DNA of 58,598 nt from an uncultured Geobacteraceae bacterium. GTDB taxonomy: Bacteria; Desulfobacterota; Desulfuromonadia; Geobacterales; Pseudopelobacteraceae. The DNA is taken from NCBI GenBank assembly GCA_903925005.1, contig CAIYDX010000364.1, forward strand, positions 1 through 58,598, in the 5' to 3' direction. The notes under the pieces were generated by a model. The model saw only the letters and a program-made list of their open reading frames with translations, was not told the DNA's origin and did no database searches. Shown here piece by piece: positions 1 to 58,598 of this stretch; position 1 is the first letter of the stretch, and every line of letters starts with the position of its first letter. The position numbers and the translations under genes were made by a program.

Positions 1-138
1 TCTGTTTCTGATGAAGAATTATAGACTGTGACAATTACAGCATTCGTGCCATGGATAAGAAAAGGGCAATAAACAAGGTTTAAGATACTATTTATGCGGG
101 TTTGTGTGGCTTGCGGAGAAAAATGCGCGGGATCAATG

Positions 139-174
139 TGTAATATATTACAGTTTTGGATGTAACATATTACA
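139..174. promoter_or_regulatory. Pair of operator-like palindromes
   Basis: Two related 14-bp palindromes, TGTAATATATTACA at 139-152 (perfect) and TGTAACATATTACA at 161-174, lie 22 bp apart centre to centre, which is two helical turns. This spacing suits cooperative binding of a dimeric repressor or activator. The rest of 1-253 shows no convincing gene. The regulated gene is not evident; it may lie left of the window. The protein that binds is unknown. Confidence 0.4.
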
Positions 175-205
175 GTAATATGAATTAATTCTTATTCTGA
201 AATCA

Positions 206-241
206 GTAAGCATCCCACCTCCAGAGGTGATGGATGCTTAC
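206..241 (-). terminator. Hairpin downstream of the NtrC-type gene
   Basis: A 10-bp perfect stem (GTAAGCATCC pairing with GGATGCTTAC) encloses a second short stem (CACCT with AGGTG). It sits 13 bp past the stop codon of the minus-strand regulator gene. The T-run on the minus strand is short, so termination may be partial or bidirectional. Confidence 0.55.
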
Positions 242-253
242 TTACTGTTGCCG

Positions 254-1978
254 TTACAAGATATCTTGAGAATTCGAATGATGATTTTTATCCTCTTTTT
301 CCTTTAGGTGGCGATAAACCGTCGGCCGGCTGACGCCAAGCAGATTGGCAGCGCGGGTAATATTGCCGTCGGACATTGCCAGGGCCTGATCGAGGGAAAG
401 GTTGCTGGCGGGCTTGGGCGCCGACGTGATGCCATGCACGGAATCAACCAGATCCTGCGGCAGGTTTTGAATTGTAATGATATCGGTTCTACAGAGGACA
501 GCCGCATGTTCCATGGCATGTTCCAATTCGCGCACGTTGCCCGGCCAGGTGTGGGTGCAGAAGAGTTTCAAGACTTCATCCGAGAGTGCGCGAATATTTT
601 TACTGAATTTACGATTAAATTTATGCTTGAAATGACCGGCCAACAGAGCGATATCATCACGACGCTCTCTCAGCGAAGGCAATTCCATCCGAATAACATT
701 TAGACGATAGAAGAGATCCTGCCGAAACTTACCCTGAGTGACCAGTGTGGCCAGATTCTGGTTGGTGGCGGCAATGATGCGTACATCCACCTTGATCGGG
801 GTCGATTCGCCCACCCGCTCGAATTCGCTTTCCTGCAATACCCGCAACAACCGCATCTGAATCGCAGGTGAAATATCTCCGATTTCGTCCAGAAATAGCG
901 TGCCGCGATGCGCCTTCTGAAAGCGCCCGACTTTGTCTGCAACGGCCCCGGTAAAGGCGCCACGCACATGACCGAACAGTTCGCTTTCCAGAAGCGATTC
1001 TGAAAGGGCCGAACAATTGACCTTTACAAACGGCTCCTTTGTCCGCCCGCCGGCATGATGCAGCGCAGCGGCCACCAGCTCCTTGCCGGTACCGCTTTCG
1101 CCATTTATCAGCACCGTGGTCCGCACGTCAGCCAGAGCCTCAATCAACGAATAGACCCGCTGCATGGTGTCTGAAATACCGATGATCTCGTGAAACTGAC
1201 CACGTTTTTTCAACGACTGTTCGAGTTCGACCAGAGGGCTCTCATCCCTGATGACCGCAACCGCGCCGATTACCGAACAGTCCGCTTCGTTAATCGGCGT
1301 AAACTTGATACTGACGGTGCAGGCGTTACCGTCCGGCATTATGTATTCAAAGCGGCGCAGCTCTTTAGGAGTGTTGGTGCGAACTGTTTCCATAAGTGCG
1401 GCGCAGTACTCGCCGCCGCCCGCAGCATCGATTTCCGACACTTTGCGGCCAATCATGTCGTTCGTATAGCCGCAAAGGTTTCCGGCCGCGGCATTGAACT
1501 GTTCGAGACATCCCTCCTTATCGACCATGATGATCGAATCGGAAACCGTCCGGAAAATGGCATCCATGTTAACCCGATACCGTTCGCGCTCATCGCGCAT
1601 CTTTTTGGCCGTCAGAGCCAGGCGACTGACCGACCGCAGTATTTTAGGCTGAACCGGTTTGGTGATGTAATCGAATGCGCCGAGGCGAACCGCTTCGGCG
1701 GCCGTATTGACTTCAGGGCGGGCTGTAAACATTACCACTGCGGTTGCGGGGGAAATGACTTTGACATCATGGAGCACGTCGATTCCGCTATCTCCGGCAA
1801 GCATGATATCCACGAACGCCAGGTCGTACTGAGCGGCTTGAAGACAGACGATGGCATCGACATGGCCGGCGGCAACATCAACCAGGTATCCCTCTTTTCT
1901 TAATAGATCGCCCAGAGTGAAACGAATCCCTTCTTCGTCATCGACAAGCAGTATGCGGCAGTTTGACGGTTCTATCAT
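254..1978 (-). CDS. NtrC-type sigma-54-dependent response regulator (REC-PAS-AAA-Fis)
   Basis: Cytoplasmic activator of RNA polymerase-sigma-54, 574 aa. Residues 8-120 form a receiver domain with the acidic pair in LVDDEE and the likely phosphorylated Asp57. A PAS domain (about 135-250) follows, then an AAA+ domain with Walker A GESGTGKE and the sigma-54 contact loop GAFTGA, and a C-terminal Fis-type helix-turn-helix (NITRAANLLGVSRPTVYR). The PAS between REC and AAA+ is an added sensory module compared with plain NtrC. The ATG lies 6 bp after the stop of the hybrid kinase and has a GGAG about 8 nt upstream, so the two are probably co-transcribed and may form one phosphorelay. Its target promoters cannot be seen here. 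Confidence 0.93.
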   Translation of the reverse strand: MIEPSNCRILLVDDEEGIRFTLGDLLRKEGYLVDVAAGHVDAIVCLQAAQYDLAFVDIMLAGDSGIDVLHDVKVISPATAVVMFTARPEVNTAAEAVRLGAFDYITKPVQPKILRSVSRLALTAKKMRDERERYRVNMDAIFRTVSDSIIMVDKEGCLEQFNAAAGNLCGYTNDMIGRKVSEIDAAGGGEYCAALMETVRTNTPKELRRFEYIMPDGNACTVSIKFTPINEADCSVIGAVAVIRDESPLVELEQSLKKRGQFHEIIGISDTMQRVYSLIEALADVRTTVLINGESGTGKELVAAALHHAGGRTKEPFVKVNCSALSESLLESELFGHVRGAFTGAVADKVGRFQKAHRGTLFLDEIGDISPAIQMRLLRVLQESEFERVGESTPIKVDVRIIAATNQNLATLVTQGKFRQDLFYRLNVIRMELPSLRERRDDIALLAGHFKHKFNRKFSKNIRALSDEVLKLFCTHTWPGNVRELEHAMEHAAVLCRTDIITIQNLPQDLVDSVHGITSAPKPASNLSLDQALAMSDGNITRAANLLGVSRPTVYRHLKEKEDKNHHSNSQDIL

Positions 1979-1984
1979 TAAGAT

Positions 1985-4528
1985 CTACTCCATTTTATCA
2001 AGAAGCTTCACCAAAACGCTACGCAACTGGTCCGGCTTGTACGGCTTCAGGATCACAGCGGCGTGTTCATCGTTATTGATATCTTCCATAATTTCATCGG
2101 TATTGTAACCGCTGCAGATAACAATCGGAAACTCAGTGGATATTTCACGAAGATTTTGGTAAGCGGCTATCCCCCCCATCACCGGCATGAGCAGGTCCAG
2201 CAGGATAATGTCGATGCCGTCTCCGCGCTCGCGATATATTTCAAGAGCCTCGCGGCCGTCAGCTGCGGTAATGACCGAAAAACCCATGGCTCTCAACAGC
2301 GCGGACCCGATAAATCGGAGACCTTCTTCATCATCCACGAGCAAAACGGTGCCGCGGCATTTTTCTATAGAGAAGAAACCGGCTGTCGGTGTAGTTTCAG
2401 TCGCAACGGAAACAGCAGACAAGGGGAAATAGACCTTGAAAGTTGTGCCGATACCCAGAGTGGTAGATAGCTGCAATGCCCCATAATGCGACCTGATAAT
2501 TCCGAGCACGGCCGACATCCCCAGTCCGCGACCGGTAAATTTTGTCGTGTAGAACGGCTCGAATATTCGGTTTTGCGTCTCATTATCCATGCCGCAGCCA
2601 TCATCCGACACCGTCATACAGGCGTAACTGCCGGGCGGAATGGCGTTGCCGAGGAAATCCGACTCACCTTTCTCGCTTTGTACAATCGTCCTGACAAGTA
2701 CGACTTTTACGGTGCCGTTCTTATAACCTATCGCTTCAGCGGCGTTGATGATCAGGTTCATGACAACCTGCTGAATCTGGGCGCTGTCACCGATTATTTC
2801 CGGCACATCACATCTAAGATCCAGATCGAAAACTACATTCTTTTTAATGGCCGAGTGGAGCATTTTTACAGTTTCATCAACCAACAGCCACAGATTTATA
2901 CTGGTTTGAACGAACGAGTTTTTGCCGGCGTAGGAGAGCATCTGCCGACAGAGGTCGGCGGCCCGGTTTGCAGCCTTTTCGATCTGCTTGATATGCTCTT
3001 TTTGACCAATTTCAATGTTGTTATCTTCATCGACGATGTAACAGTGCCCCAAAATTACAGTAAGGATATTATTGAAATCATGGGCTATGCCCCCCGCCAG
3101 CACTCCGAGACTTTCGAGTTTTTGGGTTTGCTGGAACTGCTGTTCAAACTTCAAACGTTCTTCCTTGGCTTTTTTTTGCGAAATGGTGGTTGCCAGAACA
3201 TTTGCTACTCTTTCGAACAATTCTATACGCTCAGGAGTGAAGCAATCAGGACGGTGATCGTTAAATTGCAACAAACCAAAAATATTTCCGGTACACCTCA
3301 GGGGGATCAGTGCAACAGATTCGTAACCTTCCCCATTGCAATGATTGCGGGTTTGTGCCTGCCGTTCGGCAGCGGTGGTGGAAGCAAGCAGAGCAGTGGT
3401 GTTATTGGACCAAAAACTTCCGAAGTTGGTAAAAAACGGCAATGCCGAGTTGTAGCGGCCACAGAGTATATTTCCGCACATGCACTCAAGCACGGGATTG
3501 CCGGTGCTGTCCCGCAGGACTTTACCTGACGGGTCATACGAGCAGAGGTGGTTTTCCTTTTGGACAAATTCAGCGGGAAAACCGGATGTTTCAAAATAGG
3601 GAAAGTCCACACCGTCCTGCAAACGGATGCCGACAGCTTCATATCCGGTCCAGTTTTTCAGCAGAGAAGTAATGCCTTGCATGCTCTCATTGAGGGATTC
3701 CGGCTTGTTCAGCAATTGGTACACATGCATCATAAGGTCGCGTTCTTCCTCCACCCGTTTGCGTTCGGTGATATCCCGCGCAATATGGACGCAGGCCCTT
3801 ATCTGACCCAAAGCGTCATAGAGAGGAGAGACCGAGACATCGAAGACTCCGTTCAGCGCTTTTTCTTCAATTTGCTCTGAATGCCCGCATCCGTCCTGAA
3901 TCATCCTGGAATGGGGGCACTTGCCGGGCAGATCGGACATGCCATGCATAACCTCATGACATTTCCGACCGATGATCTCATCGGGGGTATAACCGCAACG
4001 TTCGGCCATGGCGCGGTTAACGCGGATTATATTGTGGTTGGTATCAATGATCGAAATCAGGTCGGGTACTGCATCGAAGGTCTGCTCCCAATCCTGTTTG
4101 GCGCAGCGGACGGCTTCATCAGCCTGCCTGCGGGCGGCGACAAAGTTCCACGTTGACAGCGCATACTTAACCGTAAGGGGCAGGTACTCGAATGCCGACG
4201 CCGATTTGACAATATAGTCCTGGGCGCCGGCCTTTATGGTATTTACCGCAACCTGCTCGTTACCCTGGGATGTCATCATTATTACCGGAAAGCGGCTGTT
4301 GGCCGCGAGCAGTATGTCGGTCCCTTCTCCATCCGGCAGCTTAAAGTCGGTAATAACCAGGCTGGGGGTCTGTCGCACTATCGCGGCCCTCGCTTCGCGC
4401 AGGGTACCGACTATTCTGAGACGGTACTCGCTTTCACTGTTCTTGAACGAACGCCGAATTACATCCACATGAGAGTCATCATCCTCGACAATCAGGATTA
4501 AAGGCGCATTTACGTTATCTGTCAGCAT
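1985..4528 (-). CDS. Hybrid sensor histidine kinase (REC-PAS-GAF-HisKA-HATPase-REC)
   Basis: Soluble hybrid kinase of about 847 aa with no membrane segment. Domain order: N-terminal receiver (LIVEDDDSHVDVIRRSF start), PAS with a CxxC-bearing segment, GAF (about 290-450, Cys-rich), a HisKA box with GGIAHDFNNILTVIL (His is the phospho-acceptor), an HATPase domain with NLIINAAEA and DDGCGMD motifs, and a C-terminal receiver (VLLVDDEEGLRF, LLDLLMPVMGG). I chose the ATG at 4528 because AAGGA precedes it by 7 nt; a longer frame to 4690 would overlap the upstream regulator gene and has no such site. Located between a NarL-type and an NtrC-type regulator in the same orientation. Two receivers suggest a multi-step relay. 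The stimulus is unknown. Confidence 0.9.
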   Translation of the reverse strand: MLTDNVNAPLILIVEDDDSHVDVIRRSFKNSESEYRLRIVGTLREARAAIVRQTPSLVITDFKLPDGEGTDILLAANSRFPVIMMTSQGNEQVAVNTIKAGAQDYIVKSASAFEYLPLTVKYALSTWNFVAARRQADEAVRCAKQDWEQTFDAVPDLISIIDTNHNIIRVNRAMAERCGYTPDEIIGRKCHEVMHGMSDLPGKCPHSRMIQDGCGHSEQIEEKALNGVFDVSVSPLYDALGQIRACVHIARDITERKRVEEERDLMMHVYQLLNKPESLNESMQGITSLLKNWTGYEAVGIRLQDGVDFPYFETSGFPAEFVQKENHLCSYDPSGKVLRDSTGNPVLECMCGNILCGRYNSALPFFTNFGSFWSNNTTALLASTTAAERQAQTRNHCNGEGYESVALIPLRCTGNIFGLLQFNDHRPDCFTPERIELFERVANVLATTISQKKAKEERLKFEQQFQQTQKLESLGVLAGGIAHDFNNILTVILGHCYIVDEDNNIEIGQKEHIKQIEKAANRAADLCRQMLSYAGKNSFVQTSINLWLLVDETVKMLHSAIKKNVVFDLDLRCDVPEIIGDSAQIQQVVMNLIINAAEAIGYKNGTVKVVLVRTIVQSEKGESDFLGNAIPPGSYACMTVSDDGCGMDNETQNRIFEPFYTTKFTGRGLGMSAVLGIIRSHYGALQLSTTLGIGTTFKVYFPLSAVSVATETTPTAGFFSIEKCRGTVLLVDDEEGLRFIGSALLRAMGFSVITAADGREALEIYRERGDGIDIILLDLLMPVMGGIAAYQNLREISTEFPIVICSGYNTDEIMEDINNDEHAAVILKPYKPDQLRSVLVKLLDKME

Positions 4529-4655
4529 AACAAATTCCTTCGTATGTTCACTGGCAATCGGACTCGCTTCAAATACAGAGATAGGCAAGAATCTATAATA
4601 TGTCTTAATATTTCGTATGTCTGTAGGGAAACCTTGATTAGTGAAATTATATTTT

Positions 4656-5288
4656 TTATTCGGCAGGAGTAATGTGATGCAGGAGGGCAAACTTTACGAG
4701 GGATGGAATATTGTTGACGCCGAGCTTCACCATGAGCCGGCTGCGGTAGGTTTCGATACTTTTGGGCGAAAGTGACAGAATTTCAGCTATCTCAGCGCTG
4801 GTTTTGCCTTCAACCACCATCTGAATAACTTCCAGTTCGCGAGGGCTGAGACTATCGATAGGGCTTTTAAGCACAGAGTTATTCTCCAGCGGTGCCTCAA
4901 CCCCATCGCCGAAAAACTGAGTTCCTTTCATAACTGCCCTAATTGCTTTGACAACACTTGAGCCCACGGATTCCTTGAGGATGTATGCCGCAGCCCCCGC
5001 CTTAATTGCGCGAAAAACATGCTCATTGGAGTTATGCATGGAAAGAATGATTACCCTGCTCGTTGATATGCGTTCGCAGATTATACGCGTTGCTTCGATC
5101 CCGTTCAATTCAGGCATGGCGATATCCATGAGGATAACATCCGGCTTGAGCAATTCAGCCTGTGCAATTGCTTCGCGGCCATCACAGGCCTCGCCGACAA
5201 CGTCCAAATCTCTCTGCGATTCGAGTATCATCCTGAGTCCATCACGTACAATGGCATGATCGTCGGCAATCAGAATTTTGACAGGCAT
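4656..5288 (-). CDS. NarL/FixJ-family response regulator
   Basis: Two-domain transcription factor of 210 aa, normal for the family. The receiver (5-120) has the DD pair in IADDHAIVRDG and the probable phospho-acceptor Asp55 (VILMDIAMPE). The C-terminal LuxR-type helix-turn-helix (about 145-205) carries LSPRELEVIQMVVEGKTSAEIA. Its start codon directly abuts the stop codon of the upstream HisKA_3-type kinase (TAG then ATG), a strong sign of translational coupling and a cognate pair: HisKA_3 kinases usually phosphorylate NarL-type regulators. Regulon unknown. Confidence 0.93.
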   Translation of the reverse strand: MPVKILIADDHAIVRDGLRMILESQRDLDVVGEACDGREAIAQAELLKPDVILMDIAMPELNGIEATRIICERISTSRVIILSMHNSNEHVFRAIKAGAAAYILKESVGSSVVKAIRAVMKGTQFFGDGVEAPLENNSVLKSPIDSLSPRELEVIQMVVEGKTSAEIAEILSLSPKSIETYRSRLMVKLGVNNIPSLVKFALLHHITPAE

Positions 5289-8258
5289 CTAAGCGGCCTC
5301 CAATGGTAATTCAACAGACACGACGGTTCCTTTTCCGGGCGCTGAATCCACTTGAAAAATACCCCCTATCAGTTCAGCGCGTTCACGCATTATTTTCATT
5401 CCCCATCCGGAGGCTTTTTGATATTCCGAGGACAATGCCGGCATAAATCCTTTACCTTCATCACACACTGAGAGCCGGAGCGTACCAGCAGTTATTCTCA
5501 GCTGGATCGTCACTACCTGAGTATCAGCATGTTTTGCGGCATTTATGAGAGCCTCTTGCGCAATGCGAAAAAGAGCAGCCTCCGTTTCAATTGTTACCCG
5601 TGGAAAGGGATCGTCAACTTGAATAAGCACCTCAACACCGGTGCGTTTTATAAATTGATCCGCATGCCATCGCAAAGCGGCCAGAAGGCCGAAATCATCC
5701 AGCACCGGCGGCCGCAGGCCGGTCATTATGTCTCTAACAGTGCGGCTTATACCTATGGTCAATTTCGCCATATCCTTAACTCGTGCACCAATACTCTTCG
5801 ACGTTTTATCTGTAAGGCTATTATCTATGAAAGCCAGATTCATTCCGAGCGCGGTCAGGTCGCGACCGATCTCATCGTGCAGCTCCGCCGCAAGTTTTTT
5901 TCTGAGATCCTCTTCAATCTCGATCAGGCGGCGGGCATAACTGCGCAGTTCATTCTCGGCCTGCCTGCGTTCGGAGATATCACGCAAGATGACAAAAGAG
6001 CGTGGGGGGTCATCTGACACAATGACGGAGCTGATCTCGGCCGGGAATCGTTCGCCGTTCTTGCGGATACAGATAAGTTCAGTGTTGATATGGCCGATCC
6101 GTTTTCGCTCTTCCAGCACAGGGGCTAACCGGGCATCGGTCATGTCAATGATTCCGGCGCGGCCGACCCGGCAAATTTCCTGTACAGTCATATCGAATAA
6201 CTTGCAGGCCGACGAATTCGCATCGACAATGGATCCGTCCGGTATCGTGAGAAAGACGGCATCCAGTGATTCTTCGAAAAGCGCTCGGTATTTTTCCTCG
6301 CTTTTTATTAGCGCGTTCTCTGTCTGCTTGCGCTCGGTGATATCTCGGATGGCCGCCACACAAACTTTACGCCCCCTAAAATCAAAATAAGTGACCACAA
6401 TATCAACAGGAAACACGAGACCATCTTTTTTGCGATGTAAACGTAAGTGTTCTAAATTCTCTTTATTGCGTATGGACTCTTCAGTCACTGATGGTTCAGC
6501 GGATAGATCGGCAGCCGTCAGTTGCATGAATTTTTCTTTACTGTATCCGTACATACGGAGAGCGGCGACATTAACATCAAGAACCTGGCCGGTCTCCCAA
6601 TCTATCATCAGTACAGCATCGAATTCCATTTCAAACAAGCGGCGATAACGCTCTTCACTGCTTTTCAGCTCATCCTCGATCAGCTTGCGCTCGGTAATAT
6701 CATGCGAAATGCAGATGAGACCAATAACCTGGCCTTCGGCATCAAATTTCGGGGTTTTAGAAGAAATAAAGGTACGGCTATTCAAGCCGAACTGTACCGT
6801 TTCTTCAATACTCTCTGCCTGTCCGGATCTCATGATGCGATAGTCATTCTCTGAAATTGCATTGGCGATTGCCGGGTCGGTATGAATATCGGTCAGTTTT
6901 TTTCCCACTACCTCCTCTGCAGTTTTTCCCAAAACGCGCAATGTGGCTGGATTAGCCAGAATGTACCTGCTGTCCCGGTCTTTAAGGAAAATAGAATCTT
7001 CTGCCCCATTAATAACGGTATTCAGCAGTTCTTTGCTTTCTCGTAGCTCGTTTTCGGCGATTTTACGTTCGGTGATATCCTGAATAGTACCTGTCAGCTG
7101 AAGCGGATTACCTTCCTCGTCGAACGTAGGCCAAGCTTTGTCTAAAAGCCAGCGGACCTGGCCATCTGAACGGATAATCCGGTACTCGGCTGAATAAGCC
7201 GTTTTTTCCGCTAACGTCTTGGCGACAGCTGCCATAACGCGATCAGCGTCATCGGGGTGCAACATATTTGTGAAGGATTCGAGCATCCCATTAAATTCAA
7301 CCGTCCCAAGAATGTCAAAACACTCCGGCGACCAGATTAAGACGCGGGTCTGCACATTCCACTCCCAGACCCCCATTTTAGACGCGTTCAGGGCCAGGTT
7401 GAGCCTTTCTTCACTCTTATGAAGAGCGCGTTCCATATTCTTGCGCTCAGTAATGTCGCGCCCCACAGACTGGGTTTCAATAATCCGCCCTTCCTTGGTG
7501 AAAATGCCCCTGTTGACAAACTGCATCCATCGGACCTCACCGGAACTTGAATAGACACGGTTTTCGATCACAACAACCGGATGTGATGGCGACAATGTTT
7601 GCAGTTGCTCTTCGACAATTGCCACATCCTCAGGAAAGGCATCCGGATACCATGGGCTTCCCATAAGTTCATCTCTTGTTTTCCCAAAAAAACGACAAAA
7701 TGCATCGTTGACAAATGTATACGTCCCGTCTGTTTTATACCGACTGATGAGTTCAGTTTGATCCTCAACCACCTTACGATATCGTTCTTCACTCTGCTGC
7801 AGCAGTTCATTCGCCCGCTCATGCTCGATAAGCAATTTGACCTGAGCTTCCGTTTCAATACGCCGAATTTCTGCTCGGCGCAAAACCGCGCTCAGAAAGG
7901 CAACTACCAAGCAGCTCATAATAAAGATAAGCAGCCCCAACCAATCGGCCAAATCCCGTATATACAACTGATATACAGGCTCAATCCAGAAATATGAAGC
8001 AATCAAGGCAGACAAAAATGTTGCCAAGATACCGGCCGGCAAACCACAGATGATCGTTACTATCATGACAGCCGGATAGAACGTCATATAGGGGGCTCGA
8101 AGCACTAGAGCTCCCAGAAAAGCGAAACGCACTGCGGCAGCCGCGATGACAATGGCAATAGCAATAACATAACAGATCCAGGGACTGCGTTCCCGCATTT
8201 GCATGATATTTAAGTTCCACCAGAAGTTACTATGCGATTCAGACTGTTTCTTGGTCAT
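5289..8258 (-). CDS. Membrane multi-PAS sensor kinase, HisKA_3 (NarX-like output)
   Basis: Large sensor kinase, 989 aa. The N-terminus (about 20-130) has several hydrophobic spans with a KdpD-like DUF4118 look (RAPYMTFYPAVMIVTIICGL). Five PAS modules follow at roughly 155-275, 285-400, 405-525, 530-645 and 650-770, most followed by a PAC signature (DITERK). The kinase core is HisKA_3 (RKKLAAELHDEIGRDLTALG; His is the phosphorylation site) and a C-terminal HATPase with DEGKGF. The run of PAS domains suggests integration of several redox or small-ligand signals; no cofactor residues can be assigned from sequence alone. Partner: the NarL-type regulator abutting its stop codon. The region upstream (8259-8454) is shared with divergent clpB. 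No strong ribosome site precedes the ATG. Confidence 0.9.
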   Translation of the reverse strand: MTKKQSESHSNFWWNLNIMQMRERSPWICYVIAIAIVIAAAAVRFAFLGALVLRAPYMTFYPAVMIVTIICGLPAGILATFLSALIASYFWIEPVYQLYIRDLADWLGLLIFIMSCLVVAFLSAVLRRAEIRRIETEAQVKLLIEHERANELLQQSEERYRKVVEDQTELISRYKTDGTYTFVNDAFCRFFGKTRDELMGSPWYPDAFPEDVAIVEEQLQTLSPSHPVVVIENRVYSSSGEVRWMQFVNRGIFTKEGRIIETQSVGRDITERKNMERALHKSEERLNLALNASKMGVWEWNVQTRVLIWSPECFDILGTVEFNGMLESFTNMLHPDDADRVMAAVAKTLAEKTAYSAEYRIIRSDGQVRWLLDKAWPTFDEEGNPLQLTGTIQDITERKIAENELRESKELLNTVINGAEDSIFLKDRDSRYILANPATLRVLGKTAEEVVGKKLTDIHTDPAIANAISENDYRIMRSGQAESIEETVQFGLNSRTFISSKTPKFDAEGQVIGLICISHDITERKLIEDELKSSEERYRRLFEMEFDAVLMIDWETGQVLDVNVAALRMYGYSKEKFMQLTAADLSAEPSVTEESIRNKENLEHLRLHRKKDGLVFPVDIVVTYFDFRGRKVCVAAIRDITERKQTENALIKSEEKYRALFEESLDAVFLTIPDGSIVDANSSACKLFDMTVQEICRVGRAGIIDMTDARLAPVLEERKRIGHINTELICIRKNGERFPAEISSVIVSDDPPRSFVILRDISERRQAENELRSYARRLIEIEEDLRKKLAAELHDEIGRDLTALGMNLAFIDNSLTDKTSKSIGARVKDMAKLTIGISRTVRDIMTGLRPPVLDDFGLLAALRWHADQFIKRTGVEVLIQVDDPFPRVTIETEAALFRIAQEALINAAKHADTQVVTIQLRITAGTLRLSVCDEGKGFMPALSSEYQKASGWGMKIMRERAELIGGIFQVDSAPGKGTVVSVELPLEAA

Positions 8259-8379
8259 TGTTTCACATTCTCGATTGCTGTTTTATTTGTGTTGGTAACC
8301 ATAATACTCAGAATACAGGCATGTAAAGAATAATCAAGTCATCCGGAATTGTTTATAAATCCTGTCACACATGCAGGCG

Positions 8380-8413
8380 CTTGACTTCCAGCCGCTTCGT
8401 GCTTAACTCATAT
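8380..8413 (+). promoter_or_regulatory. Weak candidate clpB promoter
   Basis: CTTGACT at 8380-8386 resembles the -35 element of heat-shock (sigma-32) promoters and CTCATAT at 8407-8413 resembles its -10 element, but the 20-nt gap is longer than the usual 11-16. It is offered only because clpB is normally heat-inducible. Confidence 0.2.
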
Positions 8414-8454
8414 ACAGACGGCTGTACTAAATACATGACAAAAAAGGCACAACC

Positions 8455-11055
8455 ATGGACTTTAACAAACTAACGCAAAAATCTCAGGAGGCCTTTACCG
8501 AGGCGCAAAACAAAGCCGTTTCCTTCGGACATGTCGAGGTGGACTGCGAACATCTGCTCTGGGCACTGCTGGATCAACATGACGGACTGGTGCCGCGTCT
8601 GCTGCAGCGAATGGATATCCGTCCTGATATGGTCAAAAACGAGGTAACTGCAGAACTTGATCGGAAACCGAGAGTATCCGGCCCTGGCACCGAAGCTGGA
8701 AAGATCTACGTTTCCCAGCGCCTGAACCGCATCCTTGTCGCTGCCGAAAACGAGGCCAAACGGCTTAAAGATGAATATGTATCGGTTGAGCATCTGTTTA
8801 TGGCGTTGCTGACCGAGGGAGAAAAGACGTCGACAGGACGGATTTTGAAGCTTGCCGGAATCAACCACGAGCGTTTCCTGAAAACGCTGACCGAGGTGCG
8901 CGGCAGTCAGCGGGTACAGAGCGCCAATCCTGAAGCGACCTATGAAGCGTTGGAGAAATATGGCCGTGACCTGGTGAAAATGGCCAGAAACGACAAACTC
9001 GATCCGGTCATCGGACGGGATGACGAGGTACGCCGGGTAATCCGGGTATTGTCTCGCAAAACCAAGAACAACCCGGTGCTGATAGGCGAACCGGGGGTCG
9101 GCAAGACCGCCATAGTCGAAGGGCTGGCCCAGCGCATAGTACGGGGAGATGTGCCGGAAGGTTTGAAAGACAAAACCGTCTTTGCGCTCGATATGGGCGC
9201 GCTGGTAGCCGGGGCCAAGTATCGCGGCGAGTTTGAAGAACGTTTGAAAGCGGTGCTGAACGAGGTAAAAGAGGCCGAAGGGCGAATTATCCTCTTTATC
9301 GACGAACTGCACACCATCGTCGGGGCCGGCAAGGCCGAGGGTTCGATGGATGCCGGCAACATGCTGAAACCGATGCTGGCCCGTGGCGAACTGCACTGTA
9401 TCGGTGCCACGACCCTTGACGAATACCGGCAGCATATTGAAAAGGACGCGGCTCTGGAGCGGCGCTTTCAACCGGTGCTGGTCGAACAGCCGACCGTTGA
9501 GGATACGATATCGATCCTGCGAGGCTTGAGAGAACGCTTCGAGGTGCATCACGGAGTCAGAATCCAGGACAACGCTCTGGTCGCCGCTGCCACCCTTTCC
9601 AACCGCTATATTACCGAACGGTTCCTGCCGGACAAGGCGATCGATCTGGTCGATGAGGCCTGTGCAATGATCAGGACGGAAATAGATTCTCTCCCCTCGG
9701 AGCTCGACACCATATCCCGCAAGGTCATGCAGCTTGAGATCGAAGAGGTGGCGCTCAAAAAAGAGAAGGACAAGGCCAGCATTGAGCGTCTCGAAGCTTT
9801 ACGCAAGGATCTGGCCGATGATCGCGAAAAAGCCAATGCGATGCGAGCCCGATATGATTCCGAAAAGATCGCGATTCAGCGGGTTCAAGGGTTGCGTGAG
9901 CAGATTGAGAGGACCCGCCGTGAAATCGAGCAGGCCGAACGGGCCGGAAATCTGGAGCAGGCCTCAAAACTTAAATATTCCGAACTCCCCGGCCTTGAGA
10001 CCGCGCTGAAAAATGAAGAGGCAACTTTGGATAATAAGCAGGGGGGGCAAAAACTGCTGCGTGAAGAGGTCACCGAGGATGAAATCGCCGAGATTGTTGC
10101 CCATTGGACCGGCATACCGGTTCTGCGTCTTGTGGAAGGTGAGCGAGAAAAACTGCTAAGACTGGAAGATATACTACACCAGCGGGTCATCGGTCAGGAC
10201 GAGGCGGTTCAGCTGGTGTCCGATGCGGTGCTTCGGGCCCGCTCCGGCATCAAGGATCCGCGCCGCCCGATCGGTTCCTTCATATTCCTCGGCCCAACCG
10301 GGGTCGGCAAGACCGAGCTGGCCCGCACCCTGGCGGAAGCGCTGTTCGATTCGGAAGAGAATATGGTGCGGATCGACATGTCCGAGTATATGGAAAAGTT
10401 CGCCGTCTCGCGCCTGATTGGCGCTCCCCCCGGTTACGTCGGCTATGAGGAGGGTGGGCAGTTGACCGAGGCGGTCAGGCGCAAGCCGTACAGCGTTTTG
10501 CTGTTCGACGAAATCGAAAAAGCACATCAGTATGTGTTCAATATTCTGCTGCAGATTCTCGACGACGGCCGGGTAACCGACAGCCATGGCCGGACGGTCA
10601 GTTTTAAAAATACGGTCATCATCATGACCTCCAATATCGGTTCCGCTTATCTGCTGGAGGGGATCACCGCAAACGGCGACATCAAGGAAGATGCCAGAAA
10701 GAGCGTGATGAACGAGCTCAAGGCGTGTTTCCGTCCGGAATTTCTGAATCGCGTCGATGATATCGTGCTGTTCAAGCCGCTCCATATTGACGAGGTGAAG
10801 AAGATTGCCGATCTCCTCGCGGCGCAACTCAAGCAGCGCTTGAAAGATCAGCGCATAACACTTGAAATAAGCGAAGAAGCGCTGAGTTTTATCGCCAAAG
10901 CCGGCTACGATCCGGTCTACGGTGCACGACCGCTCAAACGCTATCTGCAGCGCGAACTGGAGACCCGCGTAGCCAGGGCAATAATCGGCGGCGATGTGGT
11001 CGAAGGGGGAACATTGAAGGTGGAACTGGAGAACGGAGCGCTCTGTATTAAATGA
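8455..11055 (+). CDS. clpB: ATP-dependent chaperone ClpB
   Basis: Hsp100 disaggregase that works with DnaK to rescue aggregated proteins in the cytoplasm. It is full length at 866 aa. Visible parts: two N-terminal Clp repeats (1-145); first AAA+ domain with Walker A GEPGVGKT at 211-218 and Walker [11 protein letters not shown]; the coiled-coil middle domain (about 410-525, rich in E, K and R), which separates ClpB from ClpA; second AAA+ domain with GPTGVGKT at 613-620, [10 protein letters not shown] and the pore loop [13 protein letters not shown]; and a C-terminal ClpB D2-small domain. It is monocistronic, followed by two palindromic repeats and a convergent aminotransferase gene. Confidence 0.98.
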
Positions 11056-11079
11056 TTAGAAAACGGCCAAAGACAGAAT

Positions 11080-11167
11080 GTAGGGGCGTACCCGGTGGGT
11101 CGCCCTGGTGCAACATTCGCCATTGCGGCCCATGGCAACAGGGCGAGCCAACGGCGTCGCCCCTACA
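11080..11167. repeat. Imperfect long palindrome with TGTAGGGGCG ends
   Basis: The outer arms TGTAGGGGCG (11080-11089) and CGCCCCTACA (11158-11167) are perfect reverse complements. Inside them, GGGTCGCCCTGG pairs imperfectly with the CAGGGCGAGCC side. The outer ends match those of elements near 23.7 kb and 46.3 kb, so this is probably a dispersed REP/MITE-like sequence. It lies between convergent clpB and the aminotransferase gene and could also fold into a large RNA hairpin. Confidence 0.6.
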
Positions 11168-11215
11168 GAATCAAACAATGTACATAGCGGAAGATCAGTA
11201 TTAATCAGGAAACCA

Positions 11216-11257
11216 GATGAGAGATGAGAACGTCAAAATCATCTCTCATCCCTCATC
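11216..11257. terminator. Heptamer-built hairpin between convergent genes
   Basis: GATGAGAGATGA (from 11216) pairs with TCATCTCTCATC (from 11239) around a short loop. It sits 10 bp from the aminotransferase stop codon and downstream of clpB. The arms consist of the 7-bp unit GATGAGA, the same unit used by the hairpin between metF and cheB. A role as a bidirectional terminator is inferred from position. Confidence 0.45.
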
Positions 11258-11267
11258 AAGCCTTTAA

Positions 11268-12572
11268 TCAAGCCAAATCAAGAACTCCCTGATAAATGAT
11301 GTCGAACAGCTCCTGGATATTTTCTTCGGCAATACAGGAGAAAGCAATGCGCAAGTCGGTCTTGGTGGTGGAAATAGCGCCGACCCCGTACTTGTCCAGC
11401 AGATGGAGGCGCAGTTTTTCGGCATCCACCGTTTTCAGCTTCAGGCACATGAAATAACCGGAGTTGAACGGATAGTATGTCCAGGCTGAATCATATTTAC
11501 TGCTGTTAAGCACTTCCTTGGTTTTCAGGGAGCGCCCTTTCATGACCTGGAATTTTTCTTCCTTCTGGGCCAGGAACTGGGGTGAGCGAAGCGCCTCGAT
11601 GACAAAAGTCTGGGAGGGGTGCGGGCAGTTGGAGATACGGGCACGGATAATTCCCATGGCTTTCTTCTCAAGGGATGCCATTACCGGCGCGTTTTCGTAT
11701 TCATTGCCGTCGGCAAAGGTGATGAATCCGGTACGGAAACCCCAGACAAACTCCTCTTTGGTGGCGCCGTCCAGCTTGACCGCAAGAATGCGGGGATGCA
11801 GATTGGCGAGTTTGCCGAACAGCGATTCTTTGAGACTGTCCTCGTAAAAGAGCCCGAAGTAGGCGTCGTCGGCCACGGCAACAACATTGCAGCCGGATTC
11901 GGCAACTTCCAGGATAGCTGCCACCAGGGCATCCCCTTCAGCCACGGTCGGTGTGTAACCGCTTGGGTTGTTGGGGAAATTGAGCAGGACAATGACTTTG
12001 CCTTTTTCTTCGGCGCTGTTTTTCAATGTTGCTTTGAAGGCATCGATATCATAGCCGCCGGTTACGGTAAACGTCGGATGCTTTTTGACGATTGCGCCGC
12101 TGCAGGTGCCGAAAGTCAGGTTATAGTTGCCCCATAGCATATCCGGCAGGATCAGGTGGTCTCCTTTGTCGACGAACATGTCGGCCACGATGGAGAGACC
12201 ATGAGTCAACGCATTGGTGACGATCGGATTGCTGAAGTGCTTCCCCTGCTGGCTGGGGTTTTCCCGCAGCATTTTTTCACGCCAGAGAGAGCGCAGTTCA
12301 GGCTTGCCGGCAGGAGGGGCGTAAGGATAGATATCCTTCGGATCGAAGGCAGACAGCTTGTCCTGAATACACTGCAGGAACATCGGCCCGCCATTCTCGG
12401 TAGCGATACCGATGGTGGCATTGTATTTGTGAGCCTTGTCCTTGGCTTCGGCCGATTGAGTCAGGATTCCCTTGGGAAAAAAGAGGTTCTTTCCGAGATC
12501 GGACAGCATTTCCAAAACATGCGGGCTGTGTTGAGCAAGCATATCGTTCAGTTCTTGGGCCAATGGGTTCAT
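11268..12572 (-). CDS. PLP-dependent aminotransferase, class I/II
   Basis: Cytoplasmic fold-type I aminotransferase, 434 aa, usual length. Features: NFPNNPSG around Asn202 (cofactor-binding Asn), DDAYFG (Asp that contacts the pyridine nitrogen, plus Tyr), Lys272 in DGATKEEFVWGFRTGF as the likely Schiff-base lysine, and Arg280 in the same motif; a C-terminal RIAFSC segment supplies a likely carboxylate-binding Arg. The long N-terminal arm and GATK context resemble aromatic or aspartate aminotransferases of Geobacter and Clostridia, but the substrate cannot be fixed from sequence. AGGAGG precedes the ATG at good spacing. The gene stands alone, convergent with clpB. Confidence 0.85.
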   Translation of the reverse strand: MNPLAQELNDMLAQHSPHVLEMLSDLGKNLFFPKGILTQSAEAKDKAHKYNATIGIATENGGPMFLQCIQDKLSAFDPKDIYPYAPPAGKPELRSLWREKMLRENPSQQGKHFSNPIVTNALTHGLSIVADMFVDKGDHLILPDMLWGNYNLTFGTCSGAIVKKHPTFTVTGGYDIDAFKATLKNSAEEKGKVIVLLNFPNNPSGYTPTVAEGDALVAAILEVAESGCNVVAVADDAYFGLFYEDSLKESLFGKLANLHPRILAVKLDGATKEEFVWGFRTGFITFADGNEYENAPVMASLEKKAMGIIRARISNCPHPSQTFVIEALRSPQFLAQKEEKFQVMKGRSLKTKEVLNSSKYDSAWTYYPFNSGYFMCLKLKTVDAEKLRLHLLDKYGVGAISTTKTDLRIAFSCIAEENIQELFDIIYQGVLDLA

Positions 12573-12707
12573 CGTTTCCTCCTGGAGTTGTTTGAAAAAT
12601 AGTTTGAACTACAAAGGTATTATGATACGAAGTCACAATTTTGTAGTAAAACAACACCAGTCCTGTTTTGTCAATAGAGAATTGAATAAACAGAGGCAAC
12701 GTCGGAA

Positions 12708-15629
12708 TCAGACTTCGATCCTGAATTCCGCACCTTCGGCGGCGTTGCGCACCGTCAGCCTGCCATTCATGTTCTTTTCTATGATCGTCTTCGACATAAA
12801 CAGCCCAATACCGGTCCCCTTGTCCGGCCCCTTGGTGGTAAAGTATGGTTCAAATATTTTGTCCATGACCTCCTCCGGTATACCGCCGGCATTGTCGGCA
12901 ATGGTCACCACGCCCTTCTCCCCATCCTTGCTGATGGTTATCGTGACTTTCGCGCCATTGGCACGATTTTCCTGTAGCGCATCCCTGGCATTCGCCAGGA
13001 TATTAAGCAGAACCTGGGAATATTCATTCGGAAATCCGGTCAATTCCAGATTAGCATCGTTGTGGATATCAATCCTGATCTGCATATCCATGAAGCTGTC
13101 TTTAATCAGCGCCACGGTTTTGGCAACCACTTCCTGTACCTTGAACAGGGACTGCTTTTTGTCCGGTTGGAAAAAATTCCTGAAATCGTTAATGGTTTGA
13201 GACATGTGATTGATAGAACTCATCGATTTGCTCACGCAGCTGTCCAGCTCTTCCTTATCCAATGAACTTGATTCATAAAAAATCTTCATTTGCTGAATCA
13301 ATAGCGCCAGGACATTCAGCGGTTGACGCCACTGGTGGGCGATGTTGTTGATCATCTCCCCCATGGCCGCCAGGCGGCTCTGCTGCAGGAGCAGCCGCTC
13401 ATTTTCGCGCAAAGCCTCAACAACCCGCAGACGTTCAAGGGTCTCCTCCTTTAAAGCCTGTTCCGCTTTCTGACGACGCGCCTCCCGCGCCATGTTGTCG
13501 AGGGCAAAGGAAATGTTTGCCCCCATCTTCACAAGCAGTTCCACCTGCTGTTGGTCAAAGAAATCCTTCTCTTCCGCATACAAAGTGAGTGCGCCGACAA
13601 CCCACCCTTCCTCCTTCACGGCGACGGAGGCCGAGGCCTTGATCCCGTAAGTACGTCCCTTTTCATGCCAGGGCAGGGTGCAAGGGTCGTTCAGAAAATC
13701 ATTACTGATGTAGTACGTCCCCTCGCGGATCGATATGCCGGTCGGCCCGGTACTGGTCGGTTTTTCACATGTCGAAATTCGGAGATCGTTAAGGTAGTCG
13801 GTCGCTCCTGAAGCCGCCACGACACGCACCAGGCTGCTCTCCTCGTCCAGAACGCCAACCCACGAGAGGATAAAGCCTCCAAGCTCCACAGCTATGCGAC
13901 AAAAATCACGAAACAGGGAGTCCCGGTCGCCGGCACGGACAATAGCCTGGTTGGTCTCGCTCAGCACCGCGTAGAGTCGGTTTAACCGCAAGAGATTTAT
14001 TTCCGCCCTCTCCCGAACGGATATTTCTTCCAGCAGGGTCTCCACGGAATCTGCCAGTTCAACAGTCCGGTCGGCAACACGCTGTTCAAGTTCATCGTGT
14101 GTTTTTTTCAACGTATCCATCAGGACTTCCCGTTCCGTCAGCGAACGGGCCAGCTTGATATTGCTGTAGCTCAGTTTTGAAATAATGGCGGCAAATTTTG
14201 TGAAATATTCCATTCCGGTGGCAAGAAACTCCCTGCTCAGACGGGGCACGCACTTCAGAGCAGCGATGTATTCATCTTCGTTGAAGCCGAACCGCTGAGC
14301 CTGCGATTTAAAAAGTTTGTAGTCCACCGGTTCATCATCAAAGAAAAATTGCCCCGAGAAGAGGTTGCCGATATGGGTATTGCCGACCATGATCGGTGTC
14401 GCCACATCCCACATGTTGTTCTTGCACTTATAGAGTTTGAACTCCCCTGGCGGAATGCCTGCGGTGAGTTGCAGGTCGCTTTCAATACAATTCGCACGTG
14501 ACTCGGGATGAATACGGTGGAAACGCGTACAGATGTCCTGCCATCCCTTACCGACCAGCACATTGCCCTTGAGGTCGAGGATCGCCATCGGCATTGGGGC
14601 AAGCTTGTAGAAGTCATCCATAAGGGACTGAATTGCCTGAACATCGATGATGTCGGCCAGATCCAGATTACCGATATCTCCTTCGGGAGAAAGGATGCTG
14701 TCCAGCTTCAGCCTGACGCGCTCTTCGCTATTGCGCAACGCATTTTGCGCCTGTTTACGCTCGGTGATGTCATGGGTATATATCCGCGCGACCTCGAACA
14801 TGGATGTAAAAAATATTGTCTCGCCGAAGACCCTGTCTTTAAGTTCGATCTCGCGATAAAGGGTGAAATCTTCTTTCCTGTCCCACTTTTCCAGTATGCC
14901 GTTCAGATCCGGAGGAATAAACGGATTGACATCCCGCTCGGCAATTCCCAACTTTTCGAGAATCTTTTGTGTGGCGGGATTGGCAAGAGTAACCTTGCCG
15001 GAACTGTTCACCTCCAGGACAGGGTTCGGGTTCAGCAGCGGGAAGGAGGCGAAATGGAGTGCCCGCTCCTCAATCTGTTTGCGCTCGGTGACGTCGACCA
15101 AGGTAATGCGGCACTCACCTCCCGATGAGGCGGCCAATCCCTCGATCTGCAAAAAGAGTGAGAGATTCTCCTCTTTCAAGAGCTTCACCTCGCACATCTC
15201 TTTGCCCGAGTTCATAAAAACCCTTGCAAGAAAATCGGCAAAAACGGAACGATCTGTCGCAGCGACAAACAGCCCGAAGCGTTGGCCAAGCAACCGGGCG
15301 CGCTCGACACCCAGAAGACCTGCACCACAGAGGTTCACGGCACTGATTGCCCCGTTGCGGTCGAGGGTGAAGTAGCCCATCGGTGCAAAGTCGAAGAGAT
15401 CGCAGTATTTTTCCAGAGAGTTCTCCACCTCATCCCTGACATGACGAAGTTCTGCATTCTGCAACTCCAGCTCAATTTTGTGAACCTCAAGTTCATGAAC
15501 AAGCCTCTGCGTGGCTTCCTCGGAACAGGGAGGATTAAAATCGGACTTTTTTGTCTGCAGCCACTCTTCCGCATGGCGGCGCAATTCAGCGGCGACCATG
15601 ACATTTTTTTTGTCTTTGCCGGTTTTCAT
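12708..15629 (-). CDS. PAS-PAS-PocR-GAF sensor histidine kinase
   Basis: Soluble kinase of about 973 aa. The N-terminal helical segment (RLVHELEVHKIELELQNAEL) is shared with the hybrid kinase at 40.9-43.7 kb, so the two are partial paralogues. Two PAS domains follow, then a PocR ligand domain (about 315-500; CIESDLQLTAG and CKNNMWDVATPI), a coiled coil, a GAF domain (about 560-720), a HisKA box with INNIAHQWRQPLNVL (His near 763) and a C-terminal HATPase (DNAGGIPEE, GTGIGLFMSK). PocR domains bind small hydrocarbon derivatives in characterised regulators; the ligand here is unknown. Start: ATG at 15629 with AAGGG 8 nt upstream; a TTG 6 nt earlier sits too close to that site. No adjacent regulator, so it is an orphan kinase. 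Confidence 0.9.
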   Translation of the reverse strand: MKTGKDKKNVMVAAELRRHAEEWLQTKKSDFNPPCSEEATQRLVHELEVHKIELELQNAELRHVRDEVENSLEKYCDLFDFAPMGYFTLDRNGAISAVNLCGAGLLGVERARLLGQRFGLFVAATDRSVFADFLARVFMNSGKEMCEVKLLKEENLSLFLQIEGLAASSGGECRITLVDVTERKQIEERALHFASFPLLNPNPVLEVNSSGKVTLANPATQKILEKLGIAERDVNPFIPPDLNGILEKWDRKEDFTLYREIELKDRVFGETIFFTSMFEVARIYTHDITERKQAQNALRNSEERVRLKLDSILSPEGDIGNLDLADIIDVQAIQSLMDDFYKLAPMPMAILDLKGNVLVGKGWQDICTRFHRIHPESRANCIESDLQLTAGIPPGEFKLYKCKNNMWDVATPIMVGNTHIGNLFSGQFFFDDEPVDYKLFKSQAQRFGFNEDEYIAALKCVPRLSREFLATGMEYFTKFAAIISKLSYSNIKLARSLTEREVLMDTLKKTHDELEQRVADRTVELADSVETLLEEISVRERAEINLLRLNRLYAVLSETNQAIVRAGDRDSLFRDFCRIAVELGGFILSWVGVLDEESSLVRVVAASGATDYLNDLRISTCEKPTSTGPTGISIREGTYYISNDFLNDPCTLPWHEKGRTYGIKASASVAVKEEGWVVGALTLYAEEKDFFDQQQVELLVKMGANISFALDNMAREARRQKAEQALKEETLERLRVVEALRENERLLLQQSRLAAMGEMINNIAHQWRQPLNVLALLIQQMKIFYESSSLDKEELDSCVSKSMSSINHMSQTINDFRNFFQPDKKQSLFKVQEVVAKTVALIKDSFMDMQIRIDIHNDANLELTGFPNEYSQVLLNILANARDALQENRANGAKVTITISKDGEKGVVTIADNAGGIPEEVMDKIFEPYFTTKGPDKGTGIGLFMSKTIIEKNMNGRLTVRNAAEGAEFRIEV

Positions 15630-15816
15630 AACCAACGCCCTTTTAATTCCGCATTAAATTTGCATAGAGTATTAAAACGGATTCGTAAAGTCAATCAAGT
15701 GTCGCGAGGTAACATAATAAAGGGCCGAGCATGATTGCAGACATTCCACAACCGAACTCGGCCCACAATATGCTAGCCTGTAAAAATCGAAATTGCCAAC
15801 AGCCGTCAAACTACCT

Positions 15817-15993
15817 AGTTTCCGTCCGGAAACTCTGGACGAGAAACTGTTGGTTTCCGCTTTGGAAAGCGGGGATTTTTTCTCCTGGCAAGGAGATCAA
15901 GGCGTTGCGCGGAGGCGTACACCGGTACGCCGCACAAGCAAAGCCGAAGATTGACGCCGCCAGGGGGAAAAAACACCCTTTCCGGACGGAAAC
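15817..15993. repeat. Compound inverted-repeat element filling a 388-bp gap
   Basis: The gap between the PocR kinase and the DtxR gene holds no plausible ORF but is highly structured. AGTTTCCGTCCGGAAACT (15817-15834) is a near-perfect palindrome, and its motif returns inverted as TTTCCGGACGGAAAC at 15979-15993. Between them lie TTTCCGCTTTGGAAAGCGG, GGCGTACACCGGTACGCC and a CCTGGCAAGGAG/CGCCGCCAGG pair. This looks like a dispersed MITE or a structured RNA; which one cannot be told from one copy. Confidence 0.55.
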
Positions 15994-16017
15994 GACCTCG
16001 GCAACTCCTTCCCTACC

Positions 16018-16662
16018 CTACTTTCGCACAAATATTTCCTTGGCAAGATTCGTATCAATGGCAAATTCGGAGTACCCAACCCGAAAGATATAGGACGGAA
16101 ACGCCTGCACCAGAGTGATCTTGTTGCCAGGCAGAACACCCATTGCCATCAGTTTCTGCATTTTCTTGTTGTCCTCGGTCTGAATGTAGGCAATTTCACC
16201 CTCCTGTCCCGATTTAAACTCGGTCAGCGGCACAATACCCAAATCTCCGAGAGCGCGTGCTTCGGCGCAGCAGTTACCGGGCGGGATCGGCTTGCCGTGG
16301 GGGCAGGTGGTGGGATGATTGAGCATGGTACAGACCTTGGTATCCACACCTTCATTCAGAAGATGCTCAAACTGGCAAGCCCGTTGGTTGCCATCATCAC
16401 CACGGATATTGAGCACGTCCATCATCAGGCGCTCCGCCAGACGATGGCGACGAATGGTCATCTTCCCTTCATTGTAGCCTTCGGGACGGAAGTAGATCAT
16501 CCCCTGGCGGATCTCGATCATCGCGTAACCGGTCAACTCACGATAAGCGGGGTCATCCACCGCAATGCCAATCTTCTCAGGGTCAAGAAATGCCGCCCCG
16601 TTCTCTTCAACCGCAATCCACAACGCCTCTAGTATCTCTTCTGCTTTTTCCGAAAGTTTCAT
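16018..16662 (-). CDS. DtxR/IdeR-type iron regulator fused to a FeoA domain
   Basis: Metal-dependent repressor, 214 aa. The N-terminal helix-turn-helix is followed by the DtxR dimerisation and metal-binding domain with RRHRLAERLMMDVL, ACQFEHLL and HPTTCPHGKPIP, which hold the family's His, Cys and Glu ligands. From about residue 140 comes a FeoA/SH3-like domain (MAMGVLPGNKITLVQ). Last gene of the feoB operon; its ATG overlaps the stop of the Cys-rich gene (ATGA). It probably senses Fe(II) and controls iron uptake, plausibly including feoB itself. No separate feoA gene is present, so the fused domain may supply that role; this is inference. Confidence 0.9.
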   Translation of the reverse strand: MKLSEKAEEILEALWIAVEENGAAFLDPEKIGIAVDDPAYRELTGYAMIEIRQGMIYFRPEGYNEGKMTIRRHRLAERLMMDVLNIRGDDGNQRACQFEHLLNEGVDTKVCTMLNHPTTCPHGKPIPPGNCCAEARALGDLGIVPLTEFKSGQEGEIAYIQTEDNKKMQKLMAMGVLPGNKITLVQAFPSYIFRVGYSEFAIDTNLAKEIFVRK

Positions 16663-16850
16663 CCTTTATCTCCTTTAACTCCAACTTTATTTGCAAAAAT
16701 TGTTCTTAATTTTTTGACAACACCCGACTCCATCGGGTTTTTATAATTGCAGCGCGGGCAGTGGACAGTGTGACAACCGCTGGAGCAGCCTCCGCACCCG
16801 CTCTTGCCTTCGCTCTCTTCAAATTCCAGTCCGCAAAATCCACAAATCAT
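16659..16850 (-). CDS. Small Cys-rich protein of the feoB operon
   Basis: A 63-aa protein with nine cysteines, mostly in pairs: CGFC near the start, CGGC and SSGC, and CPRC. This looks like a zinc ribbon or small Fe-S mini-protein. TGGAG precedes the ATG by 6 nt, and its stop codon overlaps the DtxR start. Small Cys-rich partners of FeoB (FeoC-like or FeoB-associated proteins) are known, but I see no winged helix as in FeoC, so the name is left open. It may bind iron delivered by FeoB or assist its assembly. Confidence 0.75.
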   Translation of the reverse strand: MICGFCGLEFEESEGKSGCGGCSSGCHTVHCPRCNYKNPMESGVVKKLRTIFANKVGVKGDKG

Positions 16851-16878
16851 AGTATCTCCAAAACAGGGTCAAGATGCA

Positions 16879-16949
16879 GGGTCAAGGGGCCAGGGTCAAG
16901 GGTCAAGAAAAATTATTGAATGTACTTGTTTCTACTGGCCCCTTGACCC
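16879..16949. repeat. Heptamer (GGGTCAA) inverted repeat inside the feo operon
   Basis: GGGTCAAGGGGCCAG at 16879-16893 is perfectly complementary to CTGGCCCCTTGACCC at 16935-16949, a 15-bp stem with a 41-nt loop. Further GGGTCAA units flank both arms (16866-16906 and 16944-16956). It lies 8 bp past the feoB stop and before the Cys-rich gene, so it could attenuate or stabilise the operon mRNA. Confidence 0.55.
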
Positions 16950-16956
16950 TTGACCC

Positions 16957-18939
16957 TCAAAGAATCCCAGTTACCAGCAAGAACTTGTTCAATACATACC
17001 CGCTGCCATAAGCAAACAGACTGACGAACAGACCGATGGCGCTTGCAGTTTTCCAGCCCCGTTCGTTCTTCATCACGAGGAACTGGGCGACACAGGGGAT
17101 GAACAGAGTCAGCGTCACAGCTGCCACCGTAAGCTGGCGAGCATCCATCAACCCCTTGGTCTGCAGATCATAGAGGCCGGCCGCGCCGTAATCGCGCCGA
17201 AAGAAACCGAATATAAAGGCTACCGCCGTTTCCCGTGGCAGACCAATCGACGCCATAACAGGTGTCATGGCCGTAATCATCTTATCGAAGAAGCCGGTAA
17301 TCTTGCCCAGCCAGAGCAGCACCGAGGCCAGTATGAACAGCGGCAGGATTTCCATAAAATACCACTGCATGCGGGTGTACGTCTTGGTAAGCACATTGCC
17401 TAACTGCGGCAGGCGCATCGGCGGAATTTCCATGTAAAACATTGGCGGCTCGCCCGGCATCACTTTTGAGGCGAGCAGGCCGACAACAATAAAGAGCAGC
17501 AGCATGCAGACTCCCCACACCATAAGAGCGCCGGGCGCCTTTGAAAGAAGCCCCAGTATCACTCCCAGCTGAGCCGAGCAAGGGATAGCCAGAGCCAAAA
17601 GCAGCGTGGCAATAATGCGCACACGAGTTGTCTCCAGAGTCCGGGTCACCATGGTCGCCATAGTGTCGCAGCCAAAGCCGAGCACCATCGGAATCACGGC
17701 GCGACCTGTAAGGCCGATATACTTGAAGAGACGATCTACTAAAAGTGCCAGGCGCGGGAAATAGCCGGTATCCTCAAGAAATGAGAAGAAGATGAAGAAA
17801 GTGGCCACGATCGGCAAGATGATGCCGACCGCATAGCGGATGCCGAGGGTAATGATGCCGTATTCACCCACGAACAGCTCCTGGATGATCTCCCAGGGGA
17901 TCAAGGCTTTGACGGTAGCGGTAATCCAGGGATTAAAAATATCGACAAAAATCTGTTTCTCCAGAAAGTCTACCACGGTACCGGCTCCGAAGACTCCGAC
18001 GAACTGGTAGAGCCCGAAGTAGAGCACGATCAGCAGCATCGGTATGCCGGTCAACGGCTGCACCGCCAGACGCGACAAGCGCTCGGCAAATGTCACCACC
18101 CGCTTTTCCGGTGCGGAGAAAACACCGTTGACAATCTGTCGGACCATCTCGTTGCGTTCCAGCGACAGGTCGAGATGGAACGATTCGCGACGGTCGAAAG
18201 CGATCTCCCGCACCTTTTCGGCCAGCTGCGGATATCCGTCACCCTCGCGATTACGCGCCATTTCGGTGATTTCATCGTCCTGCTGCAGCAGCAGAAGCGC
18301 CAAGGCGCGCCGGGACAGGATGTATTCCCCCTGCATCGGACCGGCGACCTCGTTGATGTCGCGCTCCAGCAGGCGGCTGTATTCAAAACGCTGCTGTTCG
18401 CAAGGGCAACGATACGCCGAAATTGCCATACGGATTTCATCGATGCCGCGCTTACGAGCGGTAGCCGCGCCGATCACCGGAATGCCAAGCTTCTGCTGCA
18501 GCAGCTTCAGGTCGATGGCGAGCCCCATCCGTTCCGCTTCATCCATGATGTTGACGACCAGTATCACCGGCAGACCAGCCTCAATCAACTGGATCGTCAT
18601 TGCTAGCATCCTCTCCAGATTACGGGCATCCAGCACGTGAACCACGACATCGGGCCTCTCGTGCAAAAGAATTTCGCGAGCCACCCGTTCCTCTTCGGTG
18701 ATCGTGTGGATCGAATACATGCCGGGGGTATCGATTACTTCCCACTGCTGCCCGTTGATGAGAGCGCTCCCTCGCGCTACCTCCACCGAGGTGCCGGGAT
18801 AATTGGAAACCGTCACGTAAGCGCCGGTCAAAGCGTTGAAGAGTACGCTTTTACCGACATTCGGGTTGCCCACCAGGGCCACTTTTTTGGCATTTCCGCT
18901 AATAGTTGTTTCTGTCTGTTTGCTGCAACACGTAGCCAT
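16957..18939 (-). CDS. feoB: Ferrous iron transporter FeoB
   Basis: Inner-membrane Fe(II) transporter, about 660 aa (family usually 700-770; no N-terminal FeoA). The cytoplasmic G domain has G1 GNPNVGKS at 24-31, G3 DTPG and G4 NIMD, followed by the GDI helical region. The membrane part has two Gate domains with about eight spans and the conserved VLGFGCDTMAT and CSAQLGV segments containing the transport cysteines. Start chosen at the ATG at 18939, with AAGGAAG 5 nt upstream; the frame could extend 11 codons but without a ribosome site. It is followed by the Cys-rich protein and the DtxR-FeoA regulator in one transcript. The short N-terminal stretch contains a CC pair. Confidence 0.97.
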   Translation of the reverse strand: MATCCSKQTETTISGNAKKVALVGNPNVGKSVLFNALTGAYVTVSNYPGTSVEVARGSALINGQQWEVIDTPGMYSIHTITEEERVAREILLHERPDVVVHVLDARNLERMLAMTIQLIEAGLPVILVVNIMDEAERMGLAIDLKLLQQKLGIPVIGAATARKRGIDEIRMAISAYRCPCEQQRFEYSRLLERDINEVAGPMQGEYILSRRALALLLLQQDDEITEMARNREGDGYPQLAEKVREIAFDRRESFHLDLSLERNEMVRQIVNGVFSAPEKRVVTFAERLSRLAVQPLTGIPMLLIVLYFGLYQFVGVFGAGTVVDFLEKQIFVDIFNPWITATVKALIPWEIIQELFVGEYGIITLGIRYAVGIILPIVATFFIFFSFLEDTGYFPRLALLVDRLFKYIGLTGRAVIPMVLGFGCDTMATMVTRTLETTRVRIIATLLLALAIPCSAQLGVILGLLSKAPGALMVWGVCMLLLFIVVGLLASKVMPGEPPMFYMEIPPMRLPQLGNVLTKTYTRMQWYFMEILPLFILASVLLWLGKITGFFDKMITAMTPVMASIGLPRETAVAFIFGFFRRDYGAAGLYDLQTKGLMDARQLTVAAVTLTLFIPCVAQFLVMKNERGWKTASAIGLFVSLFAYGSGYVLNKFLLVTGIL

Positions 18940-18961
18940 GGTATTCTTCCTTGATATGCTT

Positions 18962-18989
18962 TTGATATTCAATTTCAGTTAGTATTCAA
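18962..18989 (-). promoter_or_regulatory. Candidate feoB promoter with Fur-like half sites
   Basis: On the minus strand TTGAAT (18984-18989) and TATCAA (18962-18967) are separated by 16 bp. TTGAATA occurs twice here, the same half-site that makes up the Fur-box-like palindrome upstream of fur, so iron control by Fur or the DtxR protein is plausible. The sequence is not a full palindrome. Confidence 0.4.
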
Positions 18990-18990
18990 A

Positions 18991-19026
18991 ATAATACCCT
19001 CCCGTATATGACAGGGAGGGTATTAT
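18991..19026 (-). terminator. Rho-independent terminator of fur
   Basis: A perfect 13-bp stem, ATAATACCCTCCC (18991-19003) with GGGAGGGTATTAT (19014-19026), has a 10-nt loop and is followed on the minus strand by TTTTG. It begins 3 bp past the fur stop codon and separates fur from the feoB promoter. Confidence 0.85.
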
Positions 19027-19029
19027 AGC

Positions 19030-19461
19030 TTATTGTCTGCAGGTGGCGCAGAGGCCATATATCTCCATCTTGTGGTTCTTGATCAAAAAACCGTGACGTG
19101 CCGCGATCTCATTTTGCAGCTTTTCAATAGTTTCGTCTTCGAATTCAATGATTGAGTTGCAGCCAGTACAAACCAGATGATCATGATGCTCGCCAGCCAC
19201 AACATGCTCATAACGGGTCTGCCCGTCATGAAGCAGAATTTCTCTGGCCAGGCCGGCCTCGGCAAAAAGCTTGAGAGTGCGATAGACGGTAGCTTGGCCA
19301 ATGCCCTGATTGCTGGATTTAATTTTAAGGTAGAGTTCTTCGACACTGACATGTTGACGAGTGGAGAGAAATATATCAAGGATGACATCACGTTGGCGCG
19401 TGGAACGAAGCCCCTTCGACGCCGCAAAATCGTTAAATATCCTCTTTTTTTCGAGTATCAT
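19030..19461 (-). CDS. fur: Ferric uptake regulator, Fur family
   Basis: DNA-binding metalloregulator, 143 aa, typical size. The N-terminal winged helix includes LRSTRQRDVILDIFL and ATVYRTLKLFAEAGL. The C-terminal half carries GEHHDHLVCTGC, giving His ligands and the first CxxC, and ends in CATC, the second CxxC of the structural zinc site. With the Fur-box-like site on its own promoter and feoB directly downstream, it is probably the iron-responsive Fur rather than PerR or Zur, though those cannot be fully excluded. AAGGAGG lies 4 nt before the ATG. Confidence 0.92.
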   Translation of the reverse strand: MILEKKRIFNDFAASKGLRSTRQRDVILDIFLSTRQHVSVEELYLKIKSSNQGIGQATVYRTLKLFAEAGLAREILLHDGQTRYEHVVAGEHHDHLVCTGCNSIIEFEDETIEKLQNEIAARHGFLIKNHKMEIYGLCATCRQ

Positions 19462-19472
19462 TCGCCCTCCTT

Positions 19473-19491
19473 ATTGAATACGAAATTCAAT
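19473..19491. promoter_or_regulatory. Fur-box-like palindrome
   Basis: ATTGAAT (19473-19479) and ATTCAAT (19485-19491) form a perfect 7-bp inverted repeat around a 5-bp centre. It overlaps the -10 region of the fur promoter, so binding would block transcription: negative autoregulation. Confidence 0.7.
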
Positions 19492-19517
19492 ATAAAGAGA
19501 GGGCGCGAGATTGTCAA
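19489..19517 (-). promoter_or_regulatory. fur promoter (sigma-70 type)
   Basis: On the minus strand a consensus TTGACA (19512-19517) is followed after exactly 17 bp by TATATT (19489-19494). This is the best sigma-70-like promoter I found in the window. Confidence 0.75.
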
Positions 19518-19660
19518 GCGTAATTTTACAGGTATATTTATGATTATTAGACATTCAATCGGTCCTGCTGATGCAACATTTCCGGACTAAAGACGATAGT
19601 ATAGACAGGTCTGCTTTCCAGTTACATTGCCATTCAGAAAATATGTGCTAAAGTGTTGTA

Positions 19661-19689
19661 TTGACTTTGTAACACCGTTTCACTACTCT
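19661..19689 (+). promoter_or_regulatory. Candidate promoter of the barrel/GGDEF-EAL operon
   Basis: TTGACT at 19661-19666 and TACTCT at 19684-19689 are spaced by 17 bp, 33 bp upstream of the barrel-protein ATG. The -10 match is weak. Confidence 0.35.
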
Positions 19690-19721
19690 TCATAAAAAAT
19701 AATGGCGGAGTAATTCATTCC

Positions 19722-20555
19722 ATGAAGTTCTTCTGTTTTTTCTTTACATTTATTTTCTTGTTTGGCTTCACGACCGCAGCCATTGCGGAATGGGCCGTGG
19801 ACGGAGGCGCCAACCTGGTTTATGAGGACAACCTCAGTCATGCCTATGATAAAGGCGACAAAAAGGCGGACTATTCACTGAAACCGTTTCTTTCTGCAAG
19901 CCATTACAATCAACTTACCGATAATTCCCGTTTTTTCCTTACGGCTCTCTGCGAAGGCAGCCTCTTTACCAAATATGAACGATTGGATACCATCTCGGGC
20001 AAGATGACGGCAGGTATTAAACAGAAGATGGGACTTGGCGGCTATGCTCCGTGGGTCACTGCCTACGGTTCGGCCGGCGCCCTCTCTTCAAGCGAAAGCA
20101 TACGGGACAGCTTCATCTCTACCGCCGGGTTTTCCACGGGAAAACGGCTTCATGAAAGAATAGATCTTCAAGCGGGATACGAGTATGAGCACAGGGCTGC
20201 GCAAAATTTTCTCTATACCCAGAACAATAATAAAATTCATCTGAAACTGGATCTATTGCTGACTGACTCTGCCACCCTCTCCTTGGGATATGCGCTGAGA
20301 AGAGGCGATATCGTGACGTATTACCAGGACGATAACTACTCCCCTTCTCCCGGCGAAGTCCGCCTGGATACCTTCAATACCCCGATGACGGCGGAACGAG
20401 TGCGCGCCACGACACATTCGTTGTCATTAACCGCGCTGTTTGCGCTTTCCGACAATGTTTCGGTAAACATTACCGGAGAGCGCTTTGAAACGACGGCTTC
20501 CGGTCACACTTATCCCGACGATGTACTAAGATTCGGCATTTCATATAGTTATTGA
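19722..20555 (+). CDS. Predicted outer-membrane beta-barrel protein
   Basis: A 277-aa protein with a clear signal peptide (MKFF, a hydrophobic run, cut likely after TAAIAE). The mature part is full of alternating beta-strand patterns with aromatic girdles (FLSASHY, FFLTALCEG, LSLGYAL, VSVNITGERF) and ends in FGISYSY, a terminal aromatic residue as in BamA substrates. This resembles unnamed barrel proteins found before methylamine-utilisation-like cupredoxins and GGDEF proteins in other proteobacteria. It is the first gene of a three-gene operon: its stop lies 18 bp before the next start. Function is not known; a pore or an outer-membrane partner of the cupredoxin is possible. Confidence 0.75.
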   Translation: MKFFCFFFTFIFLFGFTTAAIAEWAVDGGANLVYEDNLSHAYDKGDKKADYSLKPFLSASHYNQLTDNSRFFLTALCEGSLFTKYERLDTISGKMTAGIKQKMGLGGYAPWVTAYGSAGALSSSESIRDSFISTAGFSTGKRLHERIDLQAGYEYEHRAAQNFLYTQNNNKIHLKLDLLLTDSATLSLGYALRRGDIVTYYQDDNYSPSPGEVRLDTFNTPMTAERVRATTHSLSLTALFALSDNVSVNITGERFETTASGHTYPDDVLRFGISYSY

Positions 20556-20572
20556 CAGGGAGGAATAGAGAT

Positions 20573-21228
20573 ATGCGGAATGGGTTAATTACCGGATGGG
20601 CACTGTTATTTTTACTGGCCGGCTTTACCACGAATCTGCATGCGGCAACCATACATATTTCGGTCCTGGATAACAAGGGGGGCGCGGTTAAAGATGCCGT
20701 GGTTTATGCGGAACTTAAAGAGGGCTCATATCCTCCCTCTTCCAAAAAATTGTCCGCGACGATGGATCAACAAAACAAGGAATTCATCCCGTATGTGCTA
20801 CCGGTTCGAATAGGCACCACGGTAAACTTCCCCAATAGCGATAATATCCGTCATCATGTCTACTCTTTCTCTCCGGCAAAAAAATTTGAACTCCCTTTGT
20901 ATAAAGGAAAGCCGGCCAACCAGGTTGTGTTCGATAAACCAGTGTCGTCGCGCTGGGATGCAACATCCATGACTGGATGATTGCGTACGTTTATGTTGTC
21001 GATACGCCTTTTTTCGCCAAGACAGCGGACAATGGGAAAGGCAGTTTATTTGACCTGCCGGCTGGTCTATACGATATTCGAGTATGGCATCCACGCATGA
21101 AAAACTCTTCCGAAATAACAGCCAAACAGATGAGAATCCAGAAAAACGAGGAAGTAGATTATAAGATAGAATTAAAGCCGGAGTGGCGGCTGCATCGTCC
21201 CCCCGCTTCCGGTGCGGGTAAATATTAA
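20573..21228 (+). pseudogene. Cupredoxin-like secreted protein, frameshifted
   Basis: The start at 20573 has GGGAGG about 9 nt upstream and a signal peptide (to about LHAAT). The first frame runs to 20980 and includes RHHVYSF, the upstream His side of a type 1 copper site. After VVFDKP (ending at 20941) the frame turns to nonsense (SSRWDATSMTG, stop). Reading one base over from 20944 restores VVALGCNIHDWMIAYVYV, the Cys-His-Met half of the cupredoxin copper site, and continues to 21228. One base is therefore missing at about 20941-20944. The rejoined product of about 218 aa would match the methylamine-utilisation-like plastocyanin family. Either a recent mutation or a sequencing error. Confidence 0.8.
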
Positions 21229-21231
21229 TTT

Positions 21232-23592
21232 ATGCTCCGTTTTCATCGTTTTCAATACCGTATCATTTTCTTTTTCTCCGGCCTGCTGATTCTGGTGCAA
21301 CTGCTCGCCTTCCTGGCGATCAACGCCACTAATATACGAAACGCCCAGGAACAGATCGAGAGCGGGCTTGAGGTCGGAAGCAGGGTATTTACCCGTTTGA
21401 TGGCATCCCGCCTGGAGCGGCTTGCCGAATCGGCACGTCTGCTGTCCGGAGATTTCGCCTTTAAGACCGCCTATTCCACCGGTGATAAAGCAACCATTCT
21501 TTCCGCCATGGACAATCAGAGATCCCGCGTCGGCGCTGATGTAATGATGATTGTTTCGCCCGATTATGTCGTCATGGCGGATACCCTGCATCCCAAGGAA
21601 GCCCAGATACCGTTTCCGTTTCCGGACCTGATAAAAACAGCGGAGGAACAGGGAGAAACCTCTTCCATCGTTCTCATCAACGGACAGCCGTATCAACTGG
21701 TGATAGTCCCCCTTTTGGCTCCTATTCCGATCTCGTGGATCTGCATCGGATTCACGATTGACAACAAGCTTGCCAAGGATTTCCAGAGTATTACCCTGTT
21801 GGATATCACCTTCGTCAGGGAATACCCCGACCATCATGTTGACATCCTGGCCTCCACTCTCTCCAAAACATTAACCGATTCATTAATAACCTCCTTGCCG
21901 CTCTCAAGGGCGTCTGCTCAAAAGGCCGAACTGCTCCGTCTGAAAAACGACAGCTACATGAGCATTAAGATACCGTTAACCAAAGGAAACGGCCATTCGG
22001 TGAACGTACTCATGCAGCGGTCCGTAGAAAAGGCACTGGAACACTTTTACCGGCTGCGCAACGCGTTAATCGGACTGTTTGCGGGATCTGTTTTTCTTTC
22101 TCTTCTCGGAGCTGTCGTAGTTGCCCGTTCGGTTACGAAACCGGTACATGCACTGGCAGAAGGGGCTAAATGGATTGAACAGGGTGAGTATGACCACCGT
22201 GTCACCATTGCCCAAAAGGACGAACTGGGAAGCCTCGCCGATGCCTTCAACACGATGGCGGCCGGAATCGCGGAACGCGAAGAGCAGATAAAACATCAGG
22301 CATATCATGACAGGTTGACCGGCTTGCCGAACAGGGAGTGCCTTCATACTGAATTGGAAAAGGCCATCCGGAACGGCCAATCCGAATCCTGTTCACCTAT
22401 CCTGTTGATGCTGAATCTGAACAGGTTCAAGGCGATAAACGGCATTCTCGGTCTCCGCGTCGGCGATCTGCTGCTGAAGCAGGTAGGTGAGCGGATCGGC
22501 GGTTTTGTTACTGAGAACTCCATGACTTTTCATCTGGGAGGAGACAACTTTGTCCTGTTGTTTCCGGAGGGACAGGGTGTCGAACATGCCGAGGATATTA
22601 CGCAGCGATTATTGGCAGGTTTTGAGGGGCCATTTCTGATTGAAGGCTCTCCCATTTCACTGGATGCGCGGATCGGAATTGCAGTTTCTCCTGTTCATGG
22701 TACAGACCCGGAAGCCCTCATAAAGTATGTGGACATTGCCGCACACCTTGCAAAAAATTCGGTGGACAATTTCACCATGTACTCGCCGCAACGTGATAAA
22801 CAAGCCCCCCGCCAACTTACATTGCTTGGAGAGTTGCGGCACGCAATAGAACATAATGACCTTGAATTATATTACCAGCCAAAAATTAATTTTAAAACCG
22901 GTCATATCTCCGGTGTCGAATCTCTTGTGCGCTGGAATCACCCCCAGCACGGCCTGGTGCCGCCCGACGACTTCATTCCCCTTGCCGAACAGACCGGGCT
23001 GATAAAGCCGCTTACAGGGTGGGCGCTGAAGACCGCTTTTGCCCGAAAAGACGCCTTCCTCCAATCCGGCCTGGACATTCAGGTTGCCGTCAACCTGTCG
23101 GCACGCAACCTTCAGGACGAGCAGCTTCCCGCGAACGTGGCCGAGTTGCTTCAGGCTTACAAGATAGATCCAGCCACCATAATTCTTGAGATCACGGAAA
23201 GCGCCATTATGACGGACCCCGAACGTTCCATGAAAATAATTCGGCAGTTGGATGAGTTAGGAACCAATATTTCCATTGACGATTTCGGAACCGGATACTC
23301 TTCGCTCGGATATCTACAGAAACTGCCGGTGGATGAACTCAAAATCGACAAATCCTTTGTCACCAATTTGGACAAAAACAGCAACGATGTCATGATTGTA
23401 CGAAGTATTATCGAGCTGGCGCATAACCTGGGATTAAAGGTAACAGCCGAAGGGATAGAGACGCTGGAGACATATACCATGCTGGAACAACTTGGCTGCG
23501 ACAGGGGGCAGGGATACCTGATGAGCAAACCTCTTCAGGTGGCGAAATTCAGTCAATGGCTGCTGGATTCCCAATGGGGAATAAATATATAA
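21232..23592 (+). CDS. Membrane GGDEF-EAL protein with Cache-like sensor and HAMP
   Basis: Probable c-di-GMP signalling protein, 786 aa. A first membrane span (about 10-30) is followed by a periplasmic Cache-like sensor (31-275), a second span (about 280-300), HAMP (300-352), GGDEF and EAL. The GGDEF motif reads GGDNF, losing the metal-binding Glu, so cyclase activity is doubtful. The EAL motif reads ESL, but the other EAL residues are present: VAVNLS, LEITES, DDFGTGYSSL, LKIDKSF, AEGIET. A phosphodiesterase is the likelier activity. It starts 3 bp after the cupredoxin frame ends, so the periplasmic domain may sense the state of that protein or its ligand; inference. Confidence 0.88.
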   Translation: MLRFHRFQYRIIFFFSGLLILVQLLAFLAINATNIRNAQEQIESGLEVGSRVFTRLMASRLERLAESARLLSGDFAFKTAYSTGDKATILSAMDNQRSRVGADVMMIVSPDYVVMADTLHPKEAQIPFPFPDLIKTAEEQGETSSIVLINGQPYQLVIVPLLAPIPISWICIGFTIDNKLAKDFQSITLLDITFVREYPDHHVDILASTLSKTLTDSLITSLPLSRASAQKAELLRLKNDSYMSIKIPLTKGNGHSVNVLMQRSVEKALEHFYRLRNALIGLFAGSVFLSLLGAVVVARSVTKPVHALAEGAKWIEQGEYDHRVTIAQKDELGSLADAFNTMAAGIAEREEQIKHQAYHDRLTGLPNRECLHTELEKAIRNGQSESCSPILLMLNLNRFKAINGILGLRVGDLLLKQVGERIGGFVTENSMTFHLGGDNFVLLFPEGQGVEHAEDITQRLLAGFEGPFLIEGSPISLDARIGIAVSPVHGTDPEALIKYVDIAAHLAKNSVDNFTMYSPQRDKQAPRQLTLLGELRHAIEHNDLELYYQPKINFKTGHISGVESLVRWNHPQHGLVPPDDFIPLAEQTGLIKPLTGWALKTAFARKDAFLQSGLDIQVAVNLSARNLQDEQLPANVAELLQAYKIDPATIILEITESAIMTDPERSMKIIRQLDELGTNISIDDFGTGYSSLGYLQKLPVDELKIDKSFVTNLDKNSNDVMIVRSIIELAHNLGLKVTAEGIETLETYTMLEQLGCDRGQGYLMSKPLQVAKFSQWLLDSQWGINI

Positions 23593-23613
23593 TATTGGCT
23601 AACAGCATCAATT

Positions 23614-23860
23614 ACCGCAAAGACGCAAAGTTCGCAAAGGAATCGTAATGTATAAGGAATGCAGAAAATGCTGATTTACCGTTTTTAAACGTAGTGGTAA
23701 AGCAAACGCTTCACCTGCTTTACCCTTGTCGGCACCGATTCAAAGGCGGGCGAAGCAGATGAAGCTTGCTTAGCCCCTACAAGTCAAAAACGTTATTTTA
23801 ATAATTTACGAGTCCCTGAGACAATGATATTCTTTGCGTTCTCGGCGTCTTTTCGGTTCG
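23614..23860. repeat. Composite repeat: flanking CGCAAAG inverted repeats around a REP core
   Basis: ACCGCAAAGACGCAAAG (from 23614) is mirrored by the CTTTGCG and GGCGTCTTTTCGGT segment at 23831-23857. Between them, 23697-23781 is a copy, in opposite orientation, of the palindromic element at 46,244-46,328; both share CAAAGGCGGGCGAAGCAG. This accounts for the 285-bp gap between the GGDEF-EAL gene and the DUF815 gene, where I see no gene. Confidence 0.6.
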
Positions 23861-23877
23861 TATATCAAGTTTATGGA

Positions 23878-24771
23878 TTATTTATCCTGCGACACCAACA
23901 GATGCCGACCTACCCAATTCCTGGCAAACTGGTAAGCTGTACGGCCACACCGTTTGCTCTTGTCGTGAGACCACTGGATTGCGTCACGCTCAATATCGCT
24001 GCTCCAGGGAATTGTCACGTTGCGCAGGGTGCACTCCTTTTCAACATTCAGGCGTACAGCATCCAGGTAACGGTCCTGGGAAAACGCATAAAAAGCGACC
24101 CAGATGCCGAAACGGTCGGAGAGAGAAACCTTCTCCTCCATCGCTTCGCTTTGCTGGAGTTCCCCTTTGACGAACTTCCCTCCCAGGTGATCAGATTCAT
24201 ATTCCGGCAGCAGATGACGACGATTGGAGGTCACATAAATCAGGACGTTCTCGGGCGCCGAATAAACCGAGCCATCCAGGGCGCTTTTCAACATTTTATA
24301 GCTTAACTCCCCGACTTCGAAAGTCAGGTCGTCGCAAAGCAGAATAAACCGGTACGGCTGATTCTCTACAGCGGTGAAAATTTCCGAAAGATAGATCAGA
24401 TCTTCCTTTTCGACCTGGATAAATCGTAATCCCTCCGTAGCGAACTCGTTCAGCAGCGCTTTTACCAACGACGACTTTCCCGAACCGCGCGACCCCCAGA
24501 GCAGGGCATTATTTGCCGGCAGACCAGCCAGAAACTGGCGGGTGTTGTTGACCATGATATCTTTCTGTTCCTCAACCCCAAGCAACTCCTTGAGCATGGT
24601 CGTGTCGGTCACCCGAACCGGCTCAAGATACCCCGAAAAAGAGTGGCGCCGCCAGTTTGCAGCGGTGCATGTAGACCAGTTGATTGGCGCAACAGCTTTG
24701 GGGAGCAGCATTTCTACCGAACTCAATACGCGTTCGAGTCGAGCGACTACATCAGGTTTCAAATTAAACAT
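23878..24771 (-). CDS. DUF815-family AAA+ ATPase
   Basis: A 297-aa soluble P-loop ATPase. Walker A GSRGSGKS at 93-100 and a Walker B-like FILLCDDLTFE are followed by a sensor-type Asn/Arg segment (IYVTSNRRHLLPE). The layout, with ATPase in the N-terminal two thirds and the SDHLGGKF and DRFGIWVAF segments after it, fits the DUF815 family (PF05673). These proteins are widespread, often single genes, and have no agreed role. It is transcribed divergently from metF, with 212 bp between the starts. An intact active site suggests it is functional. Confidence 0.85.
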   Translation of the reverse strand: MFNLKPDVVARLERVLSSVEMLLPKAVAPINWSTCTAANWRRHSFSGYLEPVRVTDTTMLKELLGVEEQKDIMVNNTRQFLAGLPANNALLWGSRGSGKSSLVKALLNEFATEGLRFIQVEKEDLIYLSEIFTAVENQPYRFILLCDDLTFEVGELSYKMLKSALDGSVYSAPENVLIYVTSNRRHLLPEYESDHLGGKFVKGELQQSEAMEEKVSLSDRFGIWVAFYAFSQDRYLDAVRLNVEKECTLRNVTIPWSSDIERDAIQWSHDKSKRCGRTAYQFARNWVGRHLLVSQDK

Positions 24772-24925
24772 GGTTCCAGTTCTCTCTTTTCGTAAATTTT
24801 ATTTCGGCAAATAATGCATGTCACCGGAAGGGCTAACTAGCTGTGAAAAGGCACTTAAATGCAACTCATCTGTATACGTCATCCAGCCGTATGCTGTCAA
24901 ATCAATAATCCTGGAAAATCTTTTA

Positions 24926-24953
24926 TTGCTTTTAGTTTCAGTTTTTATATAAA
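24926..24953 (+). promoter_or_regulatory. Candidate metF promoter
   Basis: TTGCTT (24926-24931) and TATAAA (24948-24953) are separated by 16 bp, 30 bp before the metF start. No methionine or SAM riboswitch is recognisable in the short leader. Confidence 0.45.
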
Positions 24954-24983
24954 AGATAGCTGATAAGTTTCAAAGGGAGTGCT

Positions 24984-25856
24984 ATGAAAATCATTGATTT
25001 GATCAACAGGGATGAACAATTTATTTCACTTGAATTTTTTCCGCCGAAATCACGCGAAGATTGGCCGGCATTTTTTAAAACAGTACAGCAGCTTGCGCAG
25101 TTGAAGCCGCTTTTTGCCTCCGTGACATATGGAGCCGGTGGCAGTACCAATGTGGATTCTCTGGAAATTGTCACACGCCTGCAGAAAGAGTATGGCCTGG
25201 AAACCATGGCGCATCTGACCTGTATCGGCTCGACACCCGACGAAATCGCCACTTTTCTGAATGAACTGGCTGCGGCCGGTGTTAGCAACGTGCTGGCCTT
25301 GCGCGGGGATCCTCCTCAGAATGGGACGGTTGAATCAGCCCTTACCTCTTATCTGCACAATGCTTCCGATCTGGTCGCCCTGATTCAAGCTTCGTTTCCC
25401 GCCAAGGGAATCGGCGTTGCCGGATATCCGGAAGCTCACCCCGAAGCTGCAAATCCGGAGGAAGACCTCTCTTTTTTGAAACTGAAACTGGATAGTGGGG
25501 CAGACTTTGCGATAACACAGCTGTTCTTTGACAACAGCCAGTATCACAATTTTGTGAAGCGGGCGCGCGAGGCGGGAATAACCAAGCCGATTATTCCCGG
25601 TATTCTGCCGGTCGTCAGCCTAAAGGTCGTTAAAAGAATCGTCTCAATGTGCGGCGCAACTATTCCGGCAGAGTTTCTTGCCGAGCTGGAACATGCGGAT
25701 CAAACAGGCGGAGCCGCCGCTGTACAAATAGTCGGCGTTGCCCACGCCCGCAAACAGATCCGGGAACTTCTCGACTCGGGAGTCCCCGGAGTACATCTCT
25801 ATACGCTCAACCGGGCTGAAGTTGTATTAGAGCTGGTAGAGGGTCTGGAGCTGTAG
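24984..25856 (+). CDS. metF: Methylenetetrahydrofolate reductase
   Basis: FAD enzyme that reduces 5,10-methylene-THF to 5-methyl-THF for methionine synthesis, and in anaerobes also for the methyl branch of one-carbon flow. It is 290 aa, the normal bacterial length, a TIM barrel. Diagnostic segments: SLEFFPPKS with the catalytic Glu, SVTYGAGGST, HLTCIGSTPDEI, LALRGDPP, GVAGYPEAHPEA and the ITQLFFDN strand. AAAGGGAG lies 7 nt before the ATG. It stands alone, divergent from the DUF815 gene and convergent with cheB, from which a heptamer hairpin separates it. Confidence 0.97.
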   Translation: MKIIDLINRDEQFISLEFFPPKSREDWPAFFKTVQQLAQLKPLFASVTYGAGGSTNVDSLEIVTRLQKEYGLETMAHLTCIGSTPDEIATFLNELAAAGVSNVLALRGDPPQNGTVESALTSYLHNASDLVALIQASFPAKGIGVAGYPEAHPEAANPEEDLSFLKLKLDSGADFAITQLFFDNSQYHNFVKRAREAGITKPIIPGILPVVSLKVVKRIVSMCGATIPAEFLAELEHADQTGGAAAVQIVGVAHARKQIRELLDSGVPGVHLYTLNRAEVVLELVEGLEL

Positions 25857-25878
25857 CGGAGTAGTTTTATTAACAGTT

Positions 25879-25979
25879 GATGAGGGATGAGAGATGAGAA
25901 AATCATCTCTCATCTCTCATCTCTCATCTCTCATCTCTCATCTCTCATCCCTCATCCCTCATCTCTCATCCCTCATCCG
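25879..25979. repeat. Heptanucleotide array and hairpin between metF and cheB
   Basis: About eleven copies of the 7-bp unit CATCTCT/CATCCCT run from 25904 to 25979. They are preceded by the inverted form, so GATGAGGGATGAGAGATGA (25879-25897) pairs with the array start (25903-25921) with one G-U. It lies between convergent genes and so may act as a terminator. The copy number looks prone to slippage. It ends 6 bp before the cheB stop codon. Confidence 0.75.
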
Positions 25980-25985
25980 TTTTCA

Positions 25986-27071
25986 TCATACCCTGATAAC
26001 TCTCTGTCCGCTGAACGCCAGACAATTCATGATCCTGCGCGGAATATCGGACAGTGGCGATATTTCATCCACCCCGCCCCGCGCTATAGCCTCTTTCGGC
26101 ATACCGAACACCACGCAGCTCGCTTCATCCTGGGCAATGGTATGGGCTCCGGTTTGATTCATCTCCAGCATTCCTGCCGCACCATCATCTCCCATGCCGG
26201 TCATGATTATGCCGATACAATTTTTCCCGGCGCTGTTGGCGGCGGAGCGGAACAGCACATCCACGGATGGACGGTGGCGGCTGACCGGCGGGGCGTCGGC
26301 AATCCGGGTTATATAGTTGGCGCCGCTGCGAGCAAGCAGCAGATGCCGGTCCCCGGGAGCTATATAGGCATGGCCAGGGAGTATTCGGTCATCATCACGC
26401 GCCTCCTTGACCGAAATTCGGCAGAGGCGGTCAAGGCGATTGGCAAAGGCGCTGGTAAATGCCGCGGGCATATGCTGGGTTATCAGGATACCTGGCGAGT
26501 CGGCCGGCATGGCGGTCAGCACATCCTTCAACGCTTCGGTTCCTCCGGTGGAAGCCCCGATTATCACCAGCTTCTCGGTAGTCATGATATGCGAATTCAG
26601 TGAGGGGAGCACCACATCGGCACTGTTTTTCTTTTCGACTTTCAGCTGCGCAGGGCGAACAAGGTTTTTAATCCTGACTGAGGAAGCCCCGCGAATCTTG
26701 TCTACTATCTCCTGACAGCTCTCGTGCAAACCCTTACTGATGTCGATCTTCGGCTTCGTGACATAGTCGAATGCCCCCAGCTCCAGAGCCCGCAGCGTGA
26801 TATCCGAACTTTTTTCGGTCAGCGACGAAACCATCACCACCGGCATCGGGCGGAGCCGCATCAGCTTTTCCAGAAAAGCCAGCCCGTCCATGCGCGGCAT
26901 CTCAACATCAAGAGTCAGCACATCCGGATTAAGAGCCTTGATCCGGTCGCGGGCAATGAATGGATCCGGAGCTACGCCGACCACGGTCATATCCGGCTGG
27001 CTGTTGATCAATTCGGTTAAGAGACTCCTGATCAGAGCGGAGTCATCGACAATCAGGACTTTTATCGGCAT
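25986..27071 (-). CDS. cheB: Chemotaxis methylesterase/response regulator CheB
   Basis: Removes methyl groups from, and deamidates, receptor glutamates. About 361 aa. The N-terminal receiver has [11 protein letters not shown] and the phospho-acceptor Asp55 ([12 protein letters not shown]). The C-terminal esterase carries the Ser-His-Asp triad in [19 protein letters not shown] and [10 protein letters not shown]. The start at 27071 is preceded by GGAGATATTC; an earlier in-frame Met lacks a site. It is the last gene of the chemosensory operon, 36 bp after the HD-GYP gene. Its partner methyltransferases are the CheR at 29.8-30.7 kb and perhaps the CheR-like protein at 35.1 kb. Confidence 0.96.
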
Positions 27072-27107
27072 GAATATCTCCAGGCACAAACTTACATAGC
27101 CTTATCC

Positions 27108-28694
27108 TCATTCAACGTCCGAAGTTCTTTCGGAATCTGCTGTGGCAAAGCATTCGTAAATTTCATCGAACGTACCGTCAATATTACTGAAAACGGTCAG
27201 AATATCCGGATCGAAGTGTGACGGCTCTATCCTGCCGTCTCCTTCCATAATTATGCGGCAGGCGGTTTTGTGATCAAAGGGAGGTTTGTAGCTCCGTCTG
27301 TTGCGCAGGGCGTCATAGTTATCGGCTATGGTAACGATGCGGGCATCCAGCGGAATAGCCGCGCCGCGCAAGCCAAAAGGATAACCGCCACCGCTCCACC
27401 GCTCATGGTGGTGAAGCGCAATGTTGCGGGCTATTTCCAACCGGGGATGATTGCCGATGATTTTGGCTCCGTACAGCGGATGCTCACGCATCAGGGACAT
27501 CTCGGTGTCCGTAAGTTTACCCGGTTTTTTTAACAGCTCTGGCGGGATATGGATTTTACCCACATCGTGAAGTTGACTCTGCTGCGCAATAATCTTCGCC
27601 AGCTCTTCAGAATAACCGATCCGGCGACAAATCGCGGCGCAGTATTGGCCGACACGCAGAATATGATTGCCGGTATCTTCATCGTTTGCCTCGGCAGCCC
27701 TGGCCAAAGACGTGATGGTATACAGGAAAGCCTCGTCGGTCTGGTGGTGTTGCGCCGAAATGGCATCCATGTAACGCGACTGCACGGCAAGGTTCTTGAG
27801 TACCGCGGCATCTCCGGCTGTAACAGGAGCCGGGTAGTTGAGGGCACAGAGAACACGGCGACCGTTGCGGTACCAGACAAGGTTGCGCGGTTTTTCACCA
27901 AAGCGGCTGAAATGTTTTACAAAACGCCTGAGGAGCGGGTCGTCCGGAAGTTGCTCATCTTCGTTAATGTAGTAAAGGGCATGGCTGCCGACTGACAGAT
28001 TCAGATCCAGATCCGGATGATCCAGAAAACAACTTTTCTGTAGCGGCATCCCCCTCTCCGTCTCGTACATTAACCATTCCGGCTGCCCGGCCAGACCATT
28101 TGTCAAAGTCATGATCAGGCAGGCTGGACTATGCGTTGCCGCACCGCCTTCCCCGCAGAAAAAACCCTCCACAATCCGGTTGAGCTGCCATTCCATCTGG
28201 ATACTCAGATTAATAGAGCTATCCAGATTTTTCTCACTGTAATCAATCAGCGAGTTTATGGTCTGATAAGCGACAGAGATGTAACTCTCCCTTTCGCTAA
28301 GAATTCTGGCTTTTTGAACAAGTTCGACGCAATGTCGCAGGGAAGCGTCCAGCTTTTCCCGATCCAACGGTTTGAGCAGATAGTGGCATATGCCGAGATC
28401 AATCGCACCCAGAAGATATTTTGCCTCGTTGTAAGCCGATGTCAGGATAATGGTCGCCTTATCATTCTCTTTCAAAATAGCGCGGGACATCTCCAGACCA
28501 TCCATGACCGGCATTTTGATGTCGGTCAATACAATATCCGGTATCTTATCACGATACAGCTCATATCCCGCCGCCCCGTTTTCCGCCATTAATACCTGGT
28601 CGAACCGGCGATTAAGAAACCACAGCATATTCTCGCGGATTACATCGTCATCCTCAACGTACAGGATCGACGTATCCTTTATCTTTGTGATCAT
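27108..28694 (-). CDS. Response regulator with HD-GYP c-di-GMP phosphodiesterase domain
   Basis: About 528 aa. Receiver 1-120 with ILYVEDDDV and Asp58 (IVLTDIKMPVMDG), a middle region of about 190 aa with no clear family, then HD-GYP. The catalytic set is present: QLHDVGKIHIP, MREHPLYGAKII, HHHERWSGGGYP and IADNYDALRNRR; the usual Asp in the HHE..DG.GYP motif is Ser. It probably hydrolyses c-di-GMP when phosphorylated. The start region overlaps the 3' end of the preceding kinase gene by about 40 bp; an in-frame ATG at 28706 is an alternative, but the G-rich site (GGATGGGGGG) favours 28694. In this operon without CheY, its receiver is a candidate CheA or kinase target. Confidence 0.9.
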   Translation of the reverse strand: MITKIKDTSILYVEDDDVIRENMLWFLNRRFDQVLMAENGAAGYELYRDKIPDIVLTDIKMPVMDGLEMSRAILKENDKATIILTSAYNEAKYLLGAIDLGICHYLLKPLDREKLDASLRHCVELVQKARILSERESYISVAYQTINSLIDYSEKNLDSSINLSIQMEWQLNRIVEGFFCGEGGAATHSPACLIMTLTNGLAGQPEWLMYETERGMPLQKSCFLDHPDLDLNLSVGSHALYYINEDEQLPDDPLLRRFVKHFSRFGEKPRNLVWYRNGRRVLCALNYPAPVTAGDAAVLKNLAVQSRYMDAISAQHHQTDEAFLYTITSLARAAEANDEDTGNHILRVGQYCAAICRRIGYSEELAKIIAQQSQLHDVGKIHIPPELLKKPGKLTDTEMSLMREHPLYGAKIIGNHPRLEIARNIALHHHERWSGGGYPFGLRGAAIPLDARIVTIADNYDALRNRRSYKPPFDHKTACRIIMEGDGRIEPSHFDPDILTVFSNIDGTFDEIYECFATADSERTSDVE

Positions 28695-29706
28695 GTTGCC
28701 CCCCATCCGTTATCGAAGCCGGCAACCGAAGGCCAAACAGTGCGCCTTCCGGGATATTTTCAGCCCAGAGTTCTCCCCCCATGCTGTTTTCAATAATCAG
28801 TTTCGAAATATACAGGCCTATTCCGATGTCGATGGCTTCTTTAGTTTTAGTTGTGAAATACGGCATAAAGAGTTGCTCCATCGCAGTTTCGGCTATACCG
28901 CCGCCGTTGTCTGAAACGGTCATGACGGCATCATAATCGCCATGCGTGAAGTTTATCTCGATTCGTCCCCGAAATTCCGGCCCTATCAGGCGTTGCCGTT
29001 CCTGAATTGCATCATTGGCATTGCCCAGCAGGTTGAGAATCACTTGATTGAAACTGTTTTGACACCCGGCAACCTGAAAATTTTCCGCCCCCTCGATTGC
29101 ATTGATTATGATGTCCGGATAATTTGAAAACCAGCCGGATATCAGTCCCACTATCTCCTCTATACTGCGCATCGGAATAAAATGCTGTGTTGTCACTTCA
29201 GGATTGAGAAACATCCGGAAATCGTCCAGGGTCCTCGACAGCATTGTTATCTGTTCCACAATCTTGAACGCGGATAGATTAAGATATTCTTCATCCAGTT
29301 CACCGTATTCCCAGGCATCCTTGATGTTTTGGACAATGATCGATACACCGTTCAGCGGTTGGCGCCATTGATGGGCAATGGCCCCCAGCAACTCTCCCAT
29401 AGCGGCATGGCGCGCCTGATGGAGCATGACGCGTTCTTGCGCCGCCTGTTTCTGCCGCATCGCCTCGATTCGGGATTCCATGGAACTCTGCAACTCGTAT
29501 AACTCGCTGTTTTTTTGCAGAACGAGTGATTCAAGGTGGGTAGTATACAGATGCAGGAACTCCACACCGACATCAGCCGAGGCGCTACCGGCGGAGATGA
29601 TGTCGGCACATGGGGAACCAGCCGTATTTCCATCAGCAATCCTGTGTCCAAAGGATGGTTTATATCCTGCAAAATCGATTGTTCTGCATTTTTTCGCACC
29701 GGTCAT
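28654..29706 (-). CDS. Histidine kinase without recognised sensor domain
   Basis: 350 aa, soluble. Residues 1-50 are low-complexity, 50-95 form a coiled coil, then the dimerisation box GELLGAIAHQWRQPLNG with His112 as phospho-acceptor, and HATPase with NLLGNANDAI, DNGGGI and the GIGIGLYIS lid. There is no PAS, GAF or membrane segment, so it presumably takes its signal from a partner, for example the receptor array encoded in the same operon. Its 3' end overlaps the HD-GYP regulator gene, which is its most likely phosphorylation partner. A GAGGA lies 8 nt before the ATG. Confidence 0.9.
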   Translation of the reverse strand: MTGAKKCRTIDFAGYKPSFGHRIADGNTAGSPCADIISAGSASADVGVEFLHLYTTHLESLVLQKNSELYELQSSMESRIEAMRQKQAAQERVMLHQARHAAMGELLGAIAHQWRQPLNGVSIIVQNIKDAWEYGELDEEYLNLSAFKIVEQITMLSRTLDDFRMFLNPEVTTQHFIPMRSIEEIVGLISGWFSNYPDIIINAIEGAENFQVAGCQNSFNQVILNLLGNANDAIQERQRLIGPEFRGRIEINFTHGDYDAVMTVSDNGGGIAETAMEQLFMPYFTTKTKEAIDIGIGLYISKLIIENSMGGELWAENIPEGALFGLRLPASITDGGQHDHKDKGYVDPVR

Positions 29707-29743
29707 GGCGGTATCCTCTTTAACGACCTCTCATCCCTCCTCA

Positions 29744-29775
29744 CGCATAGCACTCCTCACGCATAGCACTCCTCA
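29744..29775. repeat. 16-bp tandem duplication at the end of cheR
   Basis: The unit CGCATAGCACTCCTCA occurs twice in direct succession, covering the last codons and stop of cheR and the first bases after it. On the minus strand each copy contains TGAGGAG, so one copy supplies the stop codon and a spare ribosome-site-like sequence. Confidence 0.7.
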
Positions 29776-30665
29776 CCATACGCCACATCACCCGAACAGA
29801 CCGGTTGACAGATATGAGGGCGGTAGACCGTTTTTCCGCAGTGGTCGAACAGATCGGCCACATGATTGAGATTTTCAGAATGACCGGCAAAAAACAGACC
29901 GTCGGTTTTAAGATGCCGCAAAACATGCTGTAATACTCGTTTCTGAGTGGAGCGATCGAAATATATCATCACGTTTCTGCAAAAAACGGCGTCATACTGA
30001 ACAGAATGCGGCCAGACATGGTCGAGCAGATTAACTGTATTAAAGGTAACCATCTTCTGCAATTCCGGACGAACCTTGACGTAGCCGCAATTTTCCTTCC
30101 CCCCCCTTAAAAAGTAGCGCCGCATAATTTGTTCGGACAGGAATTCGATACGCTCGACCGGATAGATCCCCGCCCGGGCCGTCGCAAGAACCCCCGGATC
30201 AACGTCGGTGGCCATGATGTCAACCGGCGGAGCCAGCGACCCGAACTGTTCCGCCATACTTATCGCTATGGAATAAGGCTCCTCTCCTGTGGATGCCGCG
30301 CTGCTCCAGAGCTTGACTCTTCCGCTGGATGCCTTTTTTACGGCATGTTCCGCCAGGATCGAAAAATGATGCTCTTCACGGAAGAATGAAGTCAGATGCG
30401 TAGTCAGCGCACCGACAAACGGTCCCCACTCCGACCCGTCCCCCTTGGTCAAATAATCCAGATAAACGCTGAATGAATCCAGTTCCAGAAGCCGCAAACG
30501 CCGTGAGAGCCGGGAATAAACCATCTCGGCCTTTTTCGGAGGAAGACAAACTCCGGCACGTTGATACATCAGAGCGCTGATCCGCTTGAAATCGTCTGCG
30601 GTAAAGCGGTATTCGTGCTGTCCGCTACCGGAGTTGAAGCTGGACGTCGAATTCGACAGCTGCAT
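29757..30665 (-). CDS. cheR: Chemotaxis methyltransferase CheR
   Basis: SAM-dependent methyltransferase acting on receptor glutamates, about 302 aa. The N-terminal all-alpha domain has FKRISALMYQRAGVCLPPKK; the SAM site is LWSSAASTGEEPYSIAI; later motifs are IMATDVD and YDAVFCRNVMIYFD. The beta-subdomain segment RGGKENCGYVKV matches E. coli CheR in length, including the glycine-bearing loop that distinguishes pentapeptide-binding CheRs. This fits the EWNEF end of the neighbouring receptor. Start at 30665 has TAGGAG 7 nt upstream; upstream in-frame Mets lack a site. It lies between the MCP gene and the histidine kinase. Confidence 0.94.
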   Translation of the reverse strand: MQLSNSTSSFNSGSGQHEYRFTADDFKRISALMYQRAGVCLPPKKAEMVYSRLSRRLRLLELDSFSVYLDYLTKGDGSEWGPFVGALTTHLTSFFREEHHFSILAEHAVKKASSGRVKLWSSAASTGEEPYSIAISMAEQFGSLAPPVDIMATDVDPGVLATARAGIYPVERIEFLSEQIMRRYFLRGGKENCGYVKVRPELQKMVTFNTVNLLDHVWPHSVQYDAVFCRNVMIYFDRSTQKRVLQHVLRHLKTDGLFFAGHSENLNHVADLFDHCGKTVYRPHICQPVCSGDVAYGEECYA

Positions 30666-30780
30666 GGCTTTGCTCCTACTTTGTTTTTTGAGGAAAACCG
30701 ACATCAAAGACAAATCCCCAGCACCTCGTAACATCTAAATCTACCCACCCTCACTCCCCCCTTATTTAATGGGGGAAGCC

Positions 30781-30840
30781 TTTAAGTCTCCCCTTAAATA
30801 AGGGGAGATTTAAAGGGGGTAAGGGGGTAAGGGGGTAAGT
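30781..30840. repeat. Hairpin plus GGGGGTAA tandem repeat after the MCP gene
   Basis: CTCCCCTTA and TAAGGGGAG (30788-30807) form a tight hairpin extended by TTTAA/TTAAA flanks. Three copies of the 8-bp unit GGGGGTAA follow (30813-30837). It lies just past the MCP stop and before cheR, so it may lower read-through between them. Confidence 0.55.
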
Positions 30841-30846
30841 TGTCCA

Positions 30847-33800
30847 TTAAAACTCATTCCACTCAACATCATGCCCGACAGCCTTGGCCACTTCAGCGCC
30901 CCTGGCTTCGTTGTAACCGCTGGCCTTGTGATAGCCATTAGCTTTACCGGACTTTTCCGCCACCTTGGCCTGCTTTACGGCTTTAGGCACGGCCTGCCCC
31001 TTTGCGGCGACCGGCTCCATCTTCAACACCTTGGCTGTTTCGCGTTGCTGCCCTTTGCTCTGATCGTCAAGCTTGAAGCGGTTAACCGCCTCTACCAGCA
31101 ACTGAGCCTGTTCTTCCAGTGCGCCGGCGGCAGCCGAAGCCTGCTGCACGACCGAGGCATTCTGCTGGGTGATCTCGTCCATGCTGGTGATGGCGCCGTT
31201 GACCTGTTCGATACCGCTCGACTGTTCAATTGAAGCGGCCGAGATTTCAGACATGATGTCGGTCACCCGTTTGATGCTGGTGACGATCTCCTGCATGGTC
31301 TGGCCAGCCTCTCCTACCAGCTTGCTGCCATTACCGACCTTGTCCACCGAATCGCTGATCAGCTCCTTGATCTCCTTTGCCGCCGCTGCGCTCCGCTGAG
31401 CCAGATTGCGCACCTCGCCGGCCACGACCGCGAAACCGCGCCCCTGTTCACCAGCCCTTGCCGCTTCAACCGCCGCATTCAAAGCCAGAATATTCGTCTG
31501 AAAAGCGATGCCGTCGATAACCGATATGATATCGGCAATTTTCTTTGAACTGCCACTGATGGACTCCATCGTATCCACCACGCGGGTGATGACATTGCCA
31601 CCCTTGACCGCTACATCGCTGGCATCGATCGCAAGCTGGTTGGCCTGCTGCGAATTGTCGGCGTTCTGTTTGACGGTGGAGGTCAACTCTTCCATGCTGG
31701 AGGCGATCTCTTCCAGGGACGATGCCTGGGTCTCGGTGCGCTGGGCCAGGTCAGAGTTGCCGGTGGCGATCTGTTTGGTAGCACTGGCGATCGAATCGGA
31801 GCTGGAACCGACATTACCAACGATCTCGCGCAGATTGGCCGTCATAGTGACAAAAGCATTGCCTATGGCATCGTTTTCGGAGGCCGGTTTAACGTTCACG
31901 GTCAGGTCGCCTTCGGCAATCTGCTCAGCCACGCCGGCCAATGTCTTCAGTTGCGCCACCATGCGGGTCAAGGCCTGCATCAGCTGATCCTGAGGGGAGC
32001 GCTCGCGCACCTCAACCGACAGGTTGCCGAGGGCAATCTGTTCGGCAGCACCGGTGACTGAGTTCATCGCGTCTATAAGCACGTTAAGGTTGTTCTTGAT
32101 CTCGTTAAAGTCGCCGTTATAGTTGTCGGAGATTTTGGGCGGAATATCACCCTTGCTGATCCGGTCAACATACTCGGCGGCCACATTCAGCGGGCCGATA
32201 ACCGAGTCGAGGCAGTCGTTGACGCCGGAAACTATTTTTTGAAAATCGCCTTGATGTTTTGAAGCATCAGCGCGGGTGGCCAGTTTGCCGTCTACAGCGG
32301 CTTTCGAAAGCATACCGGCGTCGTCTACTAATGCATTGACCGCCTTGATGCAGGTATTGAGATTGTTCTTGATAGTGTTAAAGTCACCGTTGTAACTGTC
32401 AGTAATAGTTAGTGGAATATCGCCTTTAGAAATTTTGTCAACGTAGTCGGCGGCGACATTCAGTGGGCCGATAACAGAGTCTAGTGTTTGGTTGACACCT
32501 TCCACGATGGCTTGGAAATCACCCTGATGCTTGGAAGCATCAGCGCGAGTGGCAAGTTTGCCTTCCACGGCGGCCTGGGAGAGCATTTTGGCGTCATTGA
32601 CCAGCGCGTTGACCGCCTCGATGGCCTGGTTCAAGTTGTTCTTGATTTCGTTGAAGTCGCCGTTGTAGTTATCAGTGATCTTTGGCGGGATATCTCCCTT
32701 GGAGATGCGATCCACGTATTCGGCAGCCACGTTCAGCGGGCCGATAACCGAGTCAAGGGTCTGGTTGACGCCTTCCACGACTTTCTGGAAGTCGCCCTGG
32801 TGTCTTGTTGCGTCGGCGCGGGTGGCCAATTTACCTTCAACGGCTGCTTTAGAAAGCATACCGGCATCGGCAACAAGAGCATTGACCGCTTTGATACAAG
32901 TATTAAGATTGTTCTTAATGTTGTTGAAGTCTCCGTTGTAGCTGTCGGTAATCTCCGGCGGAATTTCGCCTTTGGAAATTTTGTCTACATAATCGGCAGC
33001 GACGTTCAAGGGGCCGATAACGTCATCAAGTGTTTGATTGACGCCTGCGACTATTTTCTGGTAATCGCCCTGATGCTTCGCGGCATCGGCACGAGTGGCC
33101 AGCTTGCCGTCTGCCGCAGCTTTGGCAAGCATGCCGGCATCCGCGACAAGCGCGGATACGGCGTCAATAGCCTGATTGAGGTTGTTCTTGATTTCGTTAA
33201 AATCACCGTTGTAGCTGTCAGTGATCTTCGGAGGGATATCGCCCTTGGAGATGCGATCCACATACTCGGCAGCTACGTTCAAGGGGCCGATCACGGAGTC
33301 GAGGGTTTCATTGACGCCGACCACTATTTTCTGGAAGTCGCCGTGATGCTTGGAGACATCGGCTCGGGTAGCAAGCTTGCCATCAATCGCTGCTTGGGAG
33401 AGCATACCGGCATCAGCTACCAGGGCGTTGACGGCATCAATGCACTGGTTGAGGTTGTTCTTGATCTCGTTGAAGTCGCCGTTGTAAGTGTCGGTGATCC
33501 TGGGCGGTATGTCGCCCTTGGAGATACGATCCACGTACTCAGCGGCCACGTTCAAGGGCCCGATCACGGCATCCAGGGTCTGGTTGACACCATCCACGAT
33601 TCCGCGAAATTCAAAGTTGATCCCCTCCACTTCACCACGGGTGGCCAGTTGGCCACCCACCGCCGCCTCGGTCAGACGCGCCGACTCATCCAAAAGTCCC
33701 TTGAGGATCGCGGCAATGTTGCGTTTAAGGTAGAAACCGATTCCCATTGCCAGAAGAAGCGCCAACACGATTGCACTCACCATGACCCCTTGCATCCGGA

Positions 33801-34407
33801 CGGTTTCCACTTCTCCGGCCTTGTTCGCTTCATGCCCCAGTTTCACGTTCAGTTCGATCAGTTTTGTCAGGGGCTCATCCACATCCAGAAATATCTTGCG
33901 TGAGTCCAGGGAGGCATCAAACACCTTGGCGTCAATAGCATCGATACGGGCATCATTCAAATTTACTCCAGAAGCAATAATACGGTCTATTTCCCGTGAG
34001 AGGTCAACAACCTGCTGATGCGCCTTTTTCCATGCCTCCCATTTGGGAACGAAACCTTTCCACATGACCGCTTCTTCCTTGGTCTGCGGCAGCGGCTCGT
34101 AGATCTTCCATGCCTCGTCGGCCTTCTTGAGCGCCTTGTCGGCATAGTCATACTGGGCCTTCCTGATTTGCGGTACCATCAACCTGCGGATGATCAGGCC
34201 GCGCTCCGCAACCATGACCCTGTTCATGGACTCGCTCATGAGCAGAAGGCTCTGGACACTTGGAAGCCGGTTGTCTCCGAGTTCACCCAAGTCCTTTGCG
34301 ATTTCTCTCATGCCATATATTCCCACACTACCCATAATGGCGGTTATCAGAACAACCAGCGCAAATCCCGTGATTATCTTGGTTCCAAATTTCATCGTTT
34401 TGAACAT
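30847..34407 (-). CDS. Methyl-accepting chemotaxis protein with a six-unit poly-HAMP array
   Basis: Transmembrane chemoreceptor, 1186 aa, about twice the usual length. TM1 at 10-32, a periplasmic four-helix-bundle-like sensor (about 35-205), TM2 at 206-228. From about 236 to 785 come six 91-residue repeats, each with [33 protein letters not shown] and [13 protein letters not shown] segments. Two further HAMP-like stretches follow ([15 protein letters not shown] and [15 protein letters not shown]). The signalling hairpin holds the standard tip ([23 protein letters not shown]) of the 36-heptad class. A flexible tail of about 70 aa ends in EWNEF, a CheR-tether-like pentapeptide. GGAGG lies 8 nt before the ATG. 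The repeat units fall into two sequence types. Ligand unknown. Confidence 0.95.
32085..33722 (-). repeat. Six tandem 273-bp repeats within the MCP gene
   Basis: The codons for IGPLN recur at exactly 273-bp intervals (reference bases near 32192, 32465, 32738, 33011, 33284 and 33557). High DNA similarity makes the array prone to unequal recombination and to mis-assembly. Boundaries are approximate. Confidence 0.85.
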
Positions 34408-34444
34408 GGTAAATTTCCTCCTTTTTTGTTATTGACTGTGCGTA

Positions 34445-35083
34445 TCAATATACGAACTGTTGCATGGCTTCGTGGTACTGTTTCTCAAGCCCATTATCCG
34501 ACCTGCGCAGAACATGGAGACTTTTCCTCACCAACTCGTTGAGCCCGCCGCAAACCGCTCCGTTGTGACCGGTATAGGCAAGCCACAAATTGAGTTCCGC
34601 CAGCCTTTCCAGGGTGATCAGCCCCTCCGGCGAGAAAGATTCTTCCACAACATGGCAACGCAACGGCGTATCGCCGGAAAAGAGACATCCCGACTCGCGG
34701 TGAAACAGGCAGATCGAATCGGATGAATGCTCGGGGGTATGAATAACGTCCAGATAGCCGTCAGCCACCCGCAGACATTGGCCGTCACTTATCAGTTCAT
34801 CCACGCACGGACCGTCGCAGAAAGCCAGCACTCGCGCCCCGTAGCGTTTTTTCAATTTAGATACCCCTCCGGCGTGATCAAAGTGATTGTGGGTCAGGAT
34901 GATCTGTTCTACCGGGCGCTTGCCGCAGCCGGTCGGTATCGTATCTATCTGCGCGATGATGCTGCCGTCCGTGCCGGGATCTATCAGGGTATTCCTGTCC
35001 TCCAGCCGGTTCCACTCCCCCAGTATCAGGTAGCTGTTGCAGGTATAGATATCCGGACTCTTGCAGAGTGACTTTACACGCAC
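34445..35083 (-). CDS. Metallo-beta-lactamase-fold protein in the chemosensory operon
   Basis: 212 aa, cytoplasmic. All di-metal ligands are present: His65, His67, Asp69 and His70 in THNHFDHAGG, His119 in HTPEHSSDS, Asp138 in FSGD and His173 in TGHNG. It is therefore probably an active hydrolase or a di-iron/di-zinc sensor. The start is GTG at 35083, one base after the CheR-like stop, with AGGGG 6 nt upstream; this implies coupling. MBL-fold proteins next to chemotaxis genes include the di-iron oxygen-binding ODP of Treponema, which gives a precedent for a sensory role here; homology to ODP itself is not shown. Confidence 0.87.
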   Translation of the reverse strand: MRVKSLCKSPDIYTCNSYLILGEWNRLEDRNTLIDPGTDGSIIAQIDTIPTGCGKRPVEQIILTHNHFDHAGGVSKLKKRYGARVLAFCDGPCVDELISDGQCLRVADGYLDVIHTPEHSSDSICLFHRESGCLFSGDTPLRCHVVEESFSPEGLITLERLAELNLWLAYTGHNGAVCGGLNELVRKSLHVLRRSDNGLEKQYHEAMQQFVY

Positions 35084-35084
35084 C

Positions 35085-35693
35085 TCACACCCCTACCTTG
35101 CGGAACAGCTGGGCATCGGGTACCACCTGCTCAAACTTTTCCGAGAGCTCCTGCGGCATCTTCTGGGTGTTTTCACAGGCAAGGAAACCGCCCGGCGTCA
35201 GTGCCTGATGAAACATCTTCATCACCTCGATCCTCTGCTCGGGCTGAAAATGCAGTAGTACGTTCTTGCAGACGATCAGGCAGTAGTCATTGCCGGCCGG
35301 TTGCAGCGAGAGCAGATCATGGTAGCGGAAGCGGACCCGCTCACGCAGATGCGTGGTGACCCGCATGTGCCCCGGCTTCTCCGCCGGTTCGAAATACTTT
35401 TTCACAAGCTCTGCCGGGGTGCGCTGCAGCTCATCAATGGGGTATACCGCGCTGGTAACGTGATCGCCGAAATTGTTGGCCTGATCGTAATCGGTGGCTT
35501 CGATGGTCAGATTGCGAAAAGCAAATGAATTCATTCTCTCGGCCAACACCATGGCGATAGTATAGGTTTCCTGACCCAAAGCGCTGCCGGCCTCCCAAAC
35601 CCTGATCCGGCTCCGTCCGGAGGCATGAGGTATCATATGATTGGCGGCATGTTCCAGAGTAGGCAGGTCGCGCATGAAAAAGGTGAAAGCCAT
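35085..35693 (-). CDS. Short CheR-like methyltransferase (no N-terminal domain)
   Basis: 202 aa, against about 270-290 for CheR. The N-terminal helical domain that recognises the receptor methylation helix is missing. What remains is the SAM-binding fold: RVWEAGSALGQETYTIAMVL (CheR usually has SxGxEPYS), IEATDYD, the segment up to the beta-subdomain (VKKYFEPAEKPGHMRV) and LIVCKNVLLHFQPEQR. The same trimmed type occurs in chemosensory clusters of related bacteria as I recall it. It may be a SAM-binding regulator or methylate something other than the receptor. AAGGAG precedes the ATG by 6 nt. It sits 16 bp after cheW. Confidence 0.85.
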   Translation of the reverse strand: MAFTFFMRDLPTLEHAANHMIPHASGRSRIRVWEAGSALGQETYTIAMVLAERMNSFAFRNLTIEATDYDQANNFGDHVTSAVYPIDELQRTPAELVKKYFEPAEKPGHMRVTTHLRERVRFRYHDLLSLQPAGNDYCLIVCKNVLLHFQPEQRIEVMKMFHQALTPGGFLACENTQKMPQELSEKFEQVVPDAQLFRKVGV

Positions 35694-35709
35694 TTTGTAC
35701 TCCTTACGA

Positions 35710-36219
35710 TTATGCTGCCAGATCCAGTTGGGTATCGGCGGAAGCCATCAGTTGCATGTCGTCGCTACCGATCAGCCTCTCTATGTCCGTCAGAATCAGC
35801 ATCTGCTCGTTGACTGTACCGATGCCGGTGATGTATTCGGAGTTGATACTGGAGCCGAACTCCGGTGCCGGTTTGATCTGGTCGGACGATAGAGTGACCA
35901 CGTCCGAGACACCGTCCACCACCATTCCAATCACCCTTCCCAAGACATTGATGATGATCACTACGGTGAACTCGTCGTAGACCACGTTGTCCAGGTTGAA
36001 CTTGATTCGCATGTCGATGATCGGTACGATCACGCCACGCAGGTTGATGACCCCTTTCATGAAATTGGGGGAGTTGGCGATGCTCGTAACCGAGTCATAG
36101 CCGCGAATTTCCTGTACCTTGAGGATATCCATGGCGTACTCCTCCTTCCCCAGGGTAAACGTGAGATACTCCTGCACCCCACCTTCGGCTGTCCTAATCG
36201 TATGTTCGTCCATGCTCAT
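35710..36219 (-). CDS. cheW: Chemotaxis coupling protein CheW
   Basis: Adapter that joins CheA to the receptor array. 169 aa, one CheW domain made of two beta-barrel halves: LTFTLGKEEYAMDILKVQEIRGY, the MKGVINLRGVIVPIIDMR core, and GMVVDGVSDVVTLSSDQIKPAPEFG. No response-regulator fusion, so not CheV. GGGGGAG precedes the first ATG by 3 nt; a second in-frame ATG two codons later would have better spacing. Directly downstream of cheA (15 bp gap). Confidence 0.95.
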   Translation of the reverse strand: MSMDEHTIRTAEGGVQEYLTFTLGKEEYAMDILKVQEIRGYDSVTSIANSPNFMKGVINLRGVIVPIIDMRIKFNLDNVVYDEFTVVIIINVLGRVIGMVVDGVSDVVTLSSDQIKPAPEFGSSINSEYITGIGTVNEQMLILTDIERLIGSDDMQLMASADTQLDLAA

Positions 36220-36234
36220 ACTCTCCCCCTTTTT

Positions 36235-38301
36235 TTATTTACTCCGCCAAAGCCGGACCATATCGACCGCATCAAGAATCAGGGCTACCCGGCCGTCGCC
36301 AAGTATCGTCGCCCCCGCGGTGCCGTCCACTTTGCGGTAATTTGTCTCAAGACTCTTGATCACCACCTGATGTTGCCCCAACAGTTCGTCCACCAGCAGC
36401 GCCAGATGTTCCCCTTCGGCGTCAATCAGCATGACAACCGCCTCTTCAGGACGTTGGACGGCCCCGGAGATGGAGAAAACGTCCCCAAGCCGAATCAGTG
36501 GTATGTATTCACCGCGAACATGCACCGTGGTATTATCATGGCCGACCTCATTCAGATCTTTTCTTAGCGGCTGCAGCGACTCGATGATCGAGTTGAGCGG
36601 CACAATGAAGGTTTCTTTCCCGACACGCACCGAGAGTCCGTCCAGAATCGCCAAGGTCAGCGGCAGGGAGATCACTACACGGCTCCCCTTTCCTTGAGTG
36701 GAAAAGACATTGACGCGCCCCCCCATAGCGGTGACGTTTCGGAGCACCACATCCATACCGACCCCGCGCCCCGAAACATCGGTAACCTCTGCAGCGGTGG
36801 AAAAACCGGGGGCAAAGATCAACTGCCAGACCTCTTCGTCGCTCATAACATCAGATATCGGCAGCCCGTTTTGAACAGCTTTGGCCAGGATTCGCTCCCG
36901 ATTCAGCCCGGCGCCATCGTCGGCCACCTCCACCACAACCCGTCCACCCTGCTGCGACGCCTTGAGGGTGATCACGCCGCCGGGTGATTTGCCGCCGGCA
37001 ACGCGTGTCTCGGCAGACTCGATTCCGTGATCGAGACTGTTGCGCACCAGGTGTGTAAGAGGATCCGCCAGTTTTTCGACCAATCCTTTGTCCAGTTCAG
37101 TTGTCTCACCCACCAGCTTCAGCTCGACCTGTTTGCCAAGCTTGTCCGCCAAATCATGCACCAGACGCGGAAATCTGCTGAAGATGAAGTTTATCGGCAT
37201 CATCCGGATCGACATGACGCTTTCTTGCAGGTCCCTTGTATTCCGTTCCAGAAGCGACAAGGCACGGTGCAGATTCTCGAACTGCACCGGATCCAGCAGC
37301 TGGGCGGTTTGGGCCAGCATCGCCTGAGTAATGACCAGTTCTCCCATCTGGTTGATCAGTTGATCGACCTTGGCCACTCCGACGCGTATCGATGAAGTCT
37401 CGGTATTTTCATTGGGCCTCCTTCCGAAGGCGCCGGGAGCTGTTTCATTTTTGTCGTACAGGCGCCGCCCCAAAACCGTTCCGCCGTCCGCAGCTGCTTC
37501 TTCCGTTTTGGATAAAGTTTCCGATTGCGCGAGGAGAGCAGCGGAATCACCATCATTTCCGGATACCGGTCCAAGTGCCTCGATACGCACCTCCTCTTCA
37601 TCTGCCACGAACATGAATATTTCGCGGATATCTTCATGAGTGCGGTCGGTAGTCAGGGTCATCTCCCAGGAAACCGTGCAGCGGGTCGGATCGTAGCTCT
37701 GTAGTTCCTGATGCGGCTCGATCTTGCCGGTAACCGTGAAGTCACCAATGCCGGACAGTTCTTCAAAGATCGGTTCCATGCGCACCATACGGGTGTACAG
37801 GTCCGGAGGGGGCGTAAACAGAATCCGGTAGGTCGCGGCGGAGACAGGCTTGCTGTTGTCTACAGGCGTCTCCGGTGCGGAGGATGGAGCAGGTCGGACA
37901 GGAGAGTGTGCACCATTGGATGAGATGGCGCTCAAACGTTCGCAGACCTTTTCAATAATCTGTTGATCTACACTGCTGCCGTCCCGATGACCGGCCAGCT
38001 GCATGTTAATGGCATCTCCGGCCTGCAAAAAGACTTCAACCATTTCCCCGGTAAGCGCAATTTCGCGGTGCCTGATCCGATCCAGCAGGGTCTCAAGAGT
38101 ATGGGTCACCACAGTCATATCCGGGAACCCGAACGTCCCGGCACCACCTTTGATGGAATGCGCCGCCCGGAATACGGCGTTCAAATCTTCGTCATCCGGA
38201 TTTGCCGGATCGATGACCAGAAATATCCGTTCCATCTCCGCCAGATGCTCGGCACTCTCATCAAAAAACACTTGGTAGAACTGACTGAGGTCAACGTTCA
38301 T
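36235..38301 (-). CDS. cheA: Chemotaxis histidine kinase CheA
   Basis: Central kinase of the cluster, 688 aa. P1 (HPt) holds His48 in FRAAHSIKGGAGTF. Residues 150-250 form a ferredoxin-like P2-type domain (YRILFTPPPDLYTRM through VRIEAL). A linker precedes P3 (dimerisation; LINQMGELVITQAML), P4 ATPase with HLVRNSLDHGIE, VADDGAGLN and GRGVGMDVV, and P5, CheW-like (VRVGKETFIVPLNSI). Complete, so probably active. Since no single-domain CheY is in the cluster, its phosphoryl acceptors are CheB, the REC-HD-GYP protein or regulators encoded elsewhere. Starts 21 bp after the STAS gene. Confidence 0.97.
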   Translation of the reverse strand: MNVDLSQFYQVFFDESAEHLAEMERIFLVIDPANPDDEDLNAVFRAAHSIKGGAGTFGFPDMTVVTHTLETLLDRIRHREIALTGEMVEVFLQAGDAINMQLAGHRDGSSVDQQIIEKVCERLSAISSNGAHSPVRPAPSSAPETPVDNSKPVSAATYRILFTPPPDLYTRMVRMEPIFEELSGIGDFTVTGKIEPHQELQSYDPTRCTVSWEMTLTTDRTHEDIREIFMFVADEEEVRIEALGPVSGNDGDSAALLAQSETLSKTEEAAADGGTVLGRRLYDKNETAPGAFGRRPNENTETSSIRVGVAKVDQLINQMGELVITQAMLAQTAQLLDPVQFENLHRALSLLERNTRDLQESVMSIRMMPINFIFSRFPRLVHDLADKLGKQVELKLVGETTELDKGLVEKLADPLTHLVRNSLDHGIESAETRVAGGKSPGGVITLKASQQGGRVVVEVADDGAGLNRERILAKAVQNGLPISDVMSDEEVWQLIFAPGFSTAAEVTDVSGRGVGMDVVLRNVTAMGGRVNVFSTQGKGSRVVISLPLTLAILDGLSVRVGKETFIVPLNSIIESLQPLRKDLNEVGHDNTTVHVRGEYIPLIRLGDVFSISGAVQRPEEAVVMLIDAEGEHLALLVDELLGQHQVVIKSLETNYRKVDGTAGATILGDGRVALILDAVDMVRLWRSK

Positions 38302-38322
38302 AAATCATCTCCGAGTCAAACA

Positions 38323-38640
38323 TCAGGCCGCATCCGGATAGTTGTCGGTAAAACAGTGGCCAAGACCCAGATGCCTGATGCTCTGCTGCATGCCGTCCGG
38401 CAGATTGTATAGATGTGCTTCCATGCCACGCATCTTTACCAACTCCATCCAGACATGGAGGAGTTGTAGTCCGCTCATGTCGATGCTCTTGATTTTTCCG
38501 CAGTCAACCTGAATGCGCTTCTTATTCCCGGCTTCCAATTTCTGCAGGGAACGAGACAACACGTTCACCTGGCTCACGACACCTTCAATGGTCCAATTTC
38601 CTGACAAATGATGCTTGCTGTCTGTTGTCCGGGTTGCCAT
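38323..38640 (-). CDS. STAS-domain protein (anti-sigma-factor antagonist-like)
   Basis: 105 aa, one STAS domain. Strand RIQVDCGKIKSIDMSGLQLLH contains the conserved Asp-x-Ser-Gly with Ser56, the residue phosphorylated in SpoIIAA-type proteins. A strong AAGGAGG lies 6 nt before the ATG, and it is the first gene of the chemosensory operon, so it should be well expressed. No anti-sigma kinase is encoded beside it. It may link array output to a partner-switch or bind the CheA complex; inference. The 275-bp region upstream (38641-38915) shows no gene and no promoter I can defend. Confidence 0.88.
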   Translation of the reverse strand: MATRTTDSKHHLSGNWTIEGVVSQVNVLSRSLQKLEAGNKKRIQVDCGKIKSIDMSGLQLLHVWMELVKMRGMEAHLYNLPDGMQQSIRHLGLGHCFTDNYPDAA

Positions 38641-38915
38641 ACAAACCTCCTTTTCAATTTAAGGGTTGTTTTATTAAAAACAGATAAGCATCTTTACACT
38701 TTGTGTGCCAAATTCATTTATGGAAATTGGTTTGGATTACGGAGGGTTAAAAATGAAGTAATTGCAAGCGGAGGTAATTTTTTTGCACCAAGAACATGTG
38801 ATTTACAAAATTATGGAACATAACTTAAATATATCTATTAGTTGACGAAGGTAAAAAATTTGCGGTTGGCGGCAAATAATTTACTTCAGGAGAAGAGGTA
38901 CTAAAAATATTTGGT

Positions 38916-40385
38916 TCAATGACCCAATCTTTTTGTCACCGTCACCACGACAAACGAGACCGCCAGTGCCGCCACCAAAATTATGAACGAGACCATCACG
39001 CTGTTCAGAAGAGCGGGATTAATGAGGAGAATAGAGCCGAGTCCGAGCATCATGACTCCTGATACGAGTTTCAGAACCCTCCCCTGCCATTCGGACAGCT
39101 GCCGTTTTCCGAGCGTGAGCGTGAAGCCGAGGACGATGACTAACAGCGGAACGATGTAGATAATATTGTACAGAACGAGATACAGATAATAGGTAGTTGT
39201 CGAAAGGCTGCTCAGGGTAAGTATACGGGTAAAGACCATCGGAAATCCGGCCGTGCAGAGCAGTTCATACGAATTGGCAACAACCGCGAGCACCGTGGTG
39301 CCGATCATGATCGGCACGAGTCTGGTAGAGCGGAGCAGTTTTCGCATCCGGTCAAACAGCTTTGGCTTGGCGCTATCCGGAATACTTAAGGAGACACCCT
39401 GTTTGAACAGAAAAAAGTCCTTGATGTTAATCCCGGCAATAAGCACCGAAATAATCCCCGCGATCATCGTGATAACAGTAACATGCCCCATGAAGAGAAA
39501 CAGATTCAACCAGGCCGCCATAAAAATAAAATAGATAAAACCGGAGAAAAAGACGAAGACTCCCCCGATCAGGAACATTTTATTGCGTGATTGAGCATGT
39601 ACCAGAAGGCCGAGCAGGGAAAGCAGCACGAAGAACGCGCAAGGGTTGAAACTGTCCATCCCGGCAATCACCAGAGTAAGCAGCGGCAGTGACGAATTCC
39701 GGACATCCAGGGTTCCCATAACCGGGATGGCAACCTCTGAATCTGTTCTTGAAGTTGATTTCCCCGCCTCTGCAACCTGTTCCGGCTGCCCGGCTTTCCA
39801 AAGTCCCGCAGCAGGGTCGCCGCATGGCAATACGCCACACTCCTCGATAACCTTTTCTATCGAAGCTCTGGTATGGGGAGCAAAACCGGAAAACATCCGG
39901 TCATGTATAAATGTGACAGGAACTCCGGAAGATTGTACCCCAAGCCGGCGGAGCATGAGCGCCATCAGCCCGGCATTCTCCCTGTTGTACCAAACCTCGT
40001 AATTCTTTATCTGCAGAAAGGTGTTTTTGCGCTTCAAGTCATCAAGAAATATTTTCTCCTCTTCACAATGCGGGCAGCCATCTCCACGAAAAAAATATAT
40101 GATAATTTTGGTATCCGTTATTTTTGACCGACCGGTATATTCGCCTGTTGCCGGCGAGGCATCTCTTCCTGCGACAAAATTAGTCTGCAGCGAAATCAGC
40201 AACAGCAGCGAACTTTCGGGAACAGCCTGAGTAACGGCGTTTTCCGGATCGGCACAGATACCGGTTGTGTCCTGCAGCTGTCCGGTACCAGGTGAACATA
40301 CAAATTCAGATATTGCCGGACAAGGAGCAAGAATCACGGTTCCGATAATAATGAAGCAAGCCAGATAAGTAGCGGTTTTCTTCAT
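38916..40385 (-). CDS. Thioredoxin-like and DsbD/CcdA-like membrane fusion protein
   Basis: 489 aa. A signal-type N-terminus is followed by a thioredoxin-fold domain with the redox pair Cys104 and Cys107 (RGDGCPHCEEEK). From about 235 there are some seven hydrophobic spans with two further conserved cysteines, in MDSFNPCAFF and ELLCTAGFP, the pattern of the CcdA/DsbD transporter that passes electrons across the inner membrane. The protein therefore probably moves reducing power from the cytoplasm to its own periplasmic thioredoxin domain, for disulfide or cytochrome c biogenesis. The order, thioredoxin first, differs from DsbD, where it is last. It follows the helical unknown gene by 62 bp. 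Confidence 0.85.
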   Translation of the reverse strand: MKKTATYLACFIIIGTVILAPCPAISEFVCSPGTGQLQDTTGICADPENAVTQAVPESSLLLLISLQTNFVAGRDASPATGEYTGRSKITDTKIIIYFFRGDGCPHCEEEKIFLDDLKRKNTFLQIKNYEVWYNRENAGLMALMLRRLGVQSSGVPVTFIHDRMFSGFAPHTRASIEKVIEECGVLPCGDPAAGLWKAGQPEQVAEAGKSTSRTDSEVAIPVMGTLDVRNSSLPLLTLVIAGMDSFNPCAFFVLLSLLGLLVHAQSRNKMFLIGGVFVFFSGFIYFIFMAAWLNLFLFMGHVTVITMIAGIISVLIAGINIKDFFLFKQGVSLSIPDSAKPKLFDRMRKLLRSTRLVPIMIGTTVLAVVANSYELLCTAGFPMVFTRILTLSSLSTTTYYLYLVLYNIIYIVPLLVIVLGFTLTLGKRQLSEWQGRVLKLVSGVMMLGLGSILLINPALLNSVMVSFIILVAALAVSFVVVTVTKRLGH

Positions 40386-40447
40386 CTCTACCCCACCATG
40401 CGAAACCCTGCATAATTCAGACTCCGTAAAATTCGTTTATCCCGGTC

Positions 40448-40816
40448 TTAACTCAGATTGTTCCGAATTGTCCGACTTAGAACATAACTATGTATTTCCT
40501 TGAGAGATTTGATGATCTCGTTGCGCAGTGCTTTTTTCTCCGGAATCAGAGCCACTTTGTTTTTAAAATCATTGGCGGCAATCCGTAGAAGCAACTCCGT
40601 ACAAGCCCCGGATTTATTTTTTTCAATATCCTCTTTAACCGCGAGAATAATAAGATTCAGGTTTTCAAGAGTTACCATATCCTTTTCAATATCCGCCTTA
40701 TATTGGACACTGCCGGTCTTCTCAAGTTGCTCAATGAGGACTTTCTTGATTTCCTGACATGCCGCGCTGACACGGTCGAGTTGTCCGCAAATGTGCATCC
40801 TGTCTATTGCTGTCAT
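40448..40816 (-). CDS. Small helical protein of unknown function
   Basis: 122 aa, not recognised. Predicted almost wholly alpha-helical with charged amphipathic stretches (CQEIKKVLIEQLEKTG, LILAVKEDIEKNKSG, ALRNEIIKSLKEIHSYVLS). No signal peptide or membrane segment, three scattered cysteines. GGAGAG lies 4 nt before the ATG. It follows the hybrid kinase by 47 bp and precedes the thioredoxin-DsbD fusion, so it is probably in the same transcript. Shape and size resemble small adaptor or chaperone helical bundles, but nothing specific supports that. Confidence 0.65.
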   Translation of the reverse strand: MTAIDRMHICGQLDRVSAACQEIKKVLIEQLEKTGSVQYKADIEKDMVTLENLNLIILAVKEDIEKNKSGACTELLLRIAANDFKNKVALIPEKKALRNEIIKSLKEIHSYVLSRTIRNNLS

Positions 40817-40863
40817 AATCTCTCCAGTTTCTAATAGTCTCGCTGTTTATCCGTCAGTGTAAG

Positions 40864-43734
40864 TTATACGCACAGCTGGTCAATCTGTTGCAGCAGCTCT
40901 TCAAAATCGAGCGGTTTTGCCGCATAACCGTTAAAGCCGCAGGACAGGAAACGTATCCGATCCTCACTGAAGGCATGCGCCGTCATCGCGATAATCGGCA
41001 CCGCCGCATCGATTCCGGTCTGATCGCCGGAACGGATGATCCGCAGCACTTCGATGCCGTCCATGTCCGGCATGGATATATCGGAGAGGATGATATCGAA
41101 CTGCTGCCACTGTAGCGCTTCAAGCAGTGAAGTGCCATTCTCGACAGCCGTTACACTGTGCCCTCTGCGCTGCAGCATTGCAGCGGTGACGCTTCTTCCA
41201 AGTTCATCGTCGTCCGCAAGCAGTATTTTCCTGGGTACAGCGGGAATTGTCTCTGCACACCAGGCAGTTGCCTGCCGAATCGGCCGGCTGACGGCAACCG
41301 GAAGCGACAGGGTGAAGACGGAACCTTGACCCGGCATGCTCGACAGAGTGATAGTCCCACCCATCATCAACGCCAGCCTGCGGCAGATTGCCAGTCCCAG
41401 GCCGGTACCGGCATGGCGGCGATCGCTGAAGTTTTCCAGTTGGGTAAAGCTGTCGAAGATAGTTTCCTGTTTTTCAGGAGGGATCCCTATGCCGGTATCG
41501 CGAACCGCTATCACTAAAACAACACTATCCTTATGCGTATCGAATGGCGGCTGTTCCCAAGTTATTTCGAGGGAGATCGTACCGTGGTCGGTGAATTTTA
41601 TAGCGTTGGAGAGCAGGTTGGTTATGATCTGGCTCAGCCGATGCTGGTCGCTGGAGATATGGGCGGGGAGGTCTCCGGCCGATTTAAGCGTGAGTGCCAC
41701 CCCTTTATCTACGGCACTGCCGGCAAAAATCTTCACAATTCCCCGGACCATCGAGATCACGGAAAATGATTCTTTGTTCAACTCAAGCTTGCCCGCCTCG
41801 ATCTTGGAGAAATCCAGCACATCGTTAATGACCTGAAGCAGCATTTGAGCGGCGGAGTGACAGTTTTTCAAATATACCTGCTGCTGAGGTACAAGCTCTG
41901 ACTCCGAAAGCAGTTCGATGCTCCCCAGCAAGGCGCTCAAAGGGGTACGGATCTCGTGGCTCATGGTGGCCAGAAAGGCGGTCTTGGCATTGCTGGCAGC
42001 GTCAGCAGCGGCTTTGGCTTTACGCAACTGTTCCTCGGTTTCCATCTGACCGGAAATATCATGAGCAACCCCAATAAACTGCCACTCGTTATTTGCATCT
42101 AAATACCTAGAGCCATTGGCAACAAAATAGCACCATGATCCATCGAAACGTTTAACTCGATAAGGTGGGCTTGTAATATTCTGACAGCCATTCATAATTT
42201 GCATGAGATATTCAGCACAAGGCGATATATCGTCCGGATGTACGAAAAGAGAAAAATTTCTCCCAAGTACTTTTTTTAGAGAGTAGCCAAAATGCCGCTC
42301 CCATGCACGAGACACAAACTGGAATTCCCCTTCAGTGTTAAGTGTAAAAATGACATCGATCGAGTTATCCATATAGGCTTTCAATCTGCCTCTACTCTCC
42401 TTCAATGCACTTTCCGCAGTTTTACGGTCGGTGATATCCCTCCCCACGGCCTGGTATTCAATGACAGATGCCTCGGAAGAATAGACACCTCGGTGAATCC
42501 AGTGCTGCCAGCGGAGCGTCCCGTCAGACATGATTACCTGATGTTCGACATTCACTATAGGCCTGTCGGAAGTAATCTCCTTGAGCTGTTCTAAAACAAT
42601 GGTGAGGTCAGGTTCCGGGATGTGTGGAATATAGTTATGGTTAATAAGCTGGTTGCGTTTCTTTTTGAAGCAGCGAAGGTAGGCTTCATTAACAAAGGTT
42701 AGTCTGCCGTCAGGTCGATAGCGGCAAATCAGATCGGTCTGGTCTTCGACTATTGCCTGATAACGCGACTCGCTCAACTGCAGCTCCGCTTCCGCAATTT
42801 TCCGGTCGGAGATGTCACGAATGAGTGTAACAATATGATTTTGCGATCGCAAAAAGACTGTACTTATTTCAACGCTATAAACCCAGCCCTCTTTGGTCTT
42901 GTGCTCACTCTCAAAACTGGCCACGCCATCTGCAATAAGTTCTTCCAGATGTCGGGCAGTTTCTTCCGTTGACTCGGCTGCATCGAGGTCCGTTATATAA
43001 AGCTGCAGCAATTCTTCTCTGCTGTATCCGGACATCCGACAATAGGTGTCGTTTACATCCATCATTTTTCCCGTCATATCCAGCAACCAGAAACCAAACA
43101 GACCAGTTGCAAGCACGGCCTGATACTGTTCGGCATATTTATTAATATCTTTTTGGGATTGCTGATGAAGTAACATTTCGATCTGCCTGCGTTGACTTAT
43201 ATCCGTCACCACAACCCAACGTTCATCGCTCCGCATCTGGGTCATCTTCAGTTCCGCCCAGAAAAAGGAGCCGTCTTGTCGCGCCAGCCGCATCTCCCAC
43301 TGCCAAGACAATAATGACCCGGATATTTTACTGCGCTCAAGGTAATAGATATCCAGTTCTTCGGGCAAGACGTACTTTGTGAATGGTTTATTTATAAGGG
43401 CAGGCCGTGCCACTCCAAGCAGCGTGGCAATCGTGAGATTGGCTTCCAGGACATTTCCCAGTTTATTAAGTGTCAGATAACCGACCGGCGCCATATCAAA
43501 TAATTCGAAGTAGCGCCTGTGTGACTCATCAAGTTCATCATGGGTCCGAAGTAATTCGTCGTTTTGCTGCTCCAGCTCTATCTGATGCATTTGCAATTCG
43601 TGATGGAGGCGATTCATAGCCATAAGCGACAACTCTTTAGATGTCGTAGCGTTATACGCCCCGATTATCGTTTTGGCTCGCTGCCGGAGCCTCTTGCCTG
43701 ATTCACCCTTCATGACCTTGCCCCTTCTTGACAT
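40864..43734 (-). CDS. Hybrid multi-PAS sensor histidine kinase with C-terminal receiver
   Basis: About 956 aa, soluble. The N-terminal helix (NRLHHELQMHQIELEQQNDEL) matches that of the PocR kinase at 12.7-15.6 kb. Four PAS domains follow (each ending in a DIS or DIT segment), then HisKA FLATMSHEIRTPLSALLG, HATPase (NLLSNAIKF, DTGIGIPPE, GTGLGLAICRRL) and a receiver (ILLADDDELGRS; Asp in ILSDISMPDMDG). The receiver at the end suggests a phosphorelay needing an HPt protein, which is not nearby. The start is uncertain: ATG 43734 (GAGGA, 8 nt), ATG 43713 (AAGGGG) or ATG 43788 (no site). It follows the NtrC-type gene. Confidence 0.9.
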   Translation of the reverse strand: MSRRGKVMKGESGKRLRQRAKTIIGAYNATTSKELSLMAMNRLHHELQMHQIELEQQNDELLRTHDELDESHRRYFELFDMAPVGYLTLNKLGNVLEANLTIATLLGVARPALINKPFTKYVLPEELDIYYLERSKISGSLLSWQWEMRLARQDGSFFWAELKMTQMRSDERWVVVTDISQRRQIEMLLHQQSQKDINKYAEQYQAVLATGLFGFWLLDMTGKMMDVNDTYCRMSGYSREELLQLYITDLDAAESTEETARHLEELIADGVASFESEHKTKEGWVYSVEISTVFLRSQNHIVTLIRDISDRKIAEAELQLSESRYQAIVEDQTDLICRYRPDGRLTFVNEAYLRCFKKKRNQLINHNYIPHIPEPDLTIVLEQLKEITSDRPIVNVEHQVIMSDGTLRWQHWIHRGVYSSEASVIEYQAVGRDITDRKTAESALKESRGRLKAYMDNSIDVIFTLNTEGEFQFVSRAWERHFGYSLKKVLGRNFSLFVHPDDISPCAEYLMQIMNGCQNITSPPYRVKRFDGSWCYFVANGSRYLDANNEWQFIGVAHDISGQMETEEQLRKAKAAADAASNAKTAFLATMSHEIRTPLSALLGSIELLSESELVPQQQVYLKNCHSAAQMLLQVINDVLDFSKIEAGKLELNKESFSVISMVRGIVKIFAGSAVDKGVALTLKSAGDLPAHISSDQHRLSQIITNLLSNAIKFTDHGTISLEITWEQPPFDTHKDSVVLVIAVRDTGIGIPPEKQETIFDSFTQLENFSDRRHAGTGLGLAICRRLALMMGGTITLSSMPGQGSVFTLSLPVAVSRPIRQATAWCAETIPAVPRKILLADDDELGRSVTAAMLQRRGHSVTAVENGTSLLEALQWQQFDIILSDISMPDMDGIEVLRIIRSGDQTGIDAAVPIIAMTAHAFSEDRIRFLSCGFNGYAAKPLDFEELLQQIDQLCV

Positions 43735-43804
43735 GTTGTCCGTCCTCAGCACGGCATCCTCTGCTCCGAAGTTGTCCTTGCGTGTCATTCATCATCGCTA
43801 ACCG

Positions 43805-45283
43805 TTACATCTCAAAAAGATGTCCATTTGTCGGCGCATCTGATTTCCTGCTTTTTGTGGATGTTCCAACCGATTTCTTACGGTTGGATAAGGTCTGCCG
43901 CGATATGCCGAGCATGGCCGAAGCCACGTTGAAGGCGCCTGCCGAACGGCGCAGCGCTTCTTCAATAAGATATTCCTCAACCTCATCAAAGGTCGGAAAA
44001 TGCCCGAACAGTGAATCGATGGAGTGCCCCGACAAATCGACGGATGACGCCGAGTCAGGTACTACTGCGCTCTCACCTTTGTAGCCTCCGAAAGAGAGAG
44101 CGCTCAGCTCTCCCCCCTTATGGCGGGCCACGGCATCGTATACCATCGCTTTCAGTTCGCGAACATTCCCCGGAAATCGCCATCCGAGCAGATGTGAAAC
44201 GGCGCTCGTCGCTACGGAAGGAGAATCCTTGTGATAGGCTAACGCCGCCTCGGGGATAAAATGGGCAAGCAGCAGTGGGATATCCTCACAGCGGTCTCGA
44301 AGCGAAGGGATATGGATCTCGTGAGTGCAGAGCCGATAGTAAAGATCACGGCGGAACAGTTTTTCAGCTACACGTTCGGGCAGGTTCTGATTGGTTACCG
44401 CTACGATGCGTGCCGTGGTTTTTTTGAGGGTATCGGAGCCGACCGGATAATATTCACCCTCCTGTAACAGCCTGAGCAGCTTGATCTGTGAGCGTTCCTC
44501 CAGATCGCCGATTTCGTCCAGAAAGAGAGTGCCGCCGGCAGCACGGGCAATTAGCCCGTCACGGGCCTGGTCCGCGCCGGTGAAGGCTCCTTTTTTGTGA
44601 CCGAAAAGGGTATCCGAGAAGGTTGCGTCATCCAGTCCGGCGACATTTACGGTGACGAATTCGCCACCTACCCCGCTCAAACGATGTACCGCCAGGGCCA
44701 TAAGCTCTTTTCCCACCCCGGTTTCGCCGGTTATCAGAATCGGCAGCGCCGAGCAGGCAATTACCTCGGTGTACTGGAACAGCGCCCGCATCTTGCTGCT
44801 GCGGGTTTTGATCGCTTCGAAGGCTGCCGGATGGTCAAGCGAATCCTCAAGCATTCGCCGTTTGAGCGAGAACAGCTCCCCCTGCATGGCATTGATTCTG
44901 AGGACATTGTTGACACAGGCGATGAGCCTGTTCGGCTCGACCGGTTTGTTCAGATAATCGAGCGCGCCGAGTTTCATGCACTCCACGGCCCCGTCCAATC
45001 CATTGGCGCCGGATATGACCACCGTCTGAATACCAGGGTAATCGCTCCGAACAACTTTTAGCAGATCATGACCGGACAGATGCGGCATAAGCAGATCCAG
45101 CAGCAGCAGTGCCGCGCCATGCTCCTTCAGAAACGGTAGTACCAGGCGGCTGTCCGAAATACACTGCACGTTTGTTACGCCTGCTTCCCGCAGCGTGAGC
45201 GCCATCATGCGGCAACAGGTTTCATCGTCGTCGACAAGGAGAACAGGAAGATGTGATGTCGAAGAATCAAGCATTGATTTCAC
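43805..45283 (-). CDS. NtrC-type sigma-54-dependent response regulator
   Basis: 492 aa. Receiver with VLLVDDDETCCR and Asp63 (LLLDLLMPHLSG), AAA+ domain with ITGETGVGKELMALAVH, GHKKGAFTGAD (sigma-54 contact) and LFLDEIGDLEE, the R-finger segment DLYYRL, and a C-terminal Fis-like helix-turn-helix (NVASAMLGISRQTLSNRKK). Unlike the regulator at 0.3-2.0 kb it has no PAS insert. It lies 24 bp after the small kinase that is its likely partner and just before the hybrid PAS kinase. Targets unknown. Confidence 0.93.
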   Translation of the reverse strand: MKSMLDSSTSHLPVLLVDDDETCCRMMALTLREAGVTNVQCISDSRLVLPFLKEHGAALLLLDLLMPHLSGHDLLKVVRSDYPGIQTVVISGANGLDGAVECMKLGALDYLNKPVEPNRLIACVNNVLRINAMQGELFSLKRRMLEDSLDHPAAFEAIKTRSSKMRALFQYTEVIACSALPILITGETGVGKELMALAVHRLSGVGGEFVTVNVAGLDDATFSDTLFGHKKGAFTGADQARDGLIARAAGGTLFLDEIGDLEERSQIKLLRLLQEGEYYPVGSDTLKKTTARIVAVTNQNLPERVAEKLFRRDLYYRLCTHEIHIPSLRDRCEDIPLLLAHFIPEAALAYHKDSPSVATSAVSHLLGWRFPGNVRELKAMVYDAVARHKGGELSALSFGGYKGESAVVPDSASSVDLSGHSIDSLFGHFPTFDEVEEYLIEEALRRSAGAFNVASAMLGISRQTLSNRKKSVGTSTKSRKSDAPTNGHLFEM

Positions 45284-45307
45284 ACTCCGATAACAATCTC
45301 ATGCGCT

Positions 45308-46120
45308 TCATTTAACTGGCAGAGAGACAAATACGGCCGTTCCTTTGCCAGGCTCGGATTCGACTGACAATGTTCCCCGGTGATTGATGACAATCCGGTC
45401 GGCAACGGTCAGGCCGAGCCCGATACAGCCATGCTCGGGCCAGGCAGTGAAAAACGGTTCGTACATTCGAGTGAATATTTTCGGGGCTATGCCGACCCCT
45501 TCGTCCCGTACGCAGATTCGGACGCAGCCGTCGTCATGGTTGCTTGAGGCGGAAATTACAACCCCGCGGGATCTTTCCGGAAGCGAGAGGAATGCATTGA
45601 TTGTCAGATTGAGTATGACTTGCGAGATCTGCAGGGCGTTGCCCGGAACCGGGGGAAGGTCGTTTTCAAGAGTCAATCGGAAAGAATTTGTATATCTGGT
45701 AATCTCATGCTTAACCATCGCGATGCAGTGCGGAATCAACCAGTTTATATCAACGTCGCTATCTCCTCCGACAGCTCCGCTCCCGGACAATTCGGATAAT
45801 GAGGAGACCAATCGATTGAGCTTGAGCGCCGAATCACTGATGCCCTGAACGACCTGTGGAATGGCATCCAGTGTATCGAACAACTCCAGCCGGGATCCGG
45901 GTTGGAGCCATTCTTGGTCGACAGTTGAATCGTCAAAGCGGTTGTTGATATCCTGAACATATCCGCAGAGGAGTCTGCTCGCCATATGAATTGAATTGAT
46001 GGGATTTTTAAAGGAGTGGCAGAAACCACCTAAAAAGAGGGCTTGATTGTTGGCCTGGTTAATTCTCAGCAGTCGCTCGAACGGATGCGCGCAAAGATAT
46101 GATTCACTGGCAAGGGTCAT
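45308..46120 (-). CDS. Small sensor-less histidine kinase
   Basis: About 270 aa. The phospho-acceptor box is unusual: LGGFCHSFKNPINSIH, where most kinases have AHEIRNPL or AHQWRQPL. HATPase follows with NLTINAFLSL, DEGVGIAPK, IGLGLTVADRI and a C-terminal GTAVFVSLPV. No sensor or membrane domain precedes the box (about 50 aa only). It is a natural partner for the NtrC-type regulator 24 bp downstream. Start taken at ATG 46120; a TTG eight codons upstream is also open, and neither has a good ribosome site. Confidence 0.83.
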   Translation of the reverse strand: MTLASESYLCAHPFERLLRINQANNQALFLGGFCHSFKNPINSIHMASRLLCGYVQDINNRFDDSTVDQEWLQPGSRLELFDTLDAIPQVVQGISDSALKLNRLVSSLSELSGSGAVGGDSDVDINWLIPHCIAMVKHEITRYTNSFRLTLENDLPPVPGNALQISQVILNLTINAFLSLPERSRGVVISASSNHDDGCVRICVRDEGVGIAPKIFTRMYEPFFTAWPEHGCIGLGLTVADRIVINHRGTLSVESEPGKGTAVFVSLPVK

Positions 46121-46243
46121 TTGGCACGTACTTTCAAGTTTCAACTAATTAAAGGAAATTTCCCAGATTAGCGGAATGCTTAAAAGCAGTTTAATACAAA
46201 AAATGGTTTGGTCAACTTGATGATGTTATTTTTTTAACTGAGC

Positions 46244-46328
46244 AGGGGCGAAGCAAGGTTTACCTGCTTCGCCCGCCTTTGATCTCCGTGGCTAAGGGCG
46301 AAACAGGTTAAACTCTTGCTTCGCCCCT
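46244..46328. repeat. REP/MITE-like palindromic element
   Basis: AGGGGCGAAGCAAG (46244-46257) and CTTGCTTCGCCCCT (46315-46328) are perfect 14-bp inverted ends. An inner pair, CCTGCTTCGCCC with GGGCGAAACAGG, continues the stem. A diverged inverted copy is at 23,697-23,781 and a related-end palindrome at 11,080-11,167. Confidence 0.7.
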
Positions 46329-46382
46329 ACATGAATAAACGGTATATTTACAATTACCAGATCCCTTAGCGGGTGATTGGTG

Positions 46383-46700
46383 CTAATCCTGTCTCTTTTT
46401 GCTTTTACCCGAAGCCTTGGCCGGCGCGGCCTTATCAGCAGACGTACGCCGATATCCGCAGCTGCGGGGGAGCCAGCGGAGGGTCTGTACCAATTTCTGA
46501 GTCAATTTTATGCAGCTTGGGTTAATTTCGAAACGGCGCTCGAAAATCTTGCACTGACGGCTGACAACATCAAGAAAGCGGCAGGCGGTCTGGGTGTAGA
46601 AGATGTTGCCCCGTTCGTCTTCGATTTTTTCAAAGCAGCAGCGCCCACACTGCAGACAGCGGCTGTCCCAGTCAAGATCTTCGGAAGGATAATCGGGCAT
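46383..46700 (-). CDS. YkgJ-like cysteine-cluster protein
   Basis: 105 aa. Cysteines 15, 18, 21 and 22 form the CxxCGxCC signature of the YkgJ/UPF0153 family (PF03692), followed by further cysteines in TACRFL, RQCKIF and PSCIKL. These proteins are thought to bind zinc or iron; no reaction is established. The C-terminus is a basic Lys/Ala tail. It begins 2 bp after the S1-domain protein stop, so the two are co-transcribed. AGAGGA lies about 13 nt before the ATG. Confidence 0.85.
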   Translation of the reverse strand: MPDYPSEDLDWDSRCLQCGRCCFEKIEDERGNIFYTQTACRFLDVVSRQCKIFERRFEINPSCIKLTQKLVQTLRWLPRSCGYRRTSADKAAPAKASGKSKKRQD

Positions 46701-46702
46701 CG

Positions 46703-47938
46703 TTATTTTTTATTCCTCTGCGTCCTTCGCACCATGTCACCAAGAGTTCCCATCCCTTTCGGCCCATCGTCCGACTGACGTCGAAATTCGGTAAGCGTGG
46801 CCTCTTCCTCCGCGGCGGCGCGAGCCGGACCGGCTAGAGCCAGAGAGATGCGGCGATTGGCGCGGTCGATGCTGTCGATCTTAATTTCGATCTGTTCCCC
46901 CTCTTTGACCACTTCACGGGGGTGGTTGATCCGCTTGCCGGAACCAAGTTTAGAAATGTGCAGCAATCCGTCAACTCCGTCGCCTAAGGTGACAAACGCA
47001 CCGAATGTATCCAGACGGGCAACCGTTCCGGTATGGAACGAACCTTCCGGAAACTTGTCCGGCACCTGCTCCCACGGATCGGCCAGGGTATCCTTGATGC
47101 TGAGCGAAATTCGTTCCTTTTCCTTATCTATCGATTTGATCGCAACTTTCAGCTGTTGACCGACGCTCAGAACCTCGCGAACATCTTTTACCCGGCTCCA
47201 GCCGATCTCGGAGACCGGAAGCAGCCCTTCCAGCCCCCCTATATCGACAAAGGCGCCATAATCCTGGAGCGAAGTAACGGTACCGGTAACCGTCATCCCT
47301 TCTGCTATGCCGGCATGCGCTTCCTCTTTCAGCCGTTGTTGTTCCTCCTCCAGCAGGGCACGGCGGGATACGATGATGTTGCGGCCGTTTTCAGCGTATT
47401 CGCTGATCTGAAACGTCAGGCGTGTGCCGATCAATGCCTCTGGGTTGTCAACCCGCCGGAGCGCAATCTGGGAATACGGGCAGAAAGCGCGGGCCGTCCC
47501 GCCAAATTTGATTTCATACCCCCCCTTGATCTCTTTCTCTACCACCCCTTCCACCGGCACCCTTGCCTGCCAGGCCTGCTCAAGCTGAGCACTCCCCCCA
47601 CCGGAAACCGTACCGCCGATTCTGGTCGTGAAGCGCATCTCACCATGGCTGGAAGAGAGGAAATATGCGGAGATTGAGTCACCTTCCGCGACGGTGAGGT
47701 TGCCGTCAATATGCAGGAACTCCTTCCGTTCAATGACCCCCTCCCCTTTTTGACCGGTATCCATGAAAATCCATTCGTTACCAATCTTCAGCACTTTCCC
47801 GGTCAGCTTCTGCCCTGGTTCCAGCCAGCGTTTACTCTGTTTGGAGCTCTCCTCAAACAGCGCGACAAAACTTTCATCTTCGGTCTCTTCAGTTTCCCCA
47901 ACTATTTCGTCATCATCAATATCATGCTTGCTTTTCAT
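46703..47938 (-). CDS. S1-domain RNA-binding protein (ribosomal S1-like)
   Basis: 411 aa. Four S1 (OB-fold) repeats: about 40-105 (LTGKVLKIGNEWIFMDTG), 125-195 (degenerate), 210-282 (VTGTVTSLQDYGAFVDIGG and GLLPVSEIGW) and 300-370 (HTGTVARLDTFGAFVTLGDG and GLLHISKLG). The acidic N-terminus (EIVGETEETEDE) and Arg/Lys-rich end suggest a soluble RNA-binding protein. It is shorter than six-repeat ribosomal S1 and is probably a paralogue that modulates translation or RNA turnover. GAGGAG lies before the ATG; divergent from htpG. Confidence 0.9.
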   Translation of the reverse strand: MKSKHDIDDDEIVGETEETEDESFVALFEESSKQSKRWLEPGQKLTGKVLKIGNEWIFMDTGQKGEGVIERKEFLHIDGNLTVAEGDSISAYFLSSSHGEMRFTTRIGGTVSGGGSAQLEQAWQARVPVEGVVEKEIKGGYEIKFGGTARAFCPYSQIALRRVDNPEALIGTRLTFQISEYAENGRNIIVSRRALLEEEQQRLKEEAHAGIAEGMTVTGTVTSLQDYGAFVDIGGLEGLLPVSEIGWSRVKDVREVLSVGQQLKVAIKSIDKEKERISLSIKDTLADPWEQVPDKFPEGSFHTGTVARLDTFGAFVTLGDGVDGLLHISKLGSGKRINHPREVVKEGEQIEIKIDSIDRANRRISLALAGPARAAAEEEATLTEFRRQSDDGPKGMGTLGDMVRRTQRNKK

Positions 47939-48194
47939 CTGGTTATCGCTCCTCTGGATTAAATATGTATTTATATATCCGTGTAAATCCGCTTAAATCA
48001 TTAGTGACTGTTGCTGCGCATCTTGCAGCTTACAGTCATTTAGTTGTCTCATCAGATTTGATCCGCGTTCTATTGCATTCAGCTTTTTCTGATTTCAGCC
48101 TGTCCGGTCGTGACTATATCACAACTGGCTTGATAATCAATTACGTATAAATTACTCCCGGTTTTTCCAGAATCTGTTTTTTACTAACTCCCCC

Positions 48195-48218
48195 CTTGAA
48201 AACCTGACGCAGTATGAT
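48195..48218 (+). promoter_or_regulatory. Candidate heat-shock promoter of htpG in a 330-bp divergent region
   Basis: CTTGAAA at 48195-48201 equals the sigma-32 -35 consensus; TATGAT at 48213-48218 lies 11 bp further, within the heat-shock spacing but a poor match to CCCATNT. The rest of 47,939-48,268 is AT-rich and shows no gene; the S1 gene promoter on the other strand was not found. Confidence 0.4.
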
Positions 48219-48268
48219 TATGTTTCCGCTATCAACATTCCATCATGACCTAAGGAGACGCAACAGTT

Positions 48269-50203
48269 ATGTCCAAAACCACCAAGCAGTTCCAGACCGA
48301 AGTTCAGCAATTGCTGGATCTGGTGATCCACTCCCTCTATTCCAACAAAGATATATTCCTGCGCGAACTGATTTCCAACGCTTCCGACGCTATCGACAAA
48401 GTACGCTTTGAATCACATTCAAACGAATCGCTTCTGGAGGGAAACAGCGACTGGAAAATCAAGCTGATCCCGAACAAGGAAGCCGGCACGCTGGTAATCC
48501 GCGACAACGGTATCGGCATGAACATGGCCGAAGTTGAAGAGAACATCGGCACCATCGCCCGTTCCGGCACCAAGGCGTTCATGCAGTCGCTGAAGGAAAA
48601 GGCCGACAGTAATAATCCCGAGCTGATCGGTCAGTTCGGCGTCGGCTTCTATGCCTCGTTCATGGTTGCGGATCGTGTAGTACTCGAAACGCGTAAAGGG
48701 GGAGCAGCGGCGGACGGCTGCCGCTGGGAATCTTCCGGCGACGGCAGTTATACGGTCGAAGAGTGCAGCCGCGAACTGCGCGGCACCGAAATTACTCTGC
48801 ATCTCAAGGAAGAGTTCAAACAGTACCTGGACGAATGGAAAATCCGCTCGATCGTCAAAAAATACTCCGACTACATCCAGTATCCGGTCGTTATGGATGT
48901 CACCCGGACAGAAACCCCCAAGGGTGTCGATGGCGAAGAGATCGAAGGCGCCGGCACTATTGAAAAGACCGAAGAGCAGACCCTTAACTCGATGAAAGCG
49001 ATCTGGACCCGCGCCAAGAGCGATGTCACCGAAGAGGAATACACCGAGTTCTACAAGCATGTTTCCCACGATTACGACGCACCGTTTAAAACCATTCATT
49101 TCTCGGCCGAAGGGGTCAGCGAATTCAAGGCGCTGCTCTATCTGCCGGCCAAGAAACCGTTCGACATGTTTATGAATGATCGCAAAAAGGGGCTTCAGCT
49201 CTATGTCCGCCGCGTTTTCATCAGCGACAAATGCGAAGAGCTGATTCCGGACTACCTCCGTTTTGTTAAAGGGGTTGTCGATTCTTCCGATCTGCCATTG
49301 AATGTTTCTCGTGAAATCCTTCAGGAAGATGTCCAGATCAAGCGGATTCAAAAGAGTCTTGTCGGTAAAATTCTTTCGACACTTTCAGAAGTTAAAGAGC
49401 AGAACTTCGATGAATACGTTACGTTCTGGAAGGAGTTCGGGCAGGTCATCAAAGAGGGGATGCACTTTGACTATGCCAACAAGGAAAAGCTGCAGGAGCT
49501 GATCCTGTTTGAAAGCACCGCCACCGAAACAGGCTCTTTTGTTTCGCTGAAGGATTATGCCGCCCGAATGCCTGAAGGTCAGAAAGATATCTATTACATA
49601 ACCGGCGCCAGCCGCGAAACTCTGGAGCAGTCCCCTCACCTTGAAGCGTTCCGCGCCAAGGGGTACGAAGTCCTTTTCCTTACCGATCCTGTCGATGAGT
49701 GGGTTGTCCAGTCGCTGACCGAATACAATGAAAAAGCGCTCAAAGCGGTTGATCGCGGCGATATCAGCCTGGACAGCGAAGAAGAGAAAAAGGAAAAGGA
49801 AAAGAAACGCGAAGAGGCACAGAAAGAGTTCAGCGATCTTATTTCCATGATGAGCGACCGCCTGAAAGACAAGGTCAAGGAGGTTCGTTTCTCGAACCGC
49901 CTTACCGACAGCGCCTGCTGTCTGGTGGCCGATGAATTCGGCATGAACGCAAACATGGAGCGGATCATGAAGGCGATGAACCAGGCGGTTCCGGAATCAA
50001 AGCGTATCCTGGAACTGAACCCCAATCACGCCATCCTGAAAGCGATGGCTTCGATCCACCAAAAAGATGCCTCGGCAGCAGCGCTGGCCGATTATGCCGA
50101 CCTGCTCTACGACCAGGCACTTTTGACCGAAGGCTCCACCATCAAAGACCCGCTACGTTTCACGAAGCTGGTAAGCGATCTGATGGTCAAGGCCGCCCAG
50201 TAG
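48269..50203 (+). CDS. htpG: Molecular chaperone HtpG (Hsp90)
   Basis: ATP-driven homodimeric chaperone of the cytosol, 644 aa, normal length. The N-terminal GHKL ATPase has [21 protein letters not shown] and [17 protein letters not shown]; the middle domain has [21 protein letters not shown] and LNVSREILQ with the catalytic Arg; and the C-terminal dimerisation domain ends near [12 protein letters not shown] charged linker ([18 protein letters not shown]) lies about residue 510. AAGGAG is about 12 nt before the ATG. Followed by a strong terminator. Confidence 0.98.
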
Positions 50204-50230
50204 CAATTTTAACTGACAGGTTACCAATCA

Positions 50231-50265
50231 ACGGCCTCCGGACATGTAATATTTCCGGAGGCCGT
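50231..50265 (+). terminator. Rho-independent terminator of htpG
   Basis: Perfect 12-bp stem ACGGCCTCCGGA (50231-50242) with TCCGGAGGCCGT (50254-50265), 11-nt loop, followed by TCTGTTTT. It lies 27 bp past the htpG stop. Confidence 0.9.
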
Positions 50266-50365
50266 TCTGTTTTCGATTGACAGATTGACTGTAGAATGTT
50301 CCTAATACGCATTATCTCTCTCCTGCAGACAACTGAACGGTAAACATCAGAGACGGAGGAATTGC

Positions 50366-51439
50366 ATGAAGGCGTTTCAGCATGATTTGAGTCGTTATCT
50401 GTCGGATATTTCAGCGGGCAATCTCCCTGATGAACTGCCGCGTGATATGGTATGCCGTCAGGAACTTCTGGAGTTCATGAACAAGATTAAATCCTTGTCC
50501 GATGAGATCTCGCAGCTGCAAGCCGAATCGTCAACCTTGAAGAGTAGCTGTAAGCAGATATCAAAGCAGGAGCATCTCTACCGGTCGGTTTTCGCACATG
50601 CCGTGGTGGGGATCATGATCGTATCCCGTGACAACAGGATCATCGATGCCAATCAGTCCTTGGAGTATATGCTCGGATGCCAGGTTGACGAATTGAAAGA
50701 TATGAGCCTTTCCGATTTCACGCTGCCTGAAGATTATCTGATTGATGCGGAACTGCAGCAGGACGTCATTGAGGGGAAACGAAACTATTACCAAATTGAA
50801 AAGAGATATACGCGTAACGACGGCATGCTTTTCTGGTGTTTGGAAACGGTCTTCGCGGTATGGGATGAATCCGTAACAGTTAATCTGATTCATATGCTGG
50901 AGGATATATCGGCACGCAGATCGGTTGATATGCAACTTGAACAGGCGAGCAACAACGACGCCATGACCGGACTATACAACCGGGCCCACTTTGACAGGGA
51001 ATTTAACAGGCTTCAACACAGCATGCGACTTCCGGTCAGCATTATCGTGGTCGATGTTGACGGACTCAAGCAGCTGAATGACACAAAAGGGCATGAGGCG
51101 GGGGACCGCCTGATCATACGCGTCGCCACCATCCTCAAGGAGACTTTCAGGGGGGATGACATTGTGGCAAGGGTCGGCGGTGACGAATTTTCCATTCTAT
51201 TGCCGGAAACAGGATTGGAGATAGTTGATGCCGTTATCGAACGGCTGCGCAAATGCCAAGCCAGCTACAATGCGGCAACACCGAATTTCCAGGCAACTTT
51301 TTCCATCGGTTCGGCCACCGCGTTCAAGGGAAGTGAAATTCCGAAAGCGCTTAAGCTGGCGGATGAAAGAATGTATGCCGAAAAGAAGATTCACAAAAGC
51401 GCGCAACAGACCGCTCAAGTCCCGCCCCTAAACATCTGA
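50366..51439 (+). CDS. PAS-GGDEF diguanylate cyclase
   Basis: 357 aa, soluble. A helical N-terminus with a coiled coil (about 30-70), a PAS domain (70-185; IMIVSRDNRIIDANQSLEYML) and a GGDEF domain (195-345). The active site GGDEF is intact at 271-275, and Arg262-x-x-Asp265 sits exactly five residues before it, which is a product-inhibition I-site. So it is probably an active, feedback-inhibited c-di-GMP synthase controlled by the PAS domain. GGAGG lies 6 nt before the ATG. It faces the convergent PilZ gene, a possible c-di-GMP receptor. Confidence 0.95.
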   Translation: MKAFQHDLSRYLSDISAGNLPDELPRDMVCRQELLEFMNKIKSLSDEISQLQAESSTLKSSCKQISKQEHLYRSVFAHAVVGIMIVSRDNRIIDANQSLEYMLGCQVDELKDMSLSDFTLPEDYLIDAELQQDVIEGKRNYYQIEKRYTRNDGMLFWCLETVFAVWDESVTVNLIHMLEDISARRSVDMQLEQASNNDAMTGLYNRAHFDREFNRLQHSMRLPVSIIVVDVDGLKQLNDTKGHEAGDRLIIRVATILKETFRGDDIVARVGGDEFSILLPETGLEIVDAVIERLRKCQASYNAATPNFQATFSIGSATAFKGSEIPKALKLADERMYAEKKIHKSAQQTAQVPPLNI

Positions 51440-51494
51440 ACTGGAATCAATGCCCCCCTTCGAATCCAGACAGCTCCGTCCAGAACTGCCGGCC

Positions 51495-52202
51495 TCAGAC
51501 GGCCTCCTTGATCTCCTTAATAATCTCAATCTGTCTCTGAAAAATATATTGTGACAATTGGCGTTCCAGCAATTTATCAGGACAGATGCTGAATATAAAT
51601 TTATAAGGTAGCGCATCATCTTTATAATTAATCAGCGTGGCCGGAACATTAACCTTGATATAGGTATCCTGCTCAACGCTCCTGAGCACAAACCGGATTG
51701 TCGATTCTGTTCCTACCGTTAGCGGACAATAGTGATCGATCAGGACACTCACCCCGGAAAGCGAGATATCGTACAGCTCCCCCTCAATAATTCCAAGCGG
51801 TGATTCGATTACCGTTTTCGGTTTTGGTACCAAGGCAATTCTAAGAAAATTCCTTCGCTCGGCCATAATTTCCACATAAGAAAATTTTGCGAAAGATACC
51901 GCATGCTTCTTAATATTTACATACTGGGCCTGGGCAAACACATCATGCTTAAAGAGAGGAGACCGGATAAAGGCTGAACGGCTCTGTTCAATACTTACGG
52001 CCTGTTCCGCCTTCACATCCATGTCAACTATGCCTCTTTCGATGGCGGTTACAGTCGCCGGATAGGAGAGCGGCAGCCCTTCGTAATAGTTAATTAGCTT
52101 GAGCGTCTTGTTGAGATTCGTATTCAGTATCGAGACAATTTCCTCATTATCCTCGTCAAAAGTTTTTTGAATACGGGTGCTGTACAGGTCCGTAATATTC
52201 AT
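51495..52202 (-). CDS. PilZ-domain c-di-GMP receptor, YcgR-like
   Basis: 235 aa. Residues 1-110 form an N-terminal YcgR-like beta domain. The PilZ domain starts near 112 with the c-di-GMP-binding Arg117-xxx-Arg121 (ERRNFLRI) and Asp145-x-Ser-xx-Gly150 (DISLSGVSV). All binding residues are present. YcgR-type proteins slow flagellar motors or regulate other machines when they bind c-di-GMP. GAGGT lies 4 nt before the ATG. It follows the HDOD gene by 48 bp on the same strand and faces the diguanylate cyclase gene. Confidence 0.92.
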   Translation of the reverse strand: MNITDLYSTRIQKTFDEDNEEIVSILNTNLNKTLKLINYYEGLPLSYPATVTAIERGIVDMDVKAEQAVSIEQSRSAFIRSPLFKHDVFAQAQYVNIKKHAVSFAKFSYVEIMAERRNFLRIALVPKPKTVIESPLGIIEGELYDISLSGVSVLIDHYCPLTVGTESTIRFVLRSVEQDTYIKVNVPATLINYKDDALPYKFIFSICPDKLLERQLSQYIFQRQIEIIKEIKEAV

Positions 52203-52250
52203 AATACCTCTGTTGGTCGCAGCTGTCGGTTAGTGGCAATACAGTGTCTA

Positions 52251-53081
52251 TTATTCATCGTGGGCACAGCAGCCTTTCATATCCATTTCAAGTTGTGCCA
52301 GAACCGTTTCATTCACGTGAAGCGAATCGATTTCAGGAGCAGCATTTAGAGGCTGGACATAGCGTGGAAAAGAATTCAGTTCATATTGCTTGCTAATGTA
52401 ATTAACCAAACGAACAATGACCAGCAGGGTGTCATGGGGATCAAAATGATACGCATGATGATTTGCCACGATTTTACCGTATATGTGGGGAATGTCCCAG
52501 TGGTTCATGATGCGAACCCCCTGATCGACATGCATGTCGGAGAAAACCGCCAGAAGTGTTTCACGGTCAAGCTCGAACCCGGTTACACTGTTCAGGCAGA
52601 TCTGCTCCATGGCCTTGAGAAGATAGAGTTTTCCGATGTCGTGTAAAAGGCCGGCCAGATATGCCTGGTCAGCCAGTCCCCTGTGGCCGGTACCGATTGC
52701 CAGTGATTGGCAACCTAAAGCGCAGGCATGGGAATGGAGCCAGAGTTCCTGCATTATTTCATTCACCACAGGGATGCTGGAAGCGTGGAGTGCCGCCTGA
52801 GATGCGGCCATGGCAAGATTGGTTATCTGTTTGACTCCCAGGCGGCTTACAGAATCCTTGATGGTCTCCGACTTGTAGCGCCCCGCATAAGCCGATGAAT
52901 TGGCCATCCTGAGGATCTGTATCGACAAGGCCTGGTCTTTGTTGATTGTTTCTATGACATCCTTGATTTCAGTATCATGATCGGCCAGCAACTGAAGCAG
53001 CTCTATAGCAACGGAATTAAAAACAGGCAACTCGATGGGCTGCAAGCAAATATCGTAGCGGAGATCAAGAGAAAAACTCAT
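52251..53081 (-). CDS. HDOD-domain signalling protein
   Basis: 276 aa, one HDOD domain (about 15-215), an HD-related fold without assigned catalysis. Motifs: ELLQLLADHDTEIKDVIETINKDQALSIQILRMANS, SVSRLGVKQITNLAM and YLAGLLHDIGKLYLL, where an HD pair is retained. HDOD proteins are frequent in c-di-GMP and motility regulation; their partners are usually unknown. AAGGAG precedes the ATG by 6 nt. It leads the small operon with the PilZ gene. Confidence 0.9.
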   Translation of the reverse strand: MSFSLDLRYDICLQPIELPVFNSVAIELLQLLADHDTEIKDVIETINKDQALSIQILRMANSSAYAGRYKSETIKDSVSRLGVKQITNLAMAASQAALHASSIPVVNEIMQELWLHSHACALGCQSLAIGTGHRGLADQAYLAGLLHDIGKLYLLKAMEQICLNSVTGFELDRETLLAVFSDMHVDQGVRIMNHWDIPHIYGKIVANHHAYHFDPHDTLLVIVRLVNYISKQYELNSFPRYVQPLNAAPEIDSLHVNETVLAQLEMDMKGCCAHDE

Positions 53082-53231
53082 TTTATTCTCCTTGTAATTT
53101 AAAACTTATCCGTAACTATTAATGCATTGCAACGTTAAAATCTGTATTTGACGTAGACAATAGCATCGTTAAAGAACCTGCGTCAAATATTTACGAGATT
53201 CGAACCATGAATTTTGGGGAGACTATGAAAA

Positions 53232-53260
53232 ATGTTATCTACCATCGATTATGATATAAT
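53232..53260 (+). promoter_or_regulatory. Candidate promoter of the small secreted protein gene
   Basis: A perfect TATAAT at 53255-53260 is preceded by a poor -35 (about 53232-53238). It lies 91 bp upstream of the ATG in a 270-bp gap with no other gene. Confidence 0.35.
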
Positions 53261-53351
53261 AATCACAGTGAAATACAATAAATGGGACACTTTTAGAATT
53301 CTTTAGACAACGTGCGCGCAGACAGGCAATCCTGTTTTGAAGGGGGTCGGT

Positions 53352-53732
53352 ATGAAAAAGCTGATTTATATGTCTTTGTTAATATTGATTCTGTTGATGA
53401 CCGCAGTATCCGGCCAGGCCGAACGTCATGGACACGGTTGGGGGCCGGGCTGGGGGCCTGTATTGGGCCTGGGGCTCGGTTTGGGATTATGGGAGTTGTC
53501 GCACCCCTATTACTCCGGGTATTACTATCCACCACCTGTTGTCATTCAACAACAATCTCCGGACGTGTATATCCAATCGGCTCCGCAGTTCGCACCGGCG
53601 CCCTCCCCGGAACCGGCCTATTGGTATTATTGCCCGGATCCGCAAGGCTATTATCCGTATGTGAAACAGTGTCAGCAAGGGTGGATGAAAGTAGTGCCAA
53701 CTCCGCCGGAACCACAACCAGGAGCCAGGTAA
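53352..53732 (+). CDS. Small secreted Tyr/Pro-rich protein
   Basis: 126 aa. Signal peptide (MKKLIYMSLLILILLMTAVSGQA) followed by a Gly/Trp-rich repeat (HGWGPGWGPVLGLGLGLGL), a Tyr/Pro-rich stretch and a conserved-looking end, YWYYCPDPQGYYPYVKQC then GWMKVVPTPP. This CPDPQGYYP..C..GW end recurs in small envelope proteins of many proteobacteria as I recall it; function unknown. The two cysteines may form a disulfide. GGGGGTCGG lies just before the ATG. An overlapping frame on the plus strand has codon use that does not fit a gene. Confidence 0.8.
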   Translation: MKKLIYMSLLILILLMTAVSGQAERHGHGWGPGWGPVLGLGLGLGLWELSHPYYSGYYYPPPVVIQQQSPDVYIQSAPQFAPAPSPEPAYWYYCPDPQGYYPYVKQCQQGWMKVVPTPPEPQPGAR

Positions 53733-53862
53733 GAGTTGTTTTGAGAGTGCAACTCTTTCAACATTAAAAAACATAACAAAAGCAACAGGGAATGAAAGCC
53801 GTCAGCCCCCATCCCCTGTTGTTGTGCATTTACAAAAATACAATTGCTATTTACGACCGATA

Positions 53863-54255
53863 TTACCCTTTAACATTAGTAGCGGTCTGCGTACTTGTCA
53901 TTAAATCCTGCGTTTTCGCCACCATCTCAGGAGGAATTTGGTATATGACATTGTTGTTGCTATCCATATATTTGATTCGTACCTTACCTTGGGCATTATA
54001 TGATTCAACAATATGACTCATGGTTCGGGGAGATTTCTTACTGTTAACGTTATCAAAAACCGGCGCGGTCTTATTCGCGGTGGTAACATTATTGCTAACA
54101 TCTGAACTGGCAACTTTTGATTGAGCCGCTTGAATAGTGGACTGATTGTTTGCCGCAGAAGCATCTTTAGCTTGCTGTTTTATAGAAGCATGTGTATTAA
54201 AAGACGCCGGACTTATCACAGCCGCACCACTATTTGCTATTGGATTAGTTCCCAT
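53863..54255 (-). CDS. Small protein with FlaG-like C-terminus
   Basis: 130 aa, Ser/Ala/Asn-rich low-complexity N-terminus, then VRIKYMDSNNNVIYQIPPEMV near the end, which matches the FlaG pattern (V-hydrophobic-D-x-x-x-x-V-I-x-Q-I-P-P-E). FlaG proteins affect flagellar filament length. GGGAGG is 5 nt before the ATG at 54255, which decides the start. It is downstream of another small protein with a flagellar-type motif, in the same orientation, with no flagellar operon in sight. Confidence 0.75.
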   Translation of the reverse strand: MGTNPIANSGAAVISPASFNTHASIKQQAKDASAANNQSTIQAAQSKVASSDVSNNVTTANKTAPVFDNVNSKKSPRTMSHIVESYNAQGKVRIKYMDSNNNVIYQIPPEMVAKTQDLMTSTQTATNVKG

Positions 54256-54302
54256 AGTTACCTCCCTGCTACTCCATATTGGTCGGTACAAGCCATACTA
54301 TG

Positions 54303-54566
54303 CTAACCGAACACGCTAAATGTGGTAGCGTTTGCATCACCATTCCCATTGGCATTCTGAGCGGCACTGCTTCCACCACTGTTTGGTGATCTGTTCAGAG
54401 CTTGTGATGAAATAGTTACCGTATCGGTCTGAGCTGACTGAACAGCTTTTTTAGCATCTTGGCCGACCTGAGGAACAGAAGTAGCCTGATCACTCTTTAC
54501 CTTAGGATTAAGAAGTGCAGGGTTTACAGTTACGCTGTTAGGAGAAATGGCTATTGATGACGACAT
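54303..54566 (-). CDS. Small Ser/Asn-rich protein with DTVTIS motif
   Basis: 87 aa. GGAGGTG is 7 nt before the ATG at 54566. The sequence is Ser/Asn/Gln-rich with TDTVTISSQAL at its centre, a pattern common in small flagellar-associated proteins and FlgM (D-x-V-x-[IL]-S-x-x-A). It ends in a Gly/Asn-rich tail. 47 bp upstream of the FlaG-like gene, probably one transcript. No function can be assigned. Confidence 0.65.
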   Translation of the reverse strand: MSSSIAISPNSVTVNPALLNPKVKSDQATSVPQVGQDAKKAVQSAQTDTVTISSQALNRSPNSGGSSAAQNANGNGDANATTFSVFG

Positions 54567-54745
54567 TGTTATCACCTCCAGACATAAATTTTACCTATTA
54601 TTATTTTACCGGAATTTAATAATTTGTTAAATATAATTATTTCTAACATAGAAATAACTCGACTTCCGCAGCTGTACGGGAAAATTCCCCGATGATTACC
54701 AACAACCGCCACAAATTTGCCGCATATCACAATATAATCACAAAA

Positions 54746-54770
54746 GGGGCTAGCATTTTCTGCTAACCCC
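54746..54770 (-). terminator. Terminator of the original tRNA-Val gene
   Basis: On the minus strand GGGGTTAGCA pairs with TGCTAGCCCC (one G-U) around a short loop and is followed by TTTTG. It lies 10 bp past the CCA end of the tRNA fragment, so this flank is the original chromosomal side. Confidence 0.75.
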
Positions 54771-54780
54771 TTGATATTAA

Positions 54781-54825
54781 TGGTGGGCGTTACTGGGATT
54801 GAACCAGTGACCCCTGCCGTGTGAA
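54781..54825 (-). other. 3' fragment of a tRNA-Val gene: attachment site
   Basis: On the minus strand this 45-nt stretch is a tRNA 3' part: anticodon loop TTCACAC (anticodon CAC, Val), stem GGCAG, variable loop, T-arm ACTGG-TTCAATC-CCAGT, acceptor strand AACGCCC, discriminator A and CCA. The 5' stem partner CTGCC, the D-arm and the 5' acceptor strand are absent; the bases before it read AAGGTC. The break at the anticodon loop is typical of tyrosine-recombinase att sites. It keeps the terminator, so the element inserted on the right side and the intact tRNA should lie beyond the window. Confidence 0.8.
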
Positions 54826-54832
54826 GACCTTA

Positions 54833-54935
54833 CCCCCCCCCCCCGCAAAATGAACTTCAGTAAACACTAGTGAACAAATAAACTGTTGAAATTTAAGCAC
54901 TACCAAAGTATTATTGTTCATGCTTGTTTACTGAA
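54833..54935. repeat. Poly-C tract and inverted repeat beside the att site
   Basis: Twelve C residues occupy 54833-54844. TTCAGTAAACA (54856-54866) is perfectly inverted at 54925-54935, and TGAAC/GTTCA occurs several times from 54851 to 54954. This looks like the arm-type binding sites of an integrase. The rest of the 484-bp gap between 54,567 and 55,050 holds no convincing gene. Confidence 0.5.
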
Positions 54936-55050
54936 ATACCCACCTTGTTCATCATCTCTGCCGCATATTTGCCGCATGGAGTTGATTTACTTCGACACTC
55001 TTAGTGGGATTAACCCGCTAGACCCAAAGTAATTCCCCTATAAACCCTTC

Positions 55051-57096
55051 TCATCGTTGTTTTTGGGATAGAGAGAGGTTTAGATTATTATTTGCAAAGG
55101 TGTCATTAGGATTAATCCGAAGTGCATTCTGGAATTCACGTATGGCTGCGTCAAAATCTCCTTTTTTTGCATGAACAACTCCTAAGTTACAATGTGCATT
55201 AATATCATTGGGTTTTACCCGAATTACATTCTGAAATTCCGTAATTGCTGTATTCAAGTCCCCTTTACGAATTAGAGCAACCCCTAGATTGTTGTGCGTC
55301 ATTGCGTCATTGGGGCTGATACGAAGTGCCACCTCATATTCCTGGATCGCTGCAGCTAGATTCCCTTTTTCTGCATGAACAAGCCCTAAGTTATTGTGTA
55401 CTTGAATGTCAATGGGTTTTATCCGAAGTGCAATCTGAAACTCCTGAATCGCTGCATCCAAATCCCCTTTATTGACATAAGCACGCCCAAGATTATAATG
55501 AGATATATTGTCATTAGGACTTATCTGAAGTGCAGCCAAGTATTCCCTAATAGCTCCATCAAAATCCCTCTTCTTGGCAAGAGCAGATGCAAGATTCATA
55601 TGCGGCCTTAATTCTCTTTTGGAAGAAAGATGTATTGCAACGCTATGCTCACTAATGGCTGCTTCCAAATCTCCCTTTTCCCCAAGAGCAATGCCCAGAT
55701 TATCATGAGGGCTTGAGGAATTAGGGGCTAGTCGTATCGCTTCTTTGAGTGTTTGGATTGCTGCATCTAAATCACCCTTTTCAGTCAGTGCAACTCCATA
55801 ATTATCTAGTGCCGTAGAACCATCAGGTGATTTTTGCTTTGTGTCACCCCAGAGACTCAATTCATCATGCCAAACTTTATTTCTTCTTATTGTTCCGATA
55901 GAATAAACGGTCAAAATAGATACAAATATTATAGTAAGAGGTCGTTTTAAATTTATTCTATTCAATCTTTCAATGCTGAATAATTGACCAAAAATAATTC
56001 CAAAACCTATTGATGGTAAATAAAGGTATCTATCAGCAAAAGTATTTTCACCAAGCCCCCGTATATAAAGTACTGGTAATAATGGTATGGTTATAATCAT
56101 TAATCCTAGAAAAGCAGTTTTATTCTTTTTAAATAGCAAATAAGCAAGAACAATAAATACGCCGATCATTGTAAGTGAAAATAAAAATCTAAACTCAATA
56201 ATGGAATGAACGGGATGTAACACATAGTAGGCATTCAAGTTAATTGGTAATAGAAGCTTTTCAAGGTACTGGCAAAAAAGAGGTATAATGTTGATAATTA
56301 CTTCAAAAGTATTTAGTTCGGGATGCCTATTTACTGGAGCCATCCCGCCGAGTGCGTTAATTCTAAGAATCAAATATAGCCCGACAATTACAGCAAATGG
56401 TAAATACCGCAAAAAAATGCGACGAATGTTTAGCTCAACAGACCTGAATACATAGTCGTATAAAATAAGAAGAGGCAGCAATGTAACTGCCGTTTCTTTA
56501 CAGAAGATAGCAATTAAAAAAAATGCCACAGAAAACAGGTGACTCTTATCAAAATTCTGGCAAGACTTTATATGAAAGTTAAGAGAAAGTAGGCTGAACA
56601 ATGTGAAAGTTAGTTCAGGAATACATGCTATCCATGCAATAGCTTCTGAATTAATAGGGTGAACAGCAAATATAAGTGACGCAACTAAAGGAACCGAAAT
56701 AAGGGAGCCTGAAGGTTTCGATTTATCATCTCGCAAAAAATTAGTAGTAATCAAATAAACAAGGATTGTCACTCCAACATGAAAAAGAACGTTAACAAAA
56801 TGAAACCCCCATGCTTTAAGCCCACCAAACACATGGTAATTAATCATATATACAATATTCATTATAGGCCGATAATAGTTTAACTCTCCTTTGTTTGAAA
56901 GAGCGACATTATGACTAAATAAGTCAGGGATATATTTAAAATCAGTAATAAAATTATTTTCGATGACTTGTATCTTGTCGTCATATACAAAGTCATTGGA
57001 CAAACAATTAGCATCGACAATAAACACAGCAGTTATAACTATTAATAAATGTAAATATACTATATTTGATTTAAATAAATTTCTAGGTGCGACCAT
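55051..57096 (-). CDS. Multi-TM protein with C-terminal TPR repeats (TMTC-like)
   Basis: 681 aa. The first 400 residues hold about ten hydrophobic spans; the loop after TM1 has NDFVYDDKIQVIENNFI, the Asp-bearing signature of GT-C-type sugar transferases of the TMTC/PMT kind. From about 415, seven and a half 34-residue TPR units follow (NLGVALxxKGDLxxAIxEFxxALRIxPND). The pair of TM glycosyltransferase plus TPR suggests protein or envelope glycosylation using a lipid-linked sugar. Its start overlaps the stop of the glycosyltransferase gene by 14 bp, so they are coupled. AT-rich codon use unlike the genes left of 54.8 kb. Confidence 0.88.
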   Translation of the reverse strand: MVAPRNLFKSNIVYLHLLIVITAVFIVDANCLSNDFVYDDKIQVIENNFITDFKYIPDLFSHNVALSNKGELNYYRPIMNIVYMINYHVFGGLKAWGFHFVNVLFHVGVTILVYLITTNFLRDDKSKPSGSLISVPLVASLIFAVHPINSEAIAWIACIPELTFTLFSLLSLNFHIKSCQNFDKSHLFSVAFFLIAIFCKETAVTLLPLLILYDYVFRSVELNIRRIFLRYLPFAVIVGLYLILRINALGGMAPVNRHPELNTFEVIINIIPLFCQYLEKLLLPINLNAYYVLHPVHSIIEFRFLFSLTMIGVFIVLAYLLFKKNKTAFLGLMIITIPLLPVLYIRGLGENTFADRYLYLPSIGFGIIFGQLFSIERLNRINLKRPLTIIFVSILTVYSIGTIRRNKVWHDELSLWGDTKQKSPDGSTALDNYGVALTEKGDLDAAIQTLKEAIRLAPNSSSPHDNLGIALGEKGDLEAAISEHSVAIHLSSKRELRPHMNLASALAKKRDFDGAIREYLAALQISPNDNISHYNLGRAYVNKGDLDAAIQEFQIALRIKPIDIQVHNNLGLVHAEKGNLAAAIQEYEVALRISPNDAMTHNNLGVALIRKGDLNTAITEFQNVIRVKPNDINAHCNLGVVHAKKGDFDAAIREFQNALRINPNDTFANNNLNLSLSQKQR

Positions 57097-57811
57097 AGGT
57101 ACCTCTTAGATAATTAAATCGTATTGTGATCACATCATTTAACATTCGCCACGAATCACGAAAAAGCTTTACCTTGCTTTTAGGTATGTCCGTCCAGTTA
57201 ACTGGCACCTCTTTAATCTGGTATCCTTTTGTGTGACAGATAAAAAGTAATTCTACATCAAACCCAAAACCGTTGATTTGCTGAAGTGGGAATACTGACT
57301 TTGCAGCCGATTCTGTAAAAAGCTTAAATCCACATTGTGTATCATAAATTCCTCTTACAGTTAGTATCTGTACTATGAAATTAAATACTGCACCAATAAT
57401 CCTTCTGTGAAAATGTGCCATTACGTTACATGATTTATCTTTCAAGGCACGAGAGGCAATCACCACGGCCACTCCATTACCAATATGCCTTTTAAGTTTC
57501 TCTAACTCTTTGATCGGAGTAGCACCGTCGGCATCTGTGAATAATCGAAGCTTACCATTAGCCTTTAACATGCCCGTCTTTACCGCATACCCTTTCCCGC
57601 AGTTCTTCGGTAAATCGATTAGTTTAATATTGGGGTTCTGTTCGGTATAACTAACTACAACGGATTTGGTGGAATCAGTACTGCCATCATCAACAACAAG
57701 AATCTCATAGGTAGCATCCTCATTGGCGAAGTACTCCAAGATACTATCAAGATATTTTGGAAGGCGGCTTTCCTCGTTATATGCGGGGATTATTATCGAG
57801 ATTTCAGACAA
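57083..57811 (-). CDS. Family 2 glycosyltransferase (dolichyl/polyprenyl-phosphate sugar synthase-like)
   Basis: 242 aa, soluble GT-A fold. SIIIPAYNEESRLPKYLDSI start, EILVVDDGSTDST with the UDP-binding Asp, LIDLPKNCGKGYAVKTGM, and LFTDADGATP as the metal-binding DxD. The later GIYDTQCGFKLF and VPVNW segments are those of ALG5/DPM-like enzymes that put a sugar on a polyprenyl phosphate. It probably supplies the donor for the TM-TPR protein encoded next. Start codon TTG at 57811, preceded by GGAG at 7 nt. AT-rich, in the island. Confidence 0.9.
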   Translation of the reverse strand: MSEISIIIPAYNEESRLPKYLDSILEYFANEDATYEILVVDDGSTDSTKSVVVSYTEQNPNIKLIDLPKNCGKGYAVKTGMLKANGKLRLFTDADGATPIKELEKLKRHIGNGVAVVIASRALKDKSCNVMAHFHRRIIGAVFNFIVQILTVRGIYDTQCGFKLFTESAAKSVFPLQQINGFGFDVELLFICHTKGYQIKEVPVNWTDIPKSKVKLFRDSWRMLNDVITIRFNYLRGTYGRT

Positions 57812-58080
57812 ATTTTACTCCATAAGATAGTTCCTACAAAACTACATACTTTTACCACAGGTGAACTTCATTTTGTCATTTTTTTACTTGAAATGACTCA
57901 ATCTGCAACCATATAATCAACGGCTCCACCCTTCAGAAACCAACGTTACCTAAACTATCCGAAAACACAAAAAGAAAAGGCTAGGGTTGAAGAGTTGCAA
58001 CGATTAAGATAGAGTACACTTGAAAAATATATTTGTTAATACTGCATAAATTGACAGCATTAATGAGGGGCGGATTAAAT

Positions 58081-58461
58081 ATGGCCGATAATATATTTAC
58101 ATGGGAAGAATATAAACGCATGGTTAGCGGGTTAGTCCAAAACAATGATAGTTTTTTTTGCCGGGGTCATGCGAATGAAAACTGGAGGTTACAAACTTCT
58201 TTTCATAGAATAGCATCTGAGAAAAATATCACTTTAGTTCAATATCTTGATGATATTGTCACAGAAGTACAATATTTTATTAGCGCAATTAGAGACGAAA
58301 TTATTAATTGTAATGACAATCTAGAATATGGTGCATTTTTCGCTTTACTTCAACATCACGGTTTTCCAACCCCACTTCTCGACTGGACGTTATCACCATA
58401 TATTGCTGCATATTTTGCATTTCGAGAGGTTAATGATCAATATCCGAATAGTGATCATTAA
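58081..58461 (+). pseudogene. FRG-domain protein, 3' end lost to an insertion sequence
   Basis: Up to 126 aa remain of a protein that is usually 250 aa or more. The FRG signature is clear: SFFCRGHANENWRLQTSFHR and LLQHHGFPTPLLDWTLSPYIAAYFAF. The frame ends in PNSDH just where an insertion sequence begins. FRG domains occur in defence-island and toxin-like proteins, but no function is agreed. AGGGG precedes the ATG at 58081; longer upstream frames lack a site. AT-rich like the rest of the island; probably inactive. Confidence 0.8.
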
Positions 58462-58598
58462 GGTGGCCGGGCTTAGTGAGACATCCTGAGGGGTGAAATA
58501 AGCAATGACCCTTGGTTGTTGAGGTTTCCTGGTTTCAGGCTACCAGTCTCATTTGTTCAAGTCCTTGGAAATAAGCCTCATCCGGTGTCAGTTTGTCA
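58455..58598 (-). mobile_element. Insertion sequence end with transposase C-terminus
   Basis: Base composition jumps to GC-rich just after the FRG break. On the minus strand an open frame enters from the right edge and stops at 58535-58537, encoding DKLTPDEAYFQGLEQMRLVA, a typical IS3-type (rve_3 integrase core) transposase end. The left boundary, between about 58450 and 58470, is estimated; the terminal inverted repeat cannot be confirmed without the other end. Confidence 0.65.

Follow-up and report, generated by a model that had tools for sequence, protein, structure and literature searches.

An MBL-fold protein and a CheR-like protein as a recurrent gene pair in a putative F7-type chemosensory operon of a Geobacteraceae-like bacterium

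The operon described here comes from a Geobacteraceae-like bacterium and appears to be chemosensory and of the F7 (E. coli-like) type, its CheA being assigned to that type by similarity. Judged from sequence, the new element of the cluster is a widespread pair of genes for a CheR-like protein (CheRL) and an MBL-fold protein. The operon lies in a stretch of 58,598 nucleotides from an uncultured Geobacteraceae bacterium, called the window below. We propose that the operon encodes an F7-type array with two accessory modules, a kinase/REC-HD-GYP switch and a CheRL-MBL pair acting on the receptor; this reading, in which every functional step is predicted, seems to us on balance the probable one.

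Ten open reading frames occupy positions 25986 to 38640, all on the minus strand and at the place and in the order given by the initial annotation. Pfam domains confirmed all ten proteins, listed here in operon order.

38323 to 38640, minus strand: STAS-domain protein of 105 aa, first gene of the operon (Pfam STAS_2, 33.3 bits)
36235 to 38301, minus strand: cheA, histidine kinase of 688 aa, E. coli-like, F7 type by similarity (Pfam Hpt, H-kinase_dim, HATPase_c and CheW)
35710 to 36219, minus strand: cheW, coupling protein (Pfam CheW, 135 bits)
35085 to 35693, minus strand: CheRL, CheR-like and without the CheR N-domain (Pfam CheR, 126 bits; alignments A2 and A4)
34445 to 35083, minus strand: MBL-fold protein of 212 aa, glyoxalase-II-like (Pfam Lactamase_B, 78.2 bits; alignments A1 and A3)
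30847 to 34407, minus strand: poly-HAMP MCP (Pfam HAMP_2 in 6 counted stretches, MCPsignal and 4HB_MCP_1)
29757 to 30734, minus strand: cheR, full length with N-domain (Pfam CheR, 180.6 bits; CheR_N, 58.4 bits)
28654 to 29706, minus strand: histidine kinase (HATPase_c, 58.5 bits)
27108 to 28706, minus strand: REC-HD-GYP response regulator (Pfam Response_reg and HD_5)
25986 to 27089, minus strand: cheB, CheB methylesterase with REC (Pfam CheB_methylest, 231 bits)

With the starts chosen here, the successive intergenic gaps are 21, 15, 16, 1, 37, 112, 50, -53 and 18 bp. Reading frames, domains and gap lengths thus bear out the initial description of ten closely spaced genes on one strand, and the composition of the operon is indeed unusual. 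The order STAS-CheA-CheW-MCP-CheR-HK-HD-GYP-CheB is common to near-orthologous operons, and since most of the gene order recurs in this way it reflects more than chance. Of the CheA-STAS-MBL-HD-GYP combination suggested at the outset for a neighbourhood comparison, CheA, STAS and HD-GYP recur in the near orthologues; MBL is found in 0/8 of those that cover its place.

The CheA scored 734.9 bits against the NCBIfam model of E. coli CheA (PRK10547), below the cut-off of 793, and two CheAs of other clusters scored 468 and 474 bits. By hydropathy the receptor (1186 aa) is hydrophobic around residues 6-34 and 200-231, and it ends in EWNEF. With regard to the 36-heptad receptor of the F7 class, its residues 812-1136 align to the E. 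coli MCP II model over model positions 219-538. It reached 606 bits against the NCBIfam Aer2 model, under the cut-off of 1200. One trait of the F7 class, an anti-sigma-antagonist (STAS) gene found together with che genes, is present in the window, and in the near-orthologous operons as well the STAS gene precedes cheA; another, a cheY of the cluster's own, is absent from the window operon.

STAS-type genes in F7 clusters have already been described (PMC7184735). As far as that account goes, the early-stage F7 systems of Vibrio, Pseudomonas and Shewanella resemble the window operon in their STAS-type gene, E. coli-type CheA, CheR and CheB, and in a poly-HAMP receptor related to Aer2. The window operon differs from them in lacking cheY and cheD, in a receptor with transmembrane segments and a 4HB-type region instead of PAS, and in the additional genes for CheRL, MBL, kinase and HD-GYP. 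The F7 stages in that account cover gamma- and beta-proteobacteria, and it places most of the delta-proteobacterial F7 systems in a clade of their own. Closer to the window taxonomically, the Geobacter "E. coli-like Type 1" clusters (Gmet1078, Gura2167) share an E. coli-like cheA, a receptor with an xWxxF tail and a CheR of matching type, as described in PMC2577667, whose main text does not contain the words STAS, lactamase or HD-GYP. The receptors of the DWKEF-tailed relatives among the fetched loci are 576-601 aa long, versus 1186 aa in the window.

In the initial annotation the operon lacked CheY, and its output was accordingly considered to run probably through c-di-GMP hydrolysis or STAS-mediated switching and not to the flagellar motor. 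The ten proteins do include no stand-alone REC domain and no Pfam match to CheC, CheX or CheZ; however, cheY directly follows cheB in 6/6 near-orthologous operons that run past cheB, so the absence of cheY is, by this comparison, local to the window operon. In the CheY tree a branch (98/95) separates the six near-orthologue CheYs from the best CheY of the window genome, which is encoded in another che cluster and belongs to another CheY clade; three CheYs of more distant F7-like loci (L089, L093 and L094) fall in that other clade too, which speaks against our reading. The orthologues and the CheY tree lend no support to an operon that is CheY-less by design, and the supposed diversion from CheY or motor output is likewise unsupported; the genome also encodes FliM. 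The assembly is a draft of 419 contigs (94.88% complete, 6.16% contamination), so that a cheY could sit in a gap. Just beyond the 3' end of cheB, at the place of cheY in the near orthologues, lies one further feature:

25903 to 25977, no strand: 7-bp tandem repeat TCATCTC, 10.7 copies (TRF)

A more general lesson is that a "CheY-less" operon can reflect local loss.

The kinase and the REC-HD-GYP protein are conserved with the operon, which supports the initial annotation on this pair: among the near-orthologous operons that cover the stretch the kinase is present in 7/7 and HD-GYP in 6/7, and where HD-GYP has been replaced (locus L085) the kinase is still there. Predicted phosphodiesterase activity of the window protein is indicated by the motifs HDxGK and HHE...GxGYP, present as LHDVGK and HHERWSGGGYP; both motifs were found in 7/8 loci examined, the window included. 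Of 10 more distant F7-like clusters reaching from cheA to cheB, 3 also encode an HD protein, and PMC2577667 had already recorded HD-domain proteins in che clusters of Geobacter in 2008. For the kinase, whose hydropathy and H-box region were examined in 7 orthologues, HisKA scored 20.8 bits, under the Pfam cut-off of 26.9; it has no recognised sensor domain and no strong hydrophobic segment.

A c-di-GMP branch beside the array, built on this conserved kinase/REC-HD-GYP pair, is therefore plausible from sequence. That CheA would be its source, signalling to the REC-HD-GYP protein (or to STAS) and not to a CheY, as in a pathway of alternative cellular function, we regard as unlikely. The intact HD-GYP motifs, their recurrence and the operon without cheY would fit such a route, but the cheY of the near orthologues and the FliM of the genome speak against it, as does the overlap of the HD-GYP gene with that of a kinase that persists even where HD-GYP is lost. 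The overlapping-gene kinase is the more likely phosphodonor, with CheA as a possibility. As for the STAS branch of this route, the phosphorylated Ser of SpoIIAA stands directly after the motif Asp, where the STAS proteins compared here have Met, Ile, Thr, Ala or Val, and a phospho-Ser switch is doubtful since no Ser occupies that position.

Conserved neighbours extend upstream of the operon to about 46144, and a candidate promoter element precedes the STAS gene.

38694 to 38711, minus strand: TTGGCA-Y-N6-TGTAA element, found in 7/8 near-orthologous upstream regions, the window included
40864 to 43788, minus strand: PAS-hybrid histidine kinase (Pfam; match in 5/10 loci examined)
43805 to 45283, minus strand: sigma-54 response regulator (Pfam Sigma54_activat, 179 bits; match in 10/10 loci examined)
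45308 to 46144, minus strand: putative kinase-like protein (match in 6/10 loci examined)

The element was derived by comparing the upstream regions of the orthologues and is probably -24/-12-like. Across the window, a one-mismatch -24/-12 pattern occurred at chance (9 vs 9.5), scans for sigma-70 promoters and terminators were near chance (16 vs 11.8 and 11 vs 12.9), and Rfam gave no match at gathering scores.

The CheR-like and MBL genes had been listed in the initial annotation but not recognised as a widespread pair. CheRL is encoded in 50/58 loci with a clear MBL relative, which come from several phyla, and in 0/22 loci with a distant one. An MCP is present in 50/58 of the clear-MBL loci and a poly-HAMP MCP in 45/58, and the two genes lie less than 100 bp apart in 44/47 measured pairs. 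With the cut-offs used, 21 of 76 family genomes encode both proteins, 2 MBL alone, 7 CheRL alone and 46 neither. Cultured carriers of the pair include Trichlorobacter thiogenes and a Geomonas species (loci L124, L119). Of eight near-orthologous F7 operons spanning the stretch, 3 encode CheRL and none MBL, so the operon can do without the pair; among the fetched loci, both genes are found in such an operon only in the window and in L105, which was assigned by gene order and CheRL clade. Over 30 loci the distance correlations were 0.856 for CheRL-MBL, 0.814 for CheRL-CheA and 0.79 for MBL-CheA. Co-evolution beyond shared descent is unproven by these values, the first being little above the second.

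CheRL resembles the CheR of Salmonella and E. coli in its SAM-binding domain and the Arg of the catalytic loop. It departs from them in having no N-terminal domain, in a His in place of Tyr and in the lack of RG after the first YF. At the Tyr of the CheR motif CRNVMIYF all 41 aligned CheRL copies carry His, whereas the full CheRs of the same loci have Tyr in 38/38; the loop Arg is kept in 41/41 rows, and CheRL also retains the Gly, Glu and first Asp of the SAM motif. RG after the first YF was found in 0/41 CheRL rows and, with a similar regular expression, in 7/38 full CheRs. Measured against canonical CheR, then, the Arg is present and the Tyr and the CheR_N domain are missing; with loop Arg and SAM motifs retained, CheRL may still be an active methyltransferase. 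We rejected the idea that it is a full CheR with a mis-called start, because CheR_N gave no Pfam match in CheRL and the upstream frame closes within 38 codons in 23/24 family copies (in locus L045 it closes only 130 codons upstream). The uniform CheRL start (49/49 copies) is partly a matter of construction, the start codon nearest to the profile start having been chosen.

All seven expected metal ligands are present in the window MBL protein and complete in 43/45 aligned rows; two relatives have lost ligands (a second copy in L048/L125, and L057/L157). Its ligand motif HNHFDH is of the glyoxalase-II type (HxHxDH), unlike the HxExDH of a flavodiiron-type protein of the same genome, and HxExDH may also be the motif of ODP itself. 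Among solved structures glyoxalase II (1xm8) scores best with the A1 profile, and the other best relatives are similar hydrolases. The Pfam ODP model matched the window protein at 28.8 bits, over its cut-off of 27.2, and 24/24 A1 members at E <= 0.001, but the same model matched 13/14 control genomes, 9 of them over the cut-off. With this lack of specificity and the HxHxDH ligands, identification as a plain ODP is unsupported.

According to two accounts of Treponema denticola (PMC7666581, PMC7319448), ODP is an oxygen sensor of the MBL superfamily genetically coupled to an MCP, and the arrays contain a CheR-like domain that still binds SAM with both its essential Arg and its essential Tyr altered. 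We propose that the CheRL-MBL module resembles these two components. The MBL protein shares with ODP the superfamily, the coupling to an MCP gene and a score just past that of the Pfam model; it differs from ODP as described in the HxHxDH motif, the glyoxalase-II-like relatives and the mostly adjoining CheRL. Because of the ligands, the analogy lies more in the context than in the active site. CheRL similarly recalls the CheW-CheRlike protein (CheWS) of spirochaete F2 systems, as portrayed in PMC7666581, in its derivation from CheR, its changed essential residue and its place in a chemosensory cluster. Unlike CheWS, it is a stand-alone gene with no CheW fusion, keeps the Arg and has His, not Phe, for the Tyr.

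In the mechanism we favour, the poly-HAMP receptor would control CheA through CheW, and CheR, held by the EWNEF tail, would adapt the receptor together with CheB. The other phosphate acceptor of CheA would be a CheY, here from another cluster or unassembled. The kinase and the REC-HD-GYP protein would form a linked two-component c-di-GMP phosphodiesterase switch co-produced with the array, and CheRL and MBL would work jointly on the poly-HAMP receptor. With a predicted two-metal centre, the MBL protein would most likely be a receptor-docked cytoplasmic sensor, whether of redox state, of oxygen, of a metal or of a small metabolite, and CheRL a SAM-binding adaptor of array or receptor that no longer performs the usual CheR chemistry.

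MBL proteins often hydrolyse esters or thioesters, and the two proteins might instead form a second, enzymatic adaptation pair, in which CheRL methylates an array protein, be it the poly-HAMP receptor or a different one, and MBL hydrolyses the ester. The tight gene pairing and the retained Arg, SAM motifs and metal ligands would suit this, but the Tyr-to-His change throughout CheRL, the CheR and CheB already in the operon, the two MBL relatives without ligands and the occurrence of CheRL without MBL make it improbable. It is more doubtful still that MBL is a metabolic enzyme of the glyoxalase-II/lactonase type that makes or removes a receptor ligand, with CheRL as a passenger; its best solved relatives suggest as much, but this would leave unexplained both the close pairing and the conservation of CheRL, whose mean identity between groups over 30 loci (0.535) exceeds that of CheA (0.471) and of MBL (0.447). 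Least likely is an ordinary E. coli-like chemotaxis operon with neutral hitch-hikers, for which the typical core genes and the absence of MBL from the near orthologues could be cited but which does not account for the recurrence of the pair across phyla with invariant residues.

We return to the CheRL-MBL pair as a possible sensory or array module. It may be an undescribed one, although we hold this more tentatively than the mechanism as a whole: the metal-centre MBL protein would sense a cytoplasmic signal and, with the altered SAM-binding CheRL, tune poly-HAMP receptors, in a module spread over several phyla and different che clusters and parallel to, or of common origin with, the ODP and CheR-like parts of Treponema. 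The usual parts of chemosensory arrays are MCP, CheA, CheW, CheR, CheB, CheY, CheC/D/X/Z and CheV. This list would gain a part in a CheRL that has an invariantly changed catalytic residue and is paired with an MBL protein next to the poly-HAMP receptors of several phyla, and the pair would open to experiment the question of how cytoplasmic signals reach long HAMP arrays.

All ten open reading frames named in the initial annotation were found on the minus strand at 38640-25986, and their domains were confirmed by Pfam and NCBIfam. The intergenic gaps along the operon (21, 15, 16, 1, 37, 112, 50, -53 and 18 bp) fit the expectation for a single predicted transcript. On the NCBIfam model of E. coli CheA the window CheA scored 734.9 bits, below the cut-off of 793; an orthologue (L082) reached 741 bits and a more distant F7-like CheA (L088) 726 bits, against 468 and 474 bits for CheAs from two other clusters. 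Two hydrophobic segments lie close to the N-terminus of the receptor, which also shows 4HB-type matches, HAMP_2 units in tandem and an MCP signalling domain. Its C-terminal tail, EWNEF, conforms to the xWxxF CheR tether that PMC2577667 ties to class 36H receptors. From its sequence features, namely the CheA score, the STAS gene beside cheA, the poly-HAMP receptor and the xWxxF tail, the cluster appears to fit F7, the E. coli-like chemosensory class. The F7 stages of PMC7184735 cover gamma- and beta-proteobacteria, most delta-proteobacterial F7 systems forming a separate clade there. Tran et al. name related Geobacter clusters E. coli-like Type 1, and HD-domain proteins were already known in the Geobacter alpha che clusters (PMC2577667).

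A CheA search over 76 family genomes (E <= 1e-150) gave 30 matches in 29 genomes. CheA identity is 64 to 83% in eleven other genomes, with two of these matches covering part of the protein, and nine of the eleven were fetched as the near group (loci L080-L087 with L064 and L099). A more distant group comprises 18 CheA matches at 56 to 61%, of which 11 were fetched (L088-L098). Gene order in the near group is STAS-CheA-CheW-(CheRL)-MCP-CheR-HK-REC-HD-GYP-CheB, where HK is the histidine kinase and CheRL a CheR-like protein without the CheR N-terminal domain (window gene 35085-35693, minus strand). HK is present in all seven near operons covering that stretch and REC-HD-GYP in six; in L085 a PAS-hybrid kinase replaces the latter. 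CheRL occurs in three of the eight near operons covering CheW to MCP, and the MBL-fold protein that adjoins it in the window (MBL; 34445-35083, minus strand) in none of the eight. An HD-domain protein precedes cheB in 3/10 distant-group clusters spanning cheA to cheB; one small gene of L088 proved, when tested, to be CheD. The STAS proteins of these operons (window: 38323-38640, minus strand) carry the motif D-[M/I/T/A/V]-[S/C]-G, which lacks the usual phosphorylated Ser.

The initial annotation had reasoned from the lack of a stand-alone CheY that output probably goes through c-di-GMP hydrolysis or STAS-mediated switching rather than the flagellar motor. That reasoning fails for this operon type, in which a stand-alone CheY gene directly follows cheB in all six near operons that run past cheB (L080, L081, L084, L086, L087 and L099); the CheYs of the near operons are 77 to 82% identical to that of L099. 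Past cheB in the window comes a convergent gene, judged by eye to be metF, whose end is 129 bp away; the interval holds the following feature:

25903-25977: 7-bp tandem repeat, 75 bases, between the cheB 3' end and the convergent gene, where near orthologues have cheY

The draft genome containing the window (5.4 Mb, 419 contigs, 94.88% complete, 6.16% contamination) encodes FliM and has 17 CheW-domain matches, and thus several che clusters. Its best CheY outside the window, on contig C247, is 72% identical to the L084 CheY and lies in a cluster read from the open reading frames as STAS-like, CheY, CheA, MCP, CheW, CheR, CheD-like and CheB; Pfam was run there on two proteins only, the STAS-like one (29.0 bits versus 29.2) and an MCP-like neighbour. 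A tree built from 24 CheYs has a branch (support 98/95) that separates the six near-operon CheYs from all others; the C247 CheY is among those others, together with three CheYs of the more distant F7-like loci L089, L093 and L094. On this showing the window operon's own cheY has been lost here, has moved, or falls within a gap of the assembly. The initial observation of the gene content is confirmed and the interpretation supported in part; the argument from the missing CheY did not stand.

Three genes upstream of the operon are likely its regulators:

45308-46144: kinase-like protein, with a match in 6 of 10 orthologous or related loci
43805-45283: sigma-54 response regulator, with a match in 10 of 10
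40864-43788: PAS-hybrid kinase, with a match in 5 of 10

Between these and the STAS gene lies a 489-aa protein (38916-40385, minus strand) that had no Pfam match at E <= 0.001; a search of the ten related loci likewise gave nothing at E <= 1e-20. A conserved element precedes the STAS gene:

38694-38711, minus strand: TTGGCA-Y-N6-TGTAA element

In the form T[T/C]GGCA[C/T]-N6-TGTAA it stands upstream of STAS in 7/8 near-orthologous regions, window included (exception L083), 63 to 97 bp ahead of the start that was used; farther upstream, again in 7/8 (exception L087), there is a palindrome resembling GTAAA...TTTACC. In the upstream comparison the element was not found in the 11 more distant loci or in L105, a locus of a bin titled uncultured Geobacter. 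Its strict form occurs five times in the genome (the window, C199, C354, C368 and C369), versus none for the reversed control. The GG-to-GT spacing equals that of a -24/-12 promoter, in which GC is usual where the element has GT. Sigma-54-type control of the operon may be inferred from this resemblance. In L040, a CheW-MCP-CheRL-MBL cluster has the same element some 50 bp ahead of its cheW.

Genome contigs were scanned with the MBL alignment, a scan that depends on exact peptide patterns, and the best 80 of 175 confirmed stretches were used. These comprise 58 clear relatives (L105-L162, MBL profile at least 111 bits) and 22 distant ones (L163-L184, at most 87 bits). Among the 58 clear loci of this best 80, CheRL is present in 50 (incomplete in L110), an MCP in 50, a poly-HAMP MCP in 45, CheA in 35 and any che gene in 56; the 22 distant loci have no CheRL or CheA, and an MCP in two. 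Of the eight clear loci without CheRL in the same set, L128, L158 and L162 have MBL at a contig end; in L139, L142, L144, L148 and L157 it is not at the upstream contig end. The distance between CheRL and MBL was measured in 47 pairs: it is under 100 bp in 44 of them, and 154, 466 and 2001 bp in the remaining three. The groups named in record titles and tree labels of these loci include Thermodesulfobacteriota including Geobacteraceae, Nitrospirota, Riflebacteria/Ozemobacter, Ignavibacteriota, Bacteroidota, Cloacimonadota and Wallbacteria, although some labels may be wrong because most of the loci come from metagenome bins; Geomonas, Trichlorobacter thiogenes and Citrifermentans bremense are represented by named isolates.

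Among the 76 family genomes, CheRL is found in 28, MBL in 23 and both in 21. In G020, counted as MBL alone, broken CheRL pieces adjoin MBL. In two of the seven CheRL-only genomes a contig end truncates CheRL; in G057, one of the seven, a short stretch left over from an MBL-like gene (59 bits, L204 7321-7569) lies between CheRL and the poly-HAMP receptor gene. A second pair lies elsewhere in the genome that contains the window, on contig C249 (L038 1264-2466), between a receptor gene end and a kinase-like gene. Narrow term searches of open-licence papers found no description of a CheR-like/MBL pair.

With starts picked as nearest to the profile start, all 49 full CheRL copies begin [M/L/V]AF[T/S][F/Y]F[F/M]R. 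The upstream frame closes within 38 codons in 23/24 family copies, which leaves no room for a CheR N-domain. In an alignment of the window CheRL with 40 of the 49 full copies, the loop Arg is kept in 41/41, as are the SAM-motif Gly, Glu and first Asp. Where the CheR motif CRNVMIYF has Tyr, all 41 CheRL sequences have His; among the distinct full-length CheRs that a motif search picked out of the fetched loci, 38/38 have Tyr. The RG after the first YF is missing from all 41, a weak sign since only 7 of the 38 full CheRs have it by a similar regular expression. According to PMC7666581, Arg and Tyr are essential for CheR methylation, and a Treponema CheR-like domain in which both are changed remains able to bind SAM and to stabilise the array.

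All seven expected metal ligands of MBL are kept in 43 of 45 aligned sequences (the window MBL and 44 others), the exceptions being diverged copies, the second copy of L125 and L157. The same two ligand-losing relatives appear as L048 4159-4773 (L125), in tandem with an intact copy, and as L057 7319-7930 (L157). Among solved structures, glyoxalase II and hydrolases like it score best against the MBL profile. The window MBL scores barely above the cut-off on the Pfam model of ODP, the Treponema denticola oxygen-binding diiron protein, a model that also responds in 13/14 control genomes, over cut-off in 9. Of 30 loci having CheRL, CheA and MBL, 18 are Geobacter-like and 12 are not; comparing the two sets, with 216 pairs per protein, gave identities of 0.535 (CheRL), 0.471 (CheA) and 0.447 (MBL).

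In the CheRL tree the window groups with L082, L083 and L084 (100/97) and then with L105 (97/93). L105 reads STAS-CheA-CheW-CheRL-MBL-MCP up to the contig end, and its MBL is 74% identical to that of the window. The simplest reading of these sequences would be that CheRL-MBL entered the F7 operon once and that some lines then lost MBL. Other pairs have a CheA of a different type as neighbour, or lie where no CheA is visible, so the pair is a module and not a feature of F7. Given the observed synteny, pairing and residue patterns, we somewhat favour, as a whole, an F7 array operon with an HK/REC-HD-GYP c-di-GMP module and a CheRL-MBL pair on the poly-HAMP receptor. Such a system would involve SAM binding, metal binding, docking and phosphotransfer paths, and a sensory or array role of CheRL-MBL is put forward tentatively, as the less probable part. 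The operon as a whole is an F7 variant, and its interest resides in the CheRL-MBL module.
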